DNA of 64,000 nucleotides from an uncultured Bacteroidales bacterium (lineage in GTDB: Bacteria; Bacteroidota; Bacteroidia; Bacteroidales; UBA932). The stretch spans positions 22,205-86,204 of the forward strand of contig ONIQ01000002.1 in the NCBI GenBank assembly GCA_900317925.1, read 5' to 3'. The position numbers were made by a program, and so were the translations under genes. The notes beneath the pieces are model-generated. The model worked only from the letters and a program-made list of their open reading frames with translations. It searched no databases and was not told the origin of the DNA. Below, in pieces: positions 1-64,000 of this stretch. Each line of letters begins with the position of its first letter. The first letter of the stretch is position 1.

Positions 1-1354
1 CCTCCCCTTCCTTGCTGCGAAACCGCGAAATCTTGTGCAGGGAATGCACCGAAACAAAGACCACATCGCCGTCTTTGTACATCAGTTTCACCACCTCGTG
101 CACGCGCCCTTTGTCATCGCGCATCCGCACGAGCCCGCCAAAGACCCCCACGCCATGGTCGATATGAACCACGTAATCGCCAATATTGAAGGCGCTTAAG
201 TCATTCAGGGTCAACTGCTCGCTCTTGTCCACCGTGCGACGCAGGCTTACCCGGTGGAAGCGGTCGAAAATCTCGTGGTCTGTATAACAGCAGATCTTTT
301 CCGCCTGGTCGATGAAGCCCGCATGGATATTTTTTCCCACGACAAATTCCGGCAGCAGACACCGTTCCTGTGCCAGGATGGACCGGAGCCGATCCATCTG
401 CGCCTGTTTCTCGCCGAAAATATACACCCGGTAATTGTTTTCCAGTTTCTGGCGGATATCGGCCGAAAGCAGTTCGAAATTTTTGTTGAATACCGGCTGC
501 GGGGCTATCTGGAACTGGATAACCTCTGCTTTTCCGGCTGATAGCGGGGTTTCCAGAAACACCCGCCGGAACGCTTCCAACGAAGGGAAAAACGCCTGCT
601 GGCGATACATATCGGACGAATCCAGCCACACCAGCGTATCGTTCGGCAGCATCGATGCAATGCTCACTCCCTCTTCTTCGCGAACCGACAGGTCGGGCAG
701 GATGTCCACCGCATCGGTTTCCGCTTTGGAAAGCTGGGTGTTGACATCGAACATGCTGATGCTTTCTATCTCGTTTCCGAAGAAGGAAATGCGGTAGGGA
801 TCGTTCCACGAGAAAGAAAAGATATCCACAATGGAACCGCGGATGGCAAACTGGCCCGGACGCGCCACAAAATCGACCCGCTCGAATCCCAGGCTATCCA
901 ATTGCTCTACCAATTTTTCGTGGCTGATTTCCAGTTCTTTACGAAGTTGGAGAGCTGTATTTTGAATAGTTCCGGCTGCGGGAACGAATTCGGATAAGGC
1001 ATCCGGATAGGTAACCAGGAAGATTTTCTCCCGGGGCGTTGCATGCAGGATTTTTCCGAGCGCAGAGGTCCGCTGGACTCCCAAAGAAGCCTTGAAATTG
1101 CTCTTTTCCAGGTTTTTCCCGGAATCCGGAAGATAAAAGACGCAGTCCCCTTCCGTCAGATGATACAGGTCTGCTGCGCAATATTCTGCCGCCTCGCGGT
1201 TGGGTAGCACGATCAGGTTGATCCCCTCATGGGCTGCCGCAGATACGACAAACCATCGCGCCGATAGGAAAAGTCCGTTGCAGAAGGTTTCCCGCGCTTG
1301 ATGAATGGACCGCCGCAATGCTTCGGTCTGTTTTACATTTATCAACAATTCCAC
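1..1354 (-). CDS. mfd: Transcription-repair coupling factor Mfd, N-terminal part (cut by window edge)
   Basis: The minus-strand frame is open from about 1354 to the left edge (about 451 codons). It encodes the front part of Mfd, the translocase that removes stalled RNA polymerase and recruits UvrA. The UvrB-like region is visible ('FAIRGSIVDIFSF' near 820-860). Near the edge lies the RNA-polymerase-interacting, CarD-like domain ('GDYVVHIDHGVGVFGGL', then 'VVFVSVHSLHKISR'). The helicase motor lies outside the window. No ATG is available in frame: after an in-frame TGA near 1398 the only candidates are GTG at 1354 and TTG at 1348 or 1345, so the start is uncertain. It diverges from ruvB across a DnaA-box-rich spacer. 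Confidence 0.9.
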   Translation of the reverse strand, partial: MELLINVKQTEALRRSIHQARETFCNGLFLSARWFVVSAAAHEGINLIVLPNREAAEYCAADLYHLTEGDCVFYLPDSGKNLEKSNFKASLGVQRTSALGKILHATPREKIFLVTYPDALSEFVPAAGTIQNTALQLRKELEISHEKLVEQLDSLGFERVDFVARPGQFAIRGSIVDIFSFSWNDPYRISFFGNEIESISMFDVNTQLSKAETDAVDILPDLSVREEEGVSIASMLPNDTLVWLDSSDMYRQQAFFPSLEAFRRVFLETPLSAGKAEVIQFQIAPQPVFNKNFELLSADIRQKLENNYRVYIFGEKQAQMDRLRSILAQERCLLPEFVVGKNIHAGFIDQAEKICCYTDHEIFDRFHRVSLRRTVDKSEQLTLNDLSAFNIGDYVVHIDHGVGVFGGLVRMRDDKGRVHEVVKLMYKDGDVVFVSVHSLHKISRFRSKEGE

Positions 1355-1572
1355 AAAAAATTCGGTTGATAACCTGTTTATAACCCTGTTGATAACTCAT
1401 TTTCGGACGGTTCATAAAACCCACCCGGAAGGTTTCCACAGTTTTTGAAAAGGAAGTTCACAATGTTTTCAACATTTTTCAACAAGTTAATTTATTCAAA
1501 ATAAGGAACTTATAGTAGTTTTCAACATTTCAACAGCCACAACAAGCATCAACAAATTTCAAATAAAAAAAC
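1339..1572. other. oriC: Candidate replication origin (DnaA-box-like cluster)
   Basis: This AT-rich spacer between divergent mfd and ruvB carries many 9-mers close to the DnaA box TTATCCACA. TTATCAACA occurs at 1339-1347 and, inverted, at 1387-1395. Relatives are at 1364-1372 and 1375-1383 (inverted). TTTTCAACA occurs at 1466-1474, 1476-1484 and 1519-1527, ATTTCAACA at 1527-1535 and GTTTCCACA at 1432-1440. Divergent flanking genes and parS-like sites 15-17 kb away fit an origin. The assignment is inferred; dnaA itself is not here and GC skew was not computed. Confidence 0.45.
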
Positions 1573-1580
1573 TATATTTG
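1573..1580 (+). promoter_or_regulatory. ruvB promoter, -7 element TATATTTG
   Basis: The sequence matches the Bacteroidota -7 consensus TAnnTTTG, 25 nt before the ruvB ATG. No clear TTTG -33 element is visible upstream. Confidence 0.55.
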
Positions 1581-1605
1581 TATTGGATAAAAAACGACGA
1601 CGTCT

Positions 1606-2634
1606 ATGGCCGATTTTGACCCAAGGAAAAGTTCCGCCGACAAAGATAAGGATTTAGACGGAATTATCAGACCGCAAGAGTTGGAAGATTTCACCGGACA
1701 ACGGGAAATCGTCTCCAATCTGCGCATCTATATACAGGCAGCCAAAATGCGGGGCGAAGCCCTGGATCATGTGCTCTTCCACGGCCCTCCCGGTCTGGGA
1801 AAGACCACCTTGGCCCATATTATTGCCAACGAGCTGGGTGTAAATATGAAGGTGAGTTCCGGGCCGATTCTGGACAAGCCCGGAGACCTGGCCGGCCTGC
1901 TGACCTCGCTGGAAACAGGAGACGTGCTGTTCATCGACGAAATCCACCGCCTTTCGCCCGAAGTGGAAGAGTACCTGTACTCGGCCATGGAGGACTATGT
2001 CATTGATATTATGATCGATAAGGGACCCGGTGCACGGTCGGTCCGCATCTCCCTGAACCCCTTTACCCTGGTGGGCGCGACCACGCGCAGCGGCTTGCTG
2101 ACGGCTCCGCTGCGGGCGCGTTTCGGAATCAACTGTGCCCTGGAATATTACGACGCGGACGAGTTGGTGAAAATCGTCAAACGCAGCGCACAGATCCTGA
2201 AGGTGGAAATCGATGATGAGGCGGCCCGTGAGGTGGCGCTCCGCAGCCGCGGTACGCCGCGAATCGCAAATGCCCTGCTGAAACGGGTGCGCGACTTCGC
2301 CCAGGTGATGGGAGACGGTCATATCGACCTGGAGATTGCACGCTATTCCTTGAATAAGCTGAAAATTGACACGCGGGGACTGGATTCCATCGATAACAAG
2401 ATCCTGAATACCATCATTACCAAATTTAACGGCGGACCGGTGGGGGCCAGTACCATCGCGACGGCTATTTCGGAAGACCATGGAACCCTGGAAGAGGTGT
2501 ATGAACCGTATTTGATCAAAGAAGGATTTATCCTCCGCACCCAGCGCGGCCGTATTGCTACCGAACTGGCATACAAACATTTAGGTCTTGATTCTCTCAT
2601 GACTCCCCGTGAAGATGAAGGCAGTCTTTTTTAA
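1606..2634 (+). CDS. ruvB: Holliday junction branch migration helicase RuvB
   Basis: RuvB is the hexameric AAA+ motor that drives branch migration together with RuvA. The protein has 342 aa, the usual length. Walker A 'GPPGLGKTT' is at residues 60-68, Walker B 'FIDEIH' near 109-114, sensor 1 'GATTRSG' follows, and the C-terminal winged helix ends the protein. The ATG at 1606 fits the family N-terminus. The stop is 3 nt before the next gene, so the two are probably co-transcribed. ruvA lies separately at 17.2 kb. Confidence 0.98.
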
Positions 2635-2637
2635 GGT

Positions 2638-3723
2638 ATGAGAAAACTATTTTTATTCATCTGTTTCATGGCTTTCTGTGCCGTAACCGACGGGTATGCA
2701 TGCACGTCGGCGATTTTTACGGCACGCGCAAGCGGACTGGGACGTCCGGTGATGCTGAAACACCGGGATACCGGTCAGCTGAACAACCGGATTGAACGGT
2801 TTCAGGGGCCGAAATATGGTTTTATCGGCCTGACAAACAGTGACCGTGACCAGGGAGAAGTGTGGTCGGGCATGAACGATGCCGGTTTCTGTATCATGAA
2901 TACCGCGGCGTATAATTTCAAGGACGATGACGTACCCGCGGAACAGATGGACCGCGAAGGAATTGTGATGTATGGCGCCCTGGGGGTCTGTGCCACGGTG
3001 GATGAGTTTGAGGAATATCTGAGCAGCCTCCCGCAGCCCTGGGGGGTGGAAGCCAATTTCGGGGTGATAGACGCCTTCGGCGGAGCCGCCTATTTTGAAG
3101 CGAACAACCATTTGTATGTTCGTCATAATGTGGAAGATACGCTCGATGGATACCTGGTCGTGACCAACTGGTGCGAAAGCGGCCGGCCCGAGGATCGGAA
3201 GGGAGTGGACCGGCGGGAAAAGGCGGAAGAAATCCTCCTTGCCAACAAAGGCTGCCGAAGGGATGCGGCGTTTCTGTTCGATTCCATTTCCCGTAGCGGA
3301 AGTCCCATCCTGCGGAACATCACCTCCGCATCGATCGTATTCGAAGGTGTAAACCCCGGAATGGATGCGAAACATACGGTGATGTGGACGGTACTGGGAT
3401 ATCCGGTGGATGCTGTGGCAGTTCCCTTGCGGATGGATTGTCCGGTTCCCGCTGCTTTGCAGGCCGCTGCCGACGGACACGCTCCCCTGTGCGATTTGGC
3501 TATGGAACTCAAAGAGGGGAAGGTGGATGTATTGGATCTGGTACGGGCGGAAGAAGCCGGCTTTATGCCGGCGTATCGTGCCCTTCAAAGCCGGTACGAA
3601 GCCGGAAAGGTATCGGAAAGCTATTTTTCAAAAAAATATAAAAAGCTAATTGACAGGTATTTGGAGCATTATATGCGGAATACTGTTTCCGCGCGCGTTG
3701 CAGAATTGCCAGAAAATGACTAA
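2638..3723 (+). CDS. Secreted Ntn-type hydrolase (C45/acyltransferase-like)
   Basis: The 361-aa protein has a signal peptide ending in 'DGYA', followed by Cys22 ('CTSAIFTARASG'). In this fold a newly exposed N-terminal Cys is the nucleophile. The 'VMLKHRDTG' segment, 'GMNDAGFCIMNTAAYN' and later 'VVTNWCESG' resemble linear-amide and acyl-CoA:6-APA acyltransferase-like peptidases of family C45. It probably acts in the periplasm or outside the cell on an amide or peptide substrate; the substrate is unknown. It starts 3 nt after ruvB. Further along (25.9-29.8 kb) two other secreted peptidases occur. Confidence 0.75.
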   Translation: MRKLFLFICFMAFCAVTDGYACTSAIFTARASGLGRPVMLKHRDTGQLNNRIERFQGPKYGFIGLTNSDRDQGEVWSGMNDAGFCIMNTAAYNFKDDDVPAEQMDREGIVMYGALGVCATVDEFEEYLSSLPQPWGVEANFGVIDAFGGAAYFEANNHLYVRHNVEDTLDGYLVVTNWCESGRPEDRKGVDRREKAEEILLANKGCRRDAAFLFDSISRSGSPILRNITSASIVFEGVNPGMDAKHTVMWTVLGYPVDAVAVPLRMDCPVPAALQAAADGHAPLCDLAMELKEGKVDVLDLVRAEEAGFMPAYRALQSRYEAGKVSESYFSKKYKKLIDRYLEHYMRNTVSARVAELPEND

Positions 3724-3778
3724 ACTTGCAGGATAATTCAGATAGTAAGTAAATTATTGTACAATAAAAACTGAAAAA

Positions 3779-5725
3779 ATGGCCGAAAAATTAATTTCCA
3801 AGATTCCGGACGGACCGCTTGCCGAAAAATGGACCAAGCGTAAATCCGAGATTCATCTTGTCAGTCCCAACAACAAAAGGAAACTGGAGATCATTGTAGT
3901 GGGTACCGGTCTGGGCGGAGCGTCTGCAGCCGCTTCCCTGGGCGAGCTCGGTTACAATGTGAAGGTATTCTGTATCAGCGACTCCCCGCGCCGTGCACAT
4001 TCGATTGCCGCGCAGGGTGGTATCAACGCTGCCAAGAATTACCAGAACGACAATGACTCCGTTTATCGTCTTTTCTACGACACCATCAAAGGCGGTGACT
4101 ATCGTGCCCGTGAAGCCAACGTTTACCGTCTGGCAGAGGTGAGTGCGGCGATTATCGACCAGTGCGTAGCACAGGGAATTCCTTTTGCCCGTGAATACGG
4201 CGGATACCTGGCCAACCGTTCCTTCGGCGGTGTTCAGGTGAGCCGTACCTTCTATGCCCGCGGACAAACCGGACAGCAGCTGTTGTTGGGTGCCTATGCC
4301 GCCCTGAACCGTCAGATTGCCGCCGGTACCGTGAAGAGCTATCCGCGTCACGAGATGCTGGATTTGGTGCTGGTAAACGGTGAGGCAAAGGGTATCATCG
4401 CCCGTAACCTCGTAACGGGTAAGTTGGAGCGCTTTGGCGCCCATGCCGTGGTGATTGCTACCGGCGGTTATGGAAACACCTATTTCCTCTCCACGAATGC
4501 CATGAATTCCAATGGCTCCGCCGCCTGGCAGTGCTATAAGAAAGGTGCTTTCTTCGCCAATCCCTGCTTTGCCCAGATTCACCCGACCTGTATTCCGGTA
4601 CATGGCGAGCAGCAGTGCAAACTGACCTTGATGAGCGAATCGCTGCGTAACGACGGCCGTATCTGGGTTCCCAAGAAATTGGAAGATGTGGAGAAACTCC
4701 GCAAACATACCATCAAGGCTTCCCAGATTCCGGAAAAGGATCGGGATTACTATCTGGAGCGCCGGTATCCGGCCTTCGGCAACCTGGTTCCGCGTGATGT
4801 GGCTTCCCGTGCCGCCAAAGAGCGTTGCGACGCCGGTTTTGGTGTAAATGAGACGGGTCTGGCCGTGTTCCTGGACTTCTCCGACGCCATCAAGCGTCTG
4901 GGTCACCAGCGGGTTGCCGAGCGGTATGGTAACCTCTTCGATATGTATGAGAAGATTACCGCTACCTCTCCTTGGGAAGAGCCGATGATGATTTATCCGG
5001 CCATCCACTATACCATGGGTGGTATCTGGGTGGATTATGACCTCCAAACCACCATTCCGGGCCTGTATGCCCTGGGTGAGGCCAACTTCTCCGACCACGG
5101 TGGAAACCGTCTGGGTGCATCAGCCCTGATGCAGGGTCTGGCCGACGGTTATTTTGTCATTCCGGTGACCATCGGCGACTACCTGTCGCATAAATTTGCC
5201 GAGCCGAAGACCGACGTGAATACGCCCGAATTCGATGCAGCTGAAAAAGCCGTCCAGGAGCGTATTGACAAGCTCTTCTCCATCAAGGGTAAGAAGACGG
5301 TTGATTCGATTCACAAGCAGCTGGGACACATTATGTGGGAGTATGTGGGTATGGCACGTAACGAAGAAGGCTTGAAGAAAGCCATCGAGGAAATCCAGGC
5401 CCTCAAGAAGTCCTTCTATGAGAATGTGTGCGTACCGGGTTCCCAGTATGAATTTAACCAGGAACTGGAGAAGGCCCTTCGTCTGGAGGACTTCCTGGAG
5501 ATTGGTGAACTGATGGCCCGCGACGCCCTGAACCGCAATGAATCCTGCGGCGGTCACTTCCGTATCGAAAGCCAGACCGAAGAGGGTGAGGCCAAGCGTG
5601 ACGACAAGAATTATATGTACGTGGCGGCTTGGGAATACAAGGGCGAAGGCAAGGAGCCGGAACTGCACAAAGAGCCGTTGAAGTATGAGTTCATCGAGGT
5701 GAAAACGAGAAATTACAAAGACTAA
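3779..5725 (+). CDS. frdA: Fumarate reductase / succinate dehydrogenase flavoprotein subunit
   Basis: This is the catalytic subunit that interconverts fumarate and succinate, in anaerobic Bacteroidales usually as fumarate reductase. The 648 aa match the large B-type subunit. The FAD dinucleotide motif 'VGTGLGG' lies near residues 41-47. 'HSIAAQGG' (His74) is the covalent FAD attachment site. The active-site region includes 'QIHPTCIP', and '[19 protein letters not shown]' is present. frdB follows after 4 nt. The cytochrome b subunit gene normally found just upstream in Bacteroides is absent: the 55 nt upstream are preceded by an unrelated hydrolase gene. Confidence 0.95.
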
Positions 5726-5729
5726 GGAT

Positions 5730-6509
5730 ATGGAATTCAATCTGAAGATATGGCGTCAGAAGAACGCCAAGGAGCAGGGTCATTTTGAGACCTATCACAT
5801 CTCCGGAATCGAAGAGGACGCTTCGTTCCTCGAGATGCTGGACATCCTGAACGAACAGCTGATTCGCGAAGGGAACGATCCCGTTGCCGTAGAGCGCGGT
5901 TGCAAGAGTTCCGGTCCCGTGTCTTTCGACCACGATTGCCGTGAAGGTATCTGCGGTGCATGTGGCCTGTATATCGATGGCCGTGCCCACGGCCCGGACG
6001 ATCACGTGACTACCTGCCAGCTGTTTATGCGTCACTTCAAGGATGGCGCCACCATTACGGTGGAACCCTGGCGCAGCAAGGCCTTCCCGGTGATCAAGGA
6101 CCTGGTGGTGAACCGCAGCGCATTTGATGAGATTCTGCAGGCTGGCGGATTCATTTCCGTCCGCACCGGCAGCGCCCAGGATGCCAACAACATCCTCATC
6201 CCGCATGATGATGCCGAAAAGAGCATGGATGCAGCGGCCTGTGTGGGTTGCGGTGCCTGCGTGGCTACGTGCAAGAATGGTTCCGCGATGCTGTTCGTCG
6301 GTGCCCGCGTCAGCTCCCTGGCGCTCCTGCCGCAGGGACGTCCCGAAGCCGCCCGTCGCGCTCGTGCCATGGTGGCCAAGATGGACGAGCTGGGCTTCGG
6401 TAACTGCACCAACACCCGCGCTTGCGAGATGGAATGCCCGAAGGGGATCTCCGTGGAGCACATTGCCCGCCTGAACCGCGAATACCTTTCCGCTAAGTTC
6501 AGCGAGTAA
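5730..6509 (+). CDS. frdB: Fumarate reductase / succinate dehydrogenase iron-sulfur subunit
   Basis: This electron-transfer subunit (259 aa) partners with FrdA. Cys70, Cys75, Cys78 and Cys96 ('CREGICGAC' and 'TTCQ') form the [2Fe-2S] site. '[11 protein letters not shown]' (171-181) and the later '[14 protein letters not shown]' (226-236) bind the cubane-type clusters. The gene lies 4 nt after frdA in one operon. It is convergent with the polyferredoxin gene, with only 2 nt between stop codons and no obvious terminator. No membrane-anchor gene follows. Confidence 0.95.
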
Positions 6510-6511
6510 GG

Positions 6512-8530
6512 TTATTCCTCGGTAAAAGGATAACAGACGCCTGGCTCATGAAAAGTGAGCCGGGCGTTTTCTTCACGGATATCGTCCTTGCTATAGGTAA
6601 TGGTCCACTTGGGCATGGTCATGAGTTCCCAGATGCGGTCCGCCGTCATGGGGGCGGCGAAACGGACCTGGATGCAAGGCACCAGGGCTTTGTTCAGCGT
6701 GAGATAGAGCCCGATGACACCTTCTTCTTTGGAAAGATGGTTGCTCAGGAAGGGGAGACCGCGCTTGATAATGGGCTTCTCGTAATTCTGGTTGGCAATC
6801 TCGTAGATGAATTGCGGCTGGCCTTCGTACACCTCGGCACGCTTGCGCACCGCTGTGGTATCGCCAGAAGGATATCGGCCGCTGAATTCCGCCGTGAACG
6901 GATCGAACATGCGGTGGAGATATTCATCGATGCCGATGCGGCCTTCGCCTTTTTCCATCCGCACGAATTCGAAATCGACCGGGGTCTCCTTCACGCCGCC
7001 GCCGTGGACGGGCATCTGGAGGACCTTTTTGTTTACGATTTCTTTGAAGAAGGCTTCGTCAAGTTCCTCATTCGGAGAGGCATAGACCCGCACGATAAGC
7101 GGGCAGTTGTACTCGGATTCCACGCCGAAGATGCCTTTGCCGGTCTGGCGGAATTGCAGGCCGAGGTAATTGAGATCCAGTTTATCGTACATCTTTTCGG
7201 TGCGGATGGTGAGGATTTTCAATTCCGGAAGTTTGGCGGGATCGGGCGACCAGACGCGGAAGTGCGACGGCACAAAGACCTCTTCCTGAATCTTTTCGGC
7301 AGTGGTTTTGGAGGGATCGTAACTAATGACGACCGTATGGCTGCCCACAAAAGTCTTGACGCCGTGGACGCCGCGGACGTTTTCCATCCGGGCCTTGAAA
7401 GCCATGGAACTGCCGTAGCATTTGACGGATTTGAGGTTCTCGATTTTGACGGTCTGCAGTTCCACGCCTTCCGGAACGTCCCATTTTTCATCGATGGTGG
7501 GCAGTTCGAAACTATTGCGGAACAGGAGGCCGAGCGCTACCAGGGCTACGGCGATGAGGGCCGGCAGCCAGCGCAGCCACTTCTTGCAGCCGGCTTTCTG
7601 TGCAGGGCCGATGGAGAGGGCGTTTACGTTGCAGGCGCCCACGCATTCGCCGCAAAGGGTGCAATCCACCGAAGTAATGCGACCGCTGCGGGCAGAAAGG
7701 TCGATGGCGTACGGACAGGCTTTGTTGCAGAGGCCGCAGTGGGTGCAGAGGCTGTCATCTTTTACCACATGCAGCATTTGCAGGCGGGAATCCCGTTTGA
7801 ATACCTCCAGCGCCCAGCCCAGCAGGCAGACCGCACCCAGCAGCCACCACCAGGCCAGTTGTACGCCGGCAACGCCAAGCAGCCACCAGACGATTCCGAT
7901 TCCGATGAGCGGCAGCCAGAATTTGAGGGTATTGGAAGCGGCACCCAGCGGGCAGATGTACCGGCACCAGAAACGCTTGATAAAGAGGCCGCATAAAAGC
8001 ACGATGCCTACGGTCGTGAGCGCCATCCAAAGGACGATTTCGCCCTTGAACGCGGTGGCGGTGGCATAGTAGGGATCCAGTTTCTTGCAGAAGAGTTCGC
8101 TGGCACTCACGGAGAAATAGAAGACCACGAAGAGCAGGACGTATTTGACAATGCGCAGGATGGCATCGAAAACGGAGCCTTCCTTGGGCCCTTCCGTACT
8201 GATACCCAGGGCTTTGCGGATGCGGGTCAGCAGGTCCTCGATGGTTCCTACCGGGCACAGATAGCCGCAGAACAGCTTGCTGAAGAGGATGACCGCGGCG
8301 GCCAGGGCAATGCCCATCAGGATTTGGGCGGAGCTCATGCTGCAGGGGAGAGAGCCCTTAACGAAGAAGGTTGCCAGGGCCTGCAGGCCTCCCATCGGGC
8401 AGAGGGCTTCAGGGTCGGCGGGATCGGAACCGAAAAGTTTCGATGCGAGTCCGGTCAGGAAGAAGACCAGGGCGGCCAGGGTTCCCCACTGGAGAATGAT
8501 ACGGGGCCAGTTGTGTTGTTTTTTAGCCAT
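6512..8530 (-). CDS. Membrane polyferredoxin (NapH/NosR-like 4Fe-4S protein) with C-terminal metal-binding-like domain
   Basis: The 672-aa protein has several N-terminal membrane helices (about residues 10-240). It carries the paired cysteine motifs 'FCGYLCPVG' and 'WCRYICPLG' typical of NapH/NosR/CcoG-like proteins. Two ferredoxin motifs follow: 'CTHCGLCNKACP' and 'CTLCGECVGACN'. After another helix (about 320-340) the C-terminal half holds a region resembling a heavy-metal-associated fold, then a domain I do not recognise. It likely moves electrons across or along the cytoplasmic membrane; donor and acceptor are unknown. It lies 15 nt downstream of the GH3 gene in a leftward run and converges on frdAB. 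Confidence 0.75.
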   Translation of the reverse strand: MAKKQHNWPRIILQWGTLAALVFFLTGLASKLFGSDPADPEALCPMGGLQALATFFVKGSLPCSMSSAQILMGIALAAAVILFSKLFCGYLCPVGTIEDLLTRIRKALGISTEGPKEGSVFDAILRIVKYVLLFVVFYFSVSASELFCKKLDPYYATATAFKGEIVLWMALTTVGIVLLCGLFIKRFWCRYICPLGAASNTLKFWLPLIGIGIVWWLLGVAGVQLAWWWLLGAVCLLGWALEVFKRDSRLQMLHVVKDDSLCTHCGLCNKACPYAIDLSARSGRITSVDCTLCGECVGACNVNALSIGPAQKAGCKKWLRWLPALIAVALVALGLLFRNSFELPTIDEKWDVPEGVELQTVKIENLKSVKCYGSSMAFKARMENVRGVHGVKTFVGSHTVVISYDPSKTTAEKIQEEVFVPSHFRVWSPDPAKLPELKILTIRTEKMYDKLDLNYLGLQFRQTGKGIFGVESEYNCPLIVRVYASPNEELDEAFFKEIVNKKVLQMPVHGGGVKETPVDFEFVRMEKGEGRIGIDEYLHRMFDPFTAEFSGRYPSGDTTAVRKRAEVYEGQPQFIYEIANQNYEKPIIKRGLPFLSNHLSKEEGVIGLYLTLNKALVPCIQVRFAAPMTADRIWELMTMPKWTITYSKDDIREENARLTFHEPGVCYPFTEE

Positions 8531-8545
8531 AGGTATGCGTATTAA

Positions 8546-10792
8546 TTATTTGAGTTCAAAGGAAATGGCCTGGCGGATGTCCTGCGAGGAGGCACCGATC
8601 TGGGCCATAAAGGTACCGGCTTCCGCCGTCCAGCCATGTTTTTCGGCATCGAAGAAAGCGAGGTCGCGCGGGTCGATGTGGAAACTGACGTCGGCACGCT
8701 GGCCGGGCTCCAGGAAGACCTTGGCGAAGCCCTTCAATTCTTTGGCCGGCCGGTCAACGGAGGCTTCTTCATCGGTAATATAAAGTTGGACAACTTCGGC
8801 GCCGGCCACATGGCCCGTATTTCGCACGGAAAGGGTGATGGTAAGGCCTTTCCCGGTCTGGGTGTCCGAACGTACGTCTGCGGGCCAGAAACCGGCTCCT
8901 GCGAGCGTTTTCGCACTCAGGCGCGGTTCGCCGAATTCGAAGGTGGTATAGCTGAGGCCGTGGCCGAAGGCAAAACGCGGCGCGGTGCCTTGGGTATCAT
9001 ACCAACGGTATCCCACGTACACGCCTTCGGAGTAGTATTCGTCCAGGAGGTTGGAGTCTTCCCGGGGAATGCCGGGGTACTGGCTGGCCGTCGTAACGGG
9101 CCCGTCTTCCATTTCCACGGGGATGGTGAACGGAAGATGTCCGGACGGATTTACCTTGCCGGTCAGCACGTCGGCCAGGGAGCGGCCGGCCTCGCTGCCC
9201 AGGTACCAGTCCTGGAGAATGACCGGGACTTTCGACGCCCAGGGCATGCCTACCGGGTTGCCGGAAATATTGATAACCACCAGGTTAGGGTTGGCATCGG
9301 CCAGGGCTTCAATCACAGCATCCTGGCCGTAGGGCAGGCCGAAGGAGGCCCGGTCGGAATCCTCTGCATCCTGGTATTTGCTCTTGTTGAGGCCGCCGAC
9401 AAAGAAGACCACATCGGCCTTTGCGGCCGCGGAAACGGCATCGGCGATCAGCTGGTCGGGCGTGCGGGTTTCCTGCAGGTCCTGTCCGGTCGATACCCCG
9501 TCAAAGACATTTCCAGGATCGCCCACATAGCCCCTTTCATACACGATTTGCGCCTCGGGCCAGGCTTCCCGGATCCCCTGCAGCGGCGTAATTTCGTGTA
9601 AGGTTTTCAGTGAGGAAGAACCACCGCCCACCGTCATTTTCTTGATGGCATTCTCGCCTACGACGAGGATGCTTTGTGCCTCTTTGACCGGCAGCAGGCC
9701 TCCCTCGTTTTTCAGCAGGACGATTCCTTCCGCCCCAATCCGGCGCGCGGCGGCAAAGTGTTCGGGCGAGGTAAACGAGCCGTTCGGGCGGTTTTCCGCC
9801 AGGGAAGTCCGGTACATCAGGCGCAGCACGCGGCGCACTTTGTCGTCGAGTTCATCCGTGCCATATTCGCCGGCTTCAATTTTCCGCTGGTAGGGGAGGG
9901 CCAGATAGTATTTGTCATAGGGATTCTTGGCTTCCACGTTGAGGCCGTTGGTGCCGGTACCGAATTCCAGGTCCAGGCCGTTGGTGATGGCCTGGTCCGT
10001 GTCGTGGCAACCGCCCCAGTCGCTGATGACGGCGCCGTCAAAGCCCCACTCACCCTTGAGGATATCGTTCAGCAGGTACTGGTTGTGGCAGCAGTGCTGG
10101 TCTTTGTAAAGGTTATAGGAACCCATGACGGACCAGGCACCGCCTTCCTGCACGGCCGCTTTGAAGGCCGGCAGGTAGATTTCATAGAGGGCACGGTCGT
10201 CCACGACCACATTGGCCGTATGGCGGTGGATTTCGTCGTTGTTCAGGGCATAGTGCTTGACGCAGACGGCCACTTTGTTGCGCTGGACAGCCTGGATGTA
10301 GTTCACGGCCATCCGTCCGGTCAGGTACGGGTCTTCCCCCATATACTCGAAATTACGGCCGCCCAGGGGGTGGCGCAGGATGTTCAGGCCGGGTGCCAGC
10401 AAAACGTCCTTGCGGCGATACCGGGCTTCCTCGCCGATGCTCTTTCCGTACAGGGCGGCCATTTCGGTGTTCCAGGTGGCTGCCAGGCAGGTCAGGGCCG
10501 GAAAAGCGGTGCAGGAATCGTCGGTATGGTCGGCCTGGCGCCATTTATCCCAGAGGACGTCGGGCCGGATGCCGTGGGGTCCGTCCGAGGTCCAGAAGGT
10601 GGGAATGCCCAGACGAGGCACGCCGGCGCTGCTGAATTTGGACTGCGCGTGGATCAGCTTGATTTTTTCCTGCAGCGAGAGTTGCGCGAGGGTCTCGTCC
10701 ACCTTCTTTTCGATGTCGGCGGCGGGTTTCTTGCTTTCGCATGCGGCCATGGCCATCACTGCTGCAAAGAGGATCAGGAGGATTTTTTTCAT
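8546..10792 (-). CDS. Family GH3 beta-glucosidase-type lipoprotein
   Basis: This is a glycoside hydrolase of family 3 (748 aa). The lipoprotein signal 'LFAAVMAMAACESKK' puts it at the outer membrane or in the periplasm. The N-terminal TIM barrel contains 'NILRHPLGGRNFEYMGEDP' and the nucleophile Asp in 'AVISDWGG'. The second alpha/beta domain ('ILVVGENA') and a C-terminal fibronectin-III-like domain ('VRNTGHVAGAEVVQLY') complete the usual architecture. It probably releases beta-linked glucose or related sugars from oligosaccharides. It sits in a tight leftward run (gaps of 10-15 nt) from hflX through this gene to the polyferredoxin. Confidence 0.93.
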   Translation of the reverse strand: MKKILLILFAAVMAMAACESKKPAADIEKKVDETLAQLSLQEKIKLIHAQSKFSSAGVPRLGIPTFWTSDGPHGIRPDVLWDKWRQADHTDDSCTAFPALTCLAATWNTEMAALYGKSIGEEARYRRKDVLLAPGLNILRHPLGGRNFEYMGEDPYLTGRMAVNYIQAVQRNKVAVCVKHYALNNDEIHRHTANVVVDDRALYEIYLPAFKAAVQEGGAWSVMGSYNLYKDQHCCHNQYLLNDILKGEWGFDGAVISDWGGCHDTDQAITNGLDLEFGTGTNGLNVEAKNPYDKYYLALPYQRKIEAGEYGTDELDDKVRRVLRLMYRTSLAENRPNGSFTSPEHFAAARRIGAEGIVLLKNEGGLLPVKEAQSILVVGENAIKKMTVGGGSSSLKTLHEITPLQGIREAWPEAQIVYERGYVGDPGNVFDGVSTGQDLQETRTPDQLIADAVSAAAKADVVFFVGGLNKSKYQDAEDSDRASFGLPYGQDAVIEALADANPNLVVINISGNPVGMPWASKVPVILQDWYLGSEAGRSLADVLTGKVNPSGHLPFTIPVEMEDGPVTTASQYPGIPREDSNLLDEYYSEGVYVGYRWYDTQGTAPRFAFGHGLSYTTFEFGEPRLSAKTLAGAGFWPADVRSDTQTGKGLTITLSVRNTGHVAGAEVVQLYITDEEASVDRPAKELKGFAKVFLEPGQRADVSFHIDPRDLAFFDAEKHGWTAEAGTFMAQIGASSQDIRQAISFELK

Positions 10793-10806
10793 ATATAGTT
10801 TGTTAA

Positions 10807-11844
10807 TTAGAAGTTCAACGTAAGGCCATAGCCATACGGCGTAAAGCCGCAGGCTAGGTTGAATTTGTCTGCGTTTTTGAGGGCGGGAATGGCGGGGATG
10901 GCGAGGCTAAGGCCTACGCTGGCCGCCGCTGTTCCGAAGAGCGCCATCCACATTCCGGTAAGCGAACCGGATTTTTCATTGCTGATATATTTTTCCCACA
11001 TGTAGGCGCTGTCTACGCCCCATTGATAATAGGGGTGGAAACTATCCCCAAAGTAGGAATACTGGCGGGCGGGATTGAAGGAGTCGTTCCATAGCAAGAT
11101 ACCGCCCAAAGTGGTGGCGGTTCCCGCTACGGCGAGTGCGGCTCCCCAATAGAAACGCTTCCTTTGCTGTTGGAGCGAGGGGAATGACATCTGGTCAAAA
11201 TGATGGTTAAAGCGGCGCAGGCCGATACTGCCAACGGTAAGTTCCGTCAGGCCGGCAACAACGAGTGAAAGGCCCATCTTATTGGCTATCAAGGTGCCTG
11301 AGTGTATGGAATACTCGAAGTTGTTGGTAATTGCCTCAATAAATGTTTCATCTTCGGTTACCGGATGACGCGAAAGGCTCAAAGAAAGAATATGGGCGAA
11401 CAAAATGCTTCCGGTGCCGGTCAGGGCCGTCAACAGACCAGTCGTTGCTAATCGTTGTCTGGGGAGAAAACTGTTGTAATAGGCGTTGGTTCCGAGCAGG
11501 GAAATCATTTCGTCTTCGTTGAGAGCAATGAGATTCTCTACCTTATATTGTTCGCCTTTTTTGATACTCGGTGCCTCCAGAAGATTGCTGCGGTCAAGGA
11601 CACCTTTGTCGAACCGCAAGGTAAAGTTGTCCGGGAAACGAATGGAAGAAATATAGTCCTGCGGAAGTTTCTCCATAAGACGTCCGTTGATTGTTGTCTG
11701 TTTAAACCGGATGAAGGACTCTTTAATGGCAGTAATTTCCACATCGAATTGTTCTTTGTTCTGGGTGGTAATGGTTACCGTTTGAGCAAAGGTTGAGGCG
11801 CAGTAGATTATTAGACCCAATAAGAATAGAATGCTTTTTTTCAT
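10807..11844 (-). CDS. Uncharacterised envelope protein with membrane segments
   Basis: This 345-aa protein is not recognised. A signal peptide ('LIIYCASTFAQ') is followed by a small beta-rich segment (about residues 20-75, 'ITAIKESFIRFKQTTING'). Three or four hydrophobic stretches lie at about 135-155, 190-210, 235-255 and 300-320, with Gly-rich helices ('GLLTALTGTGSILFAHI'). The family is plausibly Bacteroidales-specific. It lies 14 nt upstream of the GH3 gene and 10 nt downstream of a lipoprotein gene, so it is probably co-transcribed with both. No function is assigned. Confidence 0.6.
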   Translation of the reverse strand: MKKSILFLLGLIIYCASTFAQTVTITTQNKEQFDVEITAIKESFIRFKQTTINGRLMEKLPQDYISSIRFPDNFTLRFDKGVLDRSNLLEAPSIKKGEQYKVENLIALNEDEMISLLGTNAYYNSFLPRQRLATTGLLTALTGTGSILFAHILSLSLSRHPVTEDETFIEAITNNFEYSIHSGTLIANKMGLSLVVAGLTELTVGSIGLRRFNHHFDQMSFPSLQQQRKRFYWGAALAVAGTATTLGGILLWNDSFNPARQYSYFGDSFHPYYQWGVDSAYMWEKYISNEKSGSLTGMWMALFGTAAASVGLSLAIPAIPALKNADKFNLACGFTPYGYGLTLNF

Positions 11845-11854
11845 GGCTTAAGGA

Positions 11855-12865
11855 TTAATTTGAAGTAAGACAAACAGAATTTAGGTCCAGTTTCCAGTGG
11901 CCGGCATCTTCAAGTGGAAGCATATAGAGAGGCCGATGATTCTGGTAAAGATAGAAGAGATTGCCGTCGCAAGAAATGGAATAAACGTCATTATCTACCC
12001 ACCGTATTGCAAAGAAATACCAGGAATATTTGTCAATTTCTTTGTTCCGGACAGCATAGGTGCGCCCCTGATGGTTGGCGGTAAAGAAGAATTGTCCATT
12101 ATTTCGATGAACGGAATCCGTATCCTTGTCGGGAGCGGGATAGGTTTCGTCTATTTTTTCTCCATTTTTCCAGATGTGATATTCCTTATCGGCAGAAATC
12201 CGGATGACATAGGCATCGTCTCCTTCTACATACAGGGCGTGTTCTGCATAATAGCCCGTCATGGTTCCTCCGGTAAAAACGGCCGTTCCGTTTTTATAGA
12301 CCGTACATACACCATCGACGTTGATGGTTTGCCAGATGTCTTCTCCGGAGAGGACGATACGGGAGGAATTATCGGGAACCGGGTGGAGGGAAGGAACTTT
12401 TTTAATTACTTCCCCGTTTCGCATGAGGGTGAGTTCCTGGGGAATAGGATTGACGCTGGCGTCATACGATACGGAATAAAAGGCCCCGTCCTGTACCTCA
12501 TAGGCTTTGACGATGGTCCCTTTGGGGAACGAAAAGCTTTTTTCACCATTTTTCAGCACGGAGAATACGGCATCCTTTGCGTTTTCTGCCGTATGTTGTA
12601 GCAAGAGGAAGGTGGAACGATTGTGTGCGAGAAGAGCGGCGGCGCGGATAGGAACCTTGTCATCGATGGAATAGATCAGTTGGGTATTGTTATATACCAT
12701 TACGTGGTATTCCGGCTCTTTTACCCAGGATTGCAAGCCGGGTGTCTTGTAAACGGTAATGGCGGAGTATAAATTCTCCGGCGCCGTTTCTACAAACTCT
12801 TTTTCGCATCCGGACAGCGTCAGGAGCGAAATAACGGGGAAGAGGACGAATTTTTTCATAATCAT
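11855..12865 (-). CDS. Uncharacterised lipoprotein
   Basis: The 336-aa protein has a clear lipoprotein signal ('FPVISLLTLSGCEKE'). ATG at 12859 (MKKFVLF) is an equally good start. The rest is beta-rich with repeated short patterns such as 'VYKNGTAVF', 'IWKNGEKI' and 'LMRNGEVI', suggesting a beta-propeller-like fold. It is probably anchored in the periplasm or on the cell surface. It lies between hflX and another uncharacterised envelope protein, with gaps of 15 and 10 nt. The function is unknown. Confidence 0.6.
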   Translation of the reverse strand: MIMKKFVLFPVISLLTLSGCEKEFVETAPENLYSAITVYKTPGLQSWVKEPEYHVMVYNNTQLIYSIDDKVPIRAAALLAHNRSTFLLLQHTAENAKDAVFSVLKNGEKSFSFPKGTIVKAYEVQDGAFYSVSYDASVNPIPQELTLMRNGEVIKKVPSLHPVPDNSSRIVLSGEDIWQTINVDGVCTVYKNGTAVFTGGTMTGYYAEHALYVEGDDAYVIRISADKEYHIWKNGEKIDETYPAPDKDTDSVHRNNGQFFFTANHQGRTYAVRNKEIDKYSWYFFAIRWVDNDVYSISCDGNLFYLYQNHRPLYMLPLEDAGHWKLDLNSVCLTSN

Positions 12866-12880
12866 TCAGTTTTGTTTCTG

Positions 12881-14065
12881 TTACCAAAGGAAGTTGTTGA
12901 AGGGCCAGCGGCCGGCGTGGATTTCGGCCACCATTTTATAGATGTCGTTGCGGAGTTTATCGATACCGATTTTCTCCTTGGCCGAGATGAAGATGCACGG
13001 GGTCTTTTCCCGGGCGATCCAGCTGTTCTTGAGCTCCTCCAGCGGAACGTTGTCCTTCGTGGGCGGTTCCAGCGAAAATTCATCGTACGGCTCGTAGGTA
13101 TAGGCATCTATCTTATTGAAAACCACGTAGGTAGGTTTGTTGATGGAACCAATGTCCCGCAAGGTATCCTCTACGACCTTCATTTGTTCCTCGAAGCCGG
13201 GGTGGGAGATGTCCACCACGTGGACCAGCACGTCGGCTTCGCGTACCTCGTCCAGCGTGCTTTTGAACGCCTCGATGAGCTGGGTGGGCAGTTTGCGGAT
13301 AAACCCGACGGTGTCGCTGAGCAGGAAGGGGACGTTTTCAATCACTACTTTCCGGACAGTGGTGTCCAGGGTGGCGAACAATTTGTTCTCGGCAAATACG
13401 TCCGACTTGGCCAGCAGGTTCATCAGGGTGCTTTTCCCCACGTTGGTATAACCTACGAGCGAGAGGCGCACCAGGGAACCCCGGTTGCCGCGCTGGGTGG
13501 CCATCTGCCGGTCCACTTTCTTGAGCTGTTCCTTCAGCCGGGAGATTTTTTCCTTGACGATCCGGCGGTCCACTTCGATCTGGGTCTCACCCATACCGCC
13601 CCGGGTTCCCACGCCGCCGCGCTGCCGCTCCAGGTGGGTCCACATGCCCGCCAGACGGGGGAGCATGTAGTTGTATCGGGCCAGTTCCACCTGCATCTTG
13701 GCATAGGAGGTTTTGGCCCGCTGGGCAAAGATTTCCAGGATTAGGCTGGTCCGGTCGATAACCGCCGTGGTTTTGATGACGCGCTCGATGTTTCGCTGTT
13801 GCATCGGGGAGAGTTCGTCATCAAAAATAACATAGTTGATTTGGTTTTCCTCGCAGTATTGGGCGATTTCTTCCAGTTTGCCGCTGCGGATATAGGTGGC
13901 GTTGTCGGGTTTATCGACCCGCTGGATGAATTTTTTGTCACCCATTGCACCGGCGGTTTCCGCCAGAAATTGCAGTTCGTCCAGGTATTCCATGACCGTC
14001 CGCTCGTTGTCGTGCGGGCGGATGATTCCAACGAAGACTGCTTTTTCTGTGTTATGATAGTCCAT
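12881..14065 (-). CDS. hflX: Ribosome-associated GTPase HflX
   Basis: HflX binds ribosomes and can split stalled or hibernating 70S particles, particularly under stress. The 394-aa protein has the N-terminal HflX domain and then a Gly-rich linker ('RQRGGVGTRGGMGETQIE'). Its GTPase domain carries G1 'GYTNVGKSTL', G3 'DTVGFI' and G4 'NKID'. It opens a tight leftward gene run and is separated from tonB upstream by a terminator hairpin. Confidence 0.96.
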   Translation of the reverse strand: MDYHNTEKAVFVGIIRPHDNERTVMEYLDELQFLAETAGAMGDKKFIQRVDKPDNATYIRSGKLEEIAQYCEENQINYVIFDDELSPMQQRNIERVIKTTAVIDRTSLILEIFAQRAKTSYAKMQVELARYNYMLPRLAGMWTHLERQRGGVGTRGGMGETQIEVDRRIVKEKISRLKEQLKKVDRQMATQRGNRGSLVRLSLVGYTNVGKSTLMNLLAKSDVFAENKLFATLDTTVRKVVIENVPFLLSDTVGFIRKLPTQLIEAFKSTLDEVREADVLVHVVDISHPGFEEQMKVVEDTLRDIGSINKPTYVVFNKIDAYTYEPYDEFSLEPPTKDNVPLEELKNSWIAREKTPCIFISAKEKIGIDKLRNDIYKMVAEIHAGRWPFNNFLW

Positions 14066-14085
14066 AAATGGCTTTTCCTTTTAGC

Positions 14086-14116
14086 GAAAAAAGGCCATCC
14101 GGTTGGGGACGGCCTT
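14086..14116 (-). terminator. Rho-independent terminator downstream of tonB
   Basis: On the minus strand a hairpin with arms AAGGCCGTCC and GGATGGCCTT (one G-T pair) and an 8-nt loop is followed by a T run. It lies between the tonB stop and the hflX start. Confidence 0.75.
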
Positions 14117-14135
14117 ATTGTTCTTGGGCGCTCGT

Positions 14136-14828
14136 TTATCGGAGCTGGAAGATCACAGGGAAGGTATAGGTTACCTTCACGGCGCGGTCGCGCTGCTTGC
14201 CGGGTTTCCACTTCGGCGAGCTGGAGACCACGCGCACAGCTTCCTTATCCAGCGAGGAGTCAACGCCACGGAGAACCTTCACGTTGGAAACGGTTCCGTC
14301 TGCGTTTACGGTGAACTGCAGGGTTACACGGCCCTGGACACCGTTCTCCTTGGCGATTTCCGGATAGACAAGCTTGGAGTTCACCCATTTGGAGAACTCG
14401 TTTGCATCGCCACCGTTGAAGGAAGGCTTCTCTTCCACGAGCTGGAAAGGAATGGCTTCTTCTTCAACGACTTCTTCTTTGGTCTCTTCCACATAGTCCA
14501 TGATCTCAACACCCATGTTGGCGTTATCCTCGAGGTTCATGAACATATCGTCGTCGACTTTGATTTCATCGTCCACAATGTCAATCTGGTCCGAGAGGAT
14601 AGGGATCTTCGGGGCCTCGGGCGGCGGGGGAGGGGTCTCCTGCGTGATGGGCACCATGTCCTCTACTTCGACAATCTGGTTGTCTCCGTCCAGAATGGAT
14701 GCGGCTTTTTCTTTCGAACTGTACTCGAAAGCGCCGTAAACGACCAGCAGGGCGATCACGAAACCGATCTCGGTGAAGAGCAGTCTCTTGTTCTCCAGGC
14801 TGGCTTTAACTGACTTTTTAATTTCCAT
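14136..14828 (-). CDS. TonB-family energy transducer (first copy)
   Basis: The 230-aa protein has one N-terminal membrane helix (about residues 20-38, 'EIGFVIALLVVYGAFEY'). A Pro-rich/acidic periplasmic linker follows ('TQETPPPPPEAPKIP'). The C-terminal TonB domain contains 'VQGRVTLQFTVNADGTVSNV' and 'VKVTYTFPVIFQLR'. It presumably couples the proton-motive force to TonB-dependent outer-membrane transporters. A close paralogue lies at 21987-22670. Its promoter overlaps the divergent ybeY promoter. Confidence 0.88.
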   Translation of the reverse strand: MEIKKSVKASLENKRLLFTEIGFVIALLVVYGAFEYSSKEKAASILDGDNQIVEVEDMVPITQETPPPPPEAPKIPILSDQIDIVDDEIKVDDDMFMNLEDNANMGVEIMDYVEETKEEVVEEEAIPFQLVEEKPSFNGGDANEFSKWVNSKLVYPEIAKENGVQGRVTLQFTVNADGTVSNVKVLRGVDSSLDKEAVRVVSSSPKWKPGKQRDRAVKVTYTFPVIFQLR

Positions 14829-14859
14829 ATTCGCGAATTTTTATATCCGGTTTAGGTCC

Positions 14860-14891
14860 CAAAGTTAGGAATAAAGTTGTAGATTTGCAAA
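14860..14891 (-). promoter_or_regulatory. tonB promoter (TTTG-N20-TAACTTTG)
   Basis: On the minus strand TTTG (14891-14888) and TAACTTTG (14867-14860) are separated by exactly 20 nt, a full match to the Bacteroidota promoter. The predicted transcription start is about 24 nt before the tonB ATG. The ybeY -7 box (14880-14887, plus strand) lies inside it. Confidence 0.75.
14880..14887 (+). promoter_or_regulatory. ybeY promoter, -7 element TAGATTTG
   Basis: The sequence matches TAnnTTTG, 14 nt upstream of the ybeY ATG, within the divergent tonB promoter. Confidence 0.55.
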
Positions 14892-14901
14892 AAATTTTAA
14901 A

Positions 14902-15327
14902 ATGGTCAGTTATCATTGCGAAGATATCCGGTTCGAGTTCAAGGGTAAAACCTTGAATAACAAGTGGCTGAAGATGGTTGCCGAGAGCGAGGTCAAGCGG
15001 CTCGGAGACATCAGCATCATCTTTTGTTCGGACCCTTACATCCTGGATATCAACCAGCGCTACCTGCAGCACGATTATTTTACCGACATCATTACCTTCG
15101 ATTATTGTGAAGGGAAGGTGCTCAGCGGAGACTTGTTTATCAGCATCGATACCGTTCGGGAAAATGCCCGAGAATACGGCGCTTCCTTCGAGGAGGAACT
15201 GAACCGTGTCATGGTGCATGGGCTGCTTCACCTGATCGGCTACGATGACCATACGCCCGCCGAGCAGCAGGAGATGCGGGGCAAGGAAGACTATTATCTG
15301 TCGATCCGTAAAATTCTGAAAGGATAG
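14902..15327 (+). CDS. ybeY: Endoribonuclease YbeY (16S rRNA maturation)
   Basis: YbeY is a single-strand-specific metallo-endoribonuclease involved in 16S rRNA 3'-end maturation and ribosome quality control. At 141 aa it has the usual length. The zinc site is visible as 'HGLLHLIGYDDHTPAE', corresponding to the HGxLHLxGYDH motif, with three histidines. 'DIITFDY' is the conserved strand before it. mnmG follows after 6 nt, so the two are probably one transcript linking ribosome and tRNA maturation. Confidence 0.96.
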   Translation: MVSYHCEDIRFEFKGKTLNNKWLKMVAESEVKRLGDISIIFCSDPYILDINQRYLQHDYFTDIITFDYCEGKVLSGDLFISIDTVRENAREYGASFEEELNRVMVHGLLHLIGYDDHTPAEQQEMRGKEDYYLSIRKILKG

Positions 15328-15333
15328 GGGAGC

Positions 15334-17187
15334 ATGGTGTACGATGTAATTGTGGTTGGCGGCGGCCATGCCGGGTGCGAAGCTGCGATGGCGGCGGCGA
15401 ACCTGGGGTCGTCGGTGTTGCTGGTCTCGATGGATTTGCGGGGCTTTGCCCGGATGTCGTGCAACCCCGCGTTCGGCGGAATCGCGAAAGGACAGATTGT
15501 CCGCGAGATTGATGCGCTGGGCGGGTACACCGGTTTGGTGACGGACCGCTCTACCCTCCAGTTCCGCATGTTGAACCGGTCCAAAGGTCCGGCCATGTGG
15601 AGCCCCCGGGCGCAATGCGATAAAATCCAATTTTCCGCAGAATGGCGAAAAATCCTCGAAACTCATTGTAAATTAGATATTTACGAGGATTCTGCGGAGG
15701 CGATAACCCTCTCAGAATCGAAAATTTCAGGAATTCGTACTAGAACCGGAGCAATTTTTCATTCTCGCGCCGTTATTTTGACCGCCGGAACCTTCTTGAA
15801 CGGACGGATGTTCATCGGTCGGACTTCTTTCGAAGGAGGGCGGATCGGAGAGCGGGCGTCTTATGGGCTTACGGAACAGTTGGTGCAGATGGGACTCCGG
15901 ACCGACCGGATGAAAACCGGAACGCCGCCCCGGATTGATATCTCTTCCGTTGATACCGCCTCGCTCGAGCGACAGCAGGGCGATTCGAACCCGGGTCGTT
16001 TTTCTTTCTTGGACGAAGCGTCGGCAATCCAACGCAGCGGAGAGCAGATGGACTGCTTTATCCTGCATACCAACGAACGGGTACACGAGATTCTTCGGAC
16101 GGGATTTGGCGATTCTCCCCTTTTCACCGGGATGATTTCCGGACGGGGACCCCGCTATTGTCCCAGCATCGAAGACAAACTCCGGGTCTTTCCGGACAAC
16201 CCGGCGCACCAGCTTTTCCTGGAGCCGGAGGGCCGCTCGACCACCGAATATTATTTGCAGGGATTCTCCTCTTCTTTGCCGCTGAATGTGCAGCTGGATG
16301 CCCTACACGCGATTAAAGGGTTGGAAAACGTGAAGATTTTCAAACCGGCTTATGCGGTGGAATATGACTATTTTGATCCGACGCAACTTAGCGCAACCTT
16401 GGAGGTCCGGGAGGTGCCCGGGCTTTTCCTGGCCGGTCAGGTGAACGGGACAACGGGATACGAAGAAGCGGCCGCGCAGGGGATTATGGCGGGGATCAAT
16501 GCCCACCAGAAGGTGCACGGGTTGGATCCTTTTATCTTACGTAGGGACGAGGCCTATATAGGTGTTTTAATTGACGATCTGATTACCAAGGGCGTGGACG
16601 AACCGTACCGGATGTTCACTTCCCGGGCGGAATACCGGATTCTGCTGCGCCAGGATAATGCGGATTTGCGATTGACAGGCCTTTCACATGCCTTGGGGCT
16701 GGCTTCTGATGCGCGGTATGATGCCATGAAACGCAAATATGAGCACGTTCAGGAGCTGCACGATTGGGCCGAGAAGACGCTGGTTAAGGCAGCTAAAGTG
16801 AATGATTTCCTGGTTTCTGCTGGCTCTGCTCCGCTGGATCAGTCTAAGAAAGTGGCTGAATTGGTCGCACGTCCGTCCGTTTTTCTGAAGGATTTGCTGC
16901 AAATTGTTCCACGTGGAACATATTCCGAGGAAGAAGTCGAATCTGTCGATATTGCCATCAAATATCAGGGCTATATTGACCGCGAAAGGGAGCTGGCAGA
17001 TAAGATGGTTCGGTTGGAATCGCTTCGCATTCCGGAGGGTTTTGACTTCGATTCTGTGTCCGGACTCTCGATAGAATGCCGTCAGAAACTAAAAAAATAC
17101 GCGCCCCGCACATTGGCGCAGGCGTCGCGTATTTCGGGTGTTTCCCCCGCAGATATCTCGGTTCTGCTGGTCTATTTTGGTCGGTAA
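15334..17187 (+). CDS. mnmG: tRNA uridine-5-carboxymethylaminomethyl modification enzyme MnmG
   Basis: MnmG (GidA) is the FAD-dependent partner of MnmE in modifying U34 of tRNAs. The protein has 617 aa, close to the usual 620-630. The FAD site '[19 protein letters not shown]' starts at residue 6. '[23 protein letters not shown]', 'TGTPPRID' and the C-terminal '[11 protein letters not shown]' are all family hallmarks. The coding sequence contains a perfect 16-bp parS-like palindrome at 16905-16920. It is convergent with ruvA. Confidence 0.98.
16905..16920. other. parS: parS-like ParB-binding site inside mnmG
   Basis: TGTTCCACGTGGAACA is a perfect 16-bp palindrome. It differs from the widespread chromosomal parS consensus TGTTNCACGTGAAACA at one position. 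parS sites usually cluster near oriC and often lie within genes. Recognition by a ParB of this genome is inferred. Confidence 0.6.
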
Positions 17188-17206
17188 AAGGTCCCGCTTT
17201 TCTCTG

Positions 17207-17794
17207 CTAGAGCATCTGCAAAGCTGCTTTGATGATTTCTTCCACGCCTGCCGACGGGGTTTTGGCTAGGATAGCGCGTACGGCTTTGGTAACGTTCGGT
17301 TTGGCAAAGCCCAGCATAACCAGGGCGTTGGTGGCTTCCTCCACCGTGGCATTTGCGGAGACGCCACCGAAGAGGGCGAGGGATTCGCCGTCGCTCTTTC
17401 CCACCTTGTCTTTCAATTCCAGGATTACGCGCTGCGCCGTTTTCAAACCAATTCCTTTCACGCCTTTCAGTAGGGTCAGGTTTTCGGTCAGGATGGCCTC
17501 CCGGAGAGCAGCTGCGCTCAGGGAAGAAAGCATGATCCGGGCCGTTCCAACCCCGATTCCAGACACGCTGATGAGCTGACGGAACAGTTCCCTTTCGTCT
17601 TTGGTGACAAAGCCATAAAGCTCGTGCCCGTCTTCTTTTACGTGGTAGTGGACATAGATTTTTGCGGTGCTTTTGCCCATCAGGTTTTCATAGCCCTGGA
17701 GGGTGATCATGATGAAATAACCGACCCCGCCGCAATCGATGACGGCCGATGCCGGAGTTAATTCTGCTAGGGTTCCTTGGATATACTCGTACAT
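17207..17794 (-). CDS. ruvA: Holliday junction DNA-binding protein RuvA
   Basis: RuvA is the tetrameric junction-binding subunit that loads RuvB. At 195 aa it shows the N-terminal OB fold ('MYEYIQGTLAELTPASAVID'), helix-hairpin-helix motifs ('LISVSGIGVGTARIMLS' and 'GVKGIGLKTAQRVILELK') and the C-terminal RuvB-binding three-helix domain ('EEATNALVMLGF'). It converges with mnmG and diverges from sufS. Confidence 0.97.
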   Translation of the reverse strand: MYEYIQGTLAELTPASAVIDCGGVGYFIMITLQGYENLMGKSTAKIYVHYHVKEDGHELYGFVTKDERELFRQLISVSGIGVGTARIMLSSLSAAALREAILTENLTLLKGVKGIGLKTAQRVILELKDKVGKSDGESLALFGGVSANATVEEATNALVMLGFAKPNVTKAVRAILAKTPSAGVEEIIKAALQML

Positions 17795-17857
17795 AGAGCG
17801 ATGTGTTGACTTTGTACAAAGGTCGTAAATTTCTTTCAGAAAACCGCTTAAATTTGT

Positions 17858-17865
17858 TACTTTTG
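17858..17865 (+). promoter_or_regulatory. sufS promoter, -7 element TACTTTTG
   Basis: The sequence matches TAnnTTTG and lies only 9 nt before the ATG at 17875. The transcript would have a very short or absent 5' leader. It also argues against the TTG-like upstream start at 17803. Confidence 0.5.
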
Positions 17866-17874
17866 CAAGTTATT

Positions 17875-19092
17875 ATGATGGCAATAGAAGAAATACGCGC
17901 GCAATTTCCCGCTCTCGGGAGGACGGTTTACGGAAAACCGCTTGTGTATTTGGACAATGCGGCTACCAGTATGCGGCCTCGTCTGGTGATGGAACGGCAG
18001 GAGGAATTGGCGTCTTTGCACAATGCCAATATCCACCGGGCGGTTCATGCCTTGGCGGGGGAGGCGACAGACGCTTATGAAAGCGCCCGGGACGCCGTTG
18101 CCCGTCATATGCATGCTGCCTCGCGTCGGGAAATCATCTTTACCTCCGGCACAACGGCGTCCATCAATCTGGTAGCCTTTTCCGTTGGGGAAACGTTCAT
18201 AAAACCTGGCGATGAAATCCTGGTTTCCGAGGCGGAACACCACTCCAATATCGTTCCCTGGCAGATGATGTGCCAGCGCAAAGGGGCGGTCTTGAAGGTC
18301 CTCCCGGTTGACGACGAAGGGCATCTGCGCACAGATCTGCTGCCGAACCTGCTTACGGAGAAAACCAAGCTGGTCGCTCTCTCCCAAATCTCCAATGTCC
18401 TGGGAATTCTTAATCCAGTAAAGGATGTTGTAACTATTTGTCATTCAAATGGTTCAATGGTTTTGGTCGATGGTGCGCAGGGCATGGTGCACGGGGGAGT
18501 GGACGTGCAGGATCTGGACTGCGATTTCTACGCCTTTTCCGGCCACAAAGTGTATGCGGCGACGGGTACCGGCGTCCTGTATGGAAAAGAAGCCCTGCTG
18601 GAAAAGATGGTTCCCTATATGGGCGGCGGAGAGATGATCGGGACCGTGCGTTTTACGGGCACGACCTATGCCCCGCTGCCGGCAAAATTCGAGGCGGGAA
18701 CCCAGAATTTCAATGCGCAGCCAACCTTGCAGACGGCCCTGGATTTCGCTGCCGGTTTGCAAAACGGCGCCTATTGTAAGCATGTGCGTGACTTCGTTTT
18801 GGAGGCGTTGACGGCCGATCCCCGGATCAAGCTGTACGGTGTTCCCCGTGGAACAGAGGACAAGATTGCGCTCTTTTCTTTCACGGCGGAGGGGGCACAT
18901 CACGAGGATATCGCCCTGATTCTGGATAAAATGGGGGTTGCGGTGCGCTCCGGGCAAATGTGCGCCGAGCCGCTGATGGACCGCTTTGGCGTGACGGGCA
19001 TGGTGCGGGCGTCCTTCGCGCCGTACAACACCCTGGAGGAGGCGGAAATCTTCTTGAAGGCGCTGGACAAAGCGTTGATGCTCCTGCGATAA
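17875..19092 (+). CDS. sufS: Cysteine desulfurase SufS
   Basis: SufS is a PLP-dependent enzyme that takes sulfur from cysteine to form a persulfide for Fe-S cluster assembly. The protein has about 405 aa. The family start 'AIEEIRAQFP' and the promoter position favour ATG 17875 or 17878. 'VYLDNAATS', the PLP lysine in 'FSGHKVYAATGTG', and the catalytic cysteine in 'VRSGQMCAEPLM' identify a group II desulfurase. sufE and a sufT-like gene follow, making a compact Suf module. The coding sequence carries a near-parS site at 18840-18855. Confidence 0.95.
   Translation: MMAIEEIRAQFPALGRTVYGKPLVYLDNAATSMRPRLVMERQEELASLHNANIHRAVHALAGEATDAYESARDAVARHMHAASRREIIFTSGTTASINLVAFSVGETFIKPGDEILVSEAEHHSNIVPWQMMCQRKGAVLKVLPVDDEGHLRTDLLPNLLTEKTKLVALSQISNVLGILNPVKDVVTICHSNGSMVLVDGAQGMVHGGVDVQDLDCDFYAFSGHKVYAATGTGVLYGKEALLEKMVPYMGGGEMIGTVRFTGTTYAPLPAKFEAGTQNFNAQPTLQTALDFAAGLQNGAYCKHVRDFVLEALTADPRIKLYGVPRGTEDKIALFSFTAEGAHHEDIALILDKMGVAVRSGQMCAEPLMDRFGVTGMVRASFAPYNTLEEAEIFLKALDKALMLLR
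18840..18855. other. Near-parS site inside sufS (15 of 16 bases)
   Basis: TGTTCCCCGTGGAACA differs by one base from the perfect palindrome at 16905-16920, 1.9 kb away. Both happen to encode Val-Pro-Arg-Gly-Thr in unrelated proteins. Confidence 0.4.
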
Positions 19093-19117
19093 ACAACCTG
19101 ATTAGCAATTAGATAGA

Positions 19118-19540
19118 ATGAATGCTACTGGAACATTGGAAGAAGCCAAACAGGCCGTCATCGATGATTTTTCGATGTACGACGAGTGGCTGGATAAATA
19201 TGAATATTTGATTGAACTGGGGAAGGACCTGGAAGCCTATCCCGAGGATGCGCGCACGGACGATCACCTGATCAAGGGCTGCCAGTCGCGCGTCTGGCTG
19301 GACTGGAAGGTGGAAAACGGGGCGCTGCAGTTCCGTGCCGACAGCGACGCCATTATCACCAAAGGCATCATCTCCTTGCTGATCCGGGTCTATTCCGGCC
19401 GCACTCCGGCAGAAATCGCCGCGGACGATTTCGGGTTTATCGAGGCCCTGGGATTGAAAGAAAATCTGTCTCCTACACGCGCCAACGGCCTGGTTTCCAT
19501 GATCGAGACCATCCGCCGCGCCGCACAGGAAAACCTATAG
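19118..19540 (+). CDS. sufE: Sulfur acceptor protein SufE
   Basis: SufE accepts the persulfide from SufS and stimulates its activity. The 140-aa protein contains the conserved loop 'IKGCQSRVWL', whose Cys is the sulfur acceptor, and 'SLLIRVYSGRTPAEI'. It lies 25 nt after sufS and 3 nt before the sufT-like gene, in one probable operon. Confidence 0.95.
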   Translation: MNATGTLEEAKQAVIDDFSMYDEWLDKYEYLIELGKDLEAYPEDARTDDHLIKGCQSRVWLDWKVENGALQFRADSDAIITKGIISLLIRVYSGRTPAEIAADDFGFIEALGLKENLSPTRANGLVSMIETIRRAAQENL

Positions 19541-19543
19541 AAA

Positions 19544-19924
19544 ATGAGCGAAAACAAAGAAATACTGAATGCCGAAGACGTGAAAGAGCTGGCTCCCCTG
19601 TATGAGAAGGTGGTCCTGGCCCTGAAGCAGGTGTATGATCCGGAGATTCCGGTGAACATTTATGATCTCGGCTTGATTTACGAACTGAATATCAACAAGC
19701 AGCACGAAGCCTTCGTGCGGATGACCTTTACCGCGCCCAACTGTCCGATGGCGGACGAGGTAATGGCCGAGGTCCAGCGGAGCGTGGCCGACGTGCCCGG
19801 CATCACCAAGTGTGAAATCGAGCTTACCTTTGAGCCCGCATGGGATCAGAGCATGCTTTCGGACGAGGCGAAAGTTGAGTTGGGCATGGATGTAGATTTG
19901 GACACGGAAGATGGCCTTCGTTAG
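19544..19924 (+). CDS. SufT-like metal-sulfur cluster assembly factor (MIP18/DUF59)
   Basis: The 126-aa protein has the MIP18/DUF59 fold involved in Fe-S cluster maturation. Visible family motifs are 'VYDPEIPVNIYDLGLIYEL' and 'MTFTAPNCPMADE', whose single Cys is the conserved one. Its position directly after sufS-sufE supports a Suf role. Its 3' end overlaps folK by 14 nt. Confidence 0.9.
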   Translation: MSENKEILNAEDVKELAPLYEKVVLALKQVYDPEIPVNIYDLGLIYELNINKQHEAFVRMTFTAPNCPMADEVMAEVQRSVADVPGITKCEIELTFEPAWDQSMLSDEAKVELGMDVDLDTEDGLR

Positions 19925-20393
19925 CCTTTATTTTTCCCTGGGCAGCAACCTGGGAGACCGACGGGAAAACATTCTGGAAGCCCTCTGCCGCCTGGATGAA
20001 GCCCTTGGATCGCACTGGAAAGCCCTTTCTCGCCTCATCGAAACCAAACCGATGGGCTTTGTGGGCGGGAAATTCCTGAACGGCGCGGTGCTGTACCGGA
20101 TTCCGGAGGGACCCGATCCCGAACAGCAGGCGAGGGACGTGCTGGCGACCGTCAAACGCATCGAACGGGAAATGGGACGGCTCGATCCGCCCGAATACGA
20201 CGGTGCCGGGAACCGCATCTACCATTCGCGCATCATCGACATCGACATCCTGTTCCTGGGTGCGCTGCGGATGGATACCCCCGAGCTTACCATCCCGCAC
20301 AAGGACATCCAAAACCGTCCGTTCGTGATGATTCCCCTGCTGGAAATCGCCAAACCCACGCTGAAAGCGACATTTCCGGAAATATTTGATTAA
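19911..20393 (+). CDS. folK: HPPK, 6-hydroxymethyl-dihydropterin pyrophosphokinase
   Basis: FolK transfers pyrophosphate from ATP to 6-hydroxymethyl-7,8-dihydropterin in folate synthesis. The 160-aa protein shows 'SLGSNLGDRRENI' at the start, 'ETKPMGF', and the catalytic/metal region 'HSRIIDIDILFLG' followed by 'TIPHKDIQNRPFVMIPLLEI'. It overlaps the sufT-like gene by 14 nt, so it is translated from the same transcript. The glyS -7 box overlaps its stop codon. Confidence 0.95.
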   Translation: MAFVSLYFSLGSNLGDRRENILEALCRLDEALGSHWKALSRLIETKPMGFVGGKFLNGAVLYRIPEGPDPEQQARDVLATVKRIEREMGRLDPPEYDGAGNRIYHSRIIDIDILFLGALRMDTPELTIPHKDIQNRPFVMIPLLEIAKPTLKATFPEIFD

Positions 20394-20398
20394 ATTTG
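20391..20398 (+). promoter_or_regulatory. glyS promoter, -7 element TAAATTTG
   Basis: The sequence matches TAnnTTTG, overlaps the folK stop codon and lies 29 nt before the glyS ATG. No clear -33 element is visible. Confidence 0.5.
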
Positions 20399-20427
20399 CA
20401 CGTTTTTGAAGATAAACAACAAAAGAT

Positions 20428-21966
20428 ATGACGCAAGACGAACTTTTCAAGGTACTGGTTGCGCATTGCAAGGAGTACGGTTTCATTTTCCCGTCCAGTG
20501 AGATTTACGACGGACTGGCCGCCGTATATGACTACGGACAGATGGGCGTTCAGCTCAAAAACAACATCAAAAATTACTGGTGGGAGGCGATGACACGCCT
20601 GAACGAGAACATCGTCGGGATCGATTCCGCCATCTTCATGCACCCCCGCATTTGGGAGGCTTCTGGCCACGTGGGCGCGTTCAATGACCCGCTGATTGAC
20701 AACAAAGATTCCAAGAAACGGTATCGTGCCGATGTCCTGATCGAGGACTACCTGGGCAAAATCGAAGAGAAGATTGAAAAAGAGGTGGCAAAGGGACGCA
20801 AGAAATTCGGCGAGGCCTTCGACGAGGCCCAGTTCCGCGCGACCAACCCCAATGTCCTGCGCGAACAGGCCAAGTGGGACGAGGTGCACAACCGCTATGT
20901 GGCCGCTGAAAAGGCCAACGACTTTGCCGAATATCGCCAGATCATCATCGATTGCAACATCGTCTGCCCGATATCGGGAACCTGCAACTGGACCGAGGTC
21001 CGTCAGTTCAACCTGATGTTCTCCACCTCCGTGGGTTCCACGGCCGATGGTGCCAACCTGATTTATCTGCGTCCGGAGACCGCCCAGGGTATTTTCGTGA
21101 ACTACCTGAACGTACAGAAAACAGGCCGTATGAAGATTCCGTTCGGTATCGCCCAGATTGGCAAAGCCTTCCGCAACGAGATCGTGGCCCGTCAGTTCAT
21201 TTTCCGCATGCGCGAATTCGAACAGATGGAAATGCAGTTCTTCATCAAACCGGGAACGGAACTGGAATGGTTCAAAAAATGGAAGGAAACCCGCATGAAG
21301 TGGCATGTGAACCTGGGAATGGGTGCCGAGAACTACCGTTTCCACGATCACGAGAAACTGGCCCACTACGCCAACGCCGCGACCGATATTGAGTTCAACT
21401 TCCCCTTCGGCTTCAAGGAACTGGAGGGTATCCACAGCCGCACCAACTTCGACCTGGGCAACCACCAGAAGTTCTCCGGCAAGAAGATTGAGTACTTCGA
21501 TCCTGAGGAGAATACCTCTTATACCCCCTATGTCATTGAGACGTCCATCGGTGTAGACCGGATGGTGCTGGCCGTGCTGAGCCATGCCTACACGGTGGAG
21601 GAACTGGAAGGCGGCGACTCCCGCGTGGTGATGAAGATTCCTGCCCCGCTGGCTCCGATCAAGGTGGCCGTGATGCCGCTGGTCAAGAAGGACGGTCTGC
21701 CGGAAGTGGCGCAGAAAGTGGTGGACGAATTGAAGTACGACTTCTCCTATCAGTACGACGAAAAAGACTCCATCGGAAAGCGCTACCGTCGCCAGGATGC
21801 CATTGGCACACCCTTCTGCGTGACCATTGACCACGACACCCTGACCGACGGGATGGTGACCGTCCGTGAACGGGATACCATGCAGCAAGAGCGCGTCAAG
21901 ATTGAAGACTTGCGCGCCCTTATCGAAAAGAAAGTCAGCCTGACAACCCTTTTAAGAAACCTGTAA
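20428..21966 (+). CDS. glyS: Glycine-tRNA ligase (single-chain, class II)
   Basis: GlyRS charges tRNA-Gly. The 512-aa protein is the eukaryote-like alpha2 type used by Bacteroidota, not the GlyQ/GlyS heterotetramer. 'GFIFPSSEIYDGLAAVYDYG' at the N-terminus is typical. Class II motif 2 ('FRNEIVARQFIFRMREFEQMEMQ') and motif 3 ('ETSIGVDRMVLAVL') are clear. The C-terminal anticodon-binding domain starts near residue 410 ('PIKVAVMPLVKK'). Confidence 0.97.
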   Translation: MTQDELFKVLVAHCKEYGFIFPSSEIYDGLAAVYDYGQMGVQLKNNIKNYWWEAMTRLNENIVGIDSAIFMHPRIWEASGHVGAFNDPLIDNKDSKKRYRADVLIEDYLGKIEEKIEKEVAKGRKKFGEAFDEAQFRATNPNVLREQAKWDEVHNRYVAAEKANDFAEYRQIIIDCNIVCPISGTCNWTEVRQFNLMFSTSVGSTADGANLIYLRPETAQGIFVNYLNVQKTGRMKIPFGIAQIGKAFRNEIVARQFIFRMREFEQMEMQFFIKPGTELEWFKKWKETRMKWHVNLGMGAENYRFHDHEKLAHYANAATDIEFNFPFGFKELEGIHSRTNFDLGNHQKFSGKKIEYFDPEENTSYTPYVIETSIGVDRMVLAVLSHAYTVEELEGGDSRVVMKIPAPLAPIKVAVMPLVKKDGLPEVAQKVVDELKYDFSYQYDEKDSIGKRYRRQDAIGTPFCVTIDHDTLTDGMVTVRERDTMQQERVKIEDLRALIEKKVSLTTLLRNL

Positions 21967-21986
21967 TTAACTTAACGACAGTTTTC

Positions 21987-22670
21987 TTATCTAAGCTGAA
22001 AGATGACCGGGAAGGTGTACGTAACGTTCACAGCCCGGTCTCTTTGTTTACCGGGCGTCCATTTGGGAGAGCTGCTCACCACGCGGACGGCCTCGCGGTC
22101 CAGGGCCGGGTCGGCGCCCCGCAGAACTTTCACTTTTCCCACGGATCCATCTTTCATTACCGTAAATTGAAGGGTGACTTTTCCTTGCACGCCGTTCTCT
22201 TTCGGAACCTCGGGATAGACCAGATGGGCATTGACCCAACGGGTAAACTCGTTGGCATCTCCGCCGTTGAAAGAAGGCTTCTCTTCCACCAGGACAAAGA
22301 TGATGTCTTCTTCTATCGGGTCTTCTTCTTTTGTGTCTTCCACATAATCCATAATGTTCACGGGAGTCGCATCTTCTTCGAACGTGCTCACGAATTCATC
22401 CACCTGGATGTCATCGTCCACAATCTGGATATCGTCGGAGATGACCGGCATGGCGGGAGCCTGCGGCGGAGCGGGCGGCGTGTCCAGGATGACGGGGACA
22501 TCGTCCTCCTCGATGGCGGTGGCCATTTCGGCCAGCAGGGTTGCTTTTTTATCGGGCGTTGCATAGGAAAACAGGGCCAGCACGACGGTCAGAGCCACCG
22601 CAAGGCCCATTTCTGCAAACAGGAAGCGTTTATTCTCGGCAGACGCTCTTTCACTTTTCTTCGTTTCCAT
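21987..22670 (-). CDS. TonB-family energy transducer (second copy)
   Basis: The 227-aa protein starts at ATG 22670 ('METKKSERASAENKRFLFAEMG'); an upstream in-frame extension to 22739 is not supported by the paralogue. It has an N-terminal membrane helix ('GLAVALTVVLALFSY'), a Pro-rich linker ('DTPPAPPQAPAMP') and a TonB C-terminal domain ending 'VNVTYTFPVIFQLR', nearly identical there to the protein at 14136-14828. The spacing suggests an old duplication. Confidence 0.87.
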   Translation of the reverse strand: METKKSERASAENKRFLFAEMGLAVALTVVLALFSYATPDKKATLLAEMATAIEEDDVPVILDTPPAPPQAPAMPVISDDIQIVDDDIQVDEFVSTFEEDATPVNIMDYVEDTKEEDPIEEDIIFVLVEEKPSFNGGDANEFTRWVNAHLVYPEVPKENGVQGKVTLQFTVMKDGSVGKVKVLRGADPALDREAVRVVSSSPKWTPGKQRDRAVNVTYTFPVIFQLR

Positions 22671-22784
22671 ACTCTTTTCTTTTTTAAGGGTTGATCCGGG
22701 CAACACCCCCTGCCGGCGGCAGTTTGGTTGCTGATGCAAAGGTACGGCCTTCCGGGGCCGTTTTCCAAATTTTCGCGCCGATAT

Positions 22785-22882
22785 AATCTATCGCGGCACC
22801 CGCGTAACTTGCTGATAATCAAAGCGTTGAGGCGGCGCACTGGGCGAAAATCTATCGCGTTTTCTAACCACTTGATAATCAA
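22785..22882. repeat. Two composite direct repeats upstream of the TPR-HTH gene
   Basis: AATCTATCGCG (22785-22795 and 22849-22859), TAAC (22805 and 22865) and TGATAATCAA (22813-22822 and 22873-22882) recur in the same order about 60-64 bp apart. The second copy contains the near-palindrome TTGAT-A-ATCAA. They lie between divergent tonB and the TPR regulator and could be operators. Confidence 0.45.
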
Positions 22883-22918
22883 TTAATTACAAGCGCTCAC
22901 TTTTCTGAATACTTTTTG

Positions 22919-22926
22919 TATCTTTG
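22919..22926 (+). promoter_or_regulatory. TPR-HTH gene promoter, -7 element TATCTTTG
   Basis: The sequence matches TAnnTTTG, 48 nt upstream of the ATG at 22975 and downstream of the direct repeats. Confidence 0.55.
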
Positions 22927-22974
22927 TAGAGGAAGATCGGGAAACAGACCCTTTCCCACAAAAGAAACAGAGCA

Positions 22975-24393
22975 ATGAGACTGATTTTGGTAATTCTTTT
23001 GACGGCGGCCCTGCAGGGAGACGCCCGGCAATGGTATGAAACCGGTTGCCAACAACTGGAAGAAGGCTCCTTCCACAAGGCGGCCGTATCGTTGGAAAAA
23101 GCTTTGGTACAAGCAGGAAAAGACGAGGCGCTCAAAGGACAGATTTTCAGGAAGTTAGCCTACACGTTCAATGCTTCCGGCGACCAGGAACGGGCGGCCC
23201 AGAACCTCTACGAAGCCTATGGAGCCTTTTCCAAAGCCGGACGGCTCGAGGATGCCCGGCACGTCCTGCTGGAATACGGCCAGGCCTTCTATAACCTCCA
23301 GGACTACCAAAAGGCGGAACAGGTGTTCAAACAGACCCTGTCCCTGGCCCATGCGGCCGGAGACACCCTGATGGAAGTCCATACCCTTCGCAGCTATGCA
23401 GCCATGCTCCTGGAAAAAGAACCTCCCCGCAAGACCGACGTCCAGGCGGCCATTGAAATGTACTCCCGTGTGGCCGACGACCTGCATTATCCCCTTCCCT
23501 GCACGGATATGGGCGCCCTGTCCTATGCTTATTCGTTCCTGGGGCAGCCCGGCGATGCCCGTTACTGGCTGCACAAGGCAGTAGAAACCTGCGAGACCAA
23601 GGCCGACCGTCAGGCCCTGCGTTTCCGGGAATACCAGGTCTATGCCCGTTCCGGACAGACAGACAAGGCTTTGCATGCCCTGGAGCAGGTGATGCGGGCA
23701 GAAAACCGGAGAAACGATGCCGCCCTGCAGAGCGCGGTCTCCCGCGCACGCGAAGATTATTTAAAGGACCAGACGGCCCTGGCCCGGGAGCAACTCCGCT
23801 CCGCCAGGCTCAGCCGCCTTGCCCTGGCGCTCCTCTTCCTGGCCATCCTGGGCTCCGTTGTCCTGTATTTCATGGCCCGCAAATTGGCCACCGAGAAGGC
23901 CCTGGCAGAAGAAAAGGCCCTGGCCGAGCGCTATCTTGGCGCGGCAGAAGACTTGCAAAACCGGCTCGGGGCCGTCTCGAAGCAACTTTTGAGCGCGGGC
24001 TCGGAGAAGAACGACCTGCTGGAACGCCTCTGCGAACAATACTATATTTATGAGGGGTCCTCGGACGAAAAACTGCAGAAGAACATCCTGAAGGAAGTGC
24101 GCAGCACCATCGATGCCCTGCGCAGCGACCCCAAAACCCTTTCCGCGCTGGAAAAATCCCTGAACGAGCGCAGCGGCGGAGCCGTGGAACAATTGCGTGC
24201 GCAGTTCCCCAAATTCAAGGAAGACGATTTCCGCCTCTACATCCTGGCCGCATCCGGCTTGAGCAGCACCACCATCGCGACCCTCATGGACAAGGATAAA
24301 AGCGTGGTTTACAATCGTTTGAGCCGGCTGCGCAACAGAATAGCGGACGCTGCCGTTCCCGACAAAGCCCGCTTTCTGGAAATTCTGGGATAG
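22975..24393 (+). CDS. TPR-transmembrane-HTH regulator
   Basis: The 472-aa protein belongs to a Bacteroidales type of membrane regulator. It has an N-terminal signal ('LILVILLTAALQGDA'), tetratricopeptide repeats in the periplasmic part (about residues 20-250, e.g. 'NLQDYQKAEQVFKQTLSLA'), one membrane helix (about 282-300, 'LALALLFLAILGSVVLYFM'), a coiled coil, and a C-terminal helix-turn-helix ('LSSTTIATLMDKDKSVVYNRLSRLRNRI'). It likely links an envelope signal to transcription; the targets are unknown. pheS converges on it with a 3-nt gap. Confidence 0.8.
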   Translation: MRLILVILLTAALQGDARQWYETGCQQLEEGSFHKAAVSLEKALVQAGKDEALKGQIFRKLAYTFNASGDQERAAQNLYEAYGAFSKAGRLEDARHVLLEYGQAFYNLQDYQKAEQVFKQTLSLAHAAGDTLMEVHTLRSYAAMLLEKEPPRKTDVQAAIEMYSRVADDLHYPLPCTDMGALSYAYSFLGQPGDARYWLHKAVETCETKADRQALRFREYQVYARSGQTDKALHALEQVMRAENRRNDAALQSAVSRAREDYLKDQTALAREQLRSARLSRLALALLFLAILGSVVLYFMARKLATEKALAEEKALAERYLGAAEDLQNRLGAVSKQLLSAGSEKNDLLERLCEQYYIYEGSSDEKLQKNILKEVRSTIDALRSDPKTLSALEKSLNERSGGAVEQLRAQFPKFKEDDFRLYILAASGLSSTTIATLMDKDKSVVYNRLSRLRNRIADAAVPDKARFLEILG

Positions 24394-24396
24394 GAT

Positions 24397-25437
24397 CTAT
24401 ACCTCGATCGCGGAATCGAATTCGCGAAGGAAGCGGAGATCGTTTTCGAAGTAATGGCGCAGGTCGTTTACCTGCCACTTGAGCATGGCGATGCGTTCGA
24501 TACCCATACCGAAGGCAAAGCCGCTGTATTTCTTGGAATCGATGCCGGAGGCCTCCAGCACGTTCGGGTCAACCATGCCGCAGCCCATGATCTCCAGCCA
24601 GCCGGTGCCCTTGCAAATGTTGCAGCCCTTGCCGTGGCAGATGTTGCAGCTCACGTCAATTTCCGAAGACGGTTCCGTGAACGGGAAATAGGACGGCCGC
24701 ATGCGGATCTGCGTATCGGGACCGAACATTTCGCGGGCGAACAGGAGGATGGCCTGCTTCAGGTCCGCAAAGGTCACATTTTCATCGATATACAGGCCTT
24801 CCACCTGGTGGAAGATGCAGTGAGCGCGGGCGGAAATGGCCTCGTTGCGGAACACGCGTCCCGGGCAGATAACCCGGATGGGAAGGTCCATTTTCTCCAT
24901 GGCGCGGACCTGTACGGACGAGGTATGCGTACGCAGCAGCAGCGGATTGATGTGTCCGGCCGATACGAAGAACGTGTCCTGCATGTCGCGGGCAGGGTGG
25001 TTCGGCGGGAAGTTCAACGCTTCGAACACGTGGTAATCGTCCTCAATTTCAGGGCCTTCCGCCACGTCGTAACCGAATTTGCGGAAAATGTCCACAATCT
25101 CCTGCCGGACGATGGAAACCGGGTGACGGGACCCCAGCGGCTGCGGCTCGCCCGGCATGGTCAGGTCTTCGAGGGAGCCGTTGTCGGCGGCAACCGTCTC
25201 CGTAGCGGCTTTCAGCTGCTCGATTTTGGCGGTGGCGGCCTGCTTCAGCTCGTTCAGGACGCGCCCGAACTCCCGTTTCATATCCTTGTCCACGTTCCGG
25301 AACTCCTCGAACAGGGCCGTAATCTCTCCCTTCCGGCCCAAGAAACGCACGCGTGCTTCTTCCACCTGCTTCTGGGTCTGGCACTTGAGATCGTTCAGTT
25401 GATTGAACAACGCATCAATCTTCTCTTTCGTTACCAT
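24397..25437 (-). CDS. pheS: Phenylalanine-tRNA ligase alpha subunit
   Basis: This is the catalytic subunit of PheRS, which charges tRNA-Phe with PheT (not in the window). The 346-aa protein has the N-terminal coiled coil, class II motif 2 ('FRNEAISARAHCIFHQVEGLYID') and motif 3 ('GFAFGMGIERIAMLKW'). The 'CNICHGKGCNICKGTGWLEI' insertion seen in many homologues is present. It lies 17 nt after the small periplasmic protein gene. Confidence 0.97.
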   Translation of the reverse strand: MVTKEKIDALFNQLNDLKCQTQKQVEEARVRFLGRKGEITALFEEFRNVDKDMKREFGRVLNELKQAATAKIEQLKAATETVAADNGSLEDLTMPGEPQPLGSRHPVSIVRQEIVDIFRKFGYDVAEGPEIEDDYHVFEALNFPPNHPARDMQDTFFVSAGHINPLLLRTHTSSVQVRAMEKMDLPIRVICPGRVFRNEAISARAHCIFHQVEGLYIDENVTFADLKQAILLFAREMFGPDTQIRMRPSYFPFTEPSSEIDVSCNICHGKGCNICKGTGWLEIMGCGMVDPNVLEASGIDSKKYSGFAFGMGIERIAMLKWQVNDLRHYFENDLRFLREFDSAIEV

Positions 25438-25454
25438 ATCTATTTGACTTTTAA

Positions 25455-25883
25455 TTATTTCTGTTTAATGGCAGCCTGTCTCGCCGCCCGTTTTTCGCGG
25501 GCTTTCTGTTCCCGTCCCGCACCGCTTTTCAGGTATTTGGCCCACTGGCTGTCGTCCAGCACGCGATGGAAGGAATCATAGATCCGCTGCATCCATTTGT
25601 CGCGGGCACCCTCGTACAGGGCGTTGTTTTCGACCTTTCGGGCTTGCAGGGCCTCAAATTCCTCCTGCATGGCCCGGTAGTCGTGCGTAAGGATGGAATC
25701 TACATAAAACACCTGCCAGGATTCCAGCTTGAGGGTACTCTCATAGCGTTCCACTTCCTTCTCGATAAATTCGTAGAACTTCTTCTCCTTCTCTTCCGGG
25801 GTCAGCTGCTCCTGTGCAGACAGGGCGGGCGTCATCCCGAAACAGAGGGCCAGAACCAGCAATATTTTCAGATACCGTTCCAT
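25455..25883 (-). CDS. Small secreted/periplasmic protein of unknown function
   Basis: The 142-aa protein starts at ATG 25883 ('MERYLKILLVLALCF'); an ATG at 25901 would extend the signal peptide. The signal peptide ends near 'TPALSAQ'. The mature part is highly charged and helical ('EKEKKFYEFIEKEVERYE', ending in Lys/Arg-rich 'REQKAREKRAARQ'). It is not recognised beyond a likely conserved Bacteroidales family. It is co-directional with pheS downstream. Confidence 0.6.
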   Translation of the reverse strand: MERYLKILLVLALCFGMTPALSAQEQLTPEEKEKKFYEFIEKEVERYESTLKLESWQVFYVDSILTHDYRAMQEEFEALQARKVENNALYEGARDKWMQRIYDSFHRVLDDSQWAKYLKSGAGREQKAREKRAARQAAIKQK

Positions 25884-25900
25884 ACGAACAAAAAAATTCA

Positions 25901-25908
25901 TAGATTTG
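25901..25908 (+). promoter_or_regulatory. C69 peptidase promoter, -7 element TAGATTTG
   Basis: The sequence matches TAnnTTTG, upstream of the ATG at 25962 and between divergent genes. Confidence 0.45.
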
Positions 25909-25961
25909 TATTCTGATAGTATATGAGCGACAAAAATAGTGAATTCTTAGAAAAGAAAAAA

Positions 25962-27761
25962 ATGAAAAGAAAATCAGCCTGTTGTATCCTCTCTGTCCTG
26001 GCGCTTGTTTTTGTAGCGGAATGGCGTGCCGACGCCTGCACCAACATCATCATTTCCAGCGGTGCCAGCAAAGACGGATCGTGCCTGGTTTCCTATGCTG
26101 CCGACTCCCATTCGCTGTATGGTGAACTCTATTTCCGGCCGGCGGCCGATTACGCCCCCGGGACCATGCTGAAGATTTACGATTGGGATACGGGCCGGTA
26201 TCTGGGCGAAATCGCCCAGGTAGAGCACACCTTCAAAACGGTGGGCAACATGAACGAGCACCAGCTCATCATCACGGAAACCACCTACGGCGGCCGCGAG
26301 GAACTGCTGGACCGCCGGGGCATCATCGACTACGGTTCACTCATCTATATTACCCTCCAGCGGGCCAAAACCGCCCGCGAGGCCATTCAGATCATCGTGG
26401 ACCTGGCCAACGAATACGGCTATGCCTCCGAGGGGGAGACTTTCTCCATCGCGGACAAGAACGAAGCCTGGGTCATGGATTTGATCGGGAAAGGCATGAA
26501 CATCCGCAACGGCGTCAACGTGGACAAGGGTATCGTATGGGTGGCCCGCCGCGTTCCGGACGGCTACATCTGCGCCCATGCCAACCAGGCCCGTATCGGG
26601 AAATTCCCGCTGAACGATCCGGAGAACTGCCTCTATGCCAAGGACGTGATTTCCTTTGCCCGCAAGAAAGGCTATTTCCAAGGGGAAGACGAGGATTTCG
26701 ACTTTGCCAAAGCCTATGCCCCGTGGGATTTTGAAACCACCCGTGCCTGCGACGCCCGTGTCTGGAGCGCCTATAACCTCCTGTGCAACGGCTGGTTTAC
26801 CTATACGGAAGAAAGCGGCCGCATCCTGACGAAAGATGCCTACACCTATGTGGATTATGCCCTGGGCTATGACCTGGAAAACCGGATTCCCCTCTTTGTG
26901 AAGCCCAACCACAAGGTGGGCGTGAAGGATCTGGCCAACGCCATGCGCGACCATTTCGAAGGAACGCCCATGGATATGACACAGGATATCGGAGCCGGCG
27001 GAAACGGCCTTCCCTACCGTTGGCGCCCCATGCGGTTCGCCAGCGGCGGGAAACGCTACCTGAACGAGCGGGCCATTGCCACCCAGCAGACCGGCTTCTG
27101 GATGGTAGGACAGGCCCGTCCCTATCTGCCCGACGTGATTGGCGGCGTTCTCTGGTTCGGTACAGACGATGCTGCAACTTCTTATCTGACACCGATTTAC
27201 ACCAATGTAAACAGCGTTCCCAACTGCTTCCGGGAGGGCAACGGAGACTTGCTGCACTATTCTGCAACGGCCTCGTTCTGGATCAACAACCGGGTCGCCA
27301 ACGCCTGCTACAAGATGTATGACCAGATGGCCCCCTATGTGCGGGAGCGGGTAGATGATTTTGAGAACGAAGTCCAGCTGCGGCTGACCCACAACGACGA
27401 GGAAGCCCTGAAACTGTATAACAAGATTGCCTTCAAGGCCCAGGAGCAGTACGAAAAGAACGGCAAGGTAAAGAACGATTACTTTGTGTCGCTCCGCCGC
27501 CAGCTGACCCGATTCTCGACGGAAACGGCCCAGAACCAGTTCCAGGCCTGGGTCAAACTGGAAGAGACCCTGTTGGTGAAGTTTATTGACGGCAATGTGA
27601 AGGCCCAGGACCGCGACGGGAATTTCCTGCACACGGAGCATTCCACGAAAATGCCGGCCAAGATGAAACACCCGGGCTATTCCGATAAATGGAAGGCGGC
27701 GGTGGCTGCCGACCATGGTGAGGTTTTGGTGATTCCGGAAAAGAAGAATGAAGATGAGTAG
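25962..27761 (+). CDS. Secreted dipeptidase, family C69 (Ntn hydrolase)
   Basis: The 599-aa protein starts at ATG 25962 ('MKRKSACCILSVLALVF'); the frame extends to 25923, but that would put a charged stretch before the signal peptide. After 'EWRADA' the mature N-terminus would be Cys ('CTNIIISSGASKDGSC'), the autocatalytic nucleophile of PepD-like C69 peptidases. 'ISADKNEAWVMDL'-type and 'VNVDKGIVWVARRVPDGY' segments fit. It probably splits dipeptides in the periplasm. The downstream S46 peptidase overlaps it by 14 nt, which would couple dipeptide release and cleavage. Confidence 0.88.
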   Translation: MKRKSACCILSVLALVFVAEWRADACTNIIISSGASKDGSCLVSYAADSHSLYGELYFRPAADYAPGTMLKIYDWDTGRYLGEIAQVEHTFKTVGNMNEHQLIITETTYGGREELLDRRGIIDYGSLIYITLQRAKTAREAIQIIVDLANEYGYASEGETFSIADKNEAWVMDLIGKGMNIRNGVNVDKGIVWVARRVPDGYICAHANQARIGKFPLNDPENCLYAKDVISFARKKGYFQGEDEDFDFAKAYAPWDFETTRACDARVWSAYNLLCNGWFTYTEESGRILTKDAYTYVDYALGYDLENRIPLFVKPNHKVGVKDLANAMRDHFEGTPMDMTQDIGAGGNGLPYRWRPMRFASGGKRYLNERAIATQQTGFWMVGQARPYLPDVIGGVLWFGTDDAATSYLTPIYTNVNSVPNCFREGNGDLLHYSATASFWINNRVANACYKMYDQMAPYVRERVDDFENEVQLRLTHNDEEALKLYNKIAFKAQEQYEKNGKVKNDYFVSLRRQLTRFSTETAQNQFQAWVKLEETLLVKFIDGNVKAQDRDGNFLHTEHSTKMPAKMKHPGYSDKWKAAVAADHGEVLVIPEKKNEDE

Positions 27762-29799
27762 AACTTTCAACCCGGCAAGGCTGTTCCTTGCCCTGATGCT
27801 GTTGTTGGCGGCCGTCCCGGGCCGCGCCGATGAAGGGATGTGGCTGATCAACGCCCTGGATGCGGCTTTGGAGAAAAAAATGCAGGAACGCGGCTTGCTG
27901 CTGAACGCAAAAGACATTTACGATGCCGATGCGCCCGGCGCAACCCTCTCGGATGCCGTCATCGCCCTGGGATTCTATTGCACGGGCAGCATGGTGTCCG
28001 AGGAAGGCCTGCTCATTACCAATCACCATTGCGCTTTTGGCGATATCCACGCGCTCAGCACGCCCGAACATAACTATCTGGAGGAAGGTTTCTGGGCGAT
28101 GACGCGCGCAGAAGAGCTCCCGGTTCCCGGAAAGCAGGTCTTTTTCCTGAAGAAGGTGCTGGACGTCACCGATGAGGTGGCCGCCCTGAAACAGGAAATG
28201 CTCGCGCAGGGACAGGCCATCGGAGGCAGAAAGCTGTCTTTCGTCATGGAAAAACGCTACAAGGAGCAGACGGGCCTGGAGGCCTCGTTGAACGCCATGT
28301 GGGCGGGCGAGAAATACTATATGATGCTCTATCGGGAATACACGGACCTTCGCCTGGTGGCGGCGCCGCCGGTCAGCATCGCCGCTTTTGGCGGGGACGA
28401 AGATAACTGGGAGTGGCCGCAGCAAAAATGCGATTTCACCCTGTATCGCCTGTACGAGAACGACGCCCCCTATCGGCCCGAAAAATGGCTTAAAATTGCC
28501 CCGGAGGGCGTTCGGGAGGGAGACTATACCATGGTGATCGGCTATCCCGGCCGCACCCGCCGTTACGCCTCCTCCTATGAAGTAGAGAACACGGCAACCT
28601 TGTCGCACCCCATCACGACCCGCATCCGCAAGGGACAGATGGCCATCATCAACCGATGGATGGAGGCCGATCCGGCCCTTCGCCTGAAGTATTCCGATAC
28701 GTATTTTTCCCTAAGCAATGTCCAGGAGCTGAACGAGGGCGAGATGCTGTGCTGGCGCCGTTTCGGCGTGGTGGAGCAGAAACGCCGGGAAGAGAAGCGG
28801 CTGCAGGCATGGATCGATGCGGATCCGGCGCGCAAGGCCCGCTGGGGAAACCTGCTGAAGGAAACGGATTCCCTCATCCGCCGGAACGCCATGGTCGAGG
28901 CCAACCGGATCTACTTCCGTGAAACCTTGTTCCGCGGGATGATCCTCACCCGCAGCATCATGCGGATGGGAAATGCCAGGGACAAACAGGAGGAATTCCG
29001 CCGTGCCTTGGCGGAAACCGACCCCCGTGTGGAACATGATCTGCTGGTCTATTCGTCCTCGGAATACTTTGCCGGCGTGGATTCTTCCTTCTACGGACCC
29101 TATCAGCGCGAGTTGATGCAACAGTTCCACGGCGACGTCACCGCCTTGGCCGAATATCTCTGGGACCAGACCTTCTTTACCCGCCCCGAAACGGTGGTAA
29201 CCCGGGAGCTGTATGAAAACGACCCGCTGGTCCGCTTTGTGAAAGATGTGGGAGCCGGCACGTTCAATGAACGGAATCATTCGCTCAAGAACCGCAACCA
29301 GCTTTCCGACCTGGGCAAAGAATATACTCGGGCCCTCTACGCCATGCGCCAGGAAATGGGCATTCCCCAGTATCCGGATGCCAATTCCACCATGCGCCTT
29401 TCGTACGGCCGGGTGGGATCCCTGGAGCCGTGGGACGGCGTTCATTGTTCCTGGAAATCCACGGTCCGCGGCCTGGTAGAGAAACGGGATGTGTCCCGGC
29501 ACGATTTTGCGTACGACGACAAGTTTGCCGCCGTCCTGGCCGGCGCGAAGCAAGACATGGTTGTCAACTTCCTCACGGACAACGATATAACGGGAGGAAA
29601 CTCCGGCTCTCCGGTGCTGAACGCCCGGGGCGAACTGGTGGGTCTGGCCTTTGACGGGAACAAGGAATCCCTGGCCAGCGACGCCATGGTCGTTCCCGGG
29701 TATAACAAGTGCGTGTGCGTAGATATCCGCTATGTCCTCTTTGTCCTGTCCGAGTATGCAGGACTGAAGGATCTGGTGCGGGAGCTGACGCAGGAGTAG
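27748..29799 (+). CDS. Dipeptidyl peptidase, family S46 (DPP7-type)
   Basis: The 683-aa secreted serine exopeptidase removes N-terminal dipeptides from peptides. A signal peptide ends near 'PGRA'. The catalytic triad is visible: His in 'LLITNHHCAFGDI', Asp in 'GDEDNWEWPQQKCDF', and Ser (about 619) in 'GGNSGSPVLNA'. The residue that separates DPP7 (Gly) from DPP11 (Arg) is Gly (about 637) in 'VGLAFDGN', predicting hydrophobic P1 preference rather than Asp/Glu. It overlaps the C69 gene by 14 nt. Confidence 0.93.
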   Translation: MKMSRTFNPARLFLALMLLLAAVPGRADEGMWLINALDAALEKKMQERGLLLNAKDIYDADAPGATLSDAVIALGFYCTGSMVSEEGLLITNHHCAFGDIHALSTPEHNYLEEGFWAMTRAEELPVPGKQVFFLKKVLDVTDEVAALKQEMLAQGQAIGGRKLSFVMEKRYKEQTGLEASLNAMWAGEKYYMMLYREYTDLRLVAAPPVSIAAFGGDEDNWEWPQQKCDFTLYRLYENDAPYRPEKWLKIAPEGVREGDYTMVIGYPGRTRRYASSYEVENTATLSHPITTRIRKGQMAIINRWMEADPALRLKYSDTYFSLSNVQELNEGEMLCWRRFGVVEQKRREEKRLQAWIDADPARKARWGNLLKETDSLIRRNAMVEANRIYFRETLFRGMILTRSIMRMGNARDKQEEFRRALAETDPRVEHDLLVYSSSEYFAGVDSSFYGPYQRELMQQFHGDVTALAEYLWDQTFFTRPETVVTRELYENDPLVRFVKDVGAGTFNERNHSLKNRNQLSDLGKEYTRALYAMRQEMGIPQYPDANSTMRLSYGRVGSLEPWDGVHCSWKSTVRGLVEKRDVSRHDFAYDDKFAAVLAGAKQDMVVNFLTDNDITGGNSGSPVLNARGELVGLAFDGNKESLASDAMVVPGYNKCVCVDIRYVLFVLSEYAGLKDLVRELTQE

Positions 29800-29802
29800 T
29801 TC

Positions 29803-31011
29803 CTACAAATCTTCTTGGGAAAAGAGGCGGGTGTCAGGGGCTCCCGCCATTCCTGTGCATGCCTGGAAGTGAAGCAGTTTCTTTTTGAAGGCTTCGTTGT
29901 TGACGGCCGCTTTGTCCTTACACAGATCGCCGACCAGCAGGGCCTTGTGCCCTTTGGGGAAGGCGACAATATCAAAGGTTTCGCCGCTGGCAGGGTTCCA
30001 CCAGCCTTCTGCCGAAACATAGCCCTCTTCCTGCACGAGTTTGTCGCGGAAATAGCGCTGGGCCAGCAGCTTGCTGTTGTTTTCGGTCTGGGCTGCGCCG
30101 CCGGCGTGCAGGAACCACCAGAGCAGCTGCAACGGCTGGATTTCGAACCGGACAAGGTTGCGGGCCCCCTCTTTTGCAAACGGGGGACGCGTCTTCTTCA
30201 CCAGGCCATAATCCTCTTCCAGCCGGGCCAGGTGGCCGCCCACGTTCATGCCCATGCGTTCCTGGATCTGGGGAGCCGATTGACACCCCTCTGCCAGCAG
30301 GGAAAGGATGGATGCGTACACCGGGGTCAGGGATCCCAGCGTCCGGGCCAGGAGGTTTTTCCCAAGGTGTGATACCGGTGATGCCGGATCCAGCGAGTCT
30401 GTCCGGATGCGGTCGGCTGTGTTGGCCTCCCGGTCCAGCAGCCAGCCGATGTATTGCGGCACACCCCCGGAAGCCGCATACAAGGCAAGGGCGTCCTCCC
30501 CGGTTGCCTCGGGGTTGGAACGGGTGAGCAGCTCGCGGGTTTCGCGGATGGTAAACGGGTCGATTTTCAAGTGCGTGTCCACCGTGTTCGGCTGTCCGAA
30601 ATGGAAGTTCCGGGAAGAGGAAAGCAAGCACAGGAACAGGACGGTTTTCCGCTTGCGGTCATGGGCCAGCGCCGCCAATCTGGCCAGCGCTGCCGGGGCC
30701 GACGTTTCCAGCCGATCTACGTTTTCGATCACGAGGATCAGGTGCTCCTCCTCCGCTTTTCGGAACAGGAGATCGAAGCTCTCGTCCAGGGTTCCGGCGC
30801 CCATGTTCAGCTGTTGAGCCATGAGTTTTTCGGTCTGCATTTCCGCGTCGATCCACAGGATTTTGCGGCCTTTCAACGCCTCTTGTACCAGGCTTTTCTT
30901 GCCGATTCCATCGGGTCCCGTGATTAGGGCCACGCGGGTGTGCTGTTCTTCGGAAAGCCACCGCAGACGGGCAATCTCTTGAATCTCTTTCTTTCGAAAT
31001 GCAAACTTCAT
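29803..31011 (-). CDS. AAA ATPase with C-terminal DUF234-like nuclease fold (first of three)
   Basis: The 402-aa protein has an N-terminal P-loop ATPase (Walker A 'GPDGIGKKSL', about residues 33-42; the Walker B-like strand 'HLILVIENVDRL' lacks the usual Asp-Glu). A winged-helix-like middle follows ('QSAPQIQERMGMNVGGHLARLEEDYGLV'). The C-terminal module has a PD-(D/E)XK-like pattern ('GETFDIVAFPKG' then 'LLVGDLCKDK'). This architecture matches the archaeal-type DUF234 ATPases common in Bacteroidales; the function is unknown. Its promoter is enclosed in a 21-bp inverted repeat. Two other members of this wider group lie at 57394 and 62322. Confidence 0.75.
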   Translation of the reverse strand: MKFAFRKKEIQEIARLRWLSEEQHTRVALITGPDGIGKKSLVQEALKGRKILWIDAEMQTEKLMAQQLNMGAGTLDESFDLLFRKAEEEHLILVIENVDRLETSAPAALARLAALAHDRKRKTVLFLCLLSSSRNFHFGQPNTVDTHLKIDPFTIRETRELLTRSNPEATGEDALALYAASGGVPQYIGWLLDREANTADRIRTDSLDPASPVSHLGKNLLARTLGSLTPVYASILSLLAEGCQSAPQIQERMGMNVGGHLARLEEDYGLVKKTRPPFAKEGARNLVRFEIQPLQLLWWFLHAGGAAQTENNSKLLAQRYFRDKLVQEEGYVSAEGWWNPASGETFDIVAFPKGHKALLVGDLCKDKAAVNNEAFKKKLLHFQACTGMAGAPDTRLFSQEDL

Positions 31012-31044
31012 AATCTTGATAAAGAATTATATATAAAATATAAG

Positions 31045-31106
31045 CTTATTCCTATTAACTTATCTGTCGTTAGACAAAGATACAGATAAGAATAGGAATA
31101 AGCAAA
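31045..31106 (-). promoter_or_regulatory. ATPase promoter enclosed in a long inverted repeat
   Basis: The minus strand has TTTG (31106-31103), 20 nt, then TATCTTTG (31082-31075), a perfect Bacteroidota promoter. Inverted-repeat arms at 31045-31067 and 31082-31102 match over 21 bp apart from a 2-nt bulge, with a 14-nt gap. The upstream arm fills the promoter spacer and the downstream arm begins at the predicted start of transcription. This fits a DNA operator better than an RNA hairpin. Confidence 0.75.
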
Positions 31107-31126
31107 TTTTTCTGCGATCAGGCCGC

Positions 31127-33298
31127 TTAGGCGTTGCCCAGCAGCACCTCGCCGTTGGCCACATCGACCCGGATCGAAGAGTCCTTGCGGACCGTGCCGT
31201 CCAGGATGGCTTTGGCCAGCTGGTTCACCAGGTCCCGCTGTAGGAGTCGCTTGACCGGACGGGCGCCGTAAGCGGGGTCGTAACCGTGCTCTACCATGTA
31301 GTCCTCGAAGGCCGGCGTAAAGGTGAGCGTCACGTTGTCTTCGGCCAGCCGCTTTGTCAGTTCGTCCATCTGGATGTGAAGGATGTCGCGGATGTCGTGC
31401 CGCGTGAGCGGTTCGAACATGATGGTCTCGTCGATTCGGTTCAGGAACTCCGGACGGACGGTCATTTTCAGCACGTCCATCACCTGCTTCTTGCACTCCT
31501 CCAGCAGCTCGTGCCGGCGGGCGATGATGTTCATGTCGGCCGAAGGGTCGCCCGTGGTTTCGGGCAGGCGCTCCATGAATCCCTGGATGATGTCGGAACC
31601 CACATTCGAGGTCATGATGAGGATGGTGTTCTTGAAGTCCACCGTGCGTCCCTTGTTGTCCGTCAGACGACCGTCGTCCAAGACCTGCAGCAGGATGTTG
31701 AATACGTCCGGGTGGGCCTTTTCAATCTCGTCCAGCAGCACCACCGAATAGGGTTTGCGCCGCACGGCCTCGGTGAGCTGTCCGCCCTCGTCGAATCCCA
31801 CGTATCCCGGAGGGGCGCCGATGAGCCGGCTCACGGTATGCCGCTCCTGGTATTCGCTCATGTCGATACGGGTCATCATGTTCTCGTCGTTGAACAGGAA
31901 CTCCGCCAGCGCTTTGGCCAGTTCCGTCTTGCCCACGCCCGTGGTACCCATGAAGAGGAAGGAACCGATGGGGCGCTTTTCGTTGCTCAGGCCCGCCCGG
32001 TTGCGCCGGACGGCATCTGCAACAGCCTGGATGGCCGTTTCCTGGCCCACGACACGCTTGTGCAGCTCGCTCTCCATCCGCAGCAGTTTCTCCTTTTCGC
32101 TTTCCAGCATCCGTTTCACGGGAATGCCGGTCCATTTGGCCACCACCTCGGCCACGTCTTCCGGCGTAACCGATTCAGTAACAATGGGATCTTCGATAGC
32201 CGCCTGGCGGGCGGTCAGGTCATCGATCTGCTTCTGGGCCGCGGCAATCTTGCCATAGCGCAGTTCCGCCACCTTTCCGTAGTCTCCCGCGCGCTCGGCC
32301 GCTTGCGCCTCAATCTTATAATCTTCTATCTGCTGGCGGGCGTTCTGCAGGTCGCGCAGGATGTCCTTTTCGTTGTTCCACCGCTGCATCAGTTCTTCCC
32401 GCTTCGCATTCAGCTCTTTCAGTTCCGCGTCAATCTTTTCCATCTTCAGGGAAACGCCCTCGCGTTTGATGGCTTCCTTTTCAATTTCCAGCTGACGGAT
32501 CCGGCTGTTCAGGTCGTCGATGGGTTCCGGGACGCTGTTCATCTCCAACCGCAGGCGGGAAGCCGCCTCATCGACCAGGTCGATGGCTTTGTCCGGCAGG
32601 AACCGGTTGGTGATGTACCGGTGCGACAGATTGACGGCCGCAATCAGGGCGTCGTCTTCGATGCGCACGCGGTGATGGTTTTCGTATTTTTCCTTCAGGC
32701 CCCGCAGGATGGCGATGCTTTCGGCGGGCGTAGGTTCGTCCACCATGACTTTCTGGAAACGGCGCTCCAGGGCCTTGTCTTCCTCGAAGTACTTCTGGTA
32801 TTCATCCAGCGTGGTAGAGCCGATGGTACGCAGTTCGCCGCGCGCCAGGGCCGGTTTCAGGATGTTGGACGCATCCATTGCCCCGCCGCTGCGGCCCGCA
32901 CCCACCAGGGTGTGGATCTCATCGATAAACAGGATGATTTCGCCGGCGCTGTCCACCACTTCCTTCACCACGCCTTTCAAGCGCTCCTCAAACTCGCCCT
33001 GGTACTTGGCGCCCGCGATGAGCGCGCCCATATCCAGGGAATAGATGGTCTTGCTTTTCAGGTTTTCCGGGACGTTCCCGTCCACGATTTTCTGGGCGAT
33101 GCCTTCCGAAATGGCGGTCTTGCCCACGCCGGGCTCGCCCACCAGGATGGGGTTATTCTTGGTTCGGCGGCTCAGGATCTGCAGCACGCGACGAATCTCT
33201 TCGTCCCGCCCGATCACCGGATCCAGCTTCCCCTTTGCGGCCATCTCGTTCAGATTCACCGCAAACTTGTTCAAAAATTGTAAATCCTTATTATTCAT
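31127..33298 (-). CDS. clpB: ClpB-type disaggregase lacking the N-terminal domain
   Basis: ClpB is the AAA+ unfoldase that works with DnaK to rescue aggregated proteins. The 723-aa protein has two ATPase domains (Walker A 'GEPGVGKT' and 'GTTGVGKT'; Walker B '[14 protein letters not shown]' and '[14 protein letters not shown]') and the coiled-coil M domain (about residues 255-375). It begins at '[21 protein letters not shown]', so the usual N-terminal substrate domain of about 140 residues is missing. The start has a strong AGGAGG site 7 nt upstream, unusual for this phylum. A structured leader precedes it. Confidence 0.93.
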
Positions 33299-33417
33299 TG
33301 CATTTCCTCCTTTTTAACCGGGTGGTCAAAGGGCAAACGCAAGAGAAGCCAGCTGACCACGGGGTCAACCGGCTATCGTCCAAACTCTATTCCAATAGGA
33401 TTTACGCTGACAAAATG
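33299..33417 (-). promoter_or_regulatory. clpB leader with competing inverted repeats and strong ribosome-binding site
   Basis: The minus-strand leader contains AGGAGG 7 nt before the clpB ATG and an overlapping ATG-CAA-TGA mini-frame at 33303. Arms at 33347-33358 and 33363-33374 form a 12-bp hairpin with one wobble or mismatch position at most two. Part of the same arm (33354-33360) can pair instead with 33322-33328, next to the ribosome-binding site. A separate CTGACA-TGTCAG repeat (33407-33421) overlaps the secG stop. Confidence 0.4.
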
Positions 33418-33741
33418 TCAGTCCTGGGAGACGGGGGTTCCAGGGAAAGCGGGCTGGCTTTCGGTGGCGACGTTCTCAATCTGGTCGGTCATATCGGTCT
33501 CCGTCGTGCGGCTTCCCAGCGTAAAGGAAGACACGATGCTGAGCACGAGGATGAAGGTTACCAGATACCAGGAGAATTTTTCCAGGATGTCGGCCGTCTG
33601 GCGGACGCCAAGCGTCTGGTTGGCGGAAACGAAGTTGCTGGCCAGACCGTCTCCTTTACCGTTCTGCAGAAGGACCACAAGGGTCAGCAGCACGCTTGCA
33701 AGCACGATCAGAACAACCAGCGTCGTAAAAATCCAATTCAT
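33418..33741 (-). CDS. secG: Protein translocase subunit SecG
   Basis: SecG is a small membrane subunit of the SecYEG channel. The 107-aa protein has two helices (about residues 3-25 and 57-77) around the conserved 'VVLLQNGKGDGLASNF' loop. The C-terminal tail is polar. It follows the TPR protein gene by 13 nt in the lptE cluster, an arrangement typical of Bacteroidales. Confidence 0.93.
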   Translation of the reverse strand: MNWIFTTLVVLIVLASVLLTLVVLLQNGKGDGLASNFVSANQTLGVRQTADILEKFSWYLVTFILVLSIVSSFTLGSRTTETDMTDQIENVATESQPAFPGTPVSQD

Positions 33742-33754
33742 ATCTTACTACTTA

Positions 33755-34333
33755 TTAATTATCCAAATTTTCGATAAGGGATGCAAAGTAAGCACTTTTT
33801 TCCGGATATCGCAAACTTAAACGGGAATAAATTTTCCGCGACTGCTCATAATAACCCTGTTCCGCATAGATTTGGGCCAGGGTTTCGGTGCAGAACGGAC
33901 TGTCTGCAACGTCCGCTTCTCCTTCAGCCGAAGCGGTTTCCGCGGCGCGTGCGGCATAGTGCGAAAACACATTGTCCCCTTCGCGCCGGACACCGTCGTA
34001 CTGGGCCTGCGTGAAGAAATCGCCGCCCACAACGCGCACATCGGATTTCGGTTCCTCCTCTTTCGGGGCGATGAAGGATTTCAGCAGCGCGTCCACATCC
34101 TTGTCTTTCCAGTCGGTTTTCCGGGCCGATCGGACAATGTCCGAAATAATGGACCGCGTCCCGATATAGAGGGCTGCGTTGGCAAACTGTTCCTTGCCCC
34201 AGCCTTCTCCGCCCGACCGCACCATCCGCTCGCAAAGTTCCCGCCGGGCGGCGCCGAACCAGGGATACAGGTTCACCAGGCCAACCAGCTCTTCCAGCGT
34301 GAGGGATCGTATGTTAATATAGTCGAGCGCCAT
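33755..34333 (-). CDS. Conserved TPR-like protein in the lptE-secG cluster
   Basis: The 192-aa cytoplasmic protein has no signal peptide. The N-terminus 'YINIRSLTLEELVGLVNLYPWFGAAR' and the C-terminal TPR-like 'TLAQIYAEQGYYEQSRKIYSRLSLRYPEKSAYFASLIE' are characteristic of a family found beside lptE in this phylum. A specific role is unknown. It is 3 nt after lptE and 13 nt before secG. Confidence 0.7.
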   Translation of the reverse strand: MALDYINIRSLTLEELVGLVNLYPWFGAARRELCERMVRSGGEGWGKEQFANAALYIGTRSIISDIVRSARKTDWKDKDVDALLKSFIAPKEEEPKSDVRVVGGDFFTQAQYDGVRREGDNVFSHYAARAAETASAEGEADVADSPFCTETLAQIYAEQGYYEQSRKIYSRLSLRYPEKSAYFASLIENLDN

Positions 34334-34336
34334 CGG

Positions 34337-34840
34337 TTACCACTGTGCTACGGTAGCATTGAATATTTCATCCACCAGCTTCTTGATGATTTCCTCGCAC
34401 AACTGGCCTTCCACGGCACCCAGGTCCTGCATGGAATCGTAATCTTCATAGGCCGTGAAACTCTTGTTGTCGAAACTGTCCTCGGGATATTTCTTGTTTT
34501 CGAACGAGATTTTCACCGTGACGGTGAGGCGGTTCTGGGCGGCCACCTCGTCGGCGGTCACCGCCGTGGCGCGCACGTCATACCCGGTAATTTCGCCCGT
34601 GATCTCCAGGTCGCCGTCCATGTCCACCTGCTCCAGGCGCGTCAGTTTGCGGAACTGGTCCTTCACGGCCTCGGTCAGGTCGTTGCTCAGCGACGGATTC
34701 ACCTTCAGCGCCTTGTATTCAAAATAGTTGATGGTGATGGTCTGCACATCCGGTTGGATGGAAGTTCCTGTAAACGAGTAGATTCCGCAGGCGGAAACCA
34801 GCGGGAGAACCAGCAGCAGGAGAATCAGGCGGAGCTTCAT
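34337..34840 (-). CDS. lptE: LptE-family LPS-assembly lipoprotein
   Basis: The 167-aa lipoprotein (signal 'LLLVLPLVSACGIYSF') is the Bacteroidota counterpart of LptE, which plugs and assists LptD in placing LPS in the outer membrane. 'GIYSFTGTSIQPDVQTITINYFEYKA' is the typical opening. It overlaps the sigma-54 activator gene by 4 nt, so translation is probably coupled. Confidence 0.87.
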   Translation of the reverse strand: MKLRLILLLLVLPLVSACGIYSFTGTSIQPDVQTITINYFEYKALKVNPSLSNDLTEAVKDQFRKLTRLEQVDMDGDLEITGEITGYDVRATAVTADEVAAQNRLTVTVKISFENKKYPEDSFDNKSFTAYEDYDSMQDLGAVEGQLCEEIIKKLVDEIFNATVAQW

Positions 34841-36099
34841 TTCTTGGTAGGTTTGGTGTCAAGGCCGAACTTTTCAATCTTCCGGTACAGGGTCCGTTCG
34901 GAAATCCCCAGCTCTGCGGCCGCCAGTTTGCGGTTTCCGCCGGAGCGTTCAAGCGCCTTGATAATCAATTCTTTACTTGCATTGTTGATGGAAAGGGACT
35001 CGTCCAGGATCTGGGGCTGCTCTTCGGCATCGTTGTCCAGCGACACGGAGCGGACCTCGCCGCTGGAAACGGGGACCCCCACGCCCTGCCACTCTGCCTC
35101 CGGCATCTCCGGTCCGGCCAGCTGATGGGGGTGCGGGATCGTTCCCTCGCCGCCATAGACGGTCTTTTTCAGGTCTTCCACTTCCTGTTTGATGTCCAGG
35201 ATCGCCTTGATGAACATTTCCCGGTCCGATGCGCTCATGCCCCCCGCCTCGTGGCCGCCGGCGGCTACCGGCAGGGTAACCGGCGCCTCTTTCGGGAGGT
35301 ACTGCTCCAGCGTGAGGGAATCCACCATGCGGCGCTCGGCGCCCGGGGTGAGCTTCTCTCCCTCCAGGGCCGCTACGGTCTCGGCCACGTTTTTCAACTG
35401 GCGGATGTTGCCCGGCCAGCGATAGCTCGTGAGCAGGCGGATGGCATCGCTGGTAAGATTCACCTTGCCCATGTTGTATTTCTCCGAAAAATCGGAGGTA
35501 AACTTCCTGAACAGCAGATAGATATCTTCTTTGCGGTCGCGCAGGGCGGGCAGGGAGATCTGGATGGCGCAGAGGCGGTAGTAGAGGTCTTCCCGGAACT
35601 TGCCCTGGCTCACGGCGTGCAGCAGGTTCACGTTGGTGGCCGCAATGACGCGGACATCGGTCTTCTCCACCTTGCTGGAACCCACTTTGATGAATTCGCC
35701 GCTCTGCAGGACGCGCAGCAGCTTGGCCTGGCTGGCCAGCGGCAGCTCCCCGATTTCGTCCAGGAAAAGGGTGCCCCCATCGGCCTCCTGGAAATACCCC
35801 TTGCGGGTTTCGATGGCGCCGGTGAACGAGCCCTTTTCGTGGCCGAAAAGTTCGGAATCGACCGTTCCTTCCGGAATGGCCCCGCAGTTGACGGCGAAAT
35901 ACTTGCCGTTCTTGCGACGGCTGTTCTGGTGGATGATCTTCGGGATGTTTTCCTTGCCGACGCCGCTCTCGCCCGTGATGAGGACCGTCAGGTCTGTGGG
36001 CGCGATGGCCATCGCCGTTTCCAGGGCGCGGTTCAGCGCCGCGTCGTTCCCGATGATGTCGAATTTATTTTTGAGCCGCTGTAATTCTTGCGTATCCAT
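34837..36099 (-). CDS. Sigma-54-dependent transcriptional activator without receiver domain
   Basis: The 420-aa NtrC-class AAA+ activator has Walker A 'GESGVGKE', the sigma-54-contacting loop 'GSFTGA' (consensus GAFTGA), Walker B 'GGTLFLDEIGEL', and a C-terminal Fis-type helix-turn-helix ('NRKLAAAELGISERTLYRKI'). There is no N-terminal sensor or receiver domain: the AAA+ module starts almost at residue 1. It implies an RpoN in this genome. It heads the run with lptE, a TPR protein and secG; whether it controls them is unknown. Confidence 0.92.
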   Translation of the reverse strand: MDTQELQRLKNKFDIIGNDAALNRALETAMAIAPTDLTVLITGESGVGKENIPKIIHQNSRRKNGKYFAVNCGAIPEGTVDSELFGHEKGSFTGAIETRKGYFQEADGGTLFLDEIGELPLASQAKLLRVLQSGEFIKVGSSKVEKTDVRVIAATNVNLLHAVSQGKFREDLYYRLCAIQISLPALRDRKEDIYLLFRKFTSDFSEKYNMGKVNLTSDAIRLLTSYRWPGNIRQLKNVAETVAALEGEKLTPGAERRMVDSLTLEQYLPKEAPVTLPVAAGGHEAGGMSASDREMFIKAILDIKQEVEDLKKTVYGGEGTIPHPHQLAGPEMPEAEWQGVGVPVSSGEVRSVSLDNDAEEQPQILDESLSINNASKELIIKALERSGGNRKLAAAELGISERTLYRKIEKFGLDTKPTKK

Positions 36100-36116
36100 T
36101 TTTTTTCAACTTATCG

Positions 36117-36124
36117 CAAAGTTA
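36117..36124 (-). promoter_or_regulatory. Sigma-54 activator promoter, -7 element TAACTTTG
   Basis: On the minus strand TAACTTTG matches TAnnTTTG, 17 nt before the ATG at 36099. Confidence 0.5.
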
Positions 36125-36147
36125 ACGAATTTCCTGAAAATAATTGT

Positions 36148-36155
36148 TATCTTTG
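36148..36155 (+). promoter_or_regulatory. Lipoprotein gene promoter, -7 element TATCTTTG
   Basis: The sequence matches TAnnTTTG, 22 nt before the ATG at 36178 and divergent from the sigma-54 activator promoter. Confidence 0.55.
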
Positions 36156-36177
36156 CCTAATTGAGAATTAAATCTTA

Positions 36178-37833
36178 ATGCGAAATATGAAAAAAGGAAT
36201 CAGAATTTTTGCAGCGGCAGTCCTGGGACTGGCCCTTGCTGCCTGCTCCTCGGCCGAGAAAATGGCCCAGCAGGCTGAAAATGTTACCGTGAAGTGCACC
36301 CCCGTGGTTCTCGAGGCCGTTGCCGGCAATGTGGACGCACAGGTGGCCGTAACCTATCCGAAGGACTATTTCCACCCCAAAGCCATCCTGGAGGTGACGC
36401 CGGTGCTGGTTTATGAAGGCGGCGAAGCCAAGGGAAAAACCTTGATGTACCAGGGCGAAAAGGTGAAGGACAATTACAAGGTCGTCCCCACGGCCGGAAC
36501 CACCGTCAGCGAGAAACTTCATTTCGATTATGTAGAAGGGATGGAGAATTCGCACCTCGAACTCCGCGGCGTGGCCCGTTACGGCAAGAAGTCCGTCAAC
36601 CTGCCCGTCAAGAAGGTGGCCGACGGTGTGAACACCACGTACATGCTGGTCAAGCGTGAAGGCCAGCTGGCTTTTAAGAAAGACAACTACCAGTCTGTCA
36701 TCAAGCAGACCGCCGAAGGCCAGATTCTCTATCAGGTGAACTCTTCCGAAGTGCAGAGCAAGCAGCTTTCCAGCCAGTCCGTGAAGGACTTCCAGGCCGC
36801 CCTGGACGAGATTGCCGCCAACGAGCGCAAGACCATCACGGGCACCGAAGTGGTTGCCTACGCTTCCCCGGAAGGTGGTGAGAAACTGAACGCCAAGCTT
36901 TCCGACAACCGTTCCAAGACGGGCGAGAAGGCTTTCGAGAAAATTACCAAGGGCAAAGAGGTGGGCAGCCCCGAGGTCCGCAGCATCGGTCAGGACTGGG
37001 AAGGCTTCCAGGAGCTGGTGGCCAAGTCCGACATCCAGGACAAGGACCTCATCCTGCGCGTCCTTTCCATGTACAGCGATCCGGCCGTGCGGGAAAGCGA
37101 AATCCGCAACATGTCCCAGGTCTATACCTCGCTGCAGAGCTCGGTGCTTCCCGAACTGCGCCGCGCCCGTTTCATCGCCAATGTGGAATACCAGAACTAC
37201 ACCGCGGAAGAGTTGGTGGAACTGGTCGATAACAACATCAACGTGCTGGACGAGGAAGCGCTCCTCCGTGCCGCCGCGCTGGTGAAGGACAATGCCAAGA
37301 AGGAAGAAGTTTACAAGAAAGCCGTGGAGAAATTCGGCAGCGACCGTGCCCAGTACAACCTGGCTGTCTGCTACTTGAAGGACGGTAAGCTGGACAAGGC
37401 CCAGAAGGCCCTCCAGGCCGTGAAGGAGCAGGACGGTGACGTCCAGAACGCCCTGGGTGTGGTGGCCCTGCGCAAGGACGACCTCGAGACCGCCAAGAAG
37501 TGCTTCAAGAAAGCCGGTACGGCCGAAGCCAAGGCCAACATGGGCGTGGTTGACATCCTCTCCGGAGACTATGCCAAGGCCGTCCAGGATCTGGCCGATG
37601 CCAAGGGCTGCTGCCACAACACGGTGCTGGCCTACCTGCTGAACGACCAGCCGGACAAGGCGCTTGCCGCCGCCCACTGCAAGGATCCCAAGGTGGCCTA
37701 CCTGAAAGCCATCATCGCCGCCCGCCAGGGCAAGGCCGCTTCCGAGGTGAAGGGTTATCTGGAGGCCGCCGGCAAAGACAAGGAGTTGGCCGAGCGTGCT
37801 GCCAAGGATATCGAATTCGTAGATTATCGCTAG
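36178..37833 (+). CDS. Outer-membrane-associated lipoprotein with OmpA-like and TPR regions
   Basis: The 551-aa protein (551 from 36178; ATG 36187 is equally likely) has a lipoprotein signal 'VLGLALAACSSAEK'. The first third is beta-rich. The middle contains 'VVAYASPEGGEKLNAKLSDNRS', similar to the peptidoglycan-binding OmpA signature. The last 220 residues are TPR-like repeats ('YNLAVCYLKDGKLDKAQKALQAV'). Codons are strongly biased (CTG, GCC, AAG), suggesting high expression. It may tether the envelope, but the function is not established. Confidence 0.65.
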   Translation: MRNMKKGIRIFAAAVLGLALAACSSAEKMAQQAENVTVKCTPVVLEAVAGNVDAQVAVTYPKDYFHPKAILEVTPVLVYEGGEAKGKTLMYQGEKVKDNYKVVPTAGTTVSEKLHFDYVEGMENSHLELRGVARYGKKSVNLPVKKVADGVNTTYMLVKREGQLAFKKDNYQSVIKQTAEGQILYQVNSSEVQSKQLSSQSVKDFQAALDEIAANERKTITGTEVVAYASPEGGEKLNAKLSDNRSKTGEKAFEKITKGKEVGSPEVRSIGQDWEGFQELVAKSDIQDKDLILRVLSMYSDPAVRESEIRNMSQVYTSLQSSVLPELRRARFIANVEYQNYTAEELVELVDNNINVLDEEALLRAAALVKDNAKKEEVYKKAVEKFGSDRAQYNLAVCYLKDGKLDKAQKALQAVKEQDGDVQNALGVVALRKDDLETAKKCFKKAGTAEAKANMGVVDILSGDYAKAVQDLADAKGCCHNTVLAYLLNDQPDKALAAAHCKDPKVAYLKAIIAARQGKAASEVKGYLEAAGKDKELAERAAKDIEFVDYR

Positions 37834-37872
37834 GTTCTTGCCGAATCCGTTAGGATAATCAAATTTTATTCG

Positions 37873-37880
37873 TATATTTG
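37873..37880 (+). promoter_or_regulatory. tRNA-Ser promoter, -7 element TATATTTG
   Basis: The sequence matches TAnnTTTG, 40 nt upstream of the tRNA-Ser 5' end. The hairpin at 37882-37913 immediately follows it. Confidence 0.5.
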
Positions 37881-37881
37881 C

Positions 37882-37918
37882 AGTCCCGGTTCGTTCAGCT
37901 AAGGGCCGGGACTCTTTT
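37882..37918 (+). terminator. Terminator downstream of the lipoprotein gene
   Basis: AGTCCCGG and CCGGGACT form an 8-bp stem with a 16-nt loop followed by CTTTT. It lies between the lipoprotein stop and tRNA-Ser and overlaps the expected tRNA transcription start. Confidence 0.6.
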
Positions 37919-37920
37919 CA

Positions 37921-38008
37921 GGAGAGGTGGGTGAGTGGCTGAAACCAGCAGTTTGCTAAACTGCCGTACTCTATCAGGGTACCACGAGTTCGAATCTCGT
38001 CCTCTCCG
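37921..38008 (+). tRNA. tRNA-Ser (anticodon GCT)
   Basis: This is an 88-nt type II tRNA with a long variable arm. The acceptor stem GGAGAGG (37921-37927) pairs with CCTCTCC (38001-38007), with discriminator G at 38008. The anticodon loop TTTGCTAAA gives GCT, reading AGC/AGU. The T arm contains GTTCGAATC. CCA is not encoded. The adjacent region to the right is rich in mobile-element remnants, but no duplicate of the tRNA 3' end was found there. Confidence 0.95.
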
Positions 38009-38009
38009 C

Positions 38010-38046
38010 AAAAATCCCTTACAGAGCACTCTGTGAGGGATTTTTC
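38010..38046 (+). terminator. Rho-independent terminator after tRNA-Ser
   Basis: AAAAATCCCT-ACAGAG and TCTGTG-AGGGATTTTT form a long stem with a short CAC loop and end in a T run. It is nearly symmetric and could also end minus-strand transcription of the regulator fragment. Confidence 0.85.
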
Positions 38047-38062
38047 CTTGCTCATGGAATCA

Positions 38063-38377
38063 TTATTTCAAAACTTCCCACTCTCCACCGAAGCGTCCGC
38101 CCTTTCTACGGATATCGCCAGATTCCCTCAATTTCTTGGTAATCTTTTCTACCCATCGATCACTGACACCTAGTATTACAGCTAAATTCTTCTGCGTTAT
38201 TTTTGAGTCTCTTCTCATCAATTCCTTAACTTTTTCCGCATACCTTTCCGAACTTGTTTCCGAACTGTGTTCGGTAACAGGTGTGGAAACAGCCCCTAAA
38301 CGTAACGTCAATTCTACCCGGTCTGTATTGGGGCCGAAATGCTCTTTGAGTGGGATTATTATGACTGCATTGTTTTT
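38063..38377 (-). pseudogene. C-terminal fragment of an AlbA_2/RecG-like regulator
   Basis: The minus-strand frame is open from 38377 (after a TAG at 38378-38380) to 38063. It starts inside a domain ('NAVIIIPLKEHFG') without a start codon. It continues through a Ser/Glu linker ('EHSSETSSERYAEK') into a helix-turn-helix ('QKNLAVILGVSDRWVEKITKKL'). This is how RecG-like AlbA_2 regulators normally end. The 82-residue frame from TTG 38311 could in theory be expressed alone. It overlaps the end of the intact regulator by 19 nt in another frame. Confidence 0.6.
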
Positions 38378-39918
38378 CTATATTTCTGCCCTTTTGCTTT
38401 TGGATTCTCCGGGACTGTCATTTCTAAAAAACCCATGTCAATCAGCGGTTGAATATGGCGCTGGCGATTACGTGATTGGTTATATAAGCCCAACCTGTCC
38501 ATTATCTCTTTTGATGTACGCGGAACCGAACAAAAGTTTACGATGTCTAGCTGTTTCTTGGTTAGTTGGTGCGTTTTGATGGTGCACTTCTTTTCTGATG
38601 GTGCGCTTTCATGGTGCACTTCGGTATTTGATGGTGCATTTTCATGGTGCGTTTCTCCGGAACTTGGTGCATTTACATGGTGCTCTTTTCGAAGGATTGT
38701 TACGACGAACTCCTTGGTTTTCTCATTGTCGTTGAACTGCACGTCAATACCCGTATCCATAGCACGCTTGAGTCCACTGCCGGCGCCAGTGTAAGGCAGA
38801 AGGAAGGCGGCATTGTTGAACAAAAGGTCGTTTCTGGGCATGGACATGCCAGAGACGACGCTCTCTACCGTCATCCCTGCAGGCAGGTTGCCGGGGCTGT
38901 GAATCTCCACGCGATCATCAAAGATAAACACACGTACAGGCATGGTCCACACCAGGCTACGATGGACCAAGGCATTGGCGGTGAACTCCATAAGTGCGAC
39001 AGACGGTATCTCAAGTTCTCCCAGAGAGTTGAAGTTCTCTTCTACCTGAACATTTCTCAAATTCCGGGTGAAGAACTGCATGATGGCGTTGAACTGATGA
39101 AGGATGTTCCCCTCCATCGAGGTGTCGGGAAAACGGTCGCGATACTCGGTTCCGCCGATGGAATTACCGAAGAAACTGATGCATTTGGCCGTATAGGTGG
39201 GGAAGAAACGTTGGACGGCCTTGGCAAAGAGAATGATTGCAGCTACGGTAAATCGGCCGTCCGGCCTGATGAGTTTAAGGTTTCTAAGAATATCGGCCGC
39301 AGTTTTATCGTTAATCAGCAGCGATGCTATCTCATCGGCGTTCAAATCGGCCGGCTTTCTTCCATCATCTGTCTGTTTGGGCAATGCTTCGCGGAATTTT
39401 TTGAGCAGGAAAGTCTTTATGGCTTCCATGTCCATGTCTTCCATCGTGGCGTCGGGTACAACAGCCTCATCTGCCTCGAAGGTGCCACAATCATCCATCA
39501 TGGCCTTGAGTTCCATGTTATCAAAAATCTTCCGCTTGTCCGATCCTTGCTTTATCCAAATGATGCCCTTGTTGTCGTGATAGGGCTTATTTGTTCCCTC
39601 TTTGATAATAGCAATCACAATGTTCCCACCCTTCACTTTGGAGGTTTCCGTCTCAATTAAAATGGAGGGATGAAGCATATCGCTGGCAATCTGGCCCAGA
39701 GCGGCAGTGGTTTCCTGGGTTTCCTTGTAGGAAAGGGCATTTATCACTCCTGTTTTGTCGTTAATTCCAATGACAATGCGCCCGCCACGGTAATTACTCA
39801 TGGCGCACATCTCGGTAGCGATGTCGTAATTATCCACGATACGCTCCTTGAACTGAACTTTGCCAACCTCGGCCAAATCTCTCAATTCCAGTATCTCTTT
39901 TTCGGTCATAGCCTTCAA
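38359..39918 (-). CDS. AlbA_2-domain ATP-binding regulator (RecG-like C-terminal region)
   Basis: The 519-aa protein has the AlbA_2/Schlafen-like nucleic-acid-binding domain (about residues 1-130, 'ESKERI'-type 'VQFKERIV', 'NYRGGRIVIGINDKTG') and a GHKL-ATPase-like domain ('VALMEFTANALVHRSL', 'VEIHSPGNLPAGMTVE', 'GAGSGLKRAMD'). A repetitive linker at residues 413-445 and a winged helix end it. Such proteins are usually DNA-binding regulators of accessory regions, and some act in phage defence; the role here is unknown. ATG 39909 is an alternative start. Confidence 0.75.
   Translation of the reverse strand: MKAMTEKEILELRDLAEVGKVQFKERIVDNYDIATEMCAMSNYRGGRIVIGINDKTGVINALSYKETQETTAALGQIASDMLHPSILIETETSKVKGGNIVIAIIKEGTNKPYHDNKGIIWIKQGSDKRKIFDNMELKAMMDDCGTFEADEAVVPDATMEDMDMEAIKTFLLKKFREALPKQTDDGRKPADLNADEIASLLINDKTAADILRNLKLIRPDGRFTVAAIILFAKAVQRFFPTYTAKCISFFGNSIGGTEYRDRFPDTSMEGNILHQFNAIMQFFTRNLRNVQVEENFNSLGELEIPSVALMEFTANALVHRSLVWTMPVRVFIFDDRVEIHSPGNLPAGMTVESVVSGMSMPRNDLLFNNAAFLLPYTGAGSGLKRAMDTGIDVQFNDNEKTKEFVVTILRKEHHVNAPSSGETHHENAPSNTEVHHESAPSEKKCTIKTHQLTKKQLDIVNFCSVPRTSKEIMDRLGLYNQSRNRQRHIQPLIDMGFLEMTVPENPKAKGQKYRKTMQS
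38584..38682 (-). repeat. Three 33-bp tandem units in the regulator linker
   Basis: Residues 413-445 are three 11-residue units of the form HH-x-(N/S)-APS-xxx. The DNA shows repeated ATGGTGC words on the plus strand. The unit count may vary between strains by slippage without changing the frame. Confidence 0.6.
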
Positions 39919-39925
39919 GTTTTTA

Positions 39926-39933
39926 CAAAAATA
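39926..39933 (-). promoter_or_regulatory. AlbA_2 regulator promoter, -7 element TATTTTTG
   Basis: On the minus strand it matches TAnnTTTG only 7 nt before the ATG at 39918. It would give an almost leaderless transcript, or favour the ATG at 39909. Confidence 0.45.
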
Positions 39934-39951
39934 CGGATTTTTTGTCGGAGC

Positions 39952-40278
39952 CTACAACAAATTGTTGAATTTGGTCATGGATTGGGCCTTAATGGAGTCC
40001 ACGATGTCGATGTAGGGCTTCATGGCCTTGTAGTCGGAGTGTCCGGTCCACTTCATCACGATGTTCGGGGTAATACCGAGGGAGAGGGCGTTGACGATGA
40101 AGGTTCGGCGGCCTGTGTGAGTGCCGACCAGTTCCCACTTCGGTTGAATCTTGTCGGTTCGGACGTTACCCTTGTAGGTGGTGACGCGGATCTCCTCATT
40201 GATACCGGCTAGCTTGCACAACTCCTTGATGTCGCGGTTCATCGCCTGCCATGATGACGCCATGCTCTGTAAAAGCAT
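39952..40278 (-). pseudogene. Tyrosine recombinase (integrase), C-terminal fragment
   Basis: Residues from about 'MNRDIKELCKLAGINEEIRV' onward match the catalytic end of Bacteroidales integrases. Arg is in 'GTHTGRRTFIVNAL', His in 'KWTGHSDYKAMK', and the Tyr nucleophile in 'PYIDI'. The N-terminal DNA-binding part and the first catalytic Arg are missing. Upstream the sequence changes abruptly into an ORF6N-like fragment, so this is a deletion remnant of a mobile element. Confidence 0.8.
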
Positions 40279-40366
40279 AGGGTAAATACTTCCTGTGCTG
40301 CCCTCTTCTGTTTAAGGTCGCAATTTGCGACCTTAAAGACGCCCATTCTTCTTTGGTGAAGTTGAA
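40255..40366 (-). pseudogene. ORF6N/KilA-type phage antirepressor fragment
   Basis: A minus-strand frame different from its neighbours reads 'FTKEEWASLRSQIATLNRR' followed by 'GQHRKYLPYAFTEHGV'. This is the conserved core of ORF6N-domain proteins. It has no start of its own and is cut on both sides by other gene fragments. Confidence 0.65.
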
Positions 40367-40496
40367 CTATCTCAAAATTTGCGACAGTTGGAACATCCTT
40401 AAGTTCTTCCTCCAAAGCTGTATTTATATGCTTCGCGAGAGTTTTCTTGTCACGGCCGAAAAGAATCGACATTTGTGTTCGGTCCAACCATACTGT
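40367..40496 (-). pseudogene. RhuM-family protein, N-terminal fragment
   Basis: The minus-strand frame reads 'TVWLDRTQMSILFGRDKKT' and then 'LAKHINTALEEELKDVPTV', the opening region of RhuM-like virulence-associated proteins. No ATG precedes it (an in-frame TGA lies just upstream), and it runs into the ORF6N fragment in another frame. It is not expressed as a full protein. Confidence 0.6.
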
Positions 40497-40499
40497 TCT

Positions 40500-40660
40500 T
40501 CAATCAACGCCGGGCTATTCCGGCTTTCAAAGATAATCAAAGGAATCCATTCCGCATACATGATTGCATTCATAATCTTCCTAAGCGGGTATTTTCTCTT
40601 CCGCTGTTGCGGATCCAGGATAATTTCCGTAACTTGCCACTGTTTATCAGTGAGGTTACA
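40500..40660 (-). pseudogene. Transposase N-terminal fragment (IS5-like/DUF4096)
   Basis: The minus strand reads 'LTDKQWQVTEIILDPQQRK' and then 'RKYPLRKIMNAIMY', which matches the first part of DUF4096/IS5-type transposases. Homology fades after about residue 35 and the catalytic region is absent. No terminal inverted repeats were recognised. Confidence 0.55.
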
Positions 40661-40719
40661 TAAAGTTACGAAGATTTACACACTTTATTAGCAAATTTAA
40701 ACAGCTTCTAATAGAAGTA

Positions 40720-43218
40720 ATGAAACCCCAGGCCCCCGCCATCCTTCTCCTGACGGTCTTTCTTGCCTTGTCGGCTTTCGGCCAGGAAAGAAGGGCCGTC
40801 ATCCGGACCAACCAGCTGGGCTACCTGCCGGGGGCCACGAAAGTGGCCGTCTATCTGGGCCCGGCTCCGGCGCCGGAAGAATTCCAGGTGGTGAACGTAT
40901 TCAGCGGCGAGCCGGTACTCCGGGCGAAAACCGTTCCCACGGGGCCCCTGGGGCAGATGGCGGCCACCGCCCGGCTCGATTTCTCCTCGCTCGTGACCCC
41001 CGGCTCGTACCGGATCGTCGCGGGCGATGCGTGTTCGGAAAGCTTCCCCATCGGCCCGCAGGTCTATGACGGGGCGGCCGATTTCGTGCTGCATTACATG
41101 CGTCAGCAGCGCTGCGGCTGGAATCCTTTCCTGCGCGACAGCTGCCACACGAAGGACGCCATCATTGTCTATCATCCCACCAAAAGCGGCCAACACCTGG
41201 ACGTGCGCGGCGGGTGGCACGATGCCTCGGACTGCCTGCAATACACCGCCACCACCGCCAATGCCATCTACCAGATGGCCTATGCCTACGAGCGCAACCC
41301 GGAGGCTTTTGGCGATGCATACGGCACCGACGGCACCCCCGGGGGCAACGGCATCCCGGACATCGTGGACGAGATCCGCTGGGGCTTGGACTGGCTGGAC
41401 CGGATGAACCCGGCTCCGGGCGAGTTTTACAACCAGCTGGCCGATGACCGCGACCACGTGGGCATGCGGCGTCCGCCGGAAGACCAGGCCGATTACGGCT
41501 GGGGTCGCGGCGGGGCGCGTCCGGTGTATTTCTGCACCGGGAAACCGCAGCAGCGGGGGCGGCACGGGGGCGTGAATGCCACCACCGGCATCGCCAGTAC
41601 CGCCGGAAAATTCGCCTCGGCCTTTGGGATCGGAAGCCGCGTACTGGAACCGTTCTACCCGGAACTGGCGGCCCGCATCCGGGCGAAGGCGGCCGATGCC
41701 TGGGAGACGGGAGAAAAGCATCCGGGCGTATGCCAGACGGTATCGATCGTAAGCCCGTACATCTACGAGGAAGACAACTGGACAGACGACATGGAATTGG
41801 CGGGCGTGGAGATGTACCGCCTGACCGGCGAGCGGACCTACCTGAAAAAAGCCATCGAATACGGGCGGGCCGAACCGGTTACGCCCTGGATGGGGGCCGA
41901 CAGCGCCCGGCACTACCAATGGTACCCCTTTATGAACATGGGCCACGTCCGGCTGGCGGGCGAAGGGCGGGAAGAATTCATCCGGAACCTGCGCAGCGGC
42001 ATCGACCGGGTGTGGGACCGCGCCCAGGGCTCGCCCTTCCTGTACGGCATCCCGTCTATCTGGTGCTCCAACAACCTCACGGCGGCCATGCTGTCGCAAT
42101 GCATCCTGTATCGCCAGCTCACCGGCGACCGTCGGTACGAGGTGATGGAAGGGGCGCTGCGCGACTGGCTGCTGGGCTGCAATCCGTGGGGCGTGAGCAT
42201 GGTGGTGGAACTGCCGCGCGGAGGAACCTATCCCCTTCAGCCTCACTCGTTTATCATCAACGAAAAACTGGGAAACACCACCGGCGGACTGGTGGACGGA
42301 CCGGTCTATGACACCATTTTCGGATCGCTGCTGGGCATCCATACCGACGGCGGGAACAACTACGAGGCCTTTCAGCCCGGGCGCATGGTCTATCACGATT
42401 CCACGCACGATTATTCCACCAACGAACCCACGATGGACGGCACCGCCAGCCTCACCTTCCCCCTGTCGGCCTACCAGATGGAGGGGCGGAACAGCTCCCT
42501 GCCGGCACCGTCCGGGGTCTCTCCGAAGAACGTCTTCAACCAGGGCGGCATTGTCCGGACCGATCCGTCGCAAAAACGCATCTCGCTTGTTTTCACCGCG
42601 GCCGATAAGGCCGATGGCGCCCCCGCCATCCTGTCCGCGCTCCGCCAGGCCGGCGTGAAAGGTGCCTTTTTCTTCACGGGCGAGTTTTTTGAGAAATTCT
42701 CCTCCGTGGTGCGCGACATCCAGGCCGGAGGCCACTACGTCGGGAGCCACAGCTACGGTCACCTGCTCTATTGCCCCTGGGGGAAGGGACGGGATTCGCT
42801 GCTGGTCACGCGGGAGGAATTCGAAGCCGACCTGGTGCGGAGTTACGCGGTCATGGCACCGTTCGGCATCTCCCCGGAAACGGCGCCGCTTTTCATGCCC
42901 CCGTACGAGCATTACAACGCCGCCATCGCCTCCTGGGCGCGTTCCATGGGCCTGCAGGTGGTCAATTACACCGGCGGGACCTATACCAACGGAGACTACA
43001 CCACGCCCGACATGGCGCACTACTATAGCAGCAAATTCATCCTGGACAAGGTTTTCTCCCTTGAGGAAAAAGAGGGGCTGAACGGCCACATCCTGCTCAT
43101 CCACCTGGGCACCGTACCCGAGCGGACCGACAAATTTTACAACCGTCTGCCCCGCCTCATCCGCAGCCTGCAACGTCGTGGTTATGAATTTGTTCCGCTT
43201 CAGGCGGCCATTCGATAA
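40720..43218 (+). CDS. GH9 glycoside hydrolase fused to a polysaccharide-deacetylase-like domain
   Basis: The 832-aa secreted protein has a signal peptide ('FLALSAFGQ'). A CelD-like Ig domain (about residues 25-110, 'RTNQLGYLPGATKVAVYLG') precedes the GH9 (alpha/alpha)6 barrel, with catalytic Asp in 'GGWHDASDCLQYT' and the acid Glu in 'YSTNEPTMDGTAS'. From about residue 605 a NodB/CE4-like domain follows, with 'GSHSYGHLLY' (His pair) and 'FMPPYEHYN'. The first CE4 motif, normally TFDD, reads 'VFTAADKADG'. It probably acts on beta-glucan-like polymers; deacetylase activity is uncertain. Confidence 0.88.
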   Translation: MKPQAPAILLLTVFLALSAFGQERRAVIRTNQLGYLPGATKVAVYLGPAPAPEEFQVVNVFSGEPVLRAKTVPTGPLGQMAATARLDFSSLVTPGSYRIVAGDACSESFPIGPQVYDGAADFVLHYMRQQRCGWNPFLRDSCHTKDAIIVYHPTKSGQHLDVRGGWHDASDCLQYTATTANAIYQMAYAYERNPEAFGDAYGTDGTPGGNGIPDIVDEIRWGLDWLDRMNPAPGEFYNQLADDRDHVGMRRPPEDQADYGWGRGGARPVYFCTGKPQQRGRHGGVNATTGIASTAGKFASAFGIGSRVLEPFYPELAARIRAKAADAWETGEKHPGVCQTVSIVSPYIYEEDNWTDDMELAGVEMYRLTGERTYLKKAIEYGRAEPVTPWMGADSARHYQWYPFMNMGHVRLAGEGREEFIRNLRSGIDRVWDRAQGSPFLYGIPSIWCSNNLTAAMLSQCILYRQLTGDRRYEVMEGALRDWLLGCNPWGVSMVVELPRGGTYPLQPHSFIINEKLGNTTGGLVDGPVYDTIFGSLLGIHTDGGNNYEAFQPGRMVYHDSTHDYSTNEPTMDGTASLTFPLSAYQMEGRNSSLPAPSGVSPKNVFNQGGIVRTDPSQKRISLVFTAADKADGAPAILSALRQAGVKGAFFFTGEFFEKFSSVVRDIQAGGHYVGSHSYGHLLYCPWGKGRDSLLVTREEFEADLVRSYAVMAPFGISPETAPLFMPPYEHYNAAIASWARSMGLQVVNYTGGTYTNGDYTTPDMAHYYSSKFILDKVFSLEEKEGLNGHILLIHLGTVPERTDKFYNRLPRLIRSLQRRGYEFVPLQAAIR

Positions 43219-43234
43219 TTCCTTCAAAAAATTG

Positions 43235-43265
43235 CTTGAGATTTGAAAGGGAAATCGTAACTTTG
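43235..43265 (+). promoter_or_regulatory. pyrG promoter (CTTG-N19-TAACTTTG)
   Basis: The -7 element TAACTTTG (43258-43265) lies 9 nt before ATG 43275, with CTTG at 43235-43238 as a -33-like element. It supports the shorter pyrG start. Confidence 0.6.
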
Positions 43266-43274
43266 TATCCCGTT

Positions 43275-44882
43275 ATGAATACGAAGTATATCTTTATTAC
43301 GGGCGGCGTGGCATCCTCGCTGGGAAAAGGAATCATCGCTTCGTCGTTAGCCAAACTCTTGCAGGCCAGAGGCTTGCGGGTGACCATCCAAAAATTTGAC
43401 CCCTACATCAACATCGACCCCGGGACCTTGAATCCCTACGAGCATGGCGAGTGCTATGTGACCGAGGATGGCGCCGAGACCGACCTGGACCTCGGACACT
43501 ATGAACGCTTCCTGGGCGTCTATACTTCCAAGGCCAACAACGTAACCACCGGCAAGATTTATCACACGGTCATTACCAAGGAGCGCGAGGGCGCCTACCT
43601 GGGGAAAACCGTGCAGATCGTCCCGCATATTACGGACGAAATCAAACGTCGGATGCTGTTGCTGGGCCGCACCGGAGAGTACGATGTCATCCTGACGGAA
43701 ATCGGCGGAACCATCGGCGACATGGAATCCCAACCCTTCGTGGAAGCGGTTCGCCAGCTGCAGTGGGAACTGCCGGAAGAGGACACCATGTCCATCCACC
43801 TGACGCTCATCCCGTATCTGAGCGCCGCCAAGGAACTCAAGACCAAGCCCACCCAGCACTCGGTGCAGGCCCTCCAGCAGGGCGGTGTGTGGCCGGATGT
43901 CATCGTGTGCCGCACGGAACACCCGCTGTCGGCGGAACTGCGCCGCAAGATTGCCCTCTTCTGCAATGTCCGTCCCGGCCACGTCATCCAGAGCATCGAT
44001 GCCTGGAGCATCTACCAGGTTCCCCTCAACATGCACGAGGAGCATCTGGACGAGTTGGCTGTCCGCAAGTTGCAGATCGATAATTTTGCAACGCCCGACC
44101 TCTCCCGCTGGAAAGAATTCCTGAAACGGATCAAAAACCCGACCCACGAAGTGGACATCGTCCTGGTGGGCAAATATGTGGAACTGCAGGATGCGTACAA
44201 ATCCATCCTGGAGGCATTCGTGCACGCCGGCGCGGCGAATGACTGCCGGGTCCACGTGCACACGCTGCAGAGCGAAAACGTGCATGCAGAGAACGTGGCC
44301 GAACTGCTCAAGGGGGCCGATGGCATCCTGGTGGCGCCCGGCTTCGGCGAGCGCGGCCTGGAAGGAAAGGTGTGCGCCGTCCGGTATGCCCGCGAGAAAG
44401 GCATCCCCTTCCTGGGCATCTGCCTGGGCATGCAAATGTGCGTGGTGGAATTCGCGCGCAACGTACTGGGATGGGCGGACGCCGCCTCCACGGAGGTAAA
44501 TCCCCAATCCGGCCATCCGGTCATCTGCCTGATGGAAGACCAGAAAGCCACCACCATCAAGGGCGGAACCATGCGGCTGGGGGCCTATTCCTGCCAGCTG
44601 GAAGCCGGTTCCCTCGCGGCCCAGTTATACGGCACCACGGAGATCTCCGAACGCCATCGTCACCGCTACGAGTTCAATTCCGACTATCTGGAGGAATTTG
44701 AGAAGAACGGCCTCAAGGCAACCGGACGGAATCCGGAAACCGGCCTGGTAGAGGTGGTGGAACTGCCTGGCCACCCCTTCTTCATCGGCTCCCAGTTTCA
44801 TCCGGAATACAAGAGCACGCCGGAACGTCCCCATCCGCTGTTCACGGGGCTGGTAAAGGCCGCCCTGGAGCACCGGGGCTAG
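43275..44882 (+). CDS. pyrG: CTP synthase
   Basis: PyrG makes CTP from UTP, ATP and glutamine. The protein has 535 aa from ATG 43275 ('MNTKYIFITGGVASSLGKG'); the in-frame extension to 43236 crosses the promoter and is rejected. The synthase half has 'GGVASSLGKGIIASSLAKLL' and 'DPYINIDPGT'. The glutaminase half has the Cys nucleophile in 'FLGICLGMQM' and the His-Glu pair near 'QFHPEYKS'. It converges with ilvE, with a 4-nt overlap of the stop regions. Confidence 0.98.
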   Translation: MNTKYIFITGGVASSLGKGIIASSLAKLLQARGLRVTIQKFDPYINIDPGTLNPYEHGECYVTEDGAETDLDLGHYERFLGVYTSKANNVTTGKIYHTVITKEREGAYLGKTVQIVPHITDEIKRRMLLLGRTGEYDVILTEIGGTIGDMESQPFVEAVRQLQWELPEEDTMSIHLTLIPYLSAAKELKTKPTQHSVQALQQGGVWPDVIVCRTEHPLSAELRRKIALFCNVRPGHVIQSIDAWSIYQVPLNMHEEHLDELAVRKLQIDNFATPDLSRWKEFLKRIKNPTHEVDIVLVGKYVELQDAYKSILEAFVHAGAANDCRVHVHTLQSENVHAENVAELLKGADGILVAPGFGERGLEGKVCAVRYAREKGIPFLGICLGMQMCVVEFARNVLGWADAASTEVNPQSGHPVICLMEDQKATTIKGGTMRLGAYSCQLEAGSLAAQLYGTTEISERHRHRYEFNSDYLEEFEKNGLKATGRNPETGLVEVVELPGHPFFIGSQFHPEYKSTPERPHPLFTGLVKAALEHRG

Positions 44883-45913
44883 AGGTAATAACACCAGCCG
44901 TGGGTGTCTTCCCGCTCGCCGAACTGGACGCCGGTAATGTGCCGGTACAGGCGGGTGCAGACGGGTCCCACCTCGCCGTCGGGCCGGAACCGGAACACCC
45001 GGGTCACCTCCGGTCCTTCCAGCACCGGTTTGATGTCAATATGGGAGATGGGCGTGATGACCACGGCGGTTCCGCAGGCGCCCACTTCTTCGAATTCGGC
45101 CAGTTCCTCCACCGGGACGGGCCGTTTTTCTACTTGCATGCCCAAGTCGGCCGCCACCTCCTGCAGGGTCTTGTTGGTGATGGACGGCAGGACGCTGTCC
45201 GACAAAGGGGTGACATACTTGTTCCCCTTGATGGCGAAGAAGTTGGAGGAACCGAACTCGTCCACAAACTGCCGGGTGGCCGAATTCAGGTACAGCAGTT
45301 CCGTATAGCCCTGGTCGTGTGCCATCTTGTAGGGCTTGAAGGTAGAGGCATAGTTGGCGCCAATCTTGTAACTGCCTGATCCTTTGGGTGCTGCGCGGTC
45401 ATAATTCCCGGGAATCACGGCCGAGAAGGAGCGCAGGTGCTCGCCGTAGTAGGAACCTACGGGGGCGCACATCACGGCAAAGACGGCTTCGGGATACGGG
45501 ACCAGTTGCATCTGCGGATGCATGCCGACCAGGAGCGGCCGCAGGTACAGCGACGCCCGGTGGCCGTAGGGCGGCAGGAACTCCAGGTTGTTCTCTACAC
45601 AGGCCGCGCACATTTGGAGGAAGAGTTCCTTCGGCGGGCAGGGCATGCCCAGGAAATCGGCGGTCCGTTTCATGCGGGCGGCGTTCTGGTCCGGCCGGAA
45701 CAGGGCGATGCGGCCGTCTTGCTGGCGGAAGGCCTTCAGCCCTTCGAAGCAGGAAATCGCGTAATGGAAGACCTGGGCAAAAGGGTCGAAGGTAAAGGAA
45801 AAGGTTTCCGTGGCCTCGAAAGGCGACCATTGTCCGTCTTTGAAGTGGGAAAAGATGACGGTTCGGGTGCGATAGGCGTCGAAGCCCAGGGCATCCCAGT
45901 CTATGCCATTCAT
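44879..45913 (-). CDS. ilvE: Branched-chain amino acid aminotransferase
   Basis: IlvE catalyses the last step of Leu, Ile and Val synthesis. The 344-aa PLP enzyme of fold type IV has 'FAQVFHYAISCFEGLKAFR', the PLP-lysine region 'GSYKIGANYASTFKPYK', 'ELLYLNSATRQFVDEFGSSN' and 'GACGTAVVITPI'. It is the last gene of the ilv operon, 25 nt after the acyltransferase gene. Confidence 0.95.
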   Translation of the reverse strand: MNGIDWDALGFDAYRTRTVIFSHFKDGQWSPFEATETFSFTFDPFAQVFHYAISCFEGLKAFRQQDGRIALFRPDQNAARMKRTADFLGMPCPPKELFLQMCAACVENNLEFLPPYGHRASLYLRPLLVGMHPQMQLVPYPEAVFAVMCAPVGSYYGEHLRSFSAVIPGNYDRAAPKGSGSYKIGANYASTFKPYKMAHDQGYTELLYLNSATRQFVDEFGSSNFFAIKGNKYVTPLSDSVLPSITNKTLQEVAADLGMQVEKRPVPVEELAEFEEVGACGTAVVITPISHIDIKPVLEGPEVTRVFRFRPDGEVGPVCTRLYRHITGVQFGEREDTHGWCYYL

Positions 45914-45938
45914 GATAGGATGTAATTAAGTTCTTGTT

Positions 45939-47462
45939 TTATACAATTCTGCTTTCAATGATATTCAGCATCTTGACGGTCGCTTTGATGGCCGCTTCGG
46001 TCTGGTCGGAATCAACGCCCCGGGTTTTGAACGAATAGCCGTCCAGGTCCCAGGAAATGGAGGTTTCCACCAAGGCGTCGGTCTTTCCTCCCGGGGGAAT
46101 CTTGACCACATAGTCCGTCAGGTGGGGATGCCGACGGCCCAGCCGGTCGTAGATTTTCCACAAGGCTTTCATAAAAGCGTCGTACTGACCGTCTCCGGCC
46201 GAGGATTCTTCGTAGGTTTCCCCTTGGATGCGGATGCGGAGGTTGGCTACCGGGCGCATGCCGTGGGCCAGCTGGAGGCTGTAATTCACCACGTGGACCA
46301 GGCCCTCTCCGGGGGCGTGTCCGCCCTTCAGGACATCGGCGATGATGTAAGGGAGGTCCTCCGGGGTCAGGGATTCCTTCTTGTCTCCCAGTTCCACCAC
46401 CCGCCGGGTAACCAGCTGCATCTGTTCCGGCGTAAGCTCGATTCCCAGGGTCTCCAGGTTCTTGACGATGTTGGCCTTCCCGCTGGTCTTGCCCAGGGCG
46501 TAGTGCCGGTGGCGGCCGAAACGCTCCGGGTGCAGGGCATTCTGGTACAGGCCCCCCTTCTTGTCGCCGTCAGCGTGCACCCCGCTGGTCTGGGTAAAGA
46601 CATATTCTCCCACCAGCGGCATGTTGGACGGGATGCGCACCCCCGAAATGGTCTCCACGTAACGGCACACGTGCATGAGCGAACCTTCTTCCAGGGAATT
46701 CTCCTGCTTCAGGTGGTCGTTCAGCAGGCCCAGGGCGCTGGCTACCGGGAGGTTGCCGGCCCGTTCGCCCAAACCGTTCACCGTGGTGTGGATGCCCCGG
46801 AATCCGGCTTTGACGGCCTCGAAAGTGTTGGCAGCGGCCAGGTCATAGTCGTTGTGGGCATGGAAATCGAAATGCACCTCTGGGTAGCGTTCCACCATCT
46901 GGGAACAGAAGAGGGCAGTCTGGGTGGGATTCAGCACCCCCAGCGTGTCCGGCAGCATGATGCGGTTCACCCCGGCGTCCTGCAGGTGATCCACCAGGAA
47001 AAACACATAATCGGGCGAGCCGGCCATTCCGTTGGACCAGTCTTCCAGGTACACGTTCACGGAAAGACCCTTCGTCCGGGCCAGCGCGATTTCCCGCCGG
47101 ATGTCCTCCCAATGCTCCTCCGGGCTTTTCCGCAGTTGTCCGGTCAGGTGATGGAGGGACCCCTTGGTGAGCAGGTTGAGGCAGCGGCCGCCCACGTCGG
47201 CAATCCAGTTCACCGAGGCACCCTTGTCCACAAAGCCCAGGATCTCGACCTGATCGGCATAGCCGTTGGTAGAGGCCCAGCTGCAGATTTTGGTGCAGGC
47301 TTCCTTCTCGCCGGTGGATACGCGGGCCGACCCCGCCTCGATCCGGTTCACCTTCAATTCTTCCAGCAGCAACCGGGCGATAGCCAGTTTCTCGTCCGCA
47401 TTGAACGAGACCCCGGCTGTCTGCTCCCCGTCACGCAGGGTGGTGTCCATCACCTCAATCAT
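45939..47462 (-). CDS. 2-isopropylmalate synthase / citramalate synthase family enzyme
   Basis: The 507-aa protein starts at ATG 47462 ('MIEVMDTTLRDGEQT'); the frame extends to 47492. It condenses acetyl-CoA with a 2-oxo acid. 'DTTLRDGEQTAGVSF', the metal-binding 'HFDFHAHNDYDLAAAN', 'GLGERAGNLPV' and a C-terminal LeuA regulatory domain are present. Sequence alone does not decide between LeuA (2-oxoisovalerate) and CimA (pyruvate). Sitting in an ilv operon without leuBCD, and with no threonine deaminase nearby, a citramalate route to isoleucine is plausible. It overlaps ilvC by 8 nt. Confidence 0.85.
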   Translation of the reverse strand: MIEVMDTTLRDGEQTAGVSFNADEKLAIARLLLEELKVNRIEAGSARVSTGEKEACTKICSWASTNGYADQVEILGFVDKGASVNWIADVGGRCLNLLTKGSLHHLTGQLRKSPEEHWEDIRREIALARTKGLSVNVYLEDWSNGMAGSPDYVFFLVDHLQDAGVNRIMLPDTLGVLNPTQTALFCSQMVERYPEVHFDFHAHNDYDLAAANTFEAVKAGFRGIHTTVNGLGERAGNLPVASALGLLNDHLKQENSLEEGSLMHVCRYVETISGVRIPSNMPLVGEYVFTQTSGVHADGDKKGGLYQNALHPERFGRHRHYALGKTSGKANIVKNLETLGIELTPEQMQLVTRRVVELGDKKESLTPEDLPYIIADVLKGGHAPGEGLVHVVNYSLQLAHGMRPVANLRIRIQGETYEESSAGDGQYDAFMKALWKIYDRLGRRHPHLTDYVVKIPPGGKTDALVETSISWDLDGYSFKTRGVDSDQTEAAIKATVKMLNIIESRIV

Positions 47463-48498
47463 TCTCGGGACGGAGTTTGCGTACGGTTGCACCGGTCTGC
47501 CACAGCTCGCTTTCGCGCAGGGCTTTCAGTTCTTTCTCCAGGCCCTCGCGATAGCCGGGTTTAGAGTTCGCATCGATGGAAATCTGGGCCTCGGTGCCAT
47601 CGGCCACCTGCTTGTACAGTTTCTCAAACACCGGCTTCGTGGCATCGTGGAAAGGACCCATCCAGTCCAGGGCGCCGCGCTGGGCGGTGGTGGAGCAGTT
47701 GGCATACATCCAGTCCATGCCTTTCTCGGCAAAGAGCGGCATCAGCGACTGGGTCAGTTCCTCGACGGTTTCGTTGAAGGCCTCGGACGGCGTGTGGCCG
47801 TGCTCGCGAAGGACCTCATACTGGGCCAGGAAGATACCCTGGATGGCACCCATGAGCGTTCCGCGCTCACCGGTAAGGTCGGAATAGACCTCGCGCTTGA
47901 AATCCGTTTCGAAGAGGTAGCCGGAACCCACGCCCACGCCCAGGGCCAGGGTGCGTTCCAGGGCCTTTCCGGTGGCATCCTGGTGGACGGCGAATGAGGA
48001 ATTGACGCCCCGTCCCTGCAGGTACAGGCGGCGCAGCGAGGTGCCGGAACCCTTCGGGGCCACCATGATCACATCCACATCCTTGGGCGGAACAATCCCG
48101 GTGCGGTCGTTGTAGGTGATGCCGAAGCCGTGCGAGAAATACAGGGCCTTGCCCGGGGTCAGGTGCTTCTTCACCACCGGCCAAACCTCAATCTGGGCCG
48201 CGTCGGACACCAGGAACTGGATGATGGTTCCCCGTTTGCAGGCCTCTTCAATCTCGAACAGGTTTACCCCGGGCACCCAGCCGTCGGCCACGGCCTTGTC
48301 GAAGGTCTTGCCTTTGCGCTGACCCACGATCACATTGAAGCCGTTGTCTTTCAGGTTGAGGGACTGGCCCGGACCCTGGACACCATAGCCGATAACGGCG
48401 ATTACTTCATCTTTCAGGACCTCACGTGCGTGATCCAGGGTGAACTCTTCGCGGGTGACGACATGTTCGTCCACTCCGCCAAAATTAATTGTTGCCAT
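47455..48498 (-). CDS. ilvC: Ketol-acid reductoisomerase
   Basis: IlvC is the second enzyme of Val/Ile synthesis, an NAD(P)H-dependent isomeroreductase. The 347-aa class I protein has the Rossmann motif 'IGYGVQGPGQSLNLKDNG', 'VMVAPKGSGTSLRRLYLQGRG', and the metal/substrate site 'DLTGERGTLMGAIQGIFLAQYEVL'. It lies 9 nt after ilvN. Confidence 0.96.
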   Translation of the reverse strand: MATINFGGVDEHVVTREEFTLDHAREVLKDEVIAVIGYGVQGPGQSLNLKDNGFNVIVGQRKGKTFDKAVADGWVPGVNLFEIEEACKRGTIIQFLVSDAAQIEVWPVVKKHLTPGKALYFSHGFGITYNDRTGIVPPKDVDVIMVAPKGSGTSLRRLYLQGRGVNSSFAVHQDATGKALERTLALGVGVGSGYLFETDFKREVYSDLTGERGTLMGAIQGIFLAQYEVLREHGHTPSEAFNETVEELTQSLMPLFAEKGMDWMYANCSTTAQRGALDWMGPFHDATKPVFEKLYKQVADGTEAQISIDANSKPGYREGLEKELKALRESELWQTGATVRKLRPEND

Positions 48499-48507
48499 AC
48501 TGTTAGA

Positions 48508-49071
48508 TTAATTTAGTTGTTTTTTGACTCTTTCTCGTTTGCGCAGGAATTTCACGACGGGCTCCTGCTCGGCCCGGGAAATGGCAATCCGTCCGGAACG
48601 GATGAACTGGAGGATGCCGTAGGGTTTCAGTTCGTCATACAGGTGGGCGGTCTCCTCGGTGGTGCCGGTTTTCTGCAAAACCGTAAAGCACTTGTTCATT
48701 TCCACGATGCGGGCGTGGTGGCGGTTCAGAACGGATTCGATATCCCCTTCCAGCAGGCTGGGCGTGGCCACCTTGTAGAGCGCCACCTCGCGATAGACGA
48801 TTTTGTCGTGGGTGTAGAAGAACGCCTTGATCACGTCCACGCGCTTTTCAATCTGCTGCACGCTCTCCTTGACCTTTTTCTCCAGTCCGCTGGTGACAAT
48901 GGTGATGTTGTGGACGCCTTCCATGGAGGTGGCGCCGGCCGAGAGGCTCCAGATGCTCAGGCCGTGCCGGGTGAACACGTTGGTAATCTGGGAAAGCAGG
49001 CCGATCTGGTTTTCGGTATAGATCGTTACCGTATATTCTTTTACTTCGTTGTCCATATCTATTCGTACCAT
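48508..49071 (-). CDS. ilvN: Acetolactate synthase regulatory subunit
   Basis: The 187-aa small subunit gives IlvB stability and feedback inhibition by branched-chain amino acids. The N-terminal ACT domain ('YTVTIYTENQIGLLSQITNVFTRHGLSI') is followed by a second ACT-like domain. It overlaps the ilvB 3' end by 13 nt, suggesting coupled translation. Confidence 0.93.
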   Translation of the reverse strand: MVRIDMDNEVKEYTVTIYTENQIGLLSQITNVFTRHGLSIWSLSAGATSMEGVHNITIVTSGLEKKVKESVQQIEKRVDVIKAFFYTHDKIVYREVALYKVATPSLLEGDIESVLNRHHARIVEMNKCFTVLQKTGTTEETAHLYDELKPYGILQFIRSGRIAISRAEQEPVVKFLRKRERVKKQLN

Positions 49072-50771
49072 TCGTTTTCTGAAAGCATGATCTGGTTGAT
49101 GCCTTTGCCCGGGGGAATCATGGGCATGACATTGCTCTCCTGCATCACGTGGATATCAACCAGGACGGGAGCGTTGTCGGCAAGGCTTTCCCGGACCGCG
49201 TCCTCGAGTTCCTCGCGGCGGTTCACCACGATGCAGCGGATGCCGTAGGCCTGTGCGATCAGCCGGTAGTCCGGATTCAGCATGCGGGTCTGGGAATACC
49301 GCTTCCCGAAGAAGAGTTCCTGCCACTGGCGCACGTTGCCCAGCCAATTGTTGTTGAGGAGGAAGATCTTCACGCCGATGTTTTCCTGCATGATGGTGCC
49401 GAATTCCTGGAGGGTCATCTGGATGCCGCCGTCACCGACAAACAGGCACACCGGCCGGTCCGGAGCCGCAATTTTGGCGCCCATGGCCGCCGGGATCCCG
49501 AAGCCCATCGTCCCCAGGCCGCCCGACGAAAGGAAGCTGCGGGTCTGCGAGAAGCGGGAATAGCGAGCGGCGATCATCTGGTTCTGTCCCACATCCGTCA
49601 CCACGATGGCTTTTTCGCCGGACAGGCGGGAGACGGCATCGACCACCTCGCCCATGTGGATATCGCCTTTGGCGGGATGCAGCTCGGGCCGGATCACCTT
49701 TTCCTGCTCCACCTCGCGGCAGCGCTTGAAGCCTTCCAGCCATTGGGGATGCTTGCGCGCCTGCATCTTCTCGGTAAGGAGGGTGAGCACCTTGCGTGCA
49801 TCGCCCTTGATGCCCACCGTGACGGGGATGATTTTCCCGATTTCGGACGGGTCGATGTCGATGTGGATGACGTGGGCCTGCGTGGCGTAGGTGTTCACGG
49901 TGCCGGTGACCCGGTCGTCGAAACGCATGCCCACGGCGATGAGCAGGTCGCACTGGTTGGTCATGATGTTGGGAGCCACGTTTCCGTGCATGCCGATCAT
50001 GCCCTGATACAGCGGGAAGTCAGAGCTTAAGGAGCTCAGCCCCAGCAAGGTAGAGCCGGCGGGGATATCCCCTTTGGTGAGGAAATCCTTCAGCGCCTGC
50101 TCGGCGCCGCTCAGGATGACGCCTTGTCCGAAGACCACCAGCGGCCGCTCGGCGCGGTCCAGCAGATCCACGGCCTGGCGGATGCACAGGTCGGAAATCT
50201 TGGGTTCCGGAATGTAACTGCGGATGTAGTCGCATTTCTCATAATGGAAGTCGGTCAGGCCCACCTGGGCGTCCTTGGTGAAGTCCAGCACCACGGGCCC
50301 CGGCCGGCCGGTCCGGGCGATATAAAACGCCCTTGCAACGGCCCAGGCTACGTCTTCCGCGCGGCGGATCTGGTAGTTCCATTTGGAAATCGGGCCGGTA
50401 AGGCCGGTAACATCGGCCTCCTGGAAAGCGTCCGTACCCAGGGCGGCGGAAGATACCTGGCCGGTGACGACCACCAGCGGCGTGGAATCCGTAAGGGCAT
50501 CTACGATACCGGTCACCACATTCGTGGCGCCGGGACCGGACGTAACAATCACCACTCCCGGCTGACCCTTGATGCGGGCGTAGCCCTGGGCGGCATGGAC
50601 CGCCCCCTGCTCGTGGCGCACCAGAATGTGCCGGATGTCTTGCTCAAAGTCGCAGAGACTGTCATAAACCGGCATAATCTGGCCGCCGGGATAGCCGAAG
50701 ACGGTATCGACACCCTCTTCCATGAGAGATTTCCACAGGGCAGCAGCCCCACTTATCTGATTCTTTTTCAT
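49059..50771 (-). CDS. ilvB: Acetolactate synthase catalytic subunit
   Basis: IlvB is the ThDP enzyme that makes acetolactate and acetohydroxybutyrate. The 570-aa protein has the catalytic Glu in '[18 protein letters not shown]', the FAD-contacting middle domain, and the ThDP motif '[18 protein letters not shown]' through '[12 protein letters not shown]'. The ATG overlaps the ilvD stop by 4 nt. Confidence 0.97.
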
Positions 50772-52597
50772 ATTTTCCTGATCGCTCCTTCATCGGCCGA
50801 ACTCACGGCAGCTGCATAGCTGCGAAGGCTGCGGGATACGCTGCGCTGGCGTCTGGGCGGGGTAAAGGCCGCCTCTCCACGTGCCAGCTCCTCCTGGCGG
50901 CGCTGTTCCAACGCCTCCGGGCTCAGGCACACGTTGATGGAGCGGGCCGGGATGTCAATTTCAATCAAGTCTCCGTCGCGGACCAGGCCGATGGCGCCAC
51001 CGGCCGCCGCTTCCGGCGAAATGTGGCCGATGCTCAAGCCCGAGGTGCCGCCGCTGAAACGGCCGTCGGTGATGAGGGCGCAGGCCTTCCCCAGGTGCAT
51101 GGATTTGATGTAGGAGGTGGGATAGAGCATTTCCTGCATGCCCGGACCGCCCTTGGGGCCCTCGTACACGATGACCACCACGTCGCCGGCCTTCACCTGA
51201 CCGCCCAGGATGCCCTCACAGGCCTCTTCCTGCGAATCGAACACCTTGGCGGGACCTTTGAAGCGGTACAGGGAGGCATCGATGCCGGCGGTCTTGATGA
51301 CGCAGCCCCTCTCGGCGATGTTTCCCTTGAGCACGGCCAGGCCGCCGTCCTGCGAATAGGCGTGGGAGAGGTCCCGGATGCAGCCGTTTGCCCGGTCGCG
51401 GTCCAATTCTTTATAATAGGTGGATTGGGAGCCCATCTGGATGCTGAAGCGGTTCGCGGGGGCGCAGGAATACACTTTTTCGGCTTCCTCCGACGTCTTT
51501 TCGCCGGTAATCCGGTAGCGGTCCAGGGCCTGGGCCAGGGAGAGGCCGTCCACCCGTTTCACCGTGGTATCCAGGAGGTTGCCGCGGTCCAGCTCGTTCA
51601 GGATGCCCAGGACGCCGCCGGCGCGGTTTACGTCCTGTACGTGGTACAGGGGCGTGTTGGGCGCCACTTTGCACAGGCAGGGGACTTTGCGGGACAGCCG
51701 GTCGATGTCTTCCATCCGGAAGTCGGCTTCCGCCTCGGCCGCCACGGCCAGCAGGTGCAGCACCGTATTGGTCGATCCGCCCATGGCGATATCCAGCGAC
51801 ATGGCGTTGAGGAAGGCTGCCCGGCTGGCGATGGCGCGCGGGAGGACGCTCTCGTCCCCGTCGCGATAATATTTATAGGTATTCTCCACGATCACGCGGG
51901 CCGCCTGGCGGAACAGTTCCGTCCGCCCGGTATGGGTGGCCACGATGGTCCCGTTGCCGGGGAGGGCCAGGCCGATGGCTTCGGTGAGGCAGTTCATGGA
52001 ATTGGCGGTGAACATGCCGGAGCAGCAGCCGCATCCGGGGCACGCCGCCGCTTCGATGGCGGCCACTTCCGCATCGTCCTTGGACGGATCGGCCGACTGG
52101 ACCATCGCGTCGATCAGATCCAGGCGGTCTTTTCCGCGGACGCCGGCTTCCATCGGCCCGCCGGACACGAAAATGGCGGGGATGTTCAGCCGCATGGCGG
52201 CCATCAGCATACCGGGGGTAACCTTGTCGCAATTGCTGATGCAGACCATCGCGTCGGCCTTGTGGGCGTTTACCATGTATTCCACGCTGTCGGCAATGAT
52301 GTCTCGGGAGGGAAGGGAGTACAGCATGCCGTCATGCCCCATGGCAATGCCATCGTCCACGGCGATGGTGTTGAATTCGGCCGCAAAGCAGCCCAGTTTT
52401 CCGATTTCTTCCTTGACCAGCTGCCCGATTTCGTGCAGATGGGTGTGGCCGGGAACAAACTGCGTAAAGGAGTTGACAATGGCAATGACAGGCTTGCCCG
52501 CCTGGTCGGGTTTCATCCCGGCCGCGTGCCAGAGCGCCCGGGCTCCGGCCATTCTCCTGCCTTCGAAGGTGACAGAACTTCTGAATGGATGCTTCAT
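50768..52597 (-). CDS. ilvD: Dihydroxy-acid dehydratase
   Basis: IlvD is the Fe-S dehydratase forming 2-oxoisovalerate and 2-oxo-3-methylvalerate. The 609-aa protein has cluster ligands in '[12 protein letters not shown]' and '[20 protein letters not shown]', and the C-terminal '[20 protein letters not shown]'. It is the first structural gene of the operon. Its ATG is about 9 nt after the T run of an attenuator terminator, so expression depends on antitermination. Confidence 0.97.
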
Positions 52598-52605
52598 AAT
52601 GTTTA

Positions 52606-52643
52606 CAAAAAAAACCTTCCCGGCTACTTGGACCGGGAAGGTT
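52606..52643 (-). terminator. ilv attenuator terminator
   Basis: On the minus strand the perfect 11-bp stem AACCTTCCCGG/CCGGGAAGGTT (52643-52613) with a 9-nt loop runs into an eight-base T tract. It sits between the leader peptide and ilvD. Its 5' arm is also complementary to the end of the leader peptide coding sequence. Confidence 0.92.
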
Positions 52644-52684
52644 GTGATATCGTTTGGTCGTGTTCCTTATAGCCTTCCCGGTCC
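52630..52684 (-). promoter_or_regulatory. ilv antiterminator pairing
   Basis: The last codons of the leader peptide contain GGACCGGGAAGG (minus strand, 52684-52673). It is perfectly complementary over 12 bases to CCTTCCCGGTCC (52641-52630), the 5' arm of the terminator. Pairing here prevents the terminator. A ribosome stalled at the Leu/Ile/Val codons would leave this segment free; one reaching the stop at 52667 would cover it. Confidence 0.88.
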
Positions 52685-52741
52685 TGGTCCTACAAGAATC
52701 AGAACAATAAGGGAGAGGATAATCAGGCTACTCAGATTCAT
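52667..52741 (-). CDS. ilv leader peptide (attenuation sensor)
   Basis: This 24-residue frame begins MNLSSLIILSLIVL, continues ILVGPGPGRL and ends in TAA. Thirteen of the 24 residues are Leu, Ile or Val, ten of them between positions 6 and 17. The codons are mixed (CTG, ATT, ATC, CTC, CTT, GTT, GTA), so all three amino acids could be sensed. It lies just downstream of a good promoter and is followed by mutually exclusive hairpins, as in classical ribosome-mediated attenuation of amino-acid operons. There is no sign of another function. Confidence 0.88.
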   Translation of the reverse strand: MNLSSLIILSLIVLILVGPGPGRL

Positions 52742-52762
52742 CTCTATTTTGTTAAGCGAAGG

Positions 52763-52794
52763 CGAAGTTACGGAATATAATTTTAGGAAACAAA
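52763..52794 (-). promoter_or_regulatory. ilv operon promoter (TTTG-N20-TAACTTCG)
   Basis: On the minus strand TTTG (52794-52791) and TAACTTCG (52770-52763, one mismatch to TAnnTTTG) are 20 nt apart. The predicted start lies about 15 nt before the leader-peptide ATG. Confidence 0.7.
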
Positions 52795-52986
52795 TAATTT
52801 TTCAAACTATTTTGCTGATATTCAGATTCTTAAAAATTATTCAAACCGCCGCTTAGAAAGCAGAATCGCGATTTTACTTACAATTTGTAAGCAAATTGCA
52901 GGCAGACCGGCCGGAGATGTACCACAGACCCCGAAATAATGCTAAATAATGATGCGGACACCGAGTACGTAAGATTAAAACAAGCC
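52795..52986. other. Spacer between ilv promoter and metF, with a short palindrome
   Basis: These 192 nt are non-coding as far as can be seen. CTTACAA-T-TTGTAAG (52877-52891) is a 7-bp-arm palindrome. No terminator was recognised for metF. Confidence 0.5.
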
Positions 52987-53895
52987 TTAAAACGCAGCAC
53001 GGAGTACATCCGTGATGTTTTGGGATTTCCCCATGGTGTAAAAATGGATGGCGGGGACCTGGTGTGCCAGCAGGTCCCTGCATTGTGCAATGCACCATTC
53101 AATCCCCACGCGGCGGACCGCTTCGGCCTTGTCTCCGGCCTGGCGGATGGCCTGGGTCAGTTCCCGCGGAATGTCAATGGAGAACGTCTCGGGCAGCACA
53201 TCTACCTGCTTCCGGGTGGTGAGGGGTTTTAAGCCGGGAATAATGGGAACGGTGATGCCCGCCGCCCGGCACTTTTCCACAAAGCGGAAGAAGACCGCGT
53301 TGTCAAAGAACATCTGCGTAATCACATAATCTGCGCCGGCATCGACCTTCGCCTTCAGGTATTCGATGTCCGTCTCCAGGTTGGCCGCCTCGAAATGCTT
53401 TTCCGGATAGGCGCCTACGCCCACGCAAAAGCCTGCCTGTTCCCGGATGGCGCGCACGAGTTCGCTGGCGTGTGCGTAACCGTCCGGTTCCGGGGTAAAG
53501 CGCTTCTCGCCTGCGAGGGAATCGCCCCGCAGCGCCATCACATTGTCGATTCCCATGAAGTGGAAATCCTGCAGCTGCCATTCAATCTCCCGGGCGGTGT
53601 GTCCCGAGCAGATGATGTGGGGCACCACTTCTACCGGGAAATGGGCCTGGATGCAGGCGCAAACGGCTACGGGGGACACGCGGTTGCGGACCACCTCGCG
53701 TTTGTAGCTGCCGTCCGGAAGCGGGGTATATTGGAGTTCATCCCGATGGGTGGTCACATTGATATACCGGGGCTGGAAATCCATCAAGGGGCGAATGCTG
53801 TCCAATAGTTCACGCTGGGTGATTCCGCTCAGGGGCGGAACGATTTCCAACGAGGGAAAGGGGTGTCCGGAAGAGAAAAGATCGGTGATTCTCAT
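52987..53895 (-). CDS. metF: Methylenetetrahydrofolate reductase
   Basis: MetF reduces 5,10-methylene-THF to 5-methyl-THF, the methyl donor for MetH. The 302-aa protein has 'FPSLEIVPPLSG', 'VTTHRDELQYTP' and the folate/FAD region 'HIICSGHTAREIEWQLQDF', 'NVMALRGDSLAGE', 'YVITQMFFDNAVFFRF'. Its ATG overlaps the metH stop by 4 nt, so the two enzymes of this step pair are translationally coupled. Confidence 0.95.
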   Translation of the reverse strand: MRITDLFSSGHPFPSLEIVPPLSGITQRELLDSIRPLMDFQPRYINVTTHRDELQYTPLPDGSYKREVVRNRVSPVAVCACIQAHFPVEVVPHIICSGHTAREIEWQLQDFHFMGIDNVMALRGDSLAGEKRFTPEPDGYAHASELVRAIREQAGFCVGVGAYPEKHFEAANLETDIEYLKAKVDAGADYVITQMFFDNAVFFRFVEKCRAAGITVPIIPGLKPLTTRKQVDVLPETFSIDIPRELTQAIRQAGDKAEAVRRVGIEWCIAQCRDLLAHQVPAIHFYTMGKSQNITDVLRAAF

Positions 53896-56800
53896 AACAG
53901 ATGGGATAAGAAGGTCCGGGCTTCTTTCGGGGAGAAGCCGCGAGCCTTTGCATATTGTTCGAATTGGGTAGGGGAAATATGGTGGATATCGGGATAGCCG
54001 CCCTGTGGATGCAGGACCACGAATCCGCAGATGGAAGCGTCCGGCTGCATGGCGCAGCTTTCGGTTAACGAGATGCCCAGTCCGGGAGGCAGCAGGGCCA
54101 GGATGTCCCGTTTGAGGCTGTGGTCCGGACAGGAGGCATAGCCGGCAGCGGGCTTGAAAACGGGAACCCCCAGGGGCTCCAGCTGCTTGTCCAGCCAGGA
54201 AGAAGCGGCTTCGGCCAGGGTTATGCGGACGGCATGCCGCATCATGCCTTCGTATTCGTTCCGGCAGGCTTCGCAGGAGCAGCCTTTGGGGTGATGGCCG
54301 TGAACGGCCAGGGCAAAAATGCCGAAAGGACCGCTGCCGGAGGCCGGAACAAAGTCGGCCAGGGATCGTCCCGGCCCCTCTTCCTGCCGGAGCATGGGCA
54401 GGCGGACTTTGTCCAGCAGCAGGGTGTCGCCCTCGCGGCGGGCGGCGAAGAAGCGGGCGGCCAGCCGGACCTCAACGGACGGGTCCCGGACCATGTCCGC
54501 CAGGATGGCCCGGCCTTCGGCCTCCAGGGCCGGGGACGGTTTTTTCATGCCCCAGACGGCCCGGAAGAGCGTCCAGTCAAAGAGGGGCACCAGCTCGCGC
54601 AGGGGGATTCGGGTGAGGGGAATATCGGCCGGAATCCGGGTCAGATAACTTTCCGGCGGGAACGTGACGGGGGTCAGCGGATGGGGTTTGCGGCCTTCCC
54701 GCAGGGCGCGGATTTCTTCCTGGCGGGCGTGCTGCTCCGCCTCGAACGCTTCCCGGTCCTGCAGGCAGCGCTGCGCCATCACGGCTCCGGCCGACGCGTC
54801 CGGCGCGTGGAAAACGTGCGCATAGAGCGGGGCCAGTTTGACGGCCGTGTGCAGGTCGGAAGTCGTGGCACCGCCCACAAAGAGCGGGATGGAAAGCCCC
54901 CGAGCGGTCATTTCCCGGCACAGCTCTTCCATCTGGTACAGCGAAGGGGTAATGAGGCCGCTTACCCCGATGAGGGCGGCGAGATGCTCCTCTGCGGCGG
55001 CCAGGATGGTCTCTTTGTCCACCATCACCCCCAGGTCAATCACGTCAAAGCCGTTGCAGCGCAGGACGGTGGCGGCAATATTTTTCCCGATATCGTGCAC
55101 GTCTCCCTTGACGGTGGCCGAGATGACAACGGGGCGCCTGCTGCGTTGGCCATCGGCCTGGATATGGGGTTCCAGGATGGCCACGGCATCTTTCATGAGT
55201 TTGGCGCTCTTGACCACCTGCGGGAGGAACATGCGGCCTTCCCCAAAGCGGCGGCCCACTTCCTCCATGCCGGCCATCAGGGGGCCTTCGATCACTTTGA
55301 CGGCCGACCCCAGCGCCTGCATGACCGTCATCAGGTCTTCTTCCAGCGAGGCGGAACGGCCGCTGATGAGGGCCTCTTTCAGGCGCTCCTCGGGCGTTCC
55401 CTGCAGGGCTTGGGGGGCGGCGGAACCTTCCGGGGCGGGAGCCAGGGTCCGGGCGGCCACGTCCAGGAGGCGGGCGGTCGCATCCGGCCGGCGGCACAGG
55501 ATCACGTCTTCGGCCGCTTCCCGCAGTTCCGGTTCTATGTCGTCATACTGCTGTAGCATCCCGGGGTTCACGATGGCCATGTCCAGGCCGGCGCGGATGG
55601 CATGGTAGAGGAAAACGGCGTGCATGGCCGAGCGGACCGGATTGTTGCCGCGGAAGGCGAAGGAAAGGTTGGAAATACCGCCGGACGTATAGGCTCCGGG
55701 CAGGTTCTGTTTGATCCAGGCCACCGCGTCGATGAAGTCCACGGCGTAGCGGTCGTGCTCGGCCATCCCGGTTCCCACGGACAGCACGTTCACGTCGAAA
55801 ATGATGTCGTGCGGGGGAATGCCGATGCCGGTGAGCAGCCGGTAGGCCCGCTGGCAGATTTCAATTTTGCGCGGATAGGTCGTGGCCTGCCCCTGCTCGT
55901 CGAAAGCCATTACCACCATGGCGGCTCCCAGGCGATGGATCTCGGCCGCCTTGTCCAGGAAGGCCTGCTCTCCGTCCTTGAGGCTGATGGAGTTGACGAT
56001 GCATTTTCCCTGTGCGTTTTTCAGGCCTTTCAGGAGGGTCTCCCAATGGGAAGAATCAATCATCAGGGCCGCCCGGGCCACGGCCGGGTCGTTCTGCAGC
56101 ATGCGCACAAAGGTCTCCATCGCCACCGGTCCGTCCAGCATCGCATCGTCCATGTTGATGTCGATGATGCCGGCGCCGCCTTCGATTTGGTTGGCCGCCA
56201 CCTGCAGGGCTTCCTCGTACTGCCCGGCCGCGATGAGTTTGGCAAACTTCCGGGAACCGGCCACGTTGGTGCGCTCTCCGATGAGGGTGAAATTCCGGGT
56301 CCGGGTATCCACCGTCCAGGCCTCCAGGCCGCTGACGGTAAGCACGTTCCGGTCCGATGGAAGGATCCTCGGGGAGAGGGTCGGCAGGCTTTTGATATGG
56401 GCGGGCGTGGTGCCGCAGCAGCCTCCGATGATGTTGACCAGGCCGTCGAAGCCGGCGATTTGTGCCGCCATCTGTTCCGGCGTCTGGTCATAGCCTCCCA
56501 TCTCGTTGGGAAGTCCGGCGTTGGGGTAGCAGATGATGGGCACGGGACACCAGGCCGCCAAACTCTTTACCAGGGGCAGCAGTTCTGCTGCGCCCAGCGA
56601 GCAGTTGAGGCCGAAGGCCAGCAGGGGATAGTGGCTGACGGCGGTGAAATAGGCTTCCAGAGTCTGGCCGGTGAGGGAGCGTCCGCTCCGGTCGCTGACG
56701 GAAACGGAAACCATCACCGGGAATCCCGGATGCACTTGCTGGATGCCGTACAGGGCCGCTTTTGTGTTGAGGGCGTCAAAGGCGGTTTCCAGGAGGAGAA

Positions 56801-57215
56801 AGTCCACCCCGCCTTCGATCAAGGCCTGTGCATGGGCGGCGTACGCCTGTGCCATCTGGTCAAAATCGTACTCCCGCCAGGCGGGGCGGGAAAGATCGGA
56901 ACAAAGGGTAAGCGACTTGGAACTGGGTCCCATGCTCCCGGCCACCCAGACCTTTCGCGGAGCGGCATCGGCCACCTCCCGGGCCAGTTGTGCGCCGATG
57001 CGGGCATTCTGCGCCGCATGCTCTCCCAGAACGTTGAAAGAGTTGGTTTCCAGGATATCGGCTCCAGCATCTACATAGGCCTGGTGGATGGCTTTGATAA
57101 CGTCCGGGTGAGAGAGGTTCAAATCCTCTCCGGGCTGCAGGCCATGTTGCTGGATTTGTGTGCCCATGGCTCCGTCCAGCCGGAGCACACGGGAGGTAAG
57201 TTCGTTTTTAATCAT
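53892..57215 (-). CDS. metH: Cobalamin-dependent methionine synthase
   Basis: MetH transfers the methyl group from 5-methyl-THF to homocysteine via cobalamin. The protein has 1107 aa from ATG 57215 ('MIKNELTSRVLRLDGAMG'); the frame extends to 57290 past the promoter. Domains in order: homocysteine-binding barrel with Zn cysteines ('FGLNCSLG', 'GGCCGTTPAHI'), pterin-binding barrel ('IGERTNVAGSRKF'), cap, B12-binding domain with the lower-ligand motif 'GDVHDIGKNI', and the reactivation domain ('AAGYASCPDHSLKR'). No cobalamin riboswitch fits in the short upstream region. Confidence 0.96.
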   Translation of the reverse strand: MIKNELTSRVLRLDGAMGTQIQQHGLQPGEDLNLSHPDVIKAIHQAYVDAGADILETNSFNVLGEHAAQNARIGAQLAREVADAAPRKVWVAGSMGPSSKSLTLCSDLSRPAWREYDFDQMAQAYAAHAQALIEGGVDFLLLETAFDALNTKAALYGIQQVHPGFPVMVSVSVSDRSGRSLTGQTLEAYFTAVSHYPLLAFGLNCSLGAAELLPLVKSLAAWCPVPIICYPNAGLPNEMGGYDQTPEQMAAQIAGFDGLVNIIGGCCGTTPAHIKSLPTLSPRILPSDRNVLTVSGLEAWTVDTRTRNFTLIGERTNVAGSRKFAKLIAAGQYEEALQVAANQIEGGAGIIDINMDDAMLDGPVAMETFVRMLQNDPAVARAALMIDSSHWETLLKGLKNAQGKCIVNSISLKDGEQAFLDKAAEIHRLGAAMVVMAFDEQGQATTYPRKIEICQRAYRLLTGIGIPPHDIIFDVNVLSVGTGMAEHDRYAVDFIDAVAWIKQNLPGAYTSGGISNLSFAFRGNNPVRSAMHAVFLYHAIRAGLDMAIVNPGMLQQYDDIEPELREAAEDVILCRRPDATARLLDVAARTLAPAPEGSAAPQALQGTPEERLKEALISGRSASLEEDLMTVMQALGSAVKVIEGPLMAGMEEVGRRFGEGRMFLPQVVKSAKLMKDAVAILEPHIQADGQRSRRPVVISATVKGDVHDIGKNIAATVLRCNGFDVIDLGVMVDKETILAAAEEHLAALIGVSGLITPSLYQMEELCREMTARGLSIPLFVGGATTSDLHTAVKLAPLYAHVFHAPDASAGAVMAQRCLQDREAFEAEQHARQEEIRALREGRKPHPLTPVTFPPESYLTRIPADIPLTRIPLRELVPLFDWTLFRAVWGMKKPSPALEAEGRAILADMVRDPSVEVRLAARFFAARREGDTLLLDKVRLPMLRQEEGPGRSLADFVPASGSGPFGIFALAVHGHHPKGCSCEACRNEYEGMMRHAVRITLAEAASSWLDKQLEPLGVPVFKPAAGYASCPDHSLKRDILALLPPGLGISLTESCAMQPDASICGFVVLHPQGGYPDIHHISPTQFEQYAKARGFSPKEARTFLSHLL

Positions 57216-57223
57216 TGTCAAAG

Positions 57224-57231
57224 CAAAGATA
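57224..57231 (-). promoter_or_regulatory. metH promoter, -7 element TATCTTTG
   Basis: On the minus strand it matches TAnnTTTG, 8 nt before ATG 57215, giving a nearly leaderless mRNA and supporting that start. Confidence 0.55.
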
Positions 57232-57304
57232 TAGAAAAAATTGGGAAAGTTTTGCAAGAGCCGGTTTGGAATAGCAAGTCGGAAGCACATTATAATACGC
57301 TATT

Positions 57305-57376
57305 TTCAGCGGAAACATACGTAAAATTATAACTTTCCGCTGAATATAAGGATATATTTGCTATATTTACAGCGGA
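57305..57376 (+). promoter_or_regulatory. ATPase promoter with three CAGCGGA operator copies
   Basis: TTCAGCGGAAA (57305-57315) is mirrored by TTTCCGCTGAA (57334-57344), and CAGCGGA recurs at 57370-57376. The last two form an inverted pair whose centre (57356) coincides with the -7 box TATATTTG (57353-57360). No clear -33 TTTG is seen. Confidence 0.65.
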
Positions 57377-57393
57377 TAACAAAAACGGAATCA

Positions 57394-58821
57394 ATGATTA
57401 TAGGACGAGAAAAAGAGCAACGCGCATTGCAAGACCTCCTTGAAAAGGAAGAGTCGCAGTTCTGTGCCGTTTATGGCCGCCGTCGCGTAGGCAAGACATA
57501 TCTCATTCGTGAGACCTTCAACTATCGTTTCTGTTTTCAGCATACGGGAGTGGCAAAAGGAACACTGCGCCAACAACTTACGGCATTCCGCAACTCCTTG
57601 ACGACGGCAGGCCTTCACAAGTGCAGTGTTCCTGGCACTTGGATTGAAGCCTTTGAACTACTGAAACAACTTATTGAAGATGCGCCGGTAGGGAAAAAAG
57701 TAATCTTTATTGACGAACTCCCTTGGATGGACACCCCCAAAGGGAATCTGATTAGCGCTCTGGAAAGCTTTTGGAATGGATGGGCAACGGCTCGCCCTGA
57801 GAAAGACATTGTGCTGATAGTGTGTGGCAGCGCCACTTCTTGGATTAGCAAGAAACTCTTGAAGAACAAGGGTGGGCTTCGAGGAAGACTGACCCAGCGC
57901 ATCAAACTTGCCCCATTCACATTACGCGAGTGCGAACTCTTTGCCCAAGGGGCCAATCTCGCCTACGGCAGGAAGGATGTGCTGGAACTGTATATGATTC
58001 TCGGCGGCATACCCTACTACTGGAGCTTTCTGAAACGGGGATTGAGTGTGGCGCAGAATGTAGACCAACTGTTCTTCTCGGAAAATTCACAGCTGCGGGA
58101 TGAATTCGAGGCGCTTTATGCCACCCTGTTCAAACGCCCGGAGAACTATCTCAAGGTCATCGAATGTTTGAGCGACGGAAGGAGGTCCGGAATGACAAGG
58201 GAAGGCATACTGACAGCAAGCAAACTCTCGGACGGCGGCACATTCTCCACAGTATTGGAAGAGTTGGAAGAATGCGGATTCATACGCCGTTTTTCCTCTG
58301 CCGATACAGCGGAGTCCAACGCTTTGTACCAGCTCATAGACAACTACACGCTTTTCTATTACCTTTGCATCCTGAAAAATGCCTTCAGCGATGAGCATTA
58401 TTGGCTGAACACCTTCACGTCACCTTCTCATAACACATGGAAGGGGCATGCTTTTGAGCGCGTATGCCTCCAGCATATTCCGCAGATAAAAGCAGCCCTT
58501 GGTATATCCGGCGTTCAGACCAACGTATGTTCGTGGTTCATCCGTGGCACAGATCAGCGCCGTGGGGCACAAATTGACTTGGTCATGCAGAGAGCCGATG
58601 GTTTTACGGATATCTGCGAGATGAAACATGCTGCGGACACCTTTTCCATCGACAACGATTATGCCGGCGACCTGCAAAACAAACTCAATGCCTATCAAGA
58701 ATTTTCAAAGGATAAGCGAACCCTTCATCTTGTCATGGTTACAACAAACGGAGTCGCTCACAATGTTTACTATAACATGGTGCAGAATGAGATAACGATG
58801 GACGATTTGTTTGCGGAGTAG
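57394..58821 (+). CDS. AAA ATPase with C-terminal DUF234-like nuclease fold (second of three)
   Basis: The 475-aa protein starts at ATG 57394 ('MIIGREKEQRALQDLLEKEE'); an upstream TTG at 57358 overlaps the promoter. Walker A is 'VYGRRRVGKTYL', Walker B 'KKVIFIDELPWM'; sensor-like 'LIVCGSATSWI' follows. A winged helix sits around residues 255-310. The C-terminus has a PD-(D/E)XK-like pattern ('RRGAQIDLVMQRADGF' then 'DICEMKHA'). Such ATPases are common and patchily distributed in Bacteroidales; no function is established. G+C is lower than in neighbouring housekeeping genes, consistent with transfer. Confidence 0.85.
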   Translation: MIIGREKEQRALQDLLEKEESQFCAVYGRRRVGKTYLIRETFNYRFCFQHTGVAKGTLRQQLTAFRNSLTTAGLHKCSVPGTWIEAFELLKQLIEDAPVGKKVIFIDELPWMDTPKGNLISALESFWNGWATARPEKDIVLIVCGSATSWISKKLLKNKGGLRGRLTQRIKLAPFTLRECELFAQGANLAYGRKDVLELYMILGGIPYYWSFLKRGLSVAQNVDQLFFSENSQLRDEFEALYATLFKRPENYLKVIECLSDGRRSGMTREGILTASKLSDGGTFSTVLEELEECGFIRRFSSADTAESNALYQLIDNYTLFYYLCILKNAFSDEHYWLNTFTSPSHNTWKGHAFERVCLQHIPQIKAALGISGVQTNVCSWFIRGTDQRRGAQIDLVMQRADGFTDICEMKHAADTFSIDNDYAGDLQNKLNAYQEFSKDKRTLHLVMVTTNGVAHNVYYNMVQNEITMDDLFAE

Positions 58822-58915
58822 AAAATTTATTTTGGCGGTCTCTAATGTTACAGGACTTCGTGTTGCGTGAAGCGCAATTTGGAGTTCAATATCCAAATAT
58901 GACGGGCTTATACGA

Positions 58916-58957
58916 TTATCGGCAACCTTCAGGAAGGCTCCCGAAGGTTGCCGATAA
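58916..58957. repeat. 15-bp perfect inverted repeat
   Basis: The arms at 58916-58930 and 58943-58957 are separated by 12 nt. No T run follows on either side, so it is not a typical terminator. It could be a mobile-element end or a protein-binding site. Confidence 0.6.
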
Positions 58958-59187
58958 GGCTAAACAATTGTAGTAGTTTAATCCACGATGGGTTTTACAA
59001 GTTTGACGACTCTGTAATAGAAACCAGGACTCTTTAGGGAGTCCATATTTTCCATATCGTTCATATATCATTCATTATCGTTAAAAAGCCAGGCAAGCGC
59101 GGACGCGATAAAACTCTTTCTTAACCAAAGTCTGGACGCTGGCAAAAGTATCATTAAAATAGATGGCCTTCGCGTTCCCGCCATCCG

Positions 59188-59240
59188 CGCTTGGGGCCTC
59201 GTCATCCACGCTTGGGGCCTCGTCATCCACGCTTGGGGCC
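59188..59240. repeat. 21-bp tandem repeat, about 2.5 copies
   Basis: Two identical 21-bp units (CGCTTGGGGCCTCGTCATCC plus A) are followed by 11 bases of a third. The copies are exact, which suggests a recent origin. Confidence 0.75.
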
Positions 59241-59402
59241 CGGGCGGTTACCGGACGGGTCGGACAGAATCAAAAACCTTGACTTTATCCTTATCTCCAC
59301 TACCGTTATTTTGGGGGACTCGTAAAAATAGCATCGTTTCGTGTTCATGTGGGTCATGTAACAATTATTTTAAAAAAACGGGAGAGTCCGGAGAATTATG
59401 CT

Positions 59403-59410
59403 TATCTTTG
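59403..59410 (+). promoter_or_regulatory. Phosphatase gene promoter, -7 element TATCTTTG
   Basis: The sequence matches TAnnTTTG, 70 nt upstream of ATG 59481. Confidence 0.5.
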
Positions 59411-59480
59411 AGTTGCTGAAGCGCTTGCGCAGGTAATAATCCGGCATTTACCACATCACTAAAGATATCTATTGACCACG

Positions 59481-61553
59481 ATGATACGTCACAGAATCCC
59501 TATACCGGCCCTTGGCCTGGTGGCCGTGCTCCTGTTATCGGTCCTGTCCTTCACCGGATGCCGGAGCCGGGCCGGCAAGTCCTCCAGTTCGGAAGCCACC
59601 GCCATGGTCCTTGAGGCCTCAGAGGCAAGAGATTATGCACGGGTCCAGTGTCTGGCAGACAGCCTGGGTAAGGCCGGAAAGCTTTCCAAAGGCGAGAGCT
59701 ATTACTGGCAAGGCTACGCCAATTATCATCTGGGCCAGAACGAATTGGCCGAATACTTCTGGGAAGAGGCCATCCGGCTCTTGGAGCACGCTGATGACCC
59801 CAATGACCTGGCTTACTATGCCAAGTCGGGCAACCGCCTGGCCAGCCTGCTTTGCCGTCTGGGAGAATATGCTTCGGCCCTGCATCAGACGCTTCCGGTC
59901 ATCAACCGGCTGGAGAAGATGCAGTGCGACACCACCAGCGACTATACCAACCTGCTGATTTTTGCCGGCTGCAGCAAGACTTTCTTCAATAAGGAAGACT
60001 CTACGGCCACCGAAATGTTGGAACGGGCCTACCAGATGCATCTCAGCAATATCCATCAGAAAGCTTCCAAGGATGCCTATCGCGATGCCGTGGCCGGCAT
60101 CATCAATGTTGCCTATATCTGGATCCTGGTAAGGGGATACGAGGAGGGACTGTTCTGGACAGAACGCCTGGGCAATCTGGTCAAGGAATCCATCGGGCTG
60201 TTCGGGAACGACAAGAGTTATAATGACAAGCAATGGGCCCGGTACAAGATCTTCCAGGCCATCTCCCTGGAGGGCGTAGGCCGTCACCAAGAGGCCGAAA
60301 AAGCCTACGAGGAATACCTGCAGACGCAATTCTCGGGGACCATGGAGGGGCTCACCAACGCCAGTGACTATCTCACCGTGGCCCAACGGTGGGACGAGGC
60401 CGTGGCCAGCTACCGGAGCATCATGGAATACCTCCAGAAAGAGCTCAACATCTATTCCCTGGACAATATCCATCGCTATCTGCTCAAGAAGTACCATGCT
60501 TACCAGATGCTCCATCAGCAGGATTCCACCAACCTGACGGCGCGGCAGATTTGCGATGTATTGGATTCGGCTATCATCAACAACCGGCGCCTGGATGCCA
60601 GCGAACTCCATTCCATCCTTGTGAGGGATATGGAGATTGTAGAGGCTGAAGCCCGATCGGCCCGCCAGCGGCAGATCTACACGGCCGTGATGGTGGTGAT
60701 CCTGCTCCTCGCTTTTACCATCTACATCCTTTACCGCCGCCGGGCCGAGCAAAAACTGCACAAGGCCCACGAAGCGCTTAAGGTAGCCTACGACCAGCTG
60801 GAAGAAACGACCACCATCAAGGAGCGCATGGAGAGCGAACTGCGCATTGCCCGGGACATCCAGATGTCCATGGTACCCTGCACGTTTCCCATCTATCCGG
60901 GGCTGGACATGTATGCCTCCATGGTGCCTGCCCGGGAGGTGGGGGGAGACCTGTACGGCTATATGCTCACAGACCACGCGCTCTATTTTGCCGTAGGAGA
61001 CGTGAGCGGCAAGGGCGTGCCCGCCTCCCTGTTCATGGCGCAGGCCACCCGTCTGTTCCAGACGCTGGCCAAGCAGGGCATGACACCGGCGGAGATTTGC
61101 ACACGCATGAACGATGCCCTTTCGGGAGAAGACAACGAGGGCAATATGTTTGTTACCATGTTTCTCGGCCTACTGGATCTGCAGACAGGGCACCTTTCAT
61201 ACTGCAATGCCGGTCACAATCCGCCCATCTTGGGAGACCCTGAAAAAGGATGCGGCTTTATCACCATGCATCCCAATGCTCCCATCGGCGTACTGCCGGG
61301 ACTGACGTTCCAGGGGGACGAGATAGCGAGCATCAAGGGTCGTCCGCTGTTTGTCTATACCGACGGACTCAACGAGGCTGAAAATCCCGCCCACGAGCAG
61401 TTTGGAGACGACCGCCTGCTCAAGTTCCTCAGAGAGTGCAGCTTTGAATCGGCCCGCCAGGTGATCGAGGACATCGCGGTGGATATCGAGCGTCACAGAA
61501 ACGGGGCCGAGCCCAACGATGACCTCACCATGATGTGCCTTATCATCAAATAA
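59481..61553 (+). CDS. TPR sensor with SpoIIE/RsbU-type PP2C serine phosphatase
   Basis: The 690-aa protein starts at ATG 59481 (a TTG lies at 59472). A lipoprotein-like signal ('VLLLSVLSFTGCRSRAG') leads into a long periplasmic TPR region (to about residue 390). One membrane helix ('AVMVVILLLAFTIYILY') and a coiled coil follow, then a PP2C/SpoIIE domain with metal Asps in 'REVGGDLYGY', 'FAVGDVSGKGVPASLFMA', 'NAGHNPP' and 'EPNDDLTMMCL'. It probably dephosphorylates a partner such as an anti-sigma antagonist; none is encoded nearby. The membrane protein gene follows. Confidence 0.85.
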   Translation: MIRHRIPIPALGLVAVLLLSVLSFTGCRSRAGKSSSSEATAMVLEASEARDYARVQCLADSLGKAGKLSKGESYYWQGYANYHLGQNELAEYFWEEAIRLLEHADDPNDLAYYAKSGNRLASLLCRLGEYASALHQTLPVINRLEKMQCDTTSDYTNLLIFAGCSKTFFNKEDSTATEMLERAYQMHLSNIHQKASKDAYRDAVAGIINVAYIWILVRGYEEGLFWTERLGNLVKESIGLFGNDKSYNDKQWARYKIFQAISLEGVGRHQEAEKAYEEYLQTQFSGTMEGLTNASDYLTVAQRWDEAVASYRSIMEYLQKELNIYSLDNIHRYLLKKYHAYQMLHQQDSTNLTARQICDVLDSAIINNRRLDASELHSILVRDMEIVEAEARSARQRQIYTAVMVVILLLAFTIYILYRRRAEQKLHKAHEALKVAYDQLEETTTIKERMESELRIARDIQMSMVPCTFPIYPGLDMYASMVPAREVGGDLYGYMLTDHALYFAVGDVSGKGVPASLFMAQATRLFQTLAKQGMTPAEICTRMNDALSGEDNEGNMFVTMFLGLLDLQTGHLSYCNAGHNPPILGDPEKGCGFITMHPNAPIGVLPGLTFQGDEIASIKGRPLFVYTDGLNEAENPAHEQFGDDRLLKFLRECSFESARQVIEDIAVDIERHRNGAEPNDDLTMMCLIIK

Positions 61554-61582
61554 ACCGCTTAGGAATCCATCAATCCAAACAT

Positions 61583-62176
61583 ATGACCAGGGGAATAAGA
61601 TTTAAAAACAAGTCGGACATTTCCAATGTATTGACTACCATCATTGCCGCGGTGGTCTCCGTGGGCATCATGCTTTACGGAGTGTGGCATTTCGGCTTGG
61701 AGAATGCTTGGCCCGAGCTGGTGCTCAACCTGTTCTACATCGCCTGCATCGTGATCATGTGGATGTACTTTTTCAATGGTCCTATTACGACAAAGCAGTT
61801 CAACTACTGGTGCACCGTCAATGTGGGCATCACGGTGCTTCTGAGGGATATCCTCTTCGCTCCGCACATTGCCTGTTATTCCATCCATCTGGGGTGCCTG
61901 ACCCTTTCGGTGCTGCTCATCATCATGCTCACCTACTTCTACGCTCGCAAAGACTGGAAAACCTATTCCAAACGCAACCTGTGGATGATCTTCATTGTGG
62001 ACATGCTCATTGCGGTGCTCTACAACGTGGTCATCCTTCTGGAACCCGGCGACGAATACACTGCTTACATGCTCACGGAAATCTGGATCCGTCCCACCAT
62101 CACATACGGTCTGGTGGCATGCTTTATTAAGGAAACAGACCGCATCATACCGGGGCCGGCCGCCCCATCAAATTGA
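61583..62176 (+). CDS. Integral membrane protein of unknown function, phosphatase partner
   Basis: The 197-aa protein starts at ATG 61583; the frame is open upstream into the phosphatase gene. About five or six hydrophobic helices are visible ('VLTTIIAAVVSVGIMLYGVW', 'LVLNLFYIACIVIMWMYFF', 'TLSVLLIIMLTYFYA', 'LWMIFIVDMLIAVLYNVVIL'). It is not recognised. It lies 29 nt after the PP2C gene and is likely co-transcribed, so it may act in the same signalling unit. Confidence 0.6.
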   Translation: MTRGIRFKNKSDISNVLTTIIAAVVSVGIMLYGVWHFGLENAWPELVLNLFYIACIVIMWMYFFNGPITTKQFNYWCTVNVGITVLLRDILFAPHIACYSIHLGCLTLSVLLIIMLTYFYARKDWKTYSKRNLWMIFIVDMLIAVLYNVVILLEPGDEYTAYMLTEIWIRPTITYGLVACFIKETDRIIPGPAAPSN

Positions 62177-62197
62177 CTAACAGAGTAGTCATGCTAT

Positions 62198-62319
62198 CTC
62201 TCGGTTTTGTCAAAATCTAGGCAGTTATTCGTCTCGGTTTTGTCGGATTTTTTGTGCTTTTTCCTCTCGGTTTTATCAAAAAGTGCTATATTTGCCACTG
62301 GAACCATAGAACCGAGAGG
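62198..62319 (+). promoter_or_regulatory. ATPase promoter with three 33-bp-spaced iterons and one inverted copy
   Basis: TCTCGGTTTT(G/A)TC occurs at 62199-62211, 62232-62244 and 62265-62277, exactly 33 bp apart. An inverted copy (ATAGAACCGAGAGG, 62306-62319) ends 2 nt before the ATG. It matches the third copy at 13 of 14 positions; the centre of that pair (62291) falls on the -7 box TATATTTG (62287-62294). Confidence 0.8.
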
Positions 62320-62321
62320 GT

Positions 62322-63692
62322 ATGTATATAGAAAGACCGATAGACGCATTACTTTTGGAGTGGAAGAACAGTGCAGTACGGAAACCGCTTCTTCTCAGGG
62401 GTGCCCGCCAGGTGGGAAAGTCATGGGCGGTGGAGCACCTTGGGGAGACTTTTGACTATTTCATAGAGGTGAACTTTGAGAAGCGTCCGGAAATGCTGGA
62501 TGTTTTTCAGAAGATTCACGACGTGCACGAGCTGGCTGTTACCTTGGGAATGTATTACAACACTCCTGTGATACCGGACCGTACACTACTATTCCTTGAC
62601 GAGATCCAGAAATCGGCTGATGCCATCCAGAGTCTGTGGTCTTTCAAGGAGGATTATAAGGAACTGCATGTCGTGGCGGCGGGATCGTTGCTGGAATTCG
62701 CCCTTCAGGATTTGCCGTCATTCGGCGTTGGAAGGATCCGTTCGCTGTTTGTCTATCCTTTCTCTTTCGATGAGTTTCTGGTGGCCGAGGGTAAGGCCGA
62801 CTGGGTGAAAGCCAAACAAGAAGCAAATACGGAGAAACCGCTTCTCACTCCTCTGTACAATGACCTTGTGCAGCATTTCCGAACCTTCCTTATGGTGGGT
62901 GGAATGCCAGCCAGCGTTGCAACGTGGGTAACAACGCATGATTACAGCCAGTGTCAGGCTGAACTGGATGACATCCAATTGACCTATTATGATGACTTCC
63001 CTAAATACGCAAAGAAAGTTGACCCCACGTTGCTTCGGAACACTTTACAGAGTGTCGTAATGCAGATTGGAGACAAGTTTACCTATAGTGAAGTGGATGG
63101 CGGATACCGGGCAGACGATGTGAAAAAAGCTTTGAAGCTTTTGTGCGATGCCGGTATCATCAAGAGGGTGAGTTATACTTCCGGGAACGGACTTCCCCTA
63201 GGTGCGGAAGTGAATGACAAATTCCGTAAGTATATCTATCTGGACAGCGGCCTTCTTCTGCGCATTCTGGATCTGGATTTCGGTGGAGCCCGCCAGTTGA
63301 CGGAGAGGATTATCGCCGGCACGTCCGAAGATTTGGTGAATAAAGGTGGCCTCGCGGAAATGGTCCTTGGATGGGAACTTGTGAAGTATAACAATCCCCG
63401 AATGCAGCATGACCTGTTTTATTGGGAGAATACTGCTGAGGGTACACGTTCAGAGGTTGATTATATCATAGCCAGAGACTTGAAGGTCCTGCCCATAGAA
63501 TGTAAGGCCGGGACCAGCGGAAAGATGAAGAGTATGTACGAGTTTATGCACCAGAAACATCTGGCGGAGGCTATCCGCTGTTCACTGGAGAACTTTTCAG
63601 AGTTGGAGCGCATAGACAAAAAGGACCAAGACGCAGTCCGCCACGTTCAGATAGTCCCGCTTTTTGCGATATCCAATCTATTCGGTGAATAA
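62322..63692 (+). CDS. AAA_14/DUF4143 ATPase (third of three)
   Basis: The 456-aa protein has an AAA_14 domain (Walker A 'LLLRGARQVGKSWAVEHLG', Walker B 'RTLLFLDEIQKS', sensor 'VVAAGSLLEFAL') and a C-terminal DUF4143 domain with a PD-(D/E)XK-like core ('TRSEVDYIIARD' then 'LPIECKAG'). A winged-helix region lies between ('ADDVKKALKLLCDAGIIKRV'). The family is widespread and patchy in Bacteroidota; its role is unclear. The promoter carries private repeats that end right at the start codon. Confidence 0.88.
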   Translation: MYIERPIDALLLEWKNSAVRKPLLLRGARQVGKSWAVEHLGETFDYFIEVNFEKRPEMLDVFQKIHDVHELAVTLGMYYNTPVIPDRTLLFLDEIQKSADAIQSLWSFKEDYKELHVVAAGSLLEFALQDLPSFGVGRIRSLFVYPFSFDEFLVAEGKADWVKAKQEANTEKPLLTPLYNDLVQHFRTFLMVGGMPASVATWVTTHDYSQCQAELDDIQLTYYDDFPKYAKKVDPTLLRNTLQSVVMQIGDKFTYSEVDGGYRADDVKKALKLLCDAGIIKRVSYTSGNGLPLGAEVNDKFRKYIYLDSGLLLRILDLDFGGARQLTERIIAGTSEDLVNKGGLAEMVLGWELVKYNNPRMQHDLFYWENTAEGTRSEVDYIIARDLKVLPIECKAGTSGKMKSMYEFMHQKHLAEAIRCSLENFSELERIDKKDQDAVRHVQIVPLFAISNLFGE

Positions 63693-63776
63693 AAAAACAA
63701 AGACTTGTTGTGCCTCTTTGGGCATCACTTCCCATTACCGTGCATACAGCCTGAGGTGCAAAAATGAGTGCATACA

Positions 63777-63900
63777 TTAGAGACTAGCCAATAAAGAATC
63801 CAACTCCTCTTTCCCCGATATTGACGTGCCTTTACCTTCGGCAATGCTCTTTCGAGCCTCATCGATGCGCGCAAAGAACTCCTTCTTGCTGATAAGGCTA
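63777..63900 (-). pseudogene. Antitoxin-like protein, C-terminal fragment
   Basis: The minus-strand frame encodes 'LISKKEFFARIDEARKSIAE' followed by 'GKGTSISGKEELDSLLASL'. This resembles the C-terminus of small Bacteroidales antitoxins paired with RelE/ParE toxins. Its N-terminal half is replaced by IS-like sequence from about 63901, so the gene is probably disrupted. No toxin gene is seen to the left. Confidence 0.55.
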
Positions 63901-63901
63901 T

Positions 63902-64000
63902 TGTGCACTGCCACCCAAAATTGAACACCTGATTGCCATCGAAAATTGAACACTTTGAGATCATTTGCAAGGGTCATTGGCTGGGCCCGCTCGTAATGGA
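63902..64000 (-). mobile_element. Probable end of an IS21-like insertion sequence (continues past the edge)
   Basis: AAAATTGAACAC occurs twice, at 63917-63928 and 63942-63953, 25 bp apart, next to a TGTGCAC boundary. Repeated short motifs inside the end and terminal TG/CA are features of IS21-family ends. A minus-strand frame ending '...SITSGPSQ' stops near 63976 and may be the transposase-helper C-terminus. The evidence is limited to under 100 nt. Confidence 0.4.

Follow-up and report, generated by a model that had tools for sequence, protein, structure and literature searches.

A predicted leader-peptide attenuator upstream of a Bacteroidales ilv operon and its relatives

In Enterobacteria, the ilv, leu, his, trp and thr operons are governed by attenuators, in which a leader peptide with control codons and a set of rival helices are combined with a terminator located before the first gene. 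The leader described here is built along similar lines: control codons, rival helices and a terminator are found immediately upstream of the first gene of an ilv operon. Within the Bacteroidota, the Bacteroid-trp leader (Rfam RF01692) is listed as an RNA family (Weinberg et al., 2010; PMC2864571). It shares with the present case the phylum and the position of a peptide leader upstream of a biosynthetic operon, but differs in its Trp codons and trp genes. For Flavobacterium psychrophilum, a member of the same phylum, one sentence, on which our comparison is based, states that the authors see strong clues of leader-peptide attenuation upstream of amino-acid operons (PMC9723704). A passage on B. 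thetaiotaomicron mentions frames reminiscent of leader peptides, and the same source refers to the Bacteroidota as a phylum without Shine-Dalgarno sequences (PMC7366714). We recognised no account of Bacteroidales ilv, leu or his leaders in the literature on attenuation, leader peptides and coupling, subscription papers lying outside its scope; Lyubetsky (2007) and Lopatovskaya (2010) are likely relevant and may contain a prior prediction. The kind of regulator is already known, and it looks common in Bacteroidales, with few accounts found.

The window (the whole 64-kb stretch of DNA that was analysed) belongs to a source genome of 2.18 Mb in 75 contigs, and its host presumably belongs to the Bacteroidales, judging from relatives. 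A leader on the minus strand is followed by ilvD, ilvB, ilvN, ilvC, a cimA-like gene and ilvE, in this order. Judged from the sequence, this leader very probably (roughly 93%) controls the ilv operon through ribosome-mediated transcription attenuation. Its parts and the genes behind it are:

52763..52794, minus strand: predicted Bacteroides-type promoter, TTTG (52794-52791), N20 and TAACTTCG (52770-52763), from the sequence
52741 (ATG) to 52667 (TAA), minus strand: putative leader peptide frame MNLSSLIILSLIVLILVGPGPGRL, 24 codons, from the sequence
52691..52726, minus strand: control codons 6-17, with 11 Leu/Ile/Val, from the sequence
52673..52684, minus strand: antiterminator strand GGACCGGGAAGG, leader codons 20-23, a 12-nt perfect complement of the terminator 5' arm
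52630..52643, minus strand: terminator 5' arm, common to both rival helices (terminator scan; helix covariation)
52607..52623, minus strand: terminator 3' arm CCGGGAAGGTT and eight-T run (terminator scan; the helix covaries in 47 sequences)
50768..52597, minus strand: ilvD, dihydroxy-acid dehydratase, first gene of the operon (NCBIfam TIGR00110, 768 bits against a cut-off of 618)
49059..50771, minus strand: ilvB, acetolactate synthase large subunit (TIGR00118, above cut-off)
48508..49071, minus strand: ilvN/ilvH, acetolactate synthase small subunit (TIGR00119, above cut-off)
47455..48498, minus strand: ilvC, ketol-acid reductoisomerase (TIGR00465, above cut-off)
45939..47492, minus strand: cimA-like gene, citramalate synthase-like (best family Leptospira citramalate synthase, 635 bits, below the cut-off of 950)
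44879..45913, minus strand: ilvE, branched-chain aminotransferase (TIGR01123, above cut-off)

The closest solved relative of the cimA-like product is also Leptospira citramalate synthase (E = 1.3e-114). The original prediction had named a TTTG-N20 promoter, which is present on the minus strand, and a 24-codon frame with ten Leu/Ile/Val codons at positions 6 to 17; the frame was borne out, but the count is 11, or 12 for the entire frame if Leu3 is included. The proposed perfect 12-nt complementarity between the last leader codons and the terminator 5' arm was confirmed as the pairing of GGACCGGGAAGG (52684-52673) with CCTTCCCGGTCC (52641-52630), a helix of 12 perfect pairs that is mutually exclusive with the terminator. 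The terminator itself is as had been described: its arms, AACCTTCCCGG (52643-52633) and CCGGGAAGGTT (52623-52613), form 11 perfect pairs, the eight-T run occupies 52614-52607, and 9 nt separate it from the ilvD ATG at 52597. Among the 18 hairpins listed by a terminator scan of positions 44000-58000, this one comes at the top and has the largest number of pairs. When at least 10 I/L/V in 12 codons and a strong terminator within 90 nt were demanded, both strands of the window yielded this single place and six dinucleotide-preserving shuffles yielded none; the 12-nt complementarity was equalled in 0 of 200 leader shuffles.

The proposed mechanism follows the classical logic. Transcription would start about 15 nt upstream of the leader frame, as judged from the promoter, with a ribosome following the polymerase. 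If charged Leu-, Ile- or Val-tRNA is scarce, the ribosome would stall at an early control codon (about codons 6-14), leaving GGACCGGGAAGG free to pair with CCTTCCCGGTCC before the 3' arm of the terminator exists. The antiterminator so formed would block the terminator, and ilvD-B-N-C-cimA-ilvE would be transcribed. With ample Leu, Ile and Val, the ribosome would reach the stop codon and cover the antiterminator strand, and the 11-bp terminator would form, ending transcription just upstream of ilvD. Given the usual footprint, a ribosome that has reached the stop codon should mask this strand whether it lies inside the frame, straddles its end or directly follows it. Across the family, the early leader would in addition pair with the region behind the antiterminator strand and thereby favor termination in untranslated leaders, which is uncertain in the window. 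What the sequences show are the parts, their recurrence among relatives, the covariation of both rival helices and control codons matched to pathway products; where transcription starts, how the switch behaves in time, how far the ribosome reaches and how amino acids affect it are what we infer in this scheme.

The window leader was folded with the ribosome edge assumed to lie 12 nt beyond the A codon. Before the 3' arm has been transcribed, a ribosome stalled at codon 6, 12 or 14, the early positions covered in this series, results in the 12-bp antiterminator, a stall at codon 17 leaves a much weaker helix (-7.0 kcal/mol), and one at codon 20 almost none. In the full leader, stalls at codons 12 and 14 still give the antiterminator and those at 16, 17 and 24 the terminator, the stop-codon position also yielding the terminator; the minimum-energy fold with the ribosome at codon 6 or 9 is the terminator plus another helix. 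The early codons would therefore rely on the co-transcriptional order of folding. When no ribosome is present, the antiterminator strand is occupied and the terminator formed in the full leader; if the 3' arm has yet to be made, the antiterminator is the most stable structure, so that termination of the untranslated leader is not clearly accounted for in the window.

The layout recurs upstream of ilvD in related genomes. The ilvD query gave 110 loci, 30 from 61 related genomes and the best 80 of 596 from named genomes; three partial ones (L028-L030) were dropped, leaving 107 loci with a gene start, of which Bacteroidota contributed 82 and other phyla 25, as assigned from record titles or the search of origin. 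A leader was accepted if it contained at least 8 I/L/V in 12 codons, started with ATG or GTG, was at most 40 residues long and was followed by a terminator within 90 nt. Such leaders were found at 50 of the 82 Bacteroidota loci and at none of the 25 from other phyla (L017 and L067, apparently one genome represented twice, were both not accepted). The layout is not universal: 32 of the 82 Bacteroidota loci fell short of this rule, and many of the named loci among them are labelled Prevotella or Prevotellaceae. In the genus of the window, 10 of 14 ilvD loci pass; of the others, L013 has a frame but no terminator that was recognised, and both elements are lacking in L006, L008 and L009. A phylum-wide sample of ilvD loci was flagged in 4 of 30 cases (the window, L233, L235 and a doubtful L215). 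Attenuators can also occur in tandem, namely upstream of ilvD in L025, L088 and L262 and upstream of ilvB in L264.

The anatomy of the family can be summarized as control codons, a strand (U)GAGAAAGG, mostly 20-45 nt of spacing, and a hairpin AAGCCTTTCTCA..GAGAAAGGCTTTTTT. The antiterminator strand of most relatives straddles the leader stop codon or abuts its 3' side; in the window and some loci of its genus it lies entirely within the last codons. The "strikingly minimal layout" of the original prediction, with the strand inside the frame, needs correcting, as it is a local variant. A Bacteroides-type promoter with at most one mismatch was found within 120 nt upstream of 44 of the 48 leaders having enough DNA, as compared to 9.5% of shuffles. 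Shine-Dalgarno-like words upstream of the leader were found in none of the 50 loci, and the DNA there is 47% A. These leaders differ from the enterobacterial ones in lacking such a motif and in the placement of the antiterminator strand, which lies within the frame or spans its stop codon. An exact-pattern search with GARAAAGG..CCTTTCTC..GAGAAAGG in 393 Bacteroidales genomes returned 7 places in 6 genomes, and the reversed pattern, used as a control, returned none. Four places lie upstream of ilvD (L111, L113, L114, L116), one lies upstream of a leuA-like gene (L117), and the remaining two (L112, L115) are ilvD loci of the existing sample. The exact core was abandoned as a gauge of distribution: it is too strict and without a match in the window's own group. 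The conserved CCTTTCTC arm may resemble the 3' tail of 16S rRNA; three-strand pairing would suffice as the cause of its conservation.

Both rival helices covary. When 47 of the 50 leaders were aligned with MAFFT (L023, L077 and L088 omitted), the terminator helix contained 60 double-change cells versus 18.5 in shuffles, with 0 of 500 shuffles as high, a pairing that is partly built in, since the loci were selected for a hairpin. The antiterminator helix, which played no part in locus selection, is paired in 85.4% of cells and contains 32 double-change cells versus 9.6 (0 of 500 shuffles as high); two of five covariation measures are weaker, with 18 and 31 of 500 shuffles as high. Complementarity between leader and terminator arm exceeds that of shuffles at P ≤ 0.05 in 42 of the 50 leaders, and the antiterminator region pairs more strongly with the terminator arm of its own leader than with that of another (none of 2000 permutations reached so low a value). 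The alignment across relatives that had been proposed as a check on the prediction therefore yielded what was expected: leader frames and complementary segments recur, and both helices recur and covary.

A further helix is supported at the level of the family. The first 12 codons and the stretch behind the antiterminator strand, which could form a protector (segments 1:2), pair with a mean of -12.0 kcal/mol within leaders versus -8.5 kcal/mol between leaders, and 0 of 2000 permutations were as low; in a related test against shuffles, 13 of 50 leaders reached P ≤ 0.05 (mean P 0.22). The signal of the window itself is marginal (rank 0.06 by permutation, P = 0.09 by shuffle), so that the protector helix is supported across the family and uncertain in the window alone. 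By its family signal, the layout resembles the classical design with four segments more than a minimal one.

Two alternatives were weighed. According to the first, the hairpin is a constitutive terminator of upstream metHF transcripts and the small frame is due to chance. Indeed, metF ends at 52987 on the same strand, about 190 nt upstream of the promoter-like site. However, this promoter-like site intervenes between metF and the hairpin, a second, rival helix covaries, the peptide composition tracks the downstream gene (see below), and the shuffles contain no such place; this explanation, which is very improbable, was rejected on the grounds of the intervening site, the covarying helix and the gene-matched peptide. 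The second, which we consider similarly improbable, holds that leader translation works via Rho or via translational coupling to ilvD, and not via an intrinsic terminator switch. Four loci from Bacteroidota outside the order (L209, L210, L213, L216), where ILV-rich frames precede ilvD but no terminator was recognised, would fit such a scheme, whereas the T-tailed hairpin in 50 loci, including the window, and the rival helix covarying in the 47 aligned leaders argue for an intrinsic terminator.

Attenuation by a translating ribosome makes a prediction about the control codons, which should match the products of the operon, and leaders upstream of leuA allow a comparison. In 34 ilvD leaders, 19.8% of residues are Leu, 16.3% Ile and 19.4% Val; the corresponding shares in 20 leuA leaders are 20.6%, 20.6% and 1.8%. 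The difference in Val, 133 of 687 versus 8 of 441 residues, is significant with relatedness ignored (Fisher P = 1.9e-18); without the 8 training leaders, the ilvD value is 101 of 523. Of the genomes that have both leaders, 14 of 14 have more Val in the ilvD leader (sign test P = 0.0001). In a separate leuA sample with overlapping genomes, 15 of 28 loci were flagged (L343, L351 and L356 are doubtful), with Val at 12 of 345 residues.

The gene content of the leuA operons is in line with this pattern. In 14 of those 28 genomes, the contig with leuA encodes a second, distant synthase no more than 5 kb away, and the leader-led operons L327-L331 have the order leuA-leuC-leuD-synthase-leuB in five of five cases (leuC, leuD and leuB were named by eye from order and N-termini; a sixth operon, L332, extends beyond the DNA retrieved). 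This additional synthase shares 59-64% identity with the cimA-like gene of the window; its best-fitting model is that of Leptospira citramalate synthase, at 637-663 bits, below the cut-off of 950. A leuA operon combined with a citramalate route would serve leucine and isoleucine, not valine. The citramalate-synthase-like gene thus points to a supply of Leu and Ile, which matches the near absence of Val codons from the leaders. In G142, ilvD-B-N-C and then leuACDB without the extra synthase stand behind Leu/Ile/Val leaders. The leuA gene in the window's genome has no such leader.

Codon choice is biased as well: compared to ilvD of the same loci, CTA is enriched 6.3-fold, GTC 2.2-fold and ATT 1.8-fold in the leaders, and GTA and GTT are about a third as frequent. 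The CTA enrichment recalls the enterobacterial leu leader. Codon specificity is the strongest functional evidence; explanations other than sensing through translation fit it poorly.

Leaders of other amino-acid operons extend the pattern. A His-run leader with a terminator precedes hisG at 23 of 30 Bacteroidales loci, the hisG gene of the window's genome being without one, and a Trp-run leader with a terminator is found at 23 of 26 full-length trpE loci. In L148, L151, L154, L156 and L160, the trp leader lies about 1.4 kb upstream of trpE, with another gene between; four shorter trpE-like loci contributed one false flag (L176).

Could the frame instead encode a functional small membrane protein, whose Leu, Ile and Val stem from a transmembrane helix? 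The peptide is hydrophobic and resembles a short transmembrane segment, but the sequences diverge widely while the residue classes stay, Val is specifically dropped in leuA leaders, comparably placed his and trp leaders are His and Trp runs, and the leader codons are biased. This explanation, for which we see scarcely any room, was rejected on these four grounds. Ribosome-mediated attenuation of the Bacteroidales ilv operon is supported, as far as can be judged from sequence comparison: the helices covary, and the control codons fit the products of the downstream operon.

The distribution of the core was followed with a covariance model of antiterminator and terminator, from which the control codons were left out. 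Searched against 149 Bacteroidales genomes, the model matched 57 at E ≤ 0.01, in 89 places, 86 of which were read; the others were L113 and L116, upstream of ilvD, and the second tandem unit in L264. At E ≤ 1e-4, all 24 matches are upstream of ilvD (17, including 5 training sequences), leuA (5) or gltB (2), the other 19 matches including no training sequence. Between 1e-4 and 1e-3, 23 of 25 lie upstream of ilvD (12, including 3 training sequences), leuA, gltB or an ilvE-like gene. Between 1e-3 and 1e-2, 19 of 37 matches are unexplained, 14 are upstream of ilvD or leuA, and one each is upstream of gltB, ilvB, an ilvA-like gene and hisG. The window's own leader was missed by the model at E ≤ 0.01, despite being in the training set. 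Among 247 phylum-wide genomes, 13 had matches at E ≤ 0.001; the only two at E ≤ 1e-4 are both from the window's order. The 11 weaker matches were read, and by eye five are attenuator-like and six are not. The five comprise aromatic-rich leaders upstream of a trpE-like gene (L367, L368), a Thr/Ile leader upstream of an aspartokinase-like gene (L371) and Ile/Val or Ile leaders upstream of ilvD-like and ilvN-like genes (L372, L374), all gene names having been given by eye.

The matches upstream of gltB are of a different kind. In a scan of gltB loci, 3 of 30 (L295, L298, L305) have the core with a leader that overlaps or abuts TGA, and a fourth genome, G049, has such a leader in the covariance-model match L260; with 3 of 30 loci, the core was rejected as a general feature of gltB. 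Runs of Leu/Ile/Val are absent from most of these leaders, some of which seem rich in nitrogen-bearing side chains (e.g., MKTKHTSFANKHAYKHNKIVQ). A broader reading is doubtful: one ancestral Bacteroidales attenuator core, with the stop codon often within the antiterminator strand, might have been reused at ilv, leu and some gltB genes with swapped leader peptides, those of gltB perhaps sensing nitrogen status via another stalling signal.

In a comparison with Rfam, no family reached its cut-off in the window, in 10 ilv loci (including the window's own locus, L001), in 12 leuA loci, or in the 8 his and 2 gltB loci tested. Bacteroid-trp RF01692 matched 2 of 7 trp loci (L151, L148) and had no match above its gathering score in the window. 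A T-box, riboswitch or protein-bound attenuator, by which other phyla are established to regulate such genes, is the least probable amino-acid sensor here and was rejected, since no Rfam family reaches its cut-off in the window or in the tested ilv and leuA loci and since codon specificity implicates translation.

If attenuation by a leader-translating ribosome is true, several consequences follow for these bacteria. Bacteroidales ribosomes would have to begin translating a leader that lacks a Shine-Dalgarno-like motif and to stay near enough to RNA polymerase to direct RNA folding, so that a single reporter could test transcription-translation coupling in the phylum. The leuA leaders, with Leu and Ile but without Val, would predict isoleucine synthesis via citramalate and the leuBCD enzymes. 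The leaders would then provide Bacteroidales with a family of natural sensors for amino acids that are compact in size.

A His-run leader was found at 23 of 30 hisG loci of Bacteroidales (L118-L147), and a Trp-run leader at 23 of 26 trpE loci of the same order (L148-L173). When eight of the his loci were submitted to Rfam, none gave a match. Outside the order, Phe- and Trp-rich leaders lie upstream of a trpE-like gene (L367, L368), and a Thr/Ile-rich leader is found upstream of an aspartokinase-like gene (L371), the gene identities having been assigned by eye in each case.

The core of the ilvD leader, i.e., the antiterminator strand and the T-tailed terminator, is also found in a few genomes in front of gltB, which encodes glutamate synthase (loci L186, L193, L201, L245, L252, L260, and L298). 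The peptides of these gltB leaders for the most part lack Leu/Ile/Val runs, and their TGA stop codon overlaps or abuts the antiterminator strand.

In the window, two open frames occupy nearly the same DNA, one of which is presumably spurious:
40708-43227, opposite strands, 839 codons in one frame and 832 in the other

A different family of Bacteroidota also has Leu/Ile/Val-rich frames upstream of ilvD (L209, L210, L213, L216), where no terminator was recognised. At four loci (L088, L025, L262, L264), a single ilv operon is preceded by two complete leader and terminator units in tandem; Labilibaculum sp. K2S is among the carriers of this arrangement.
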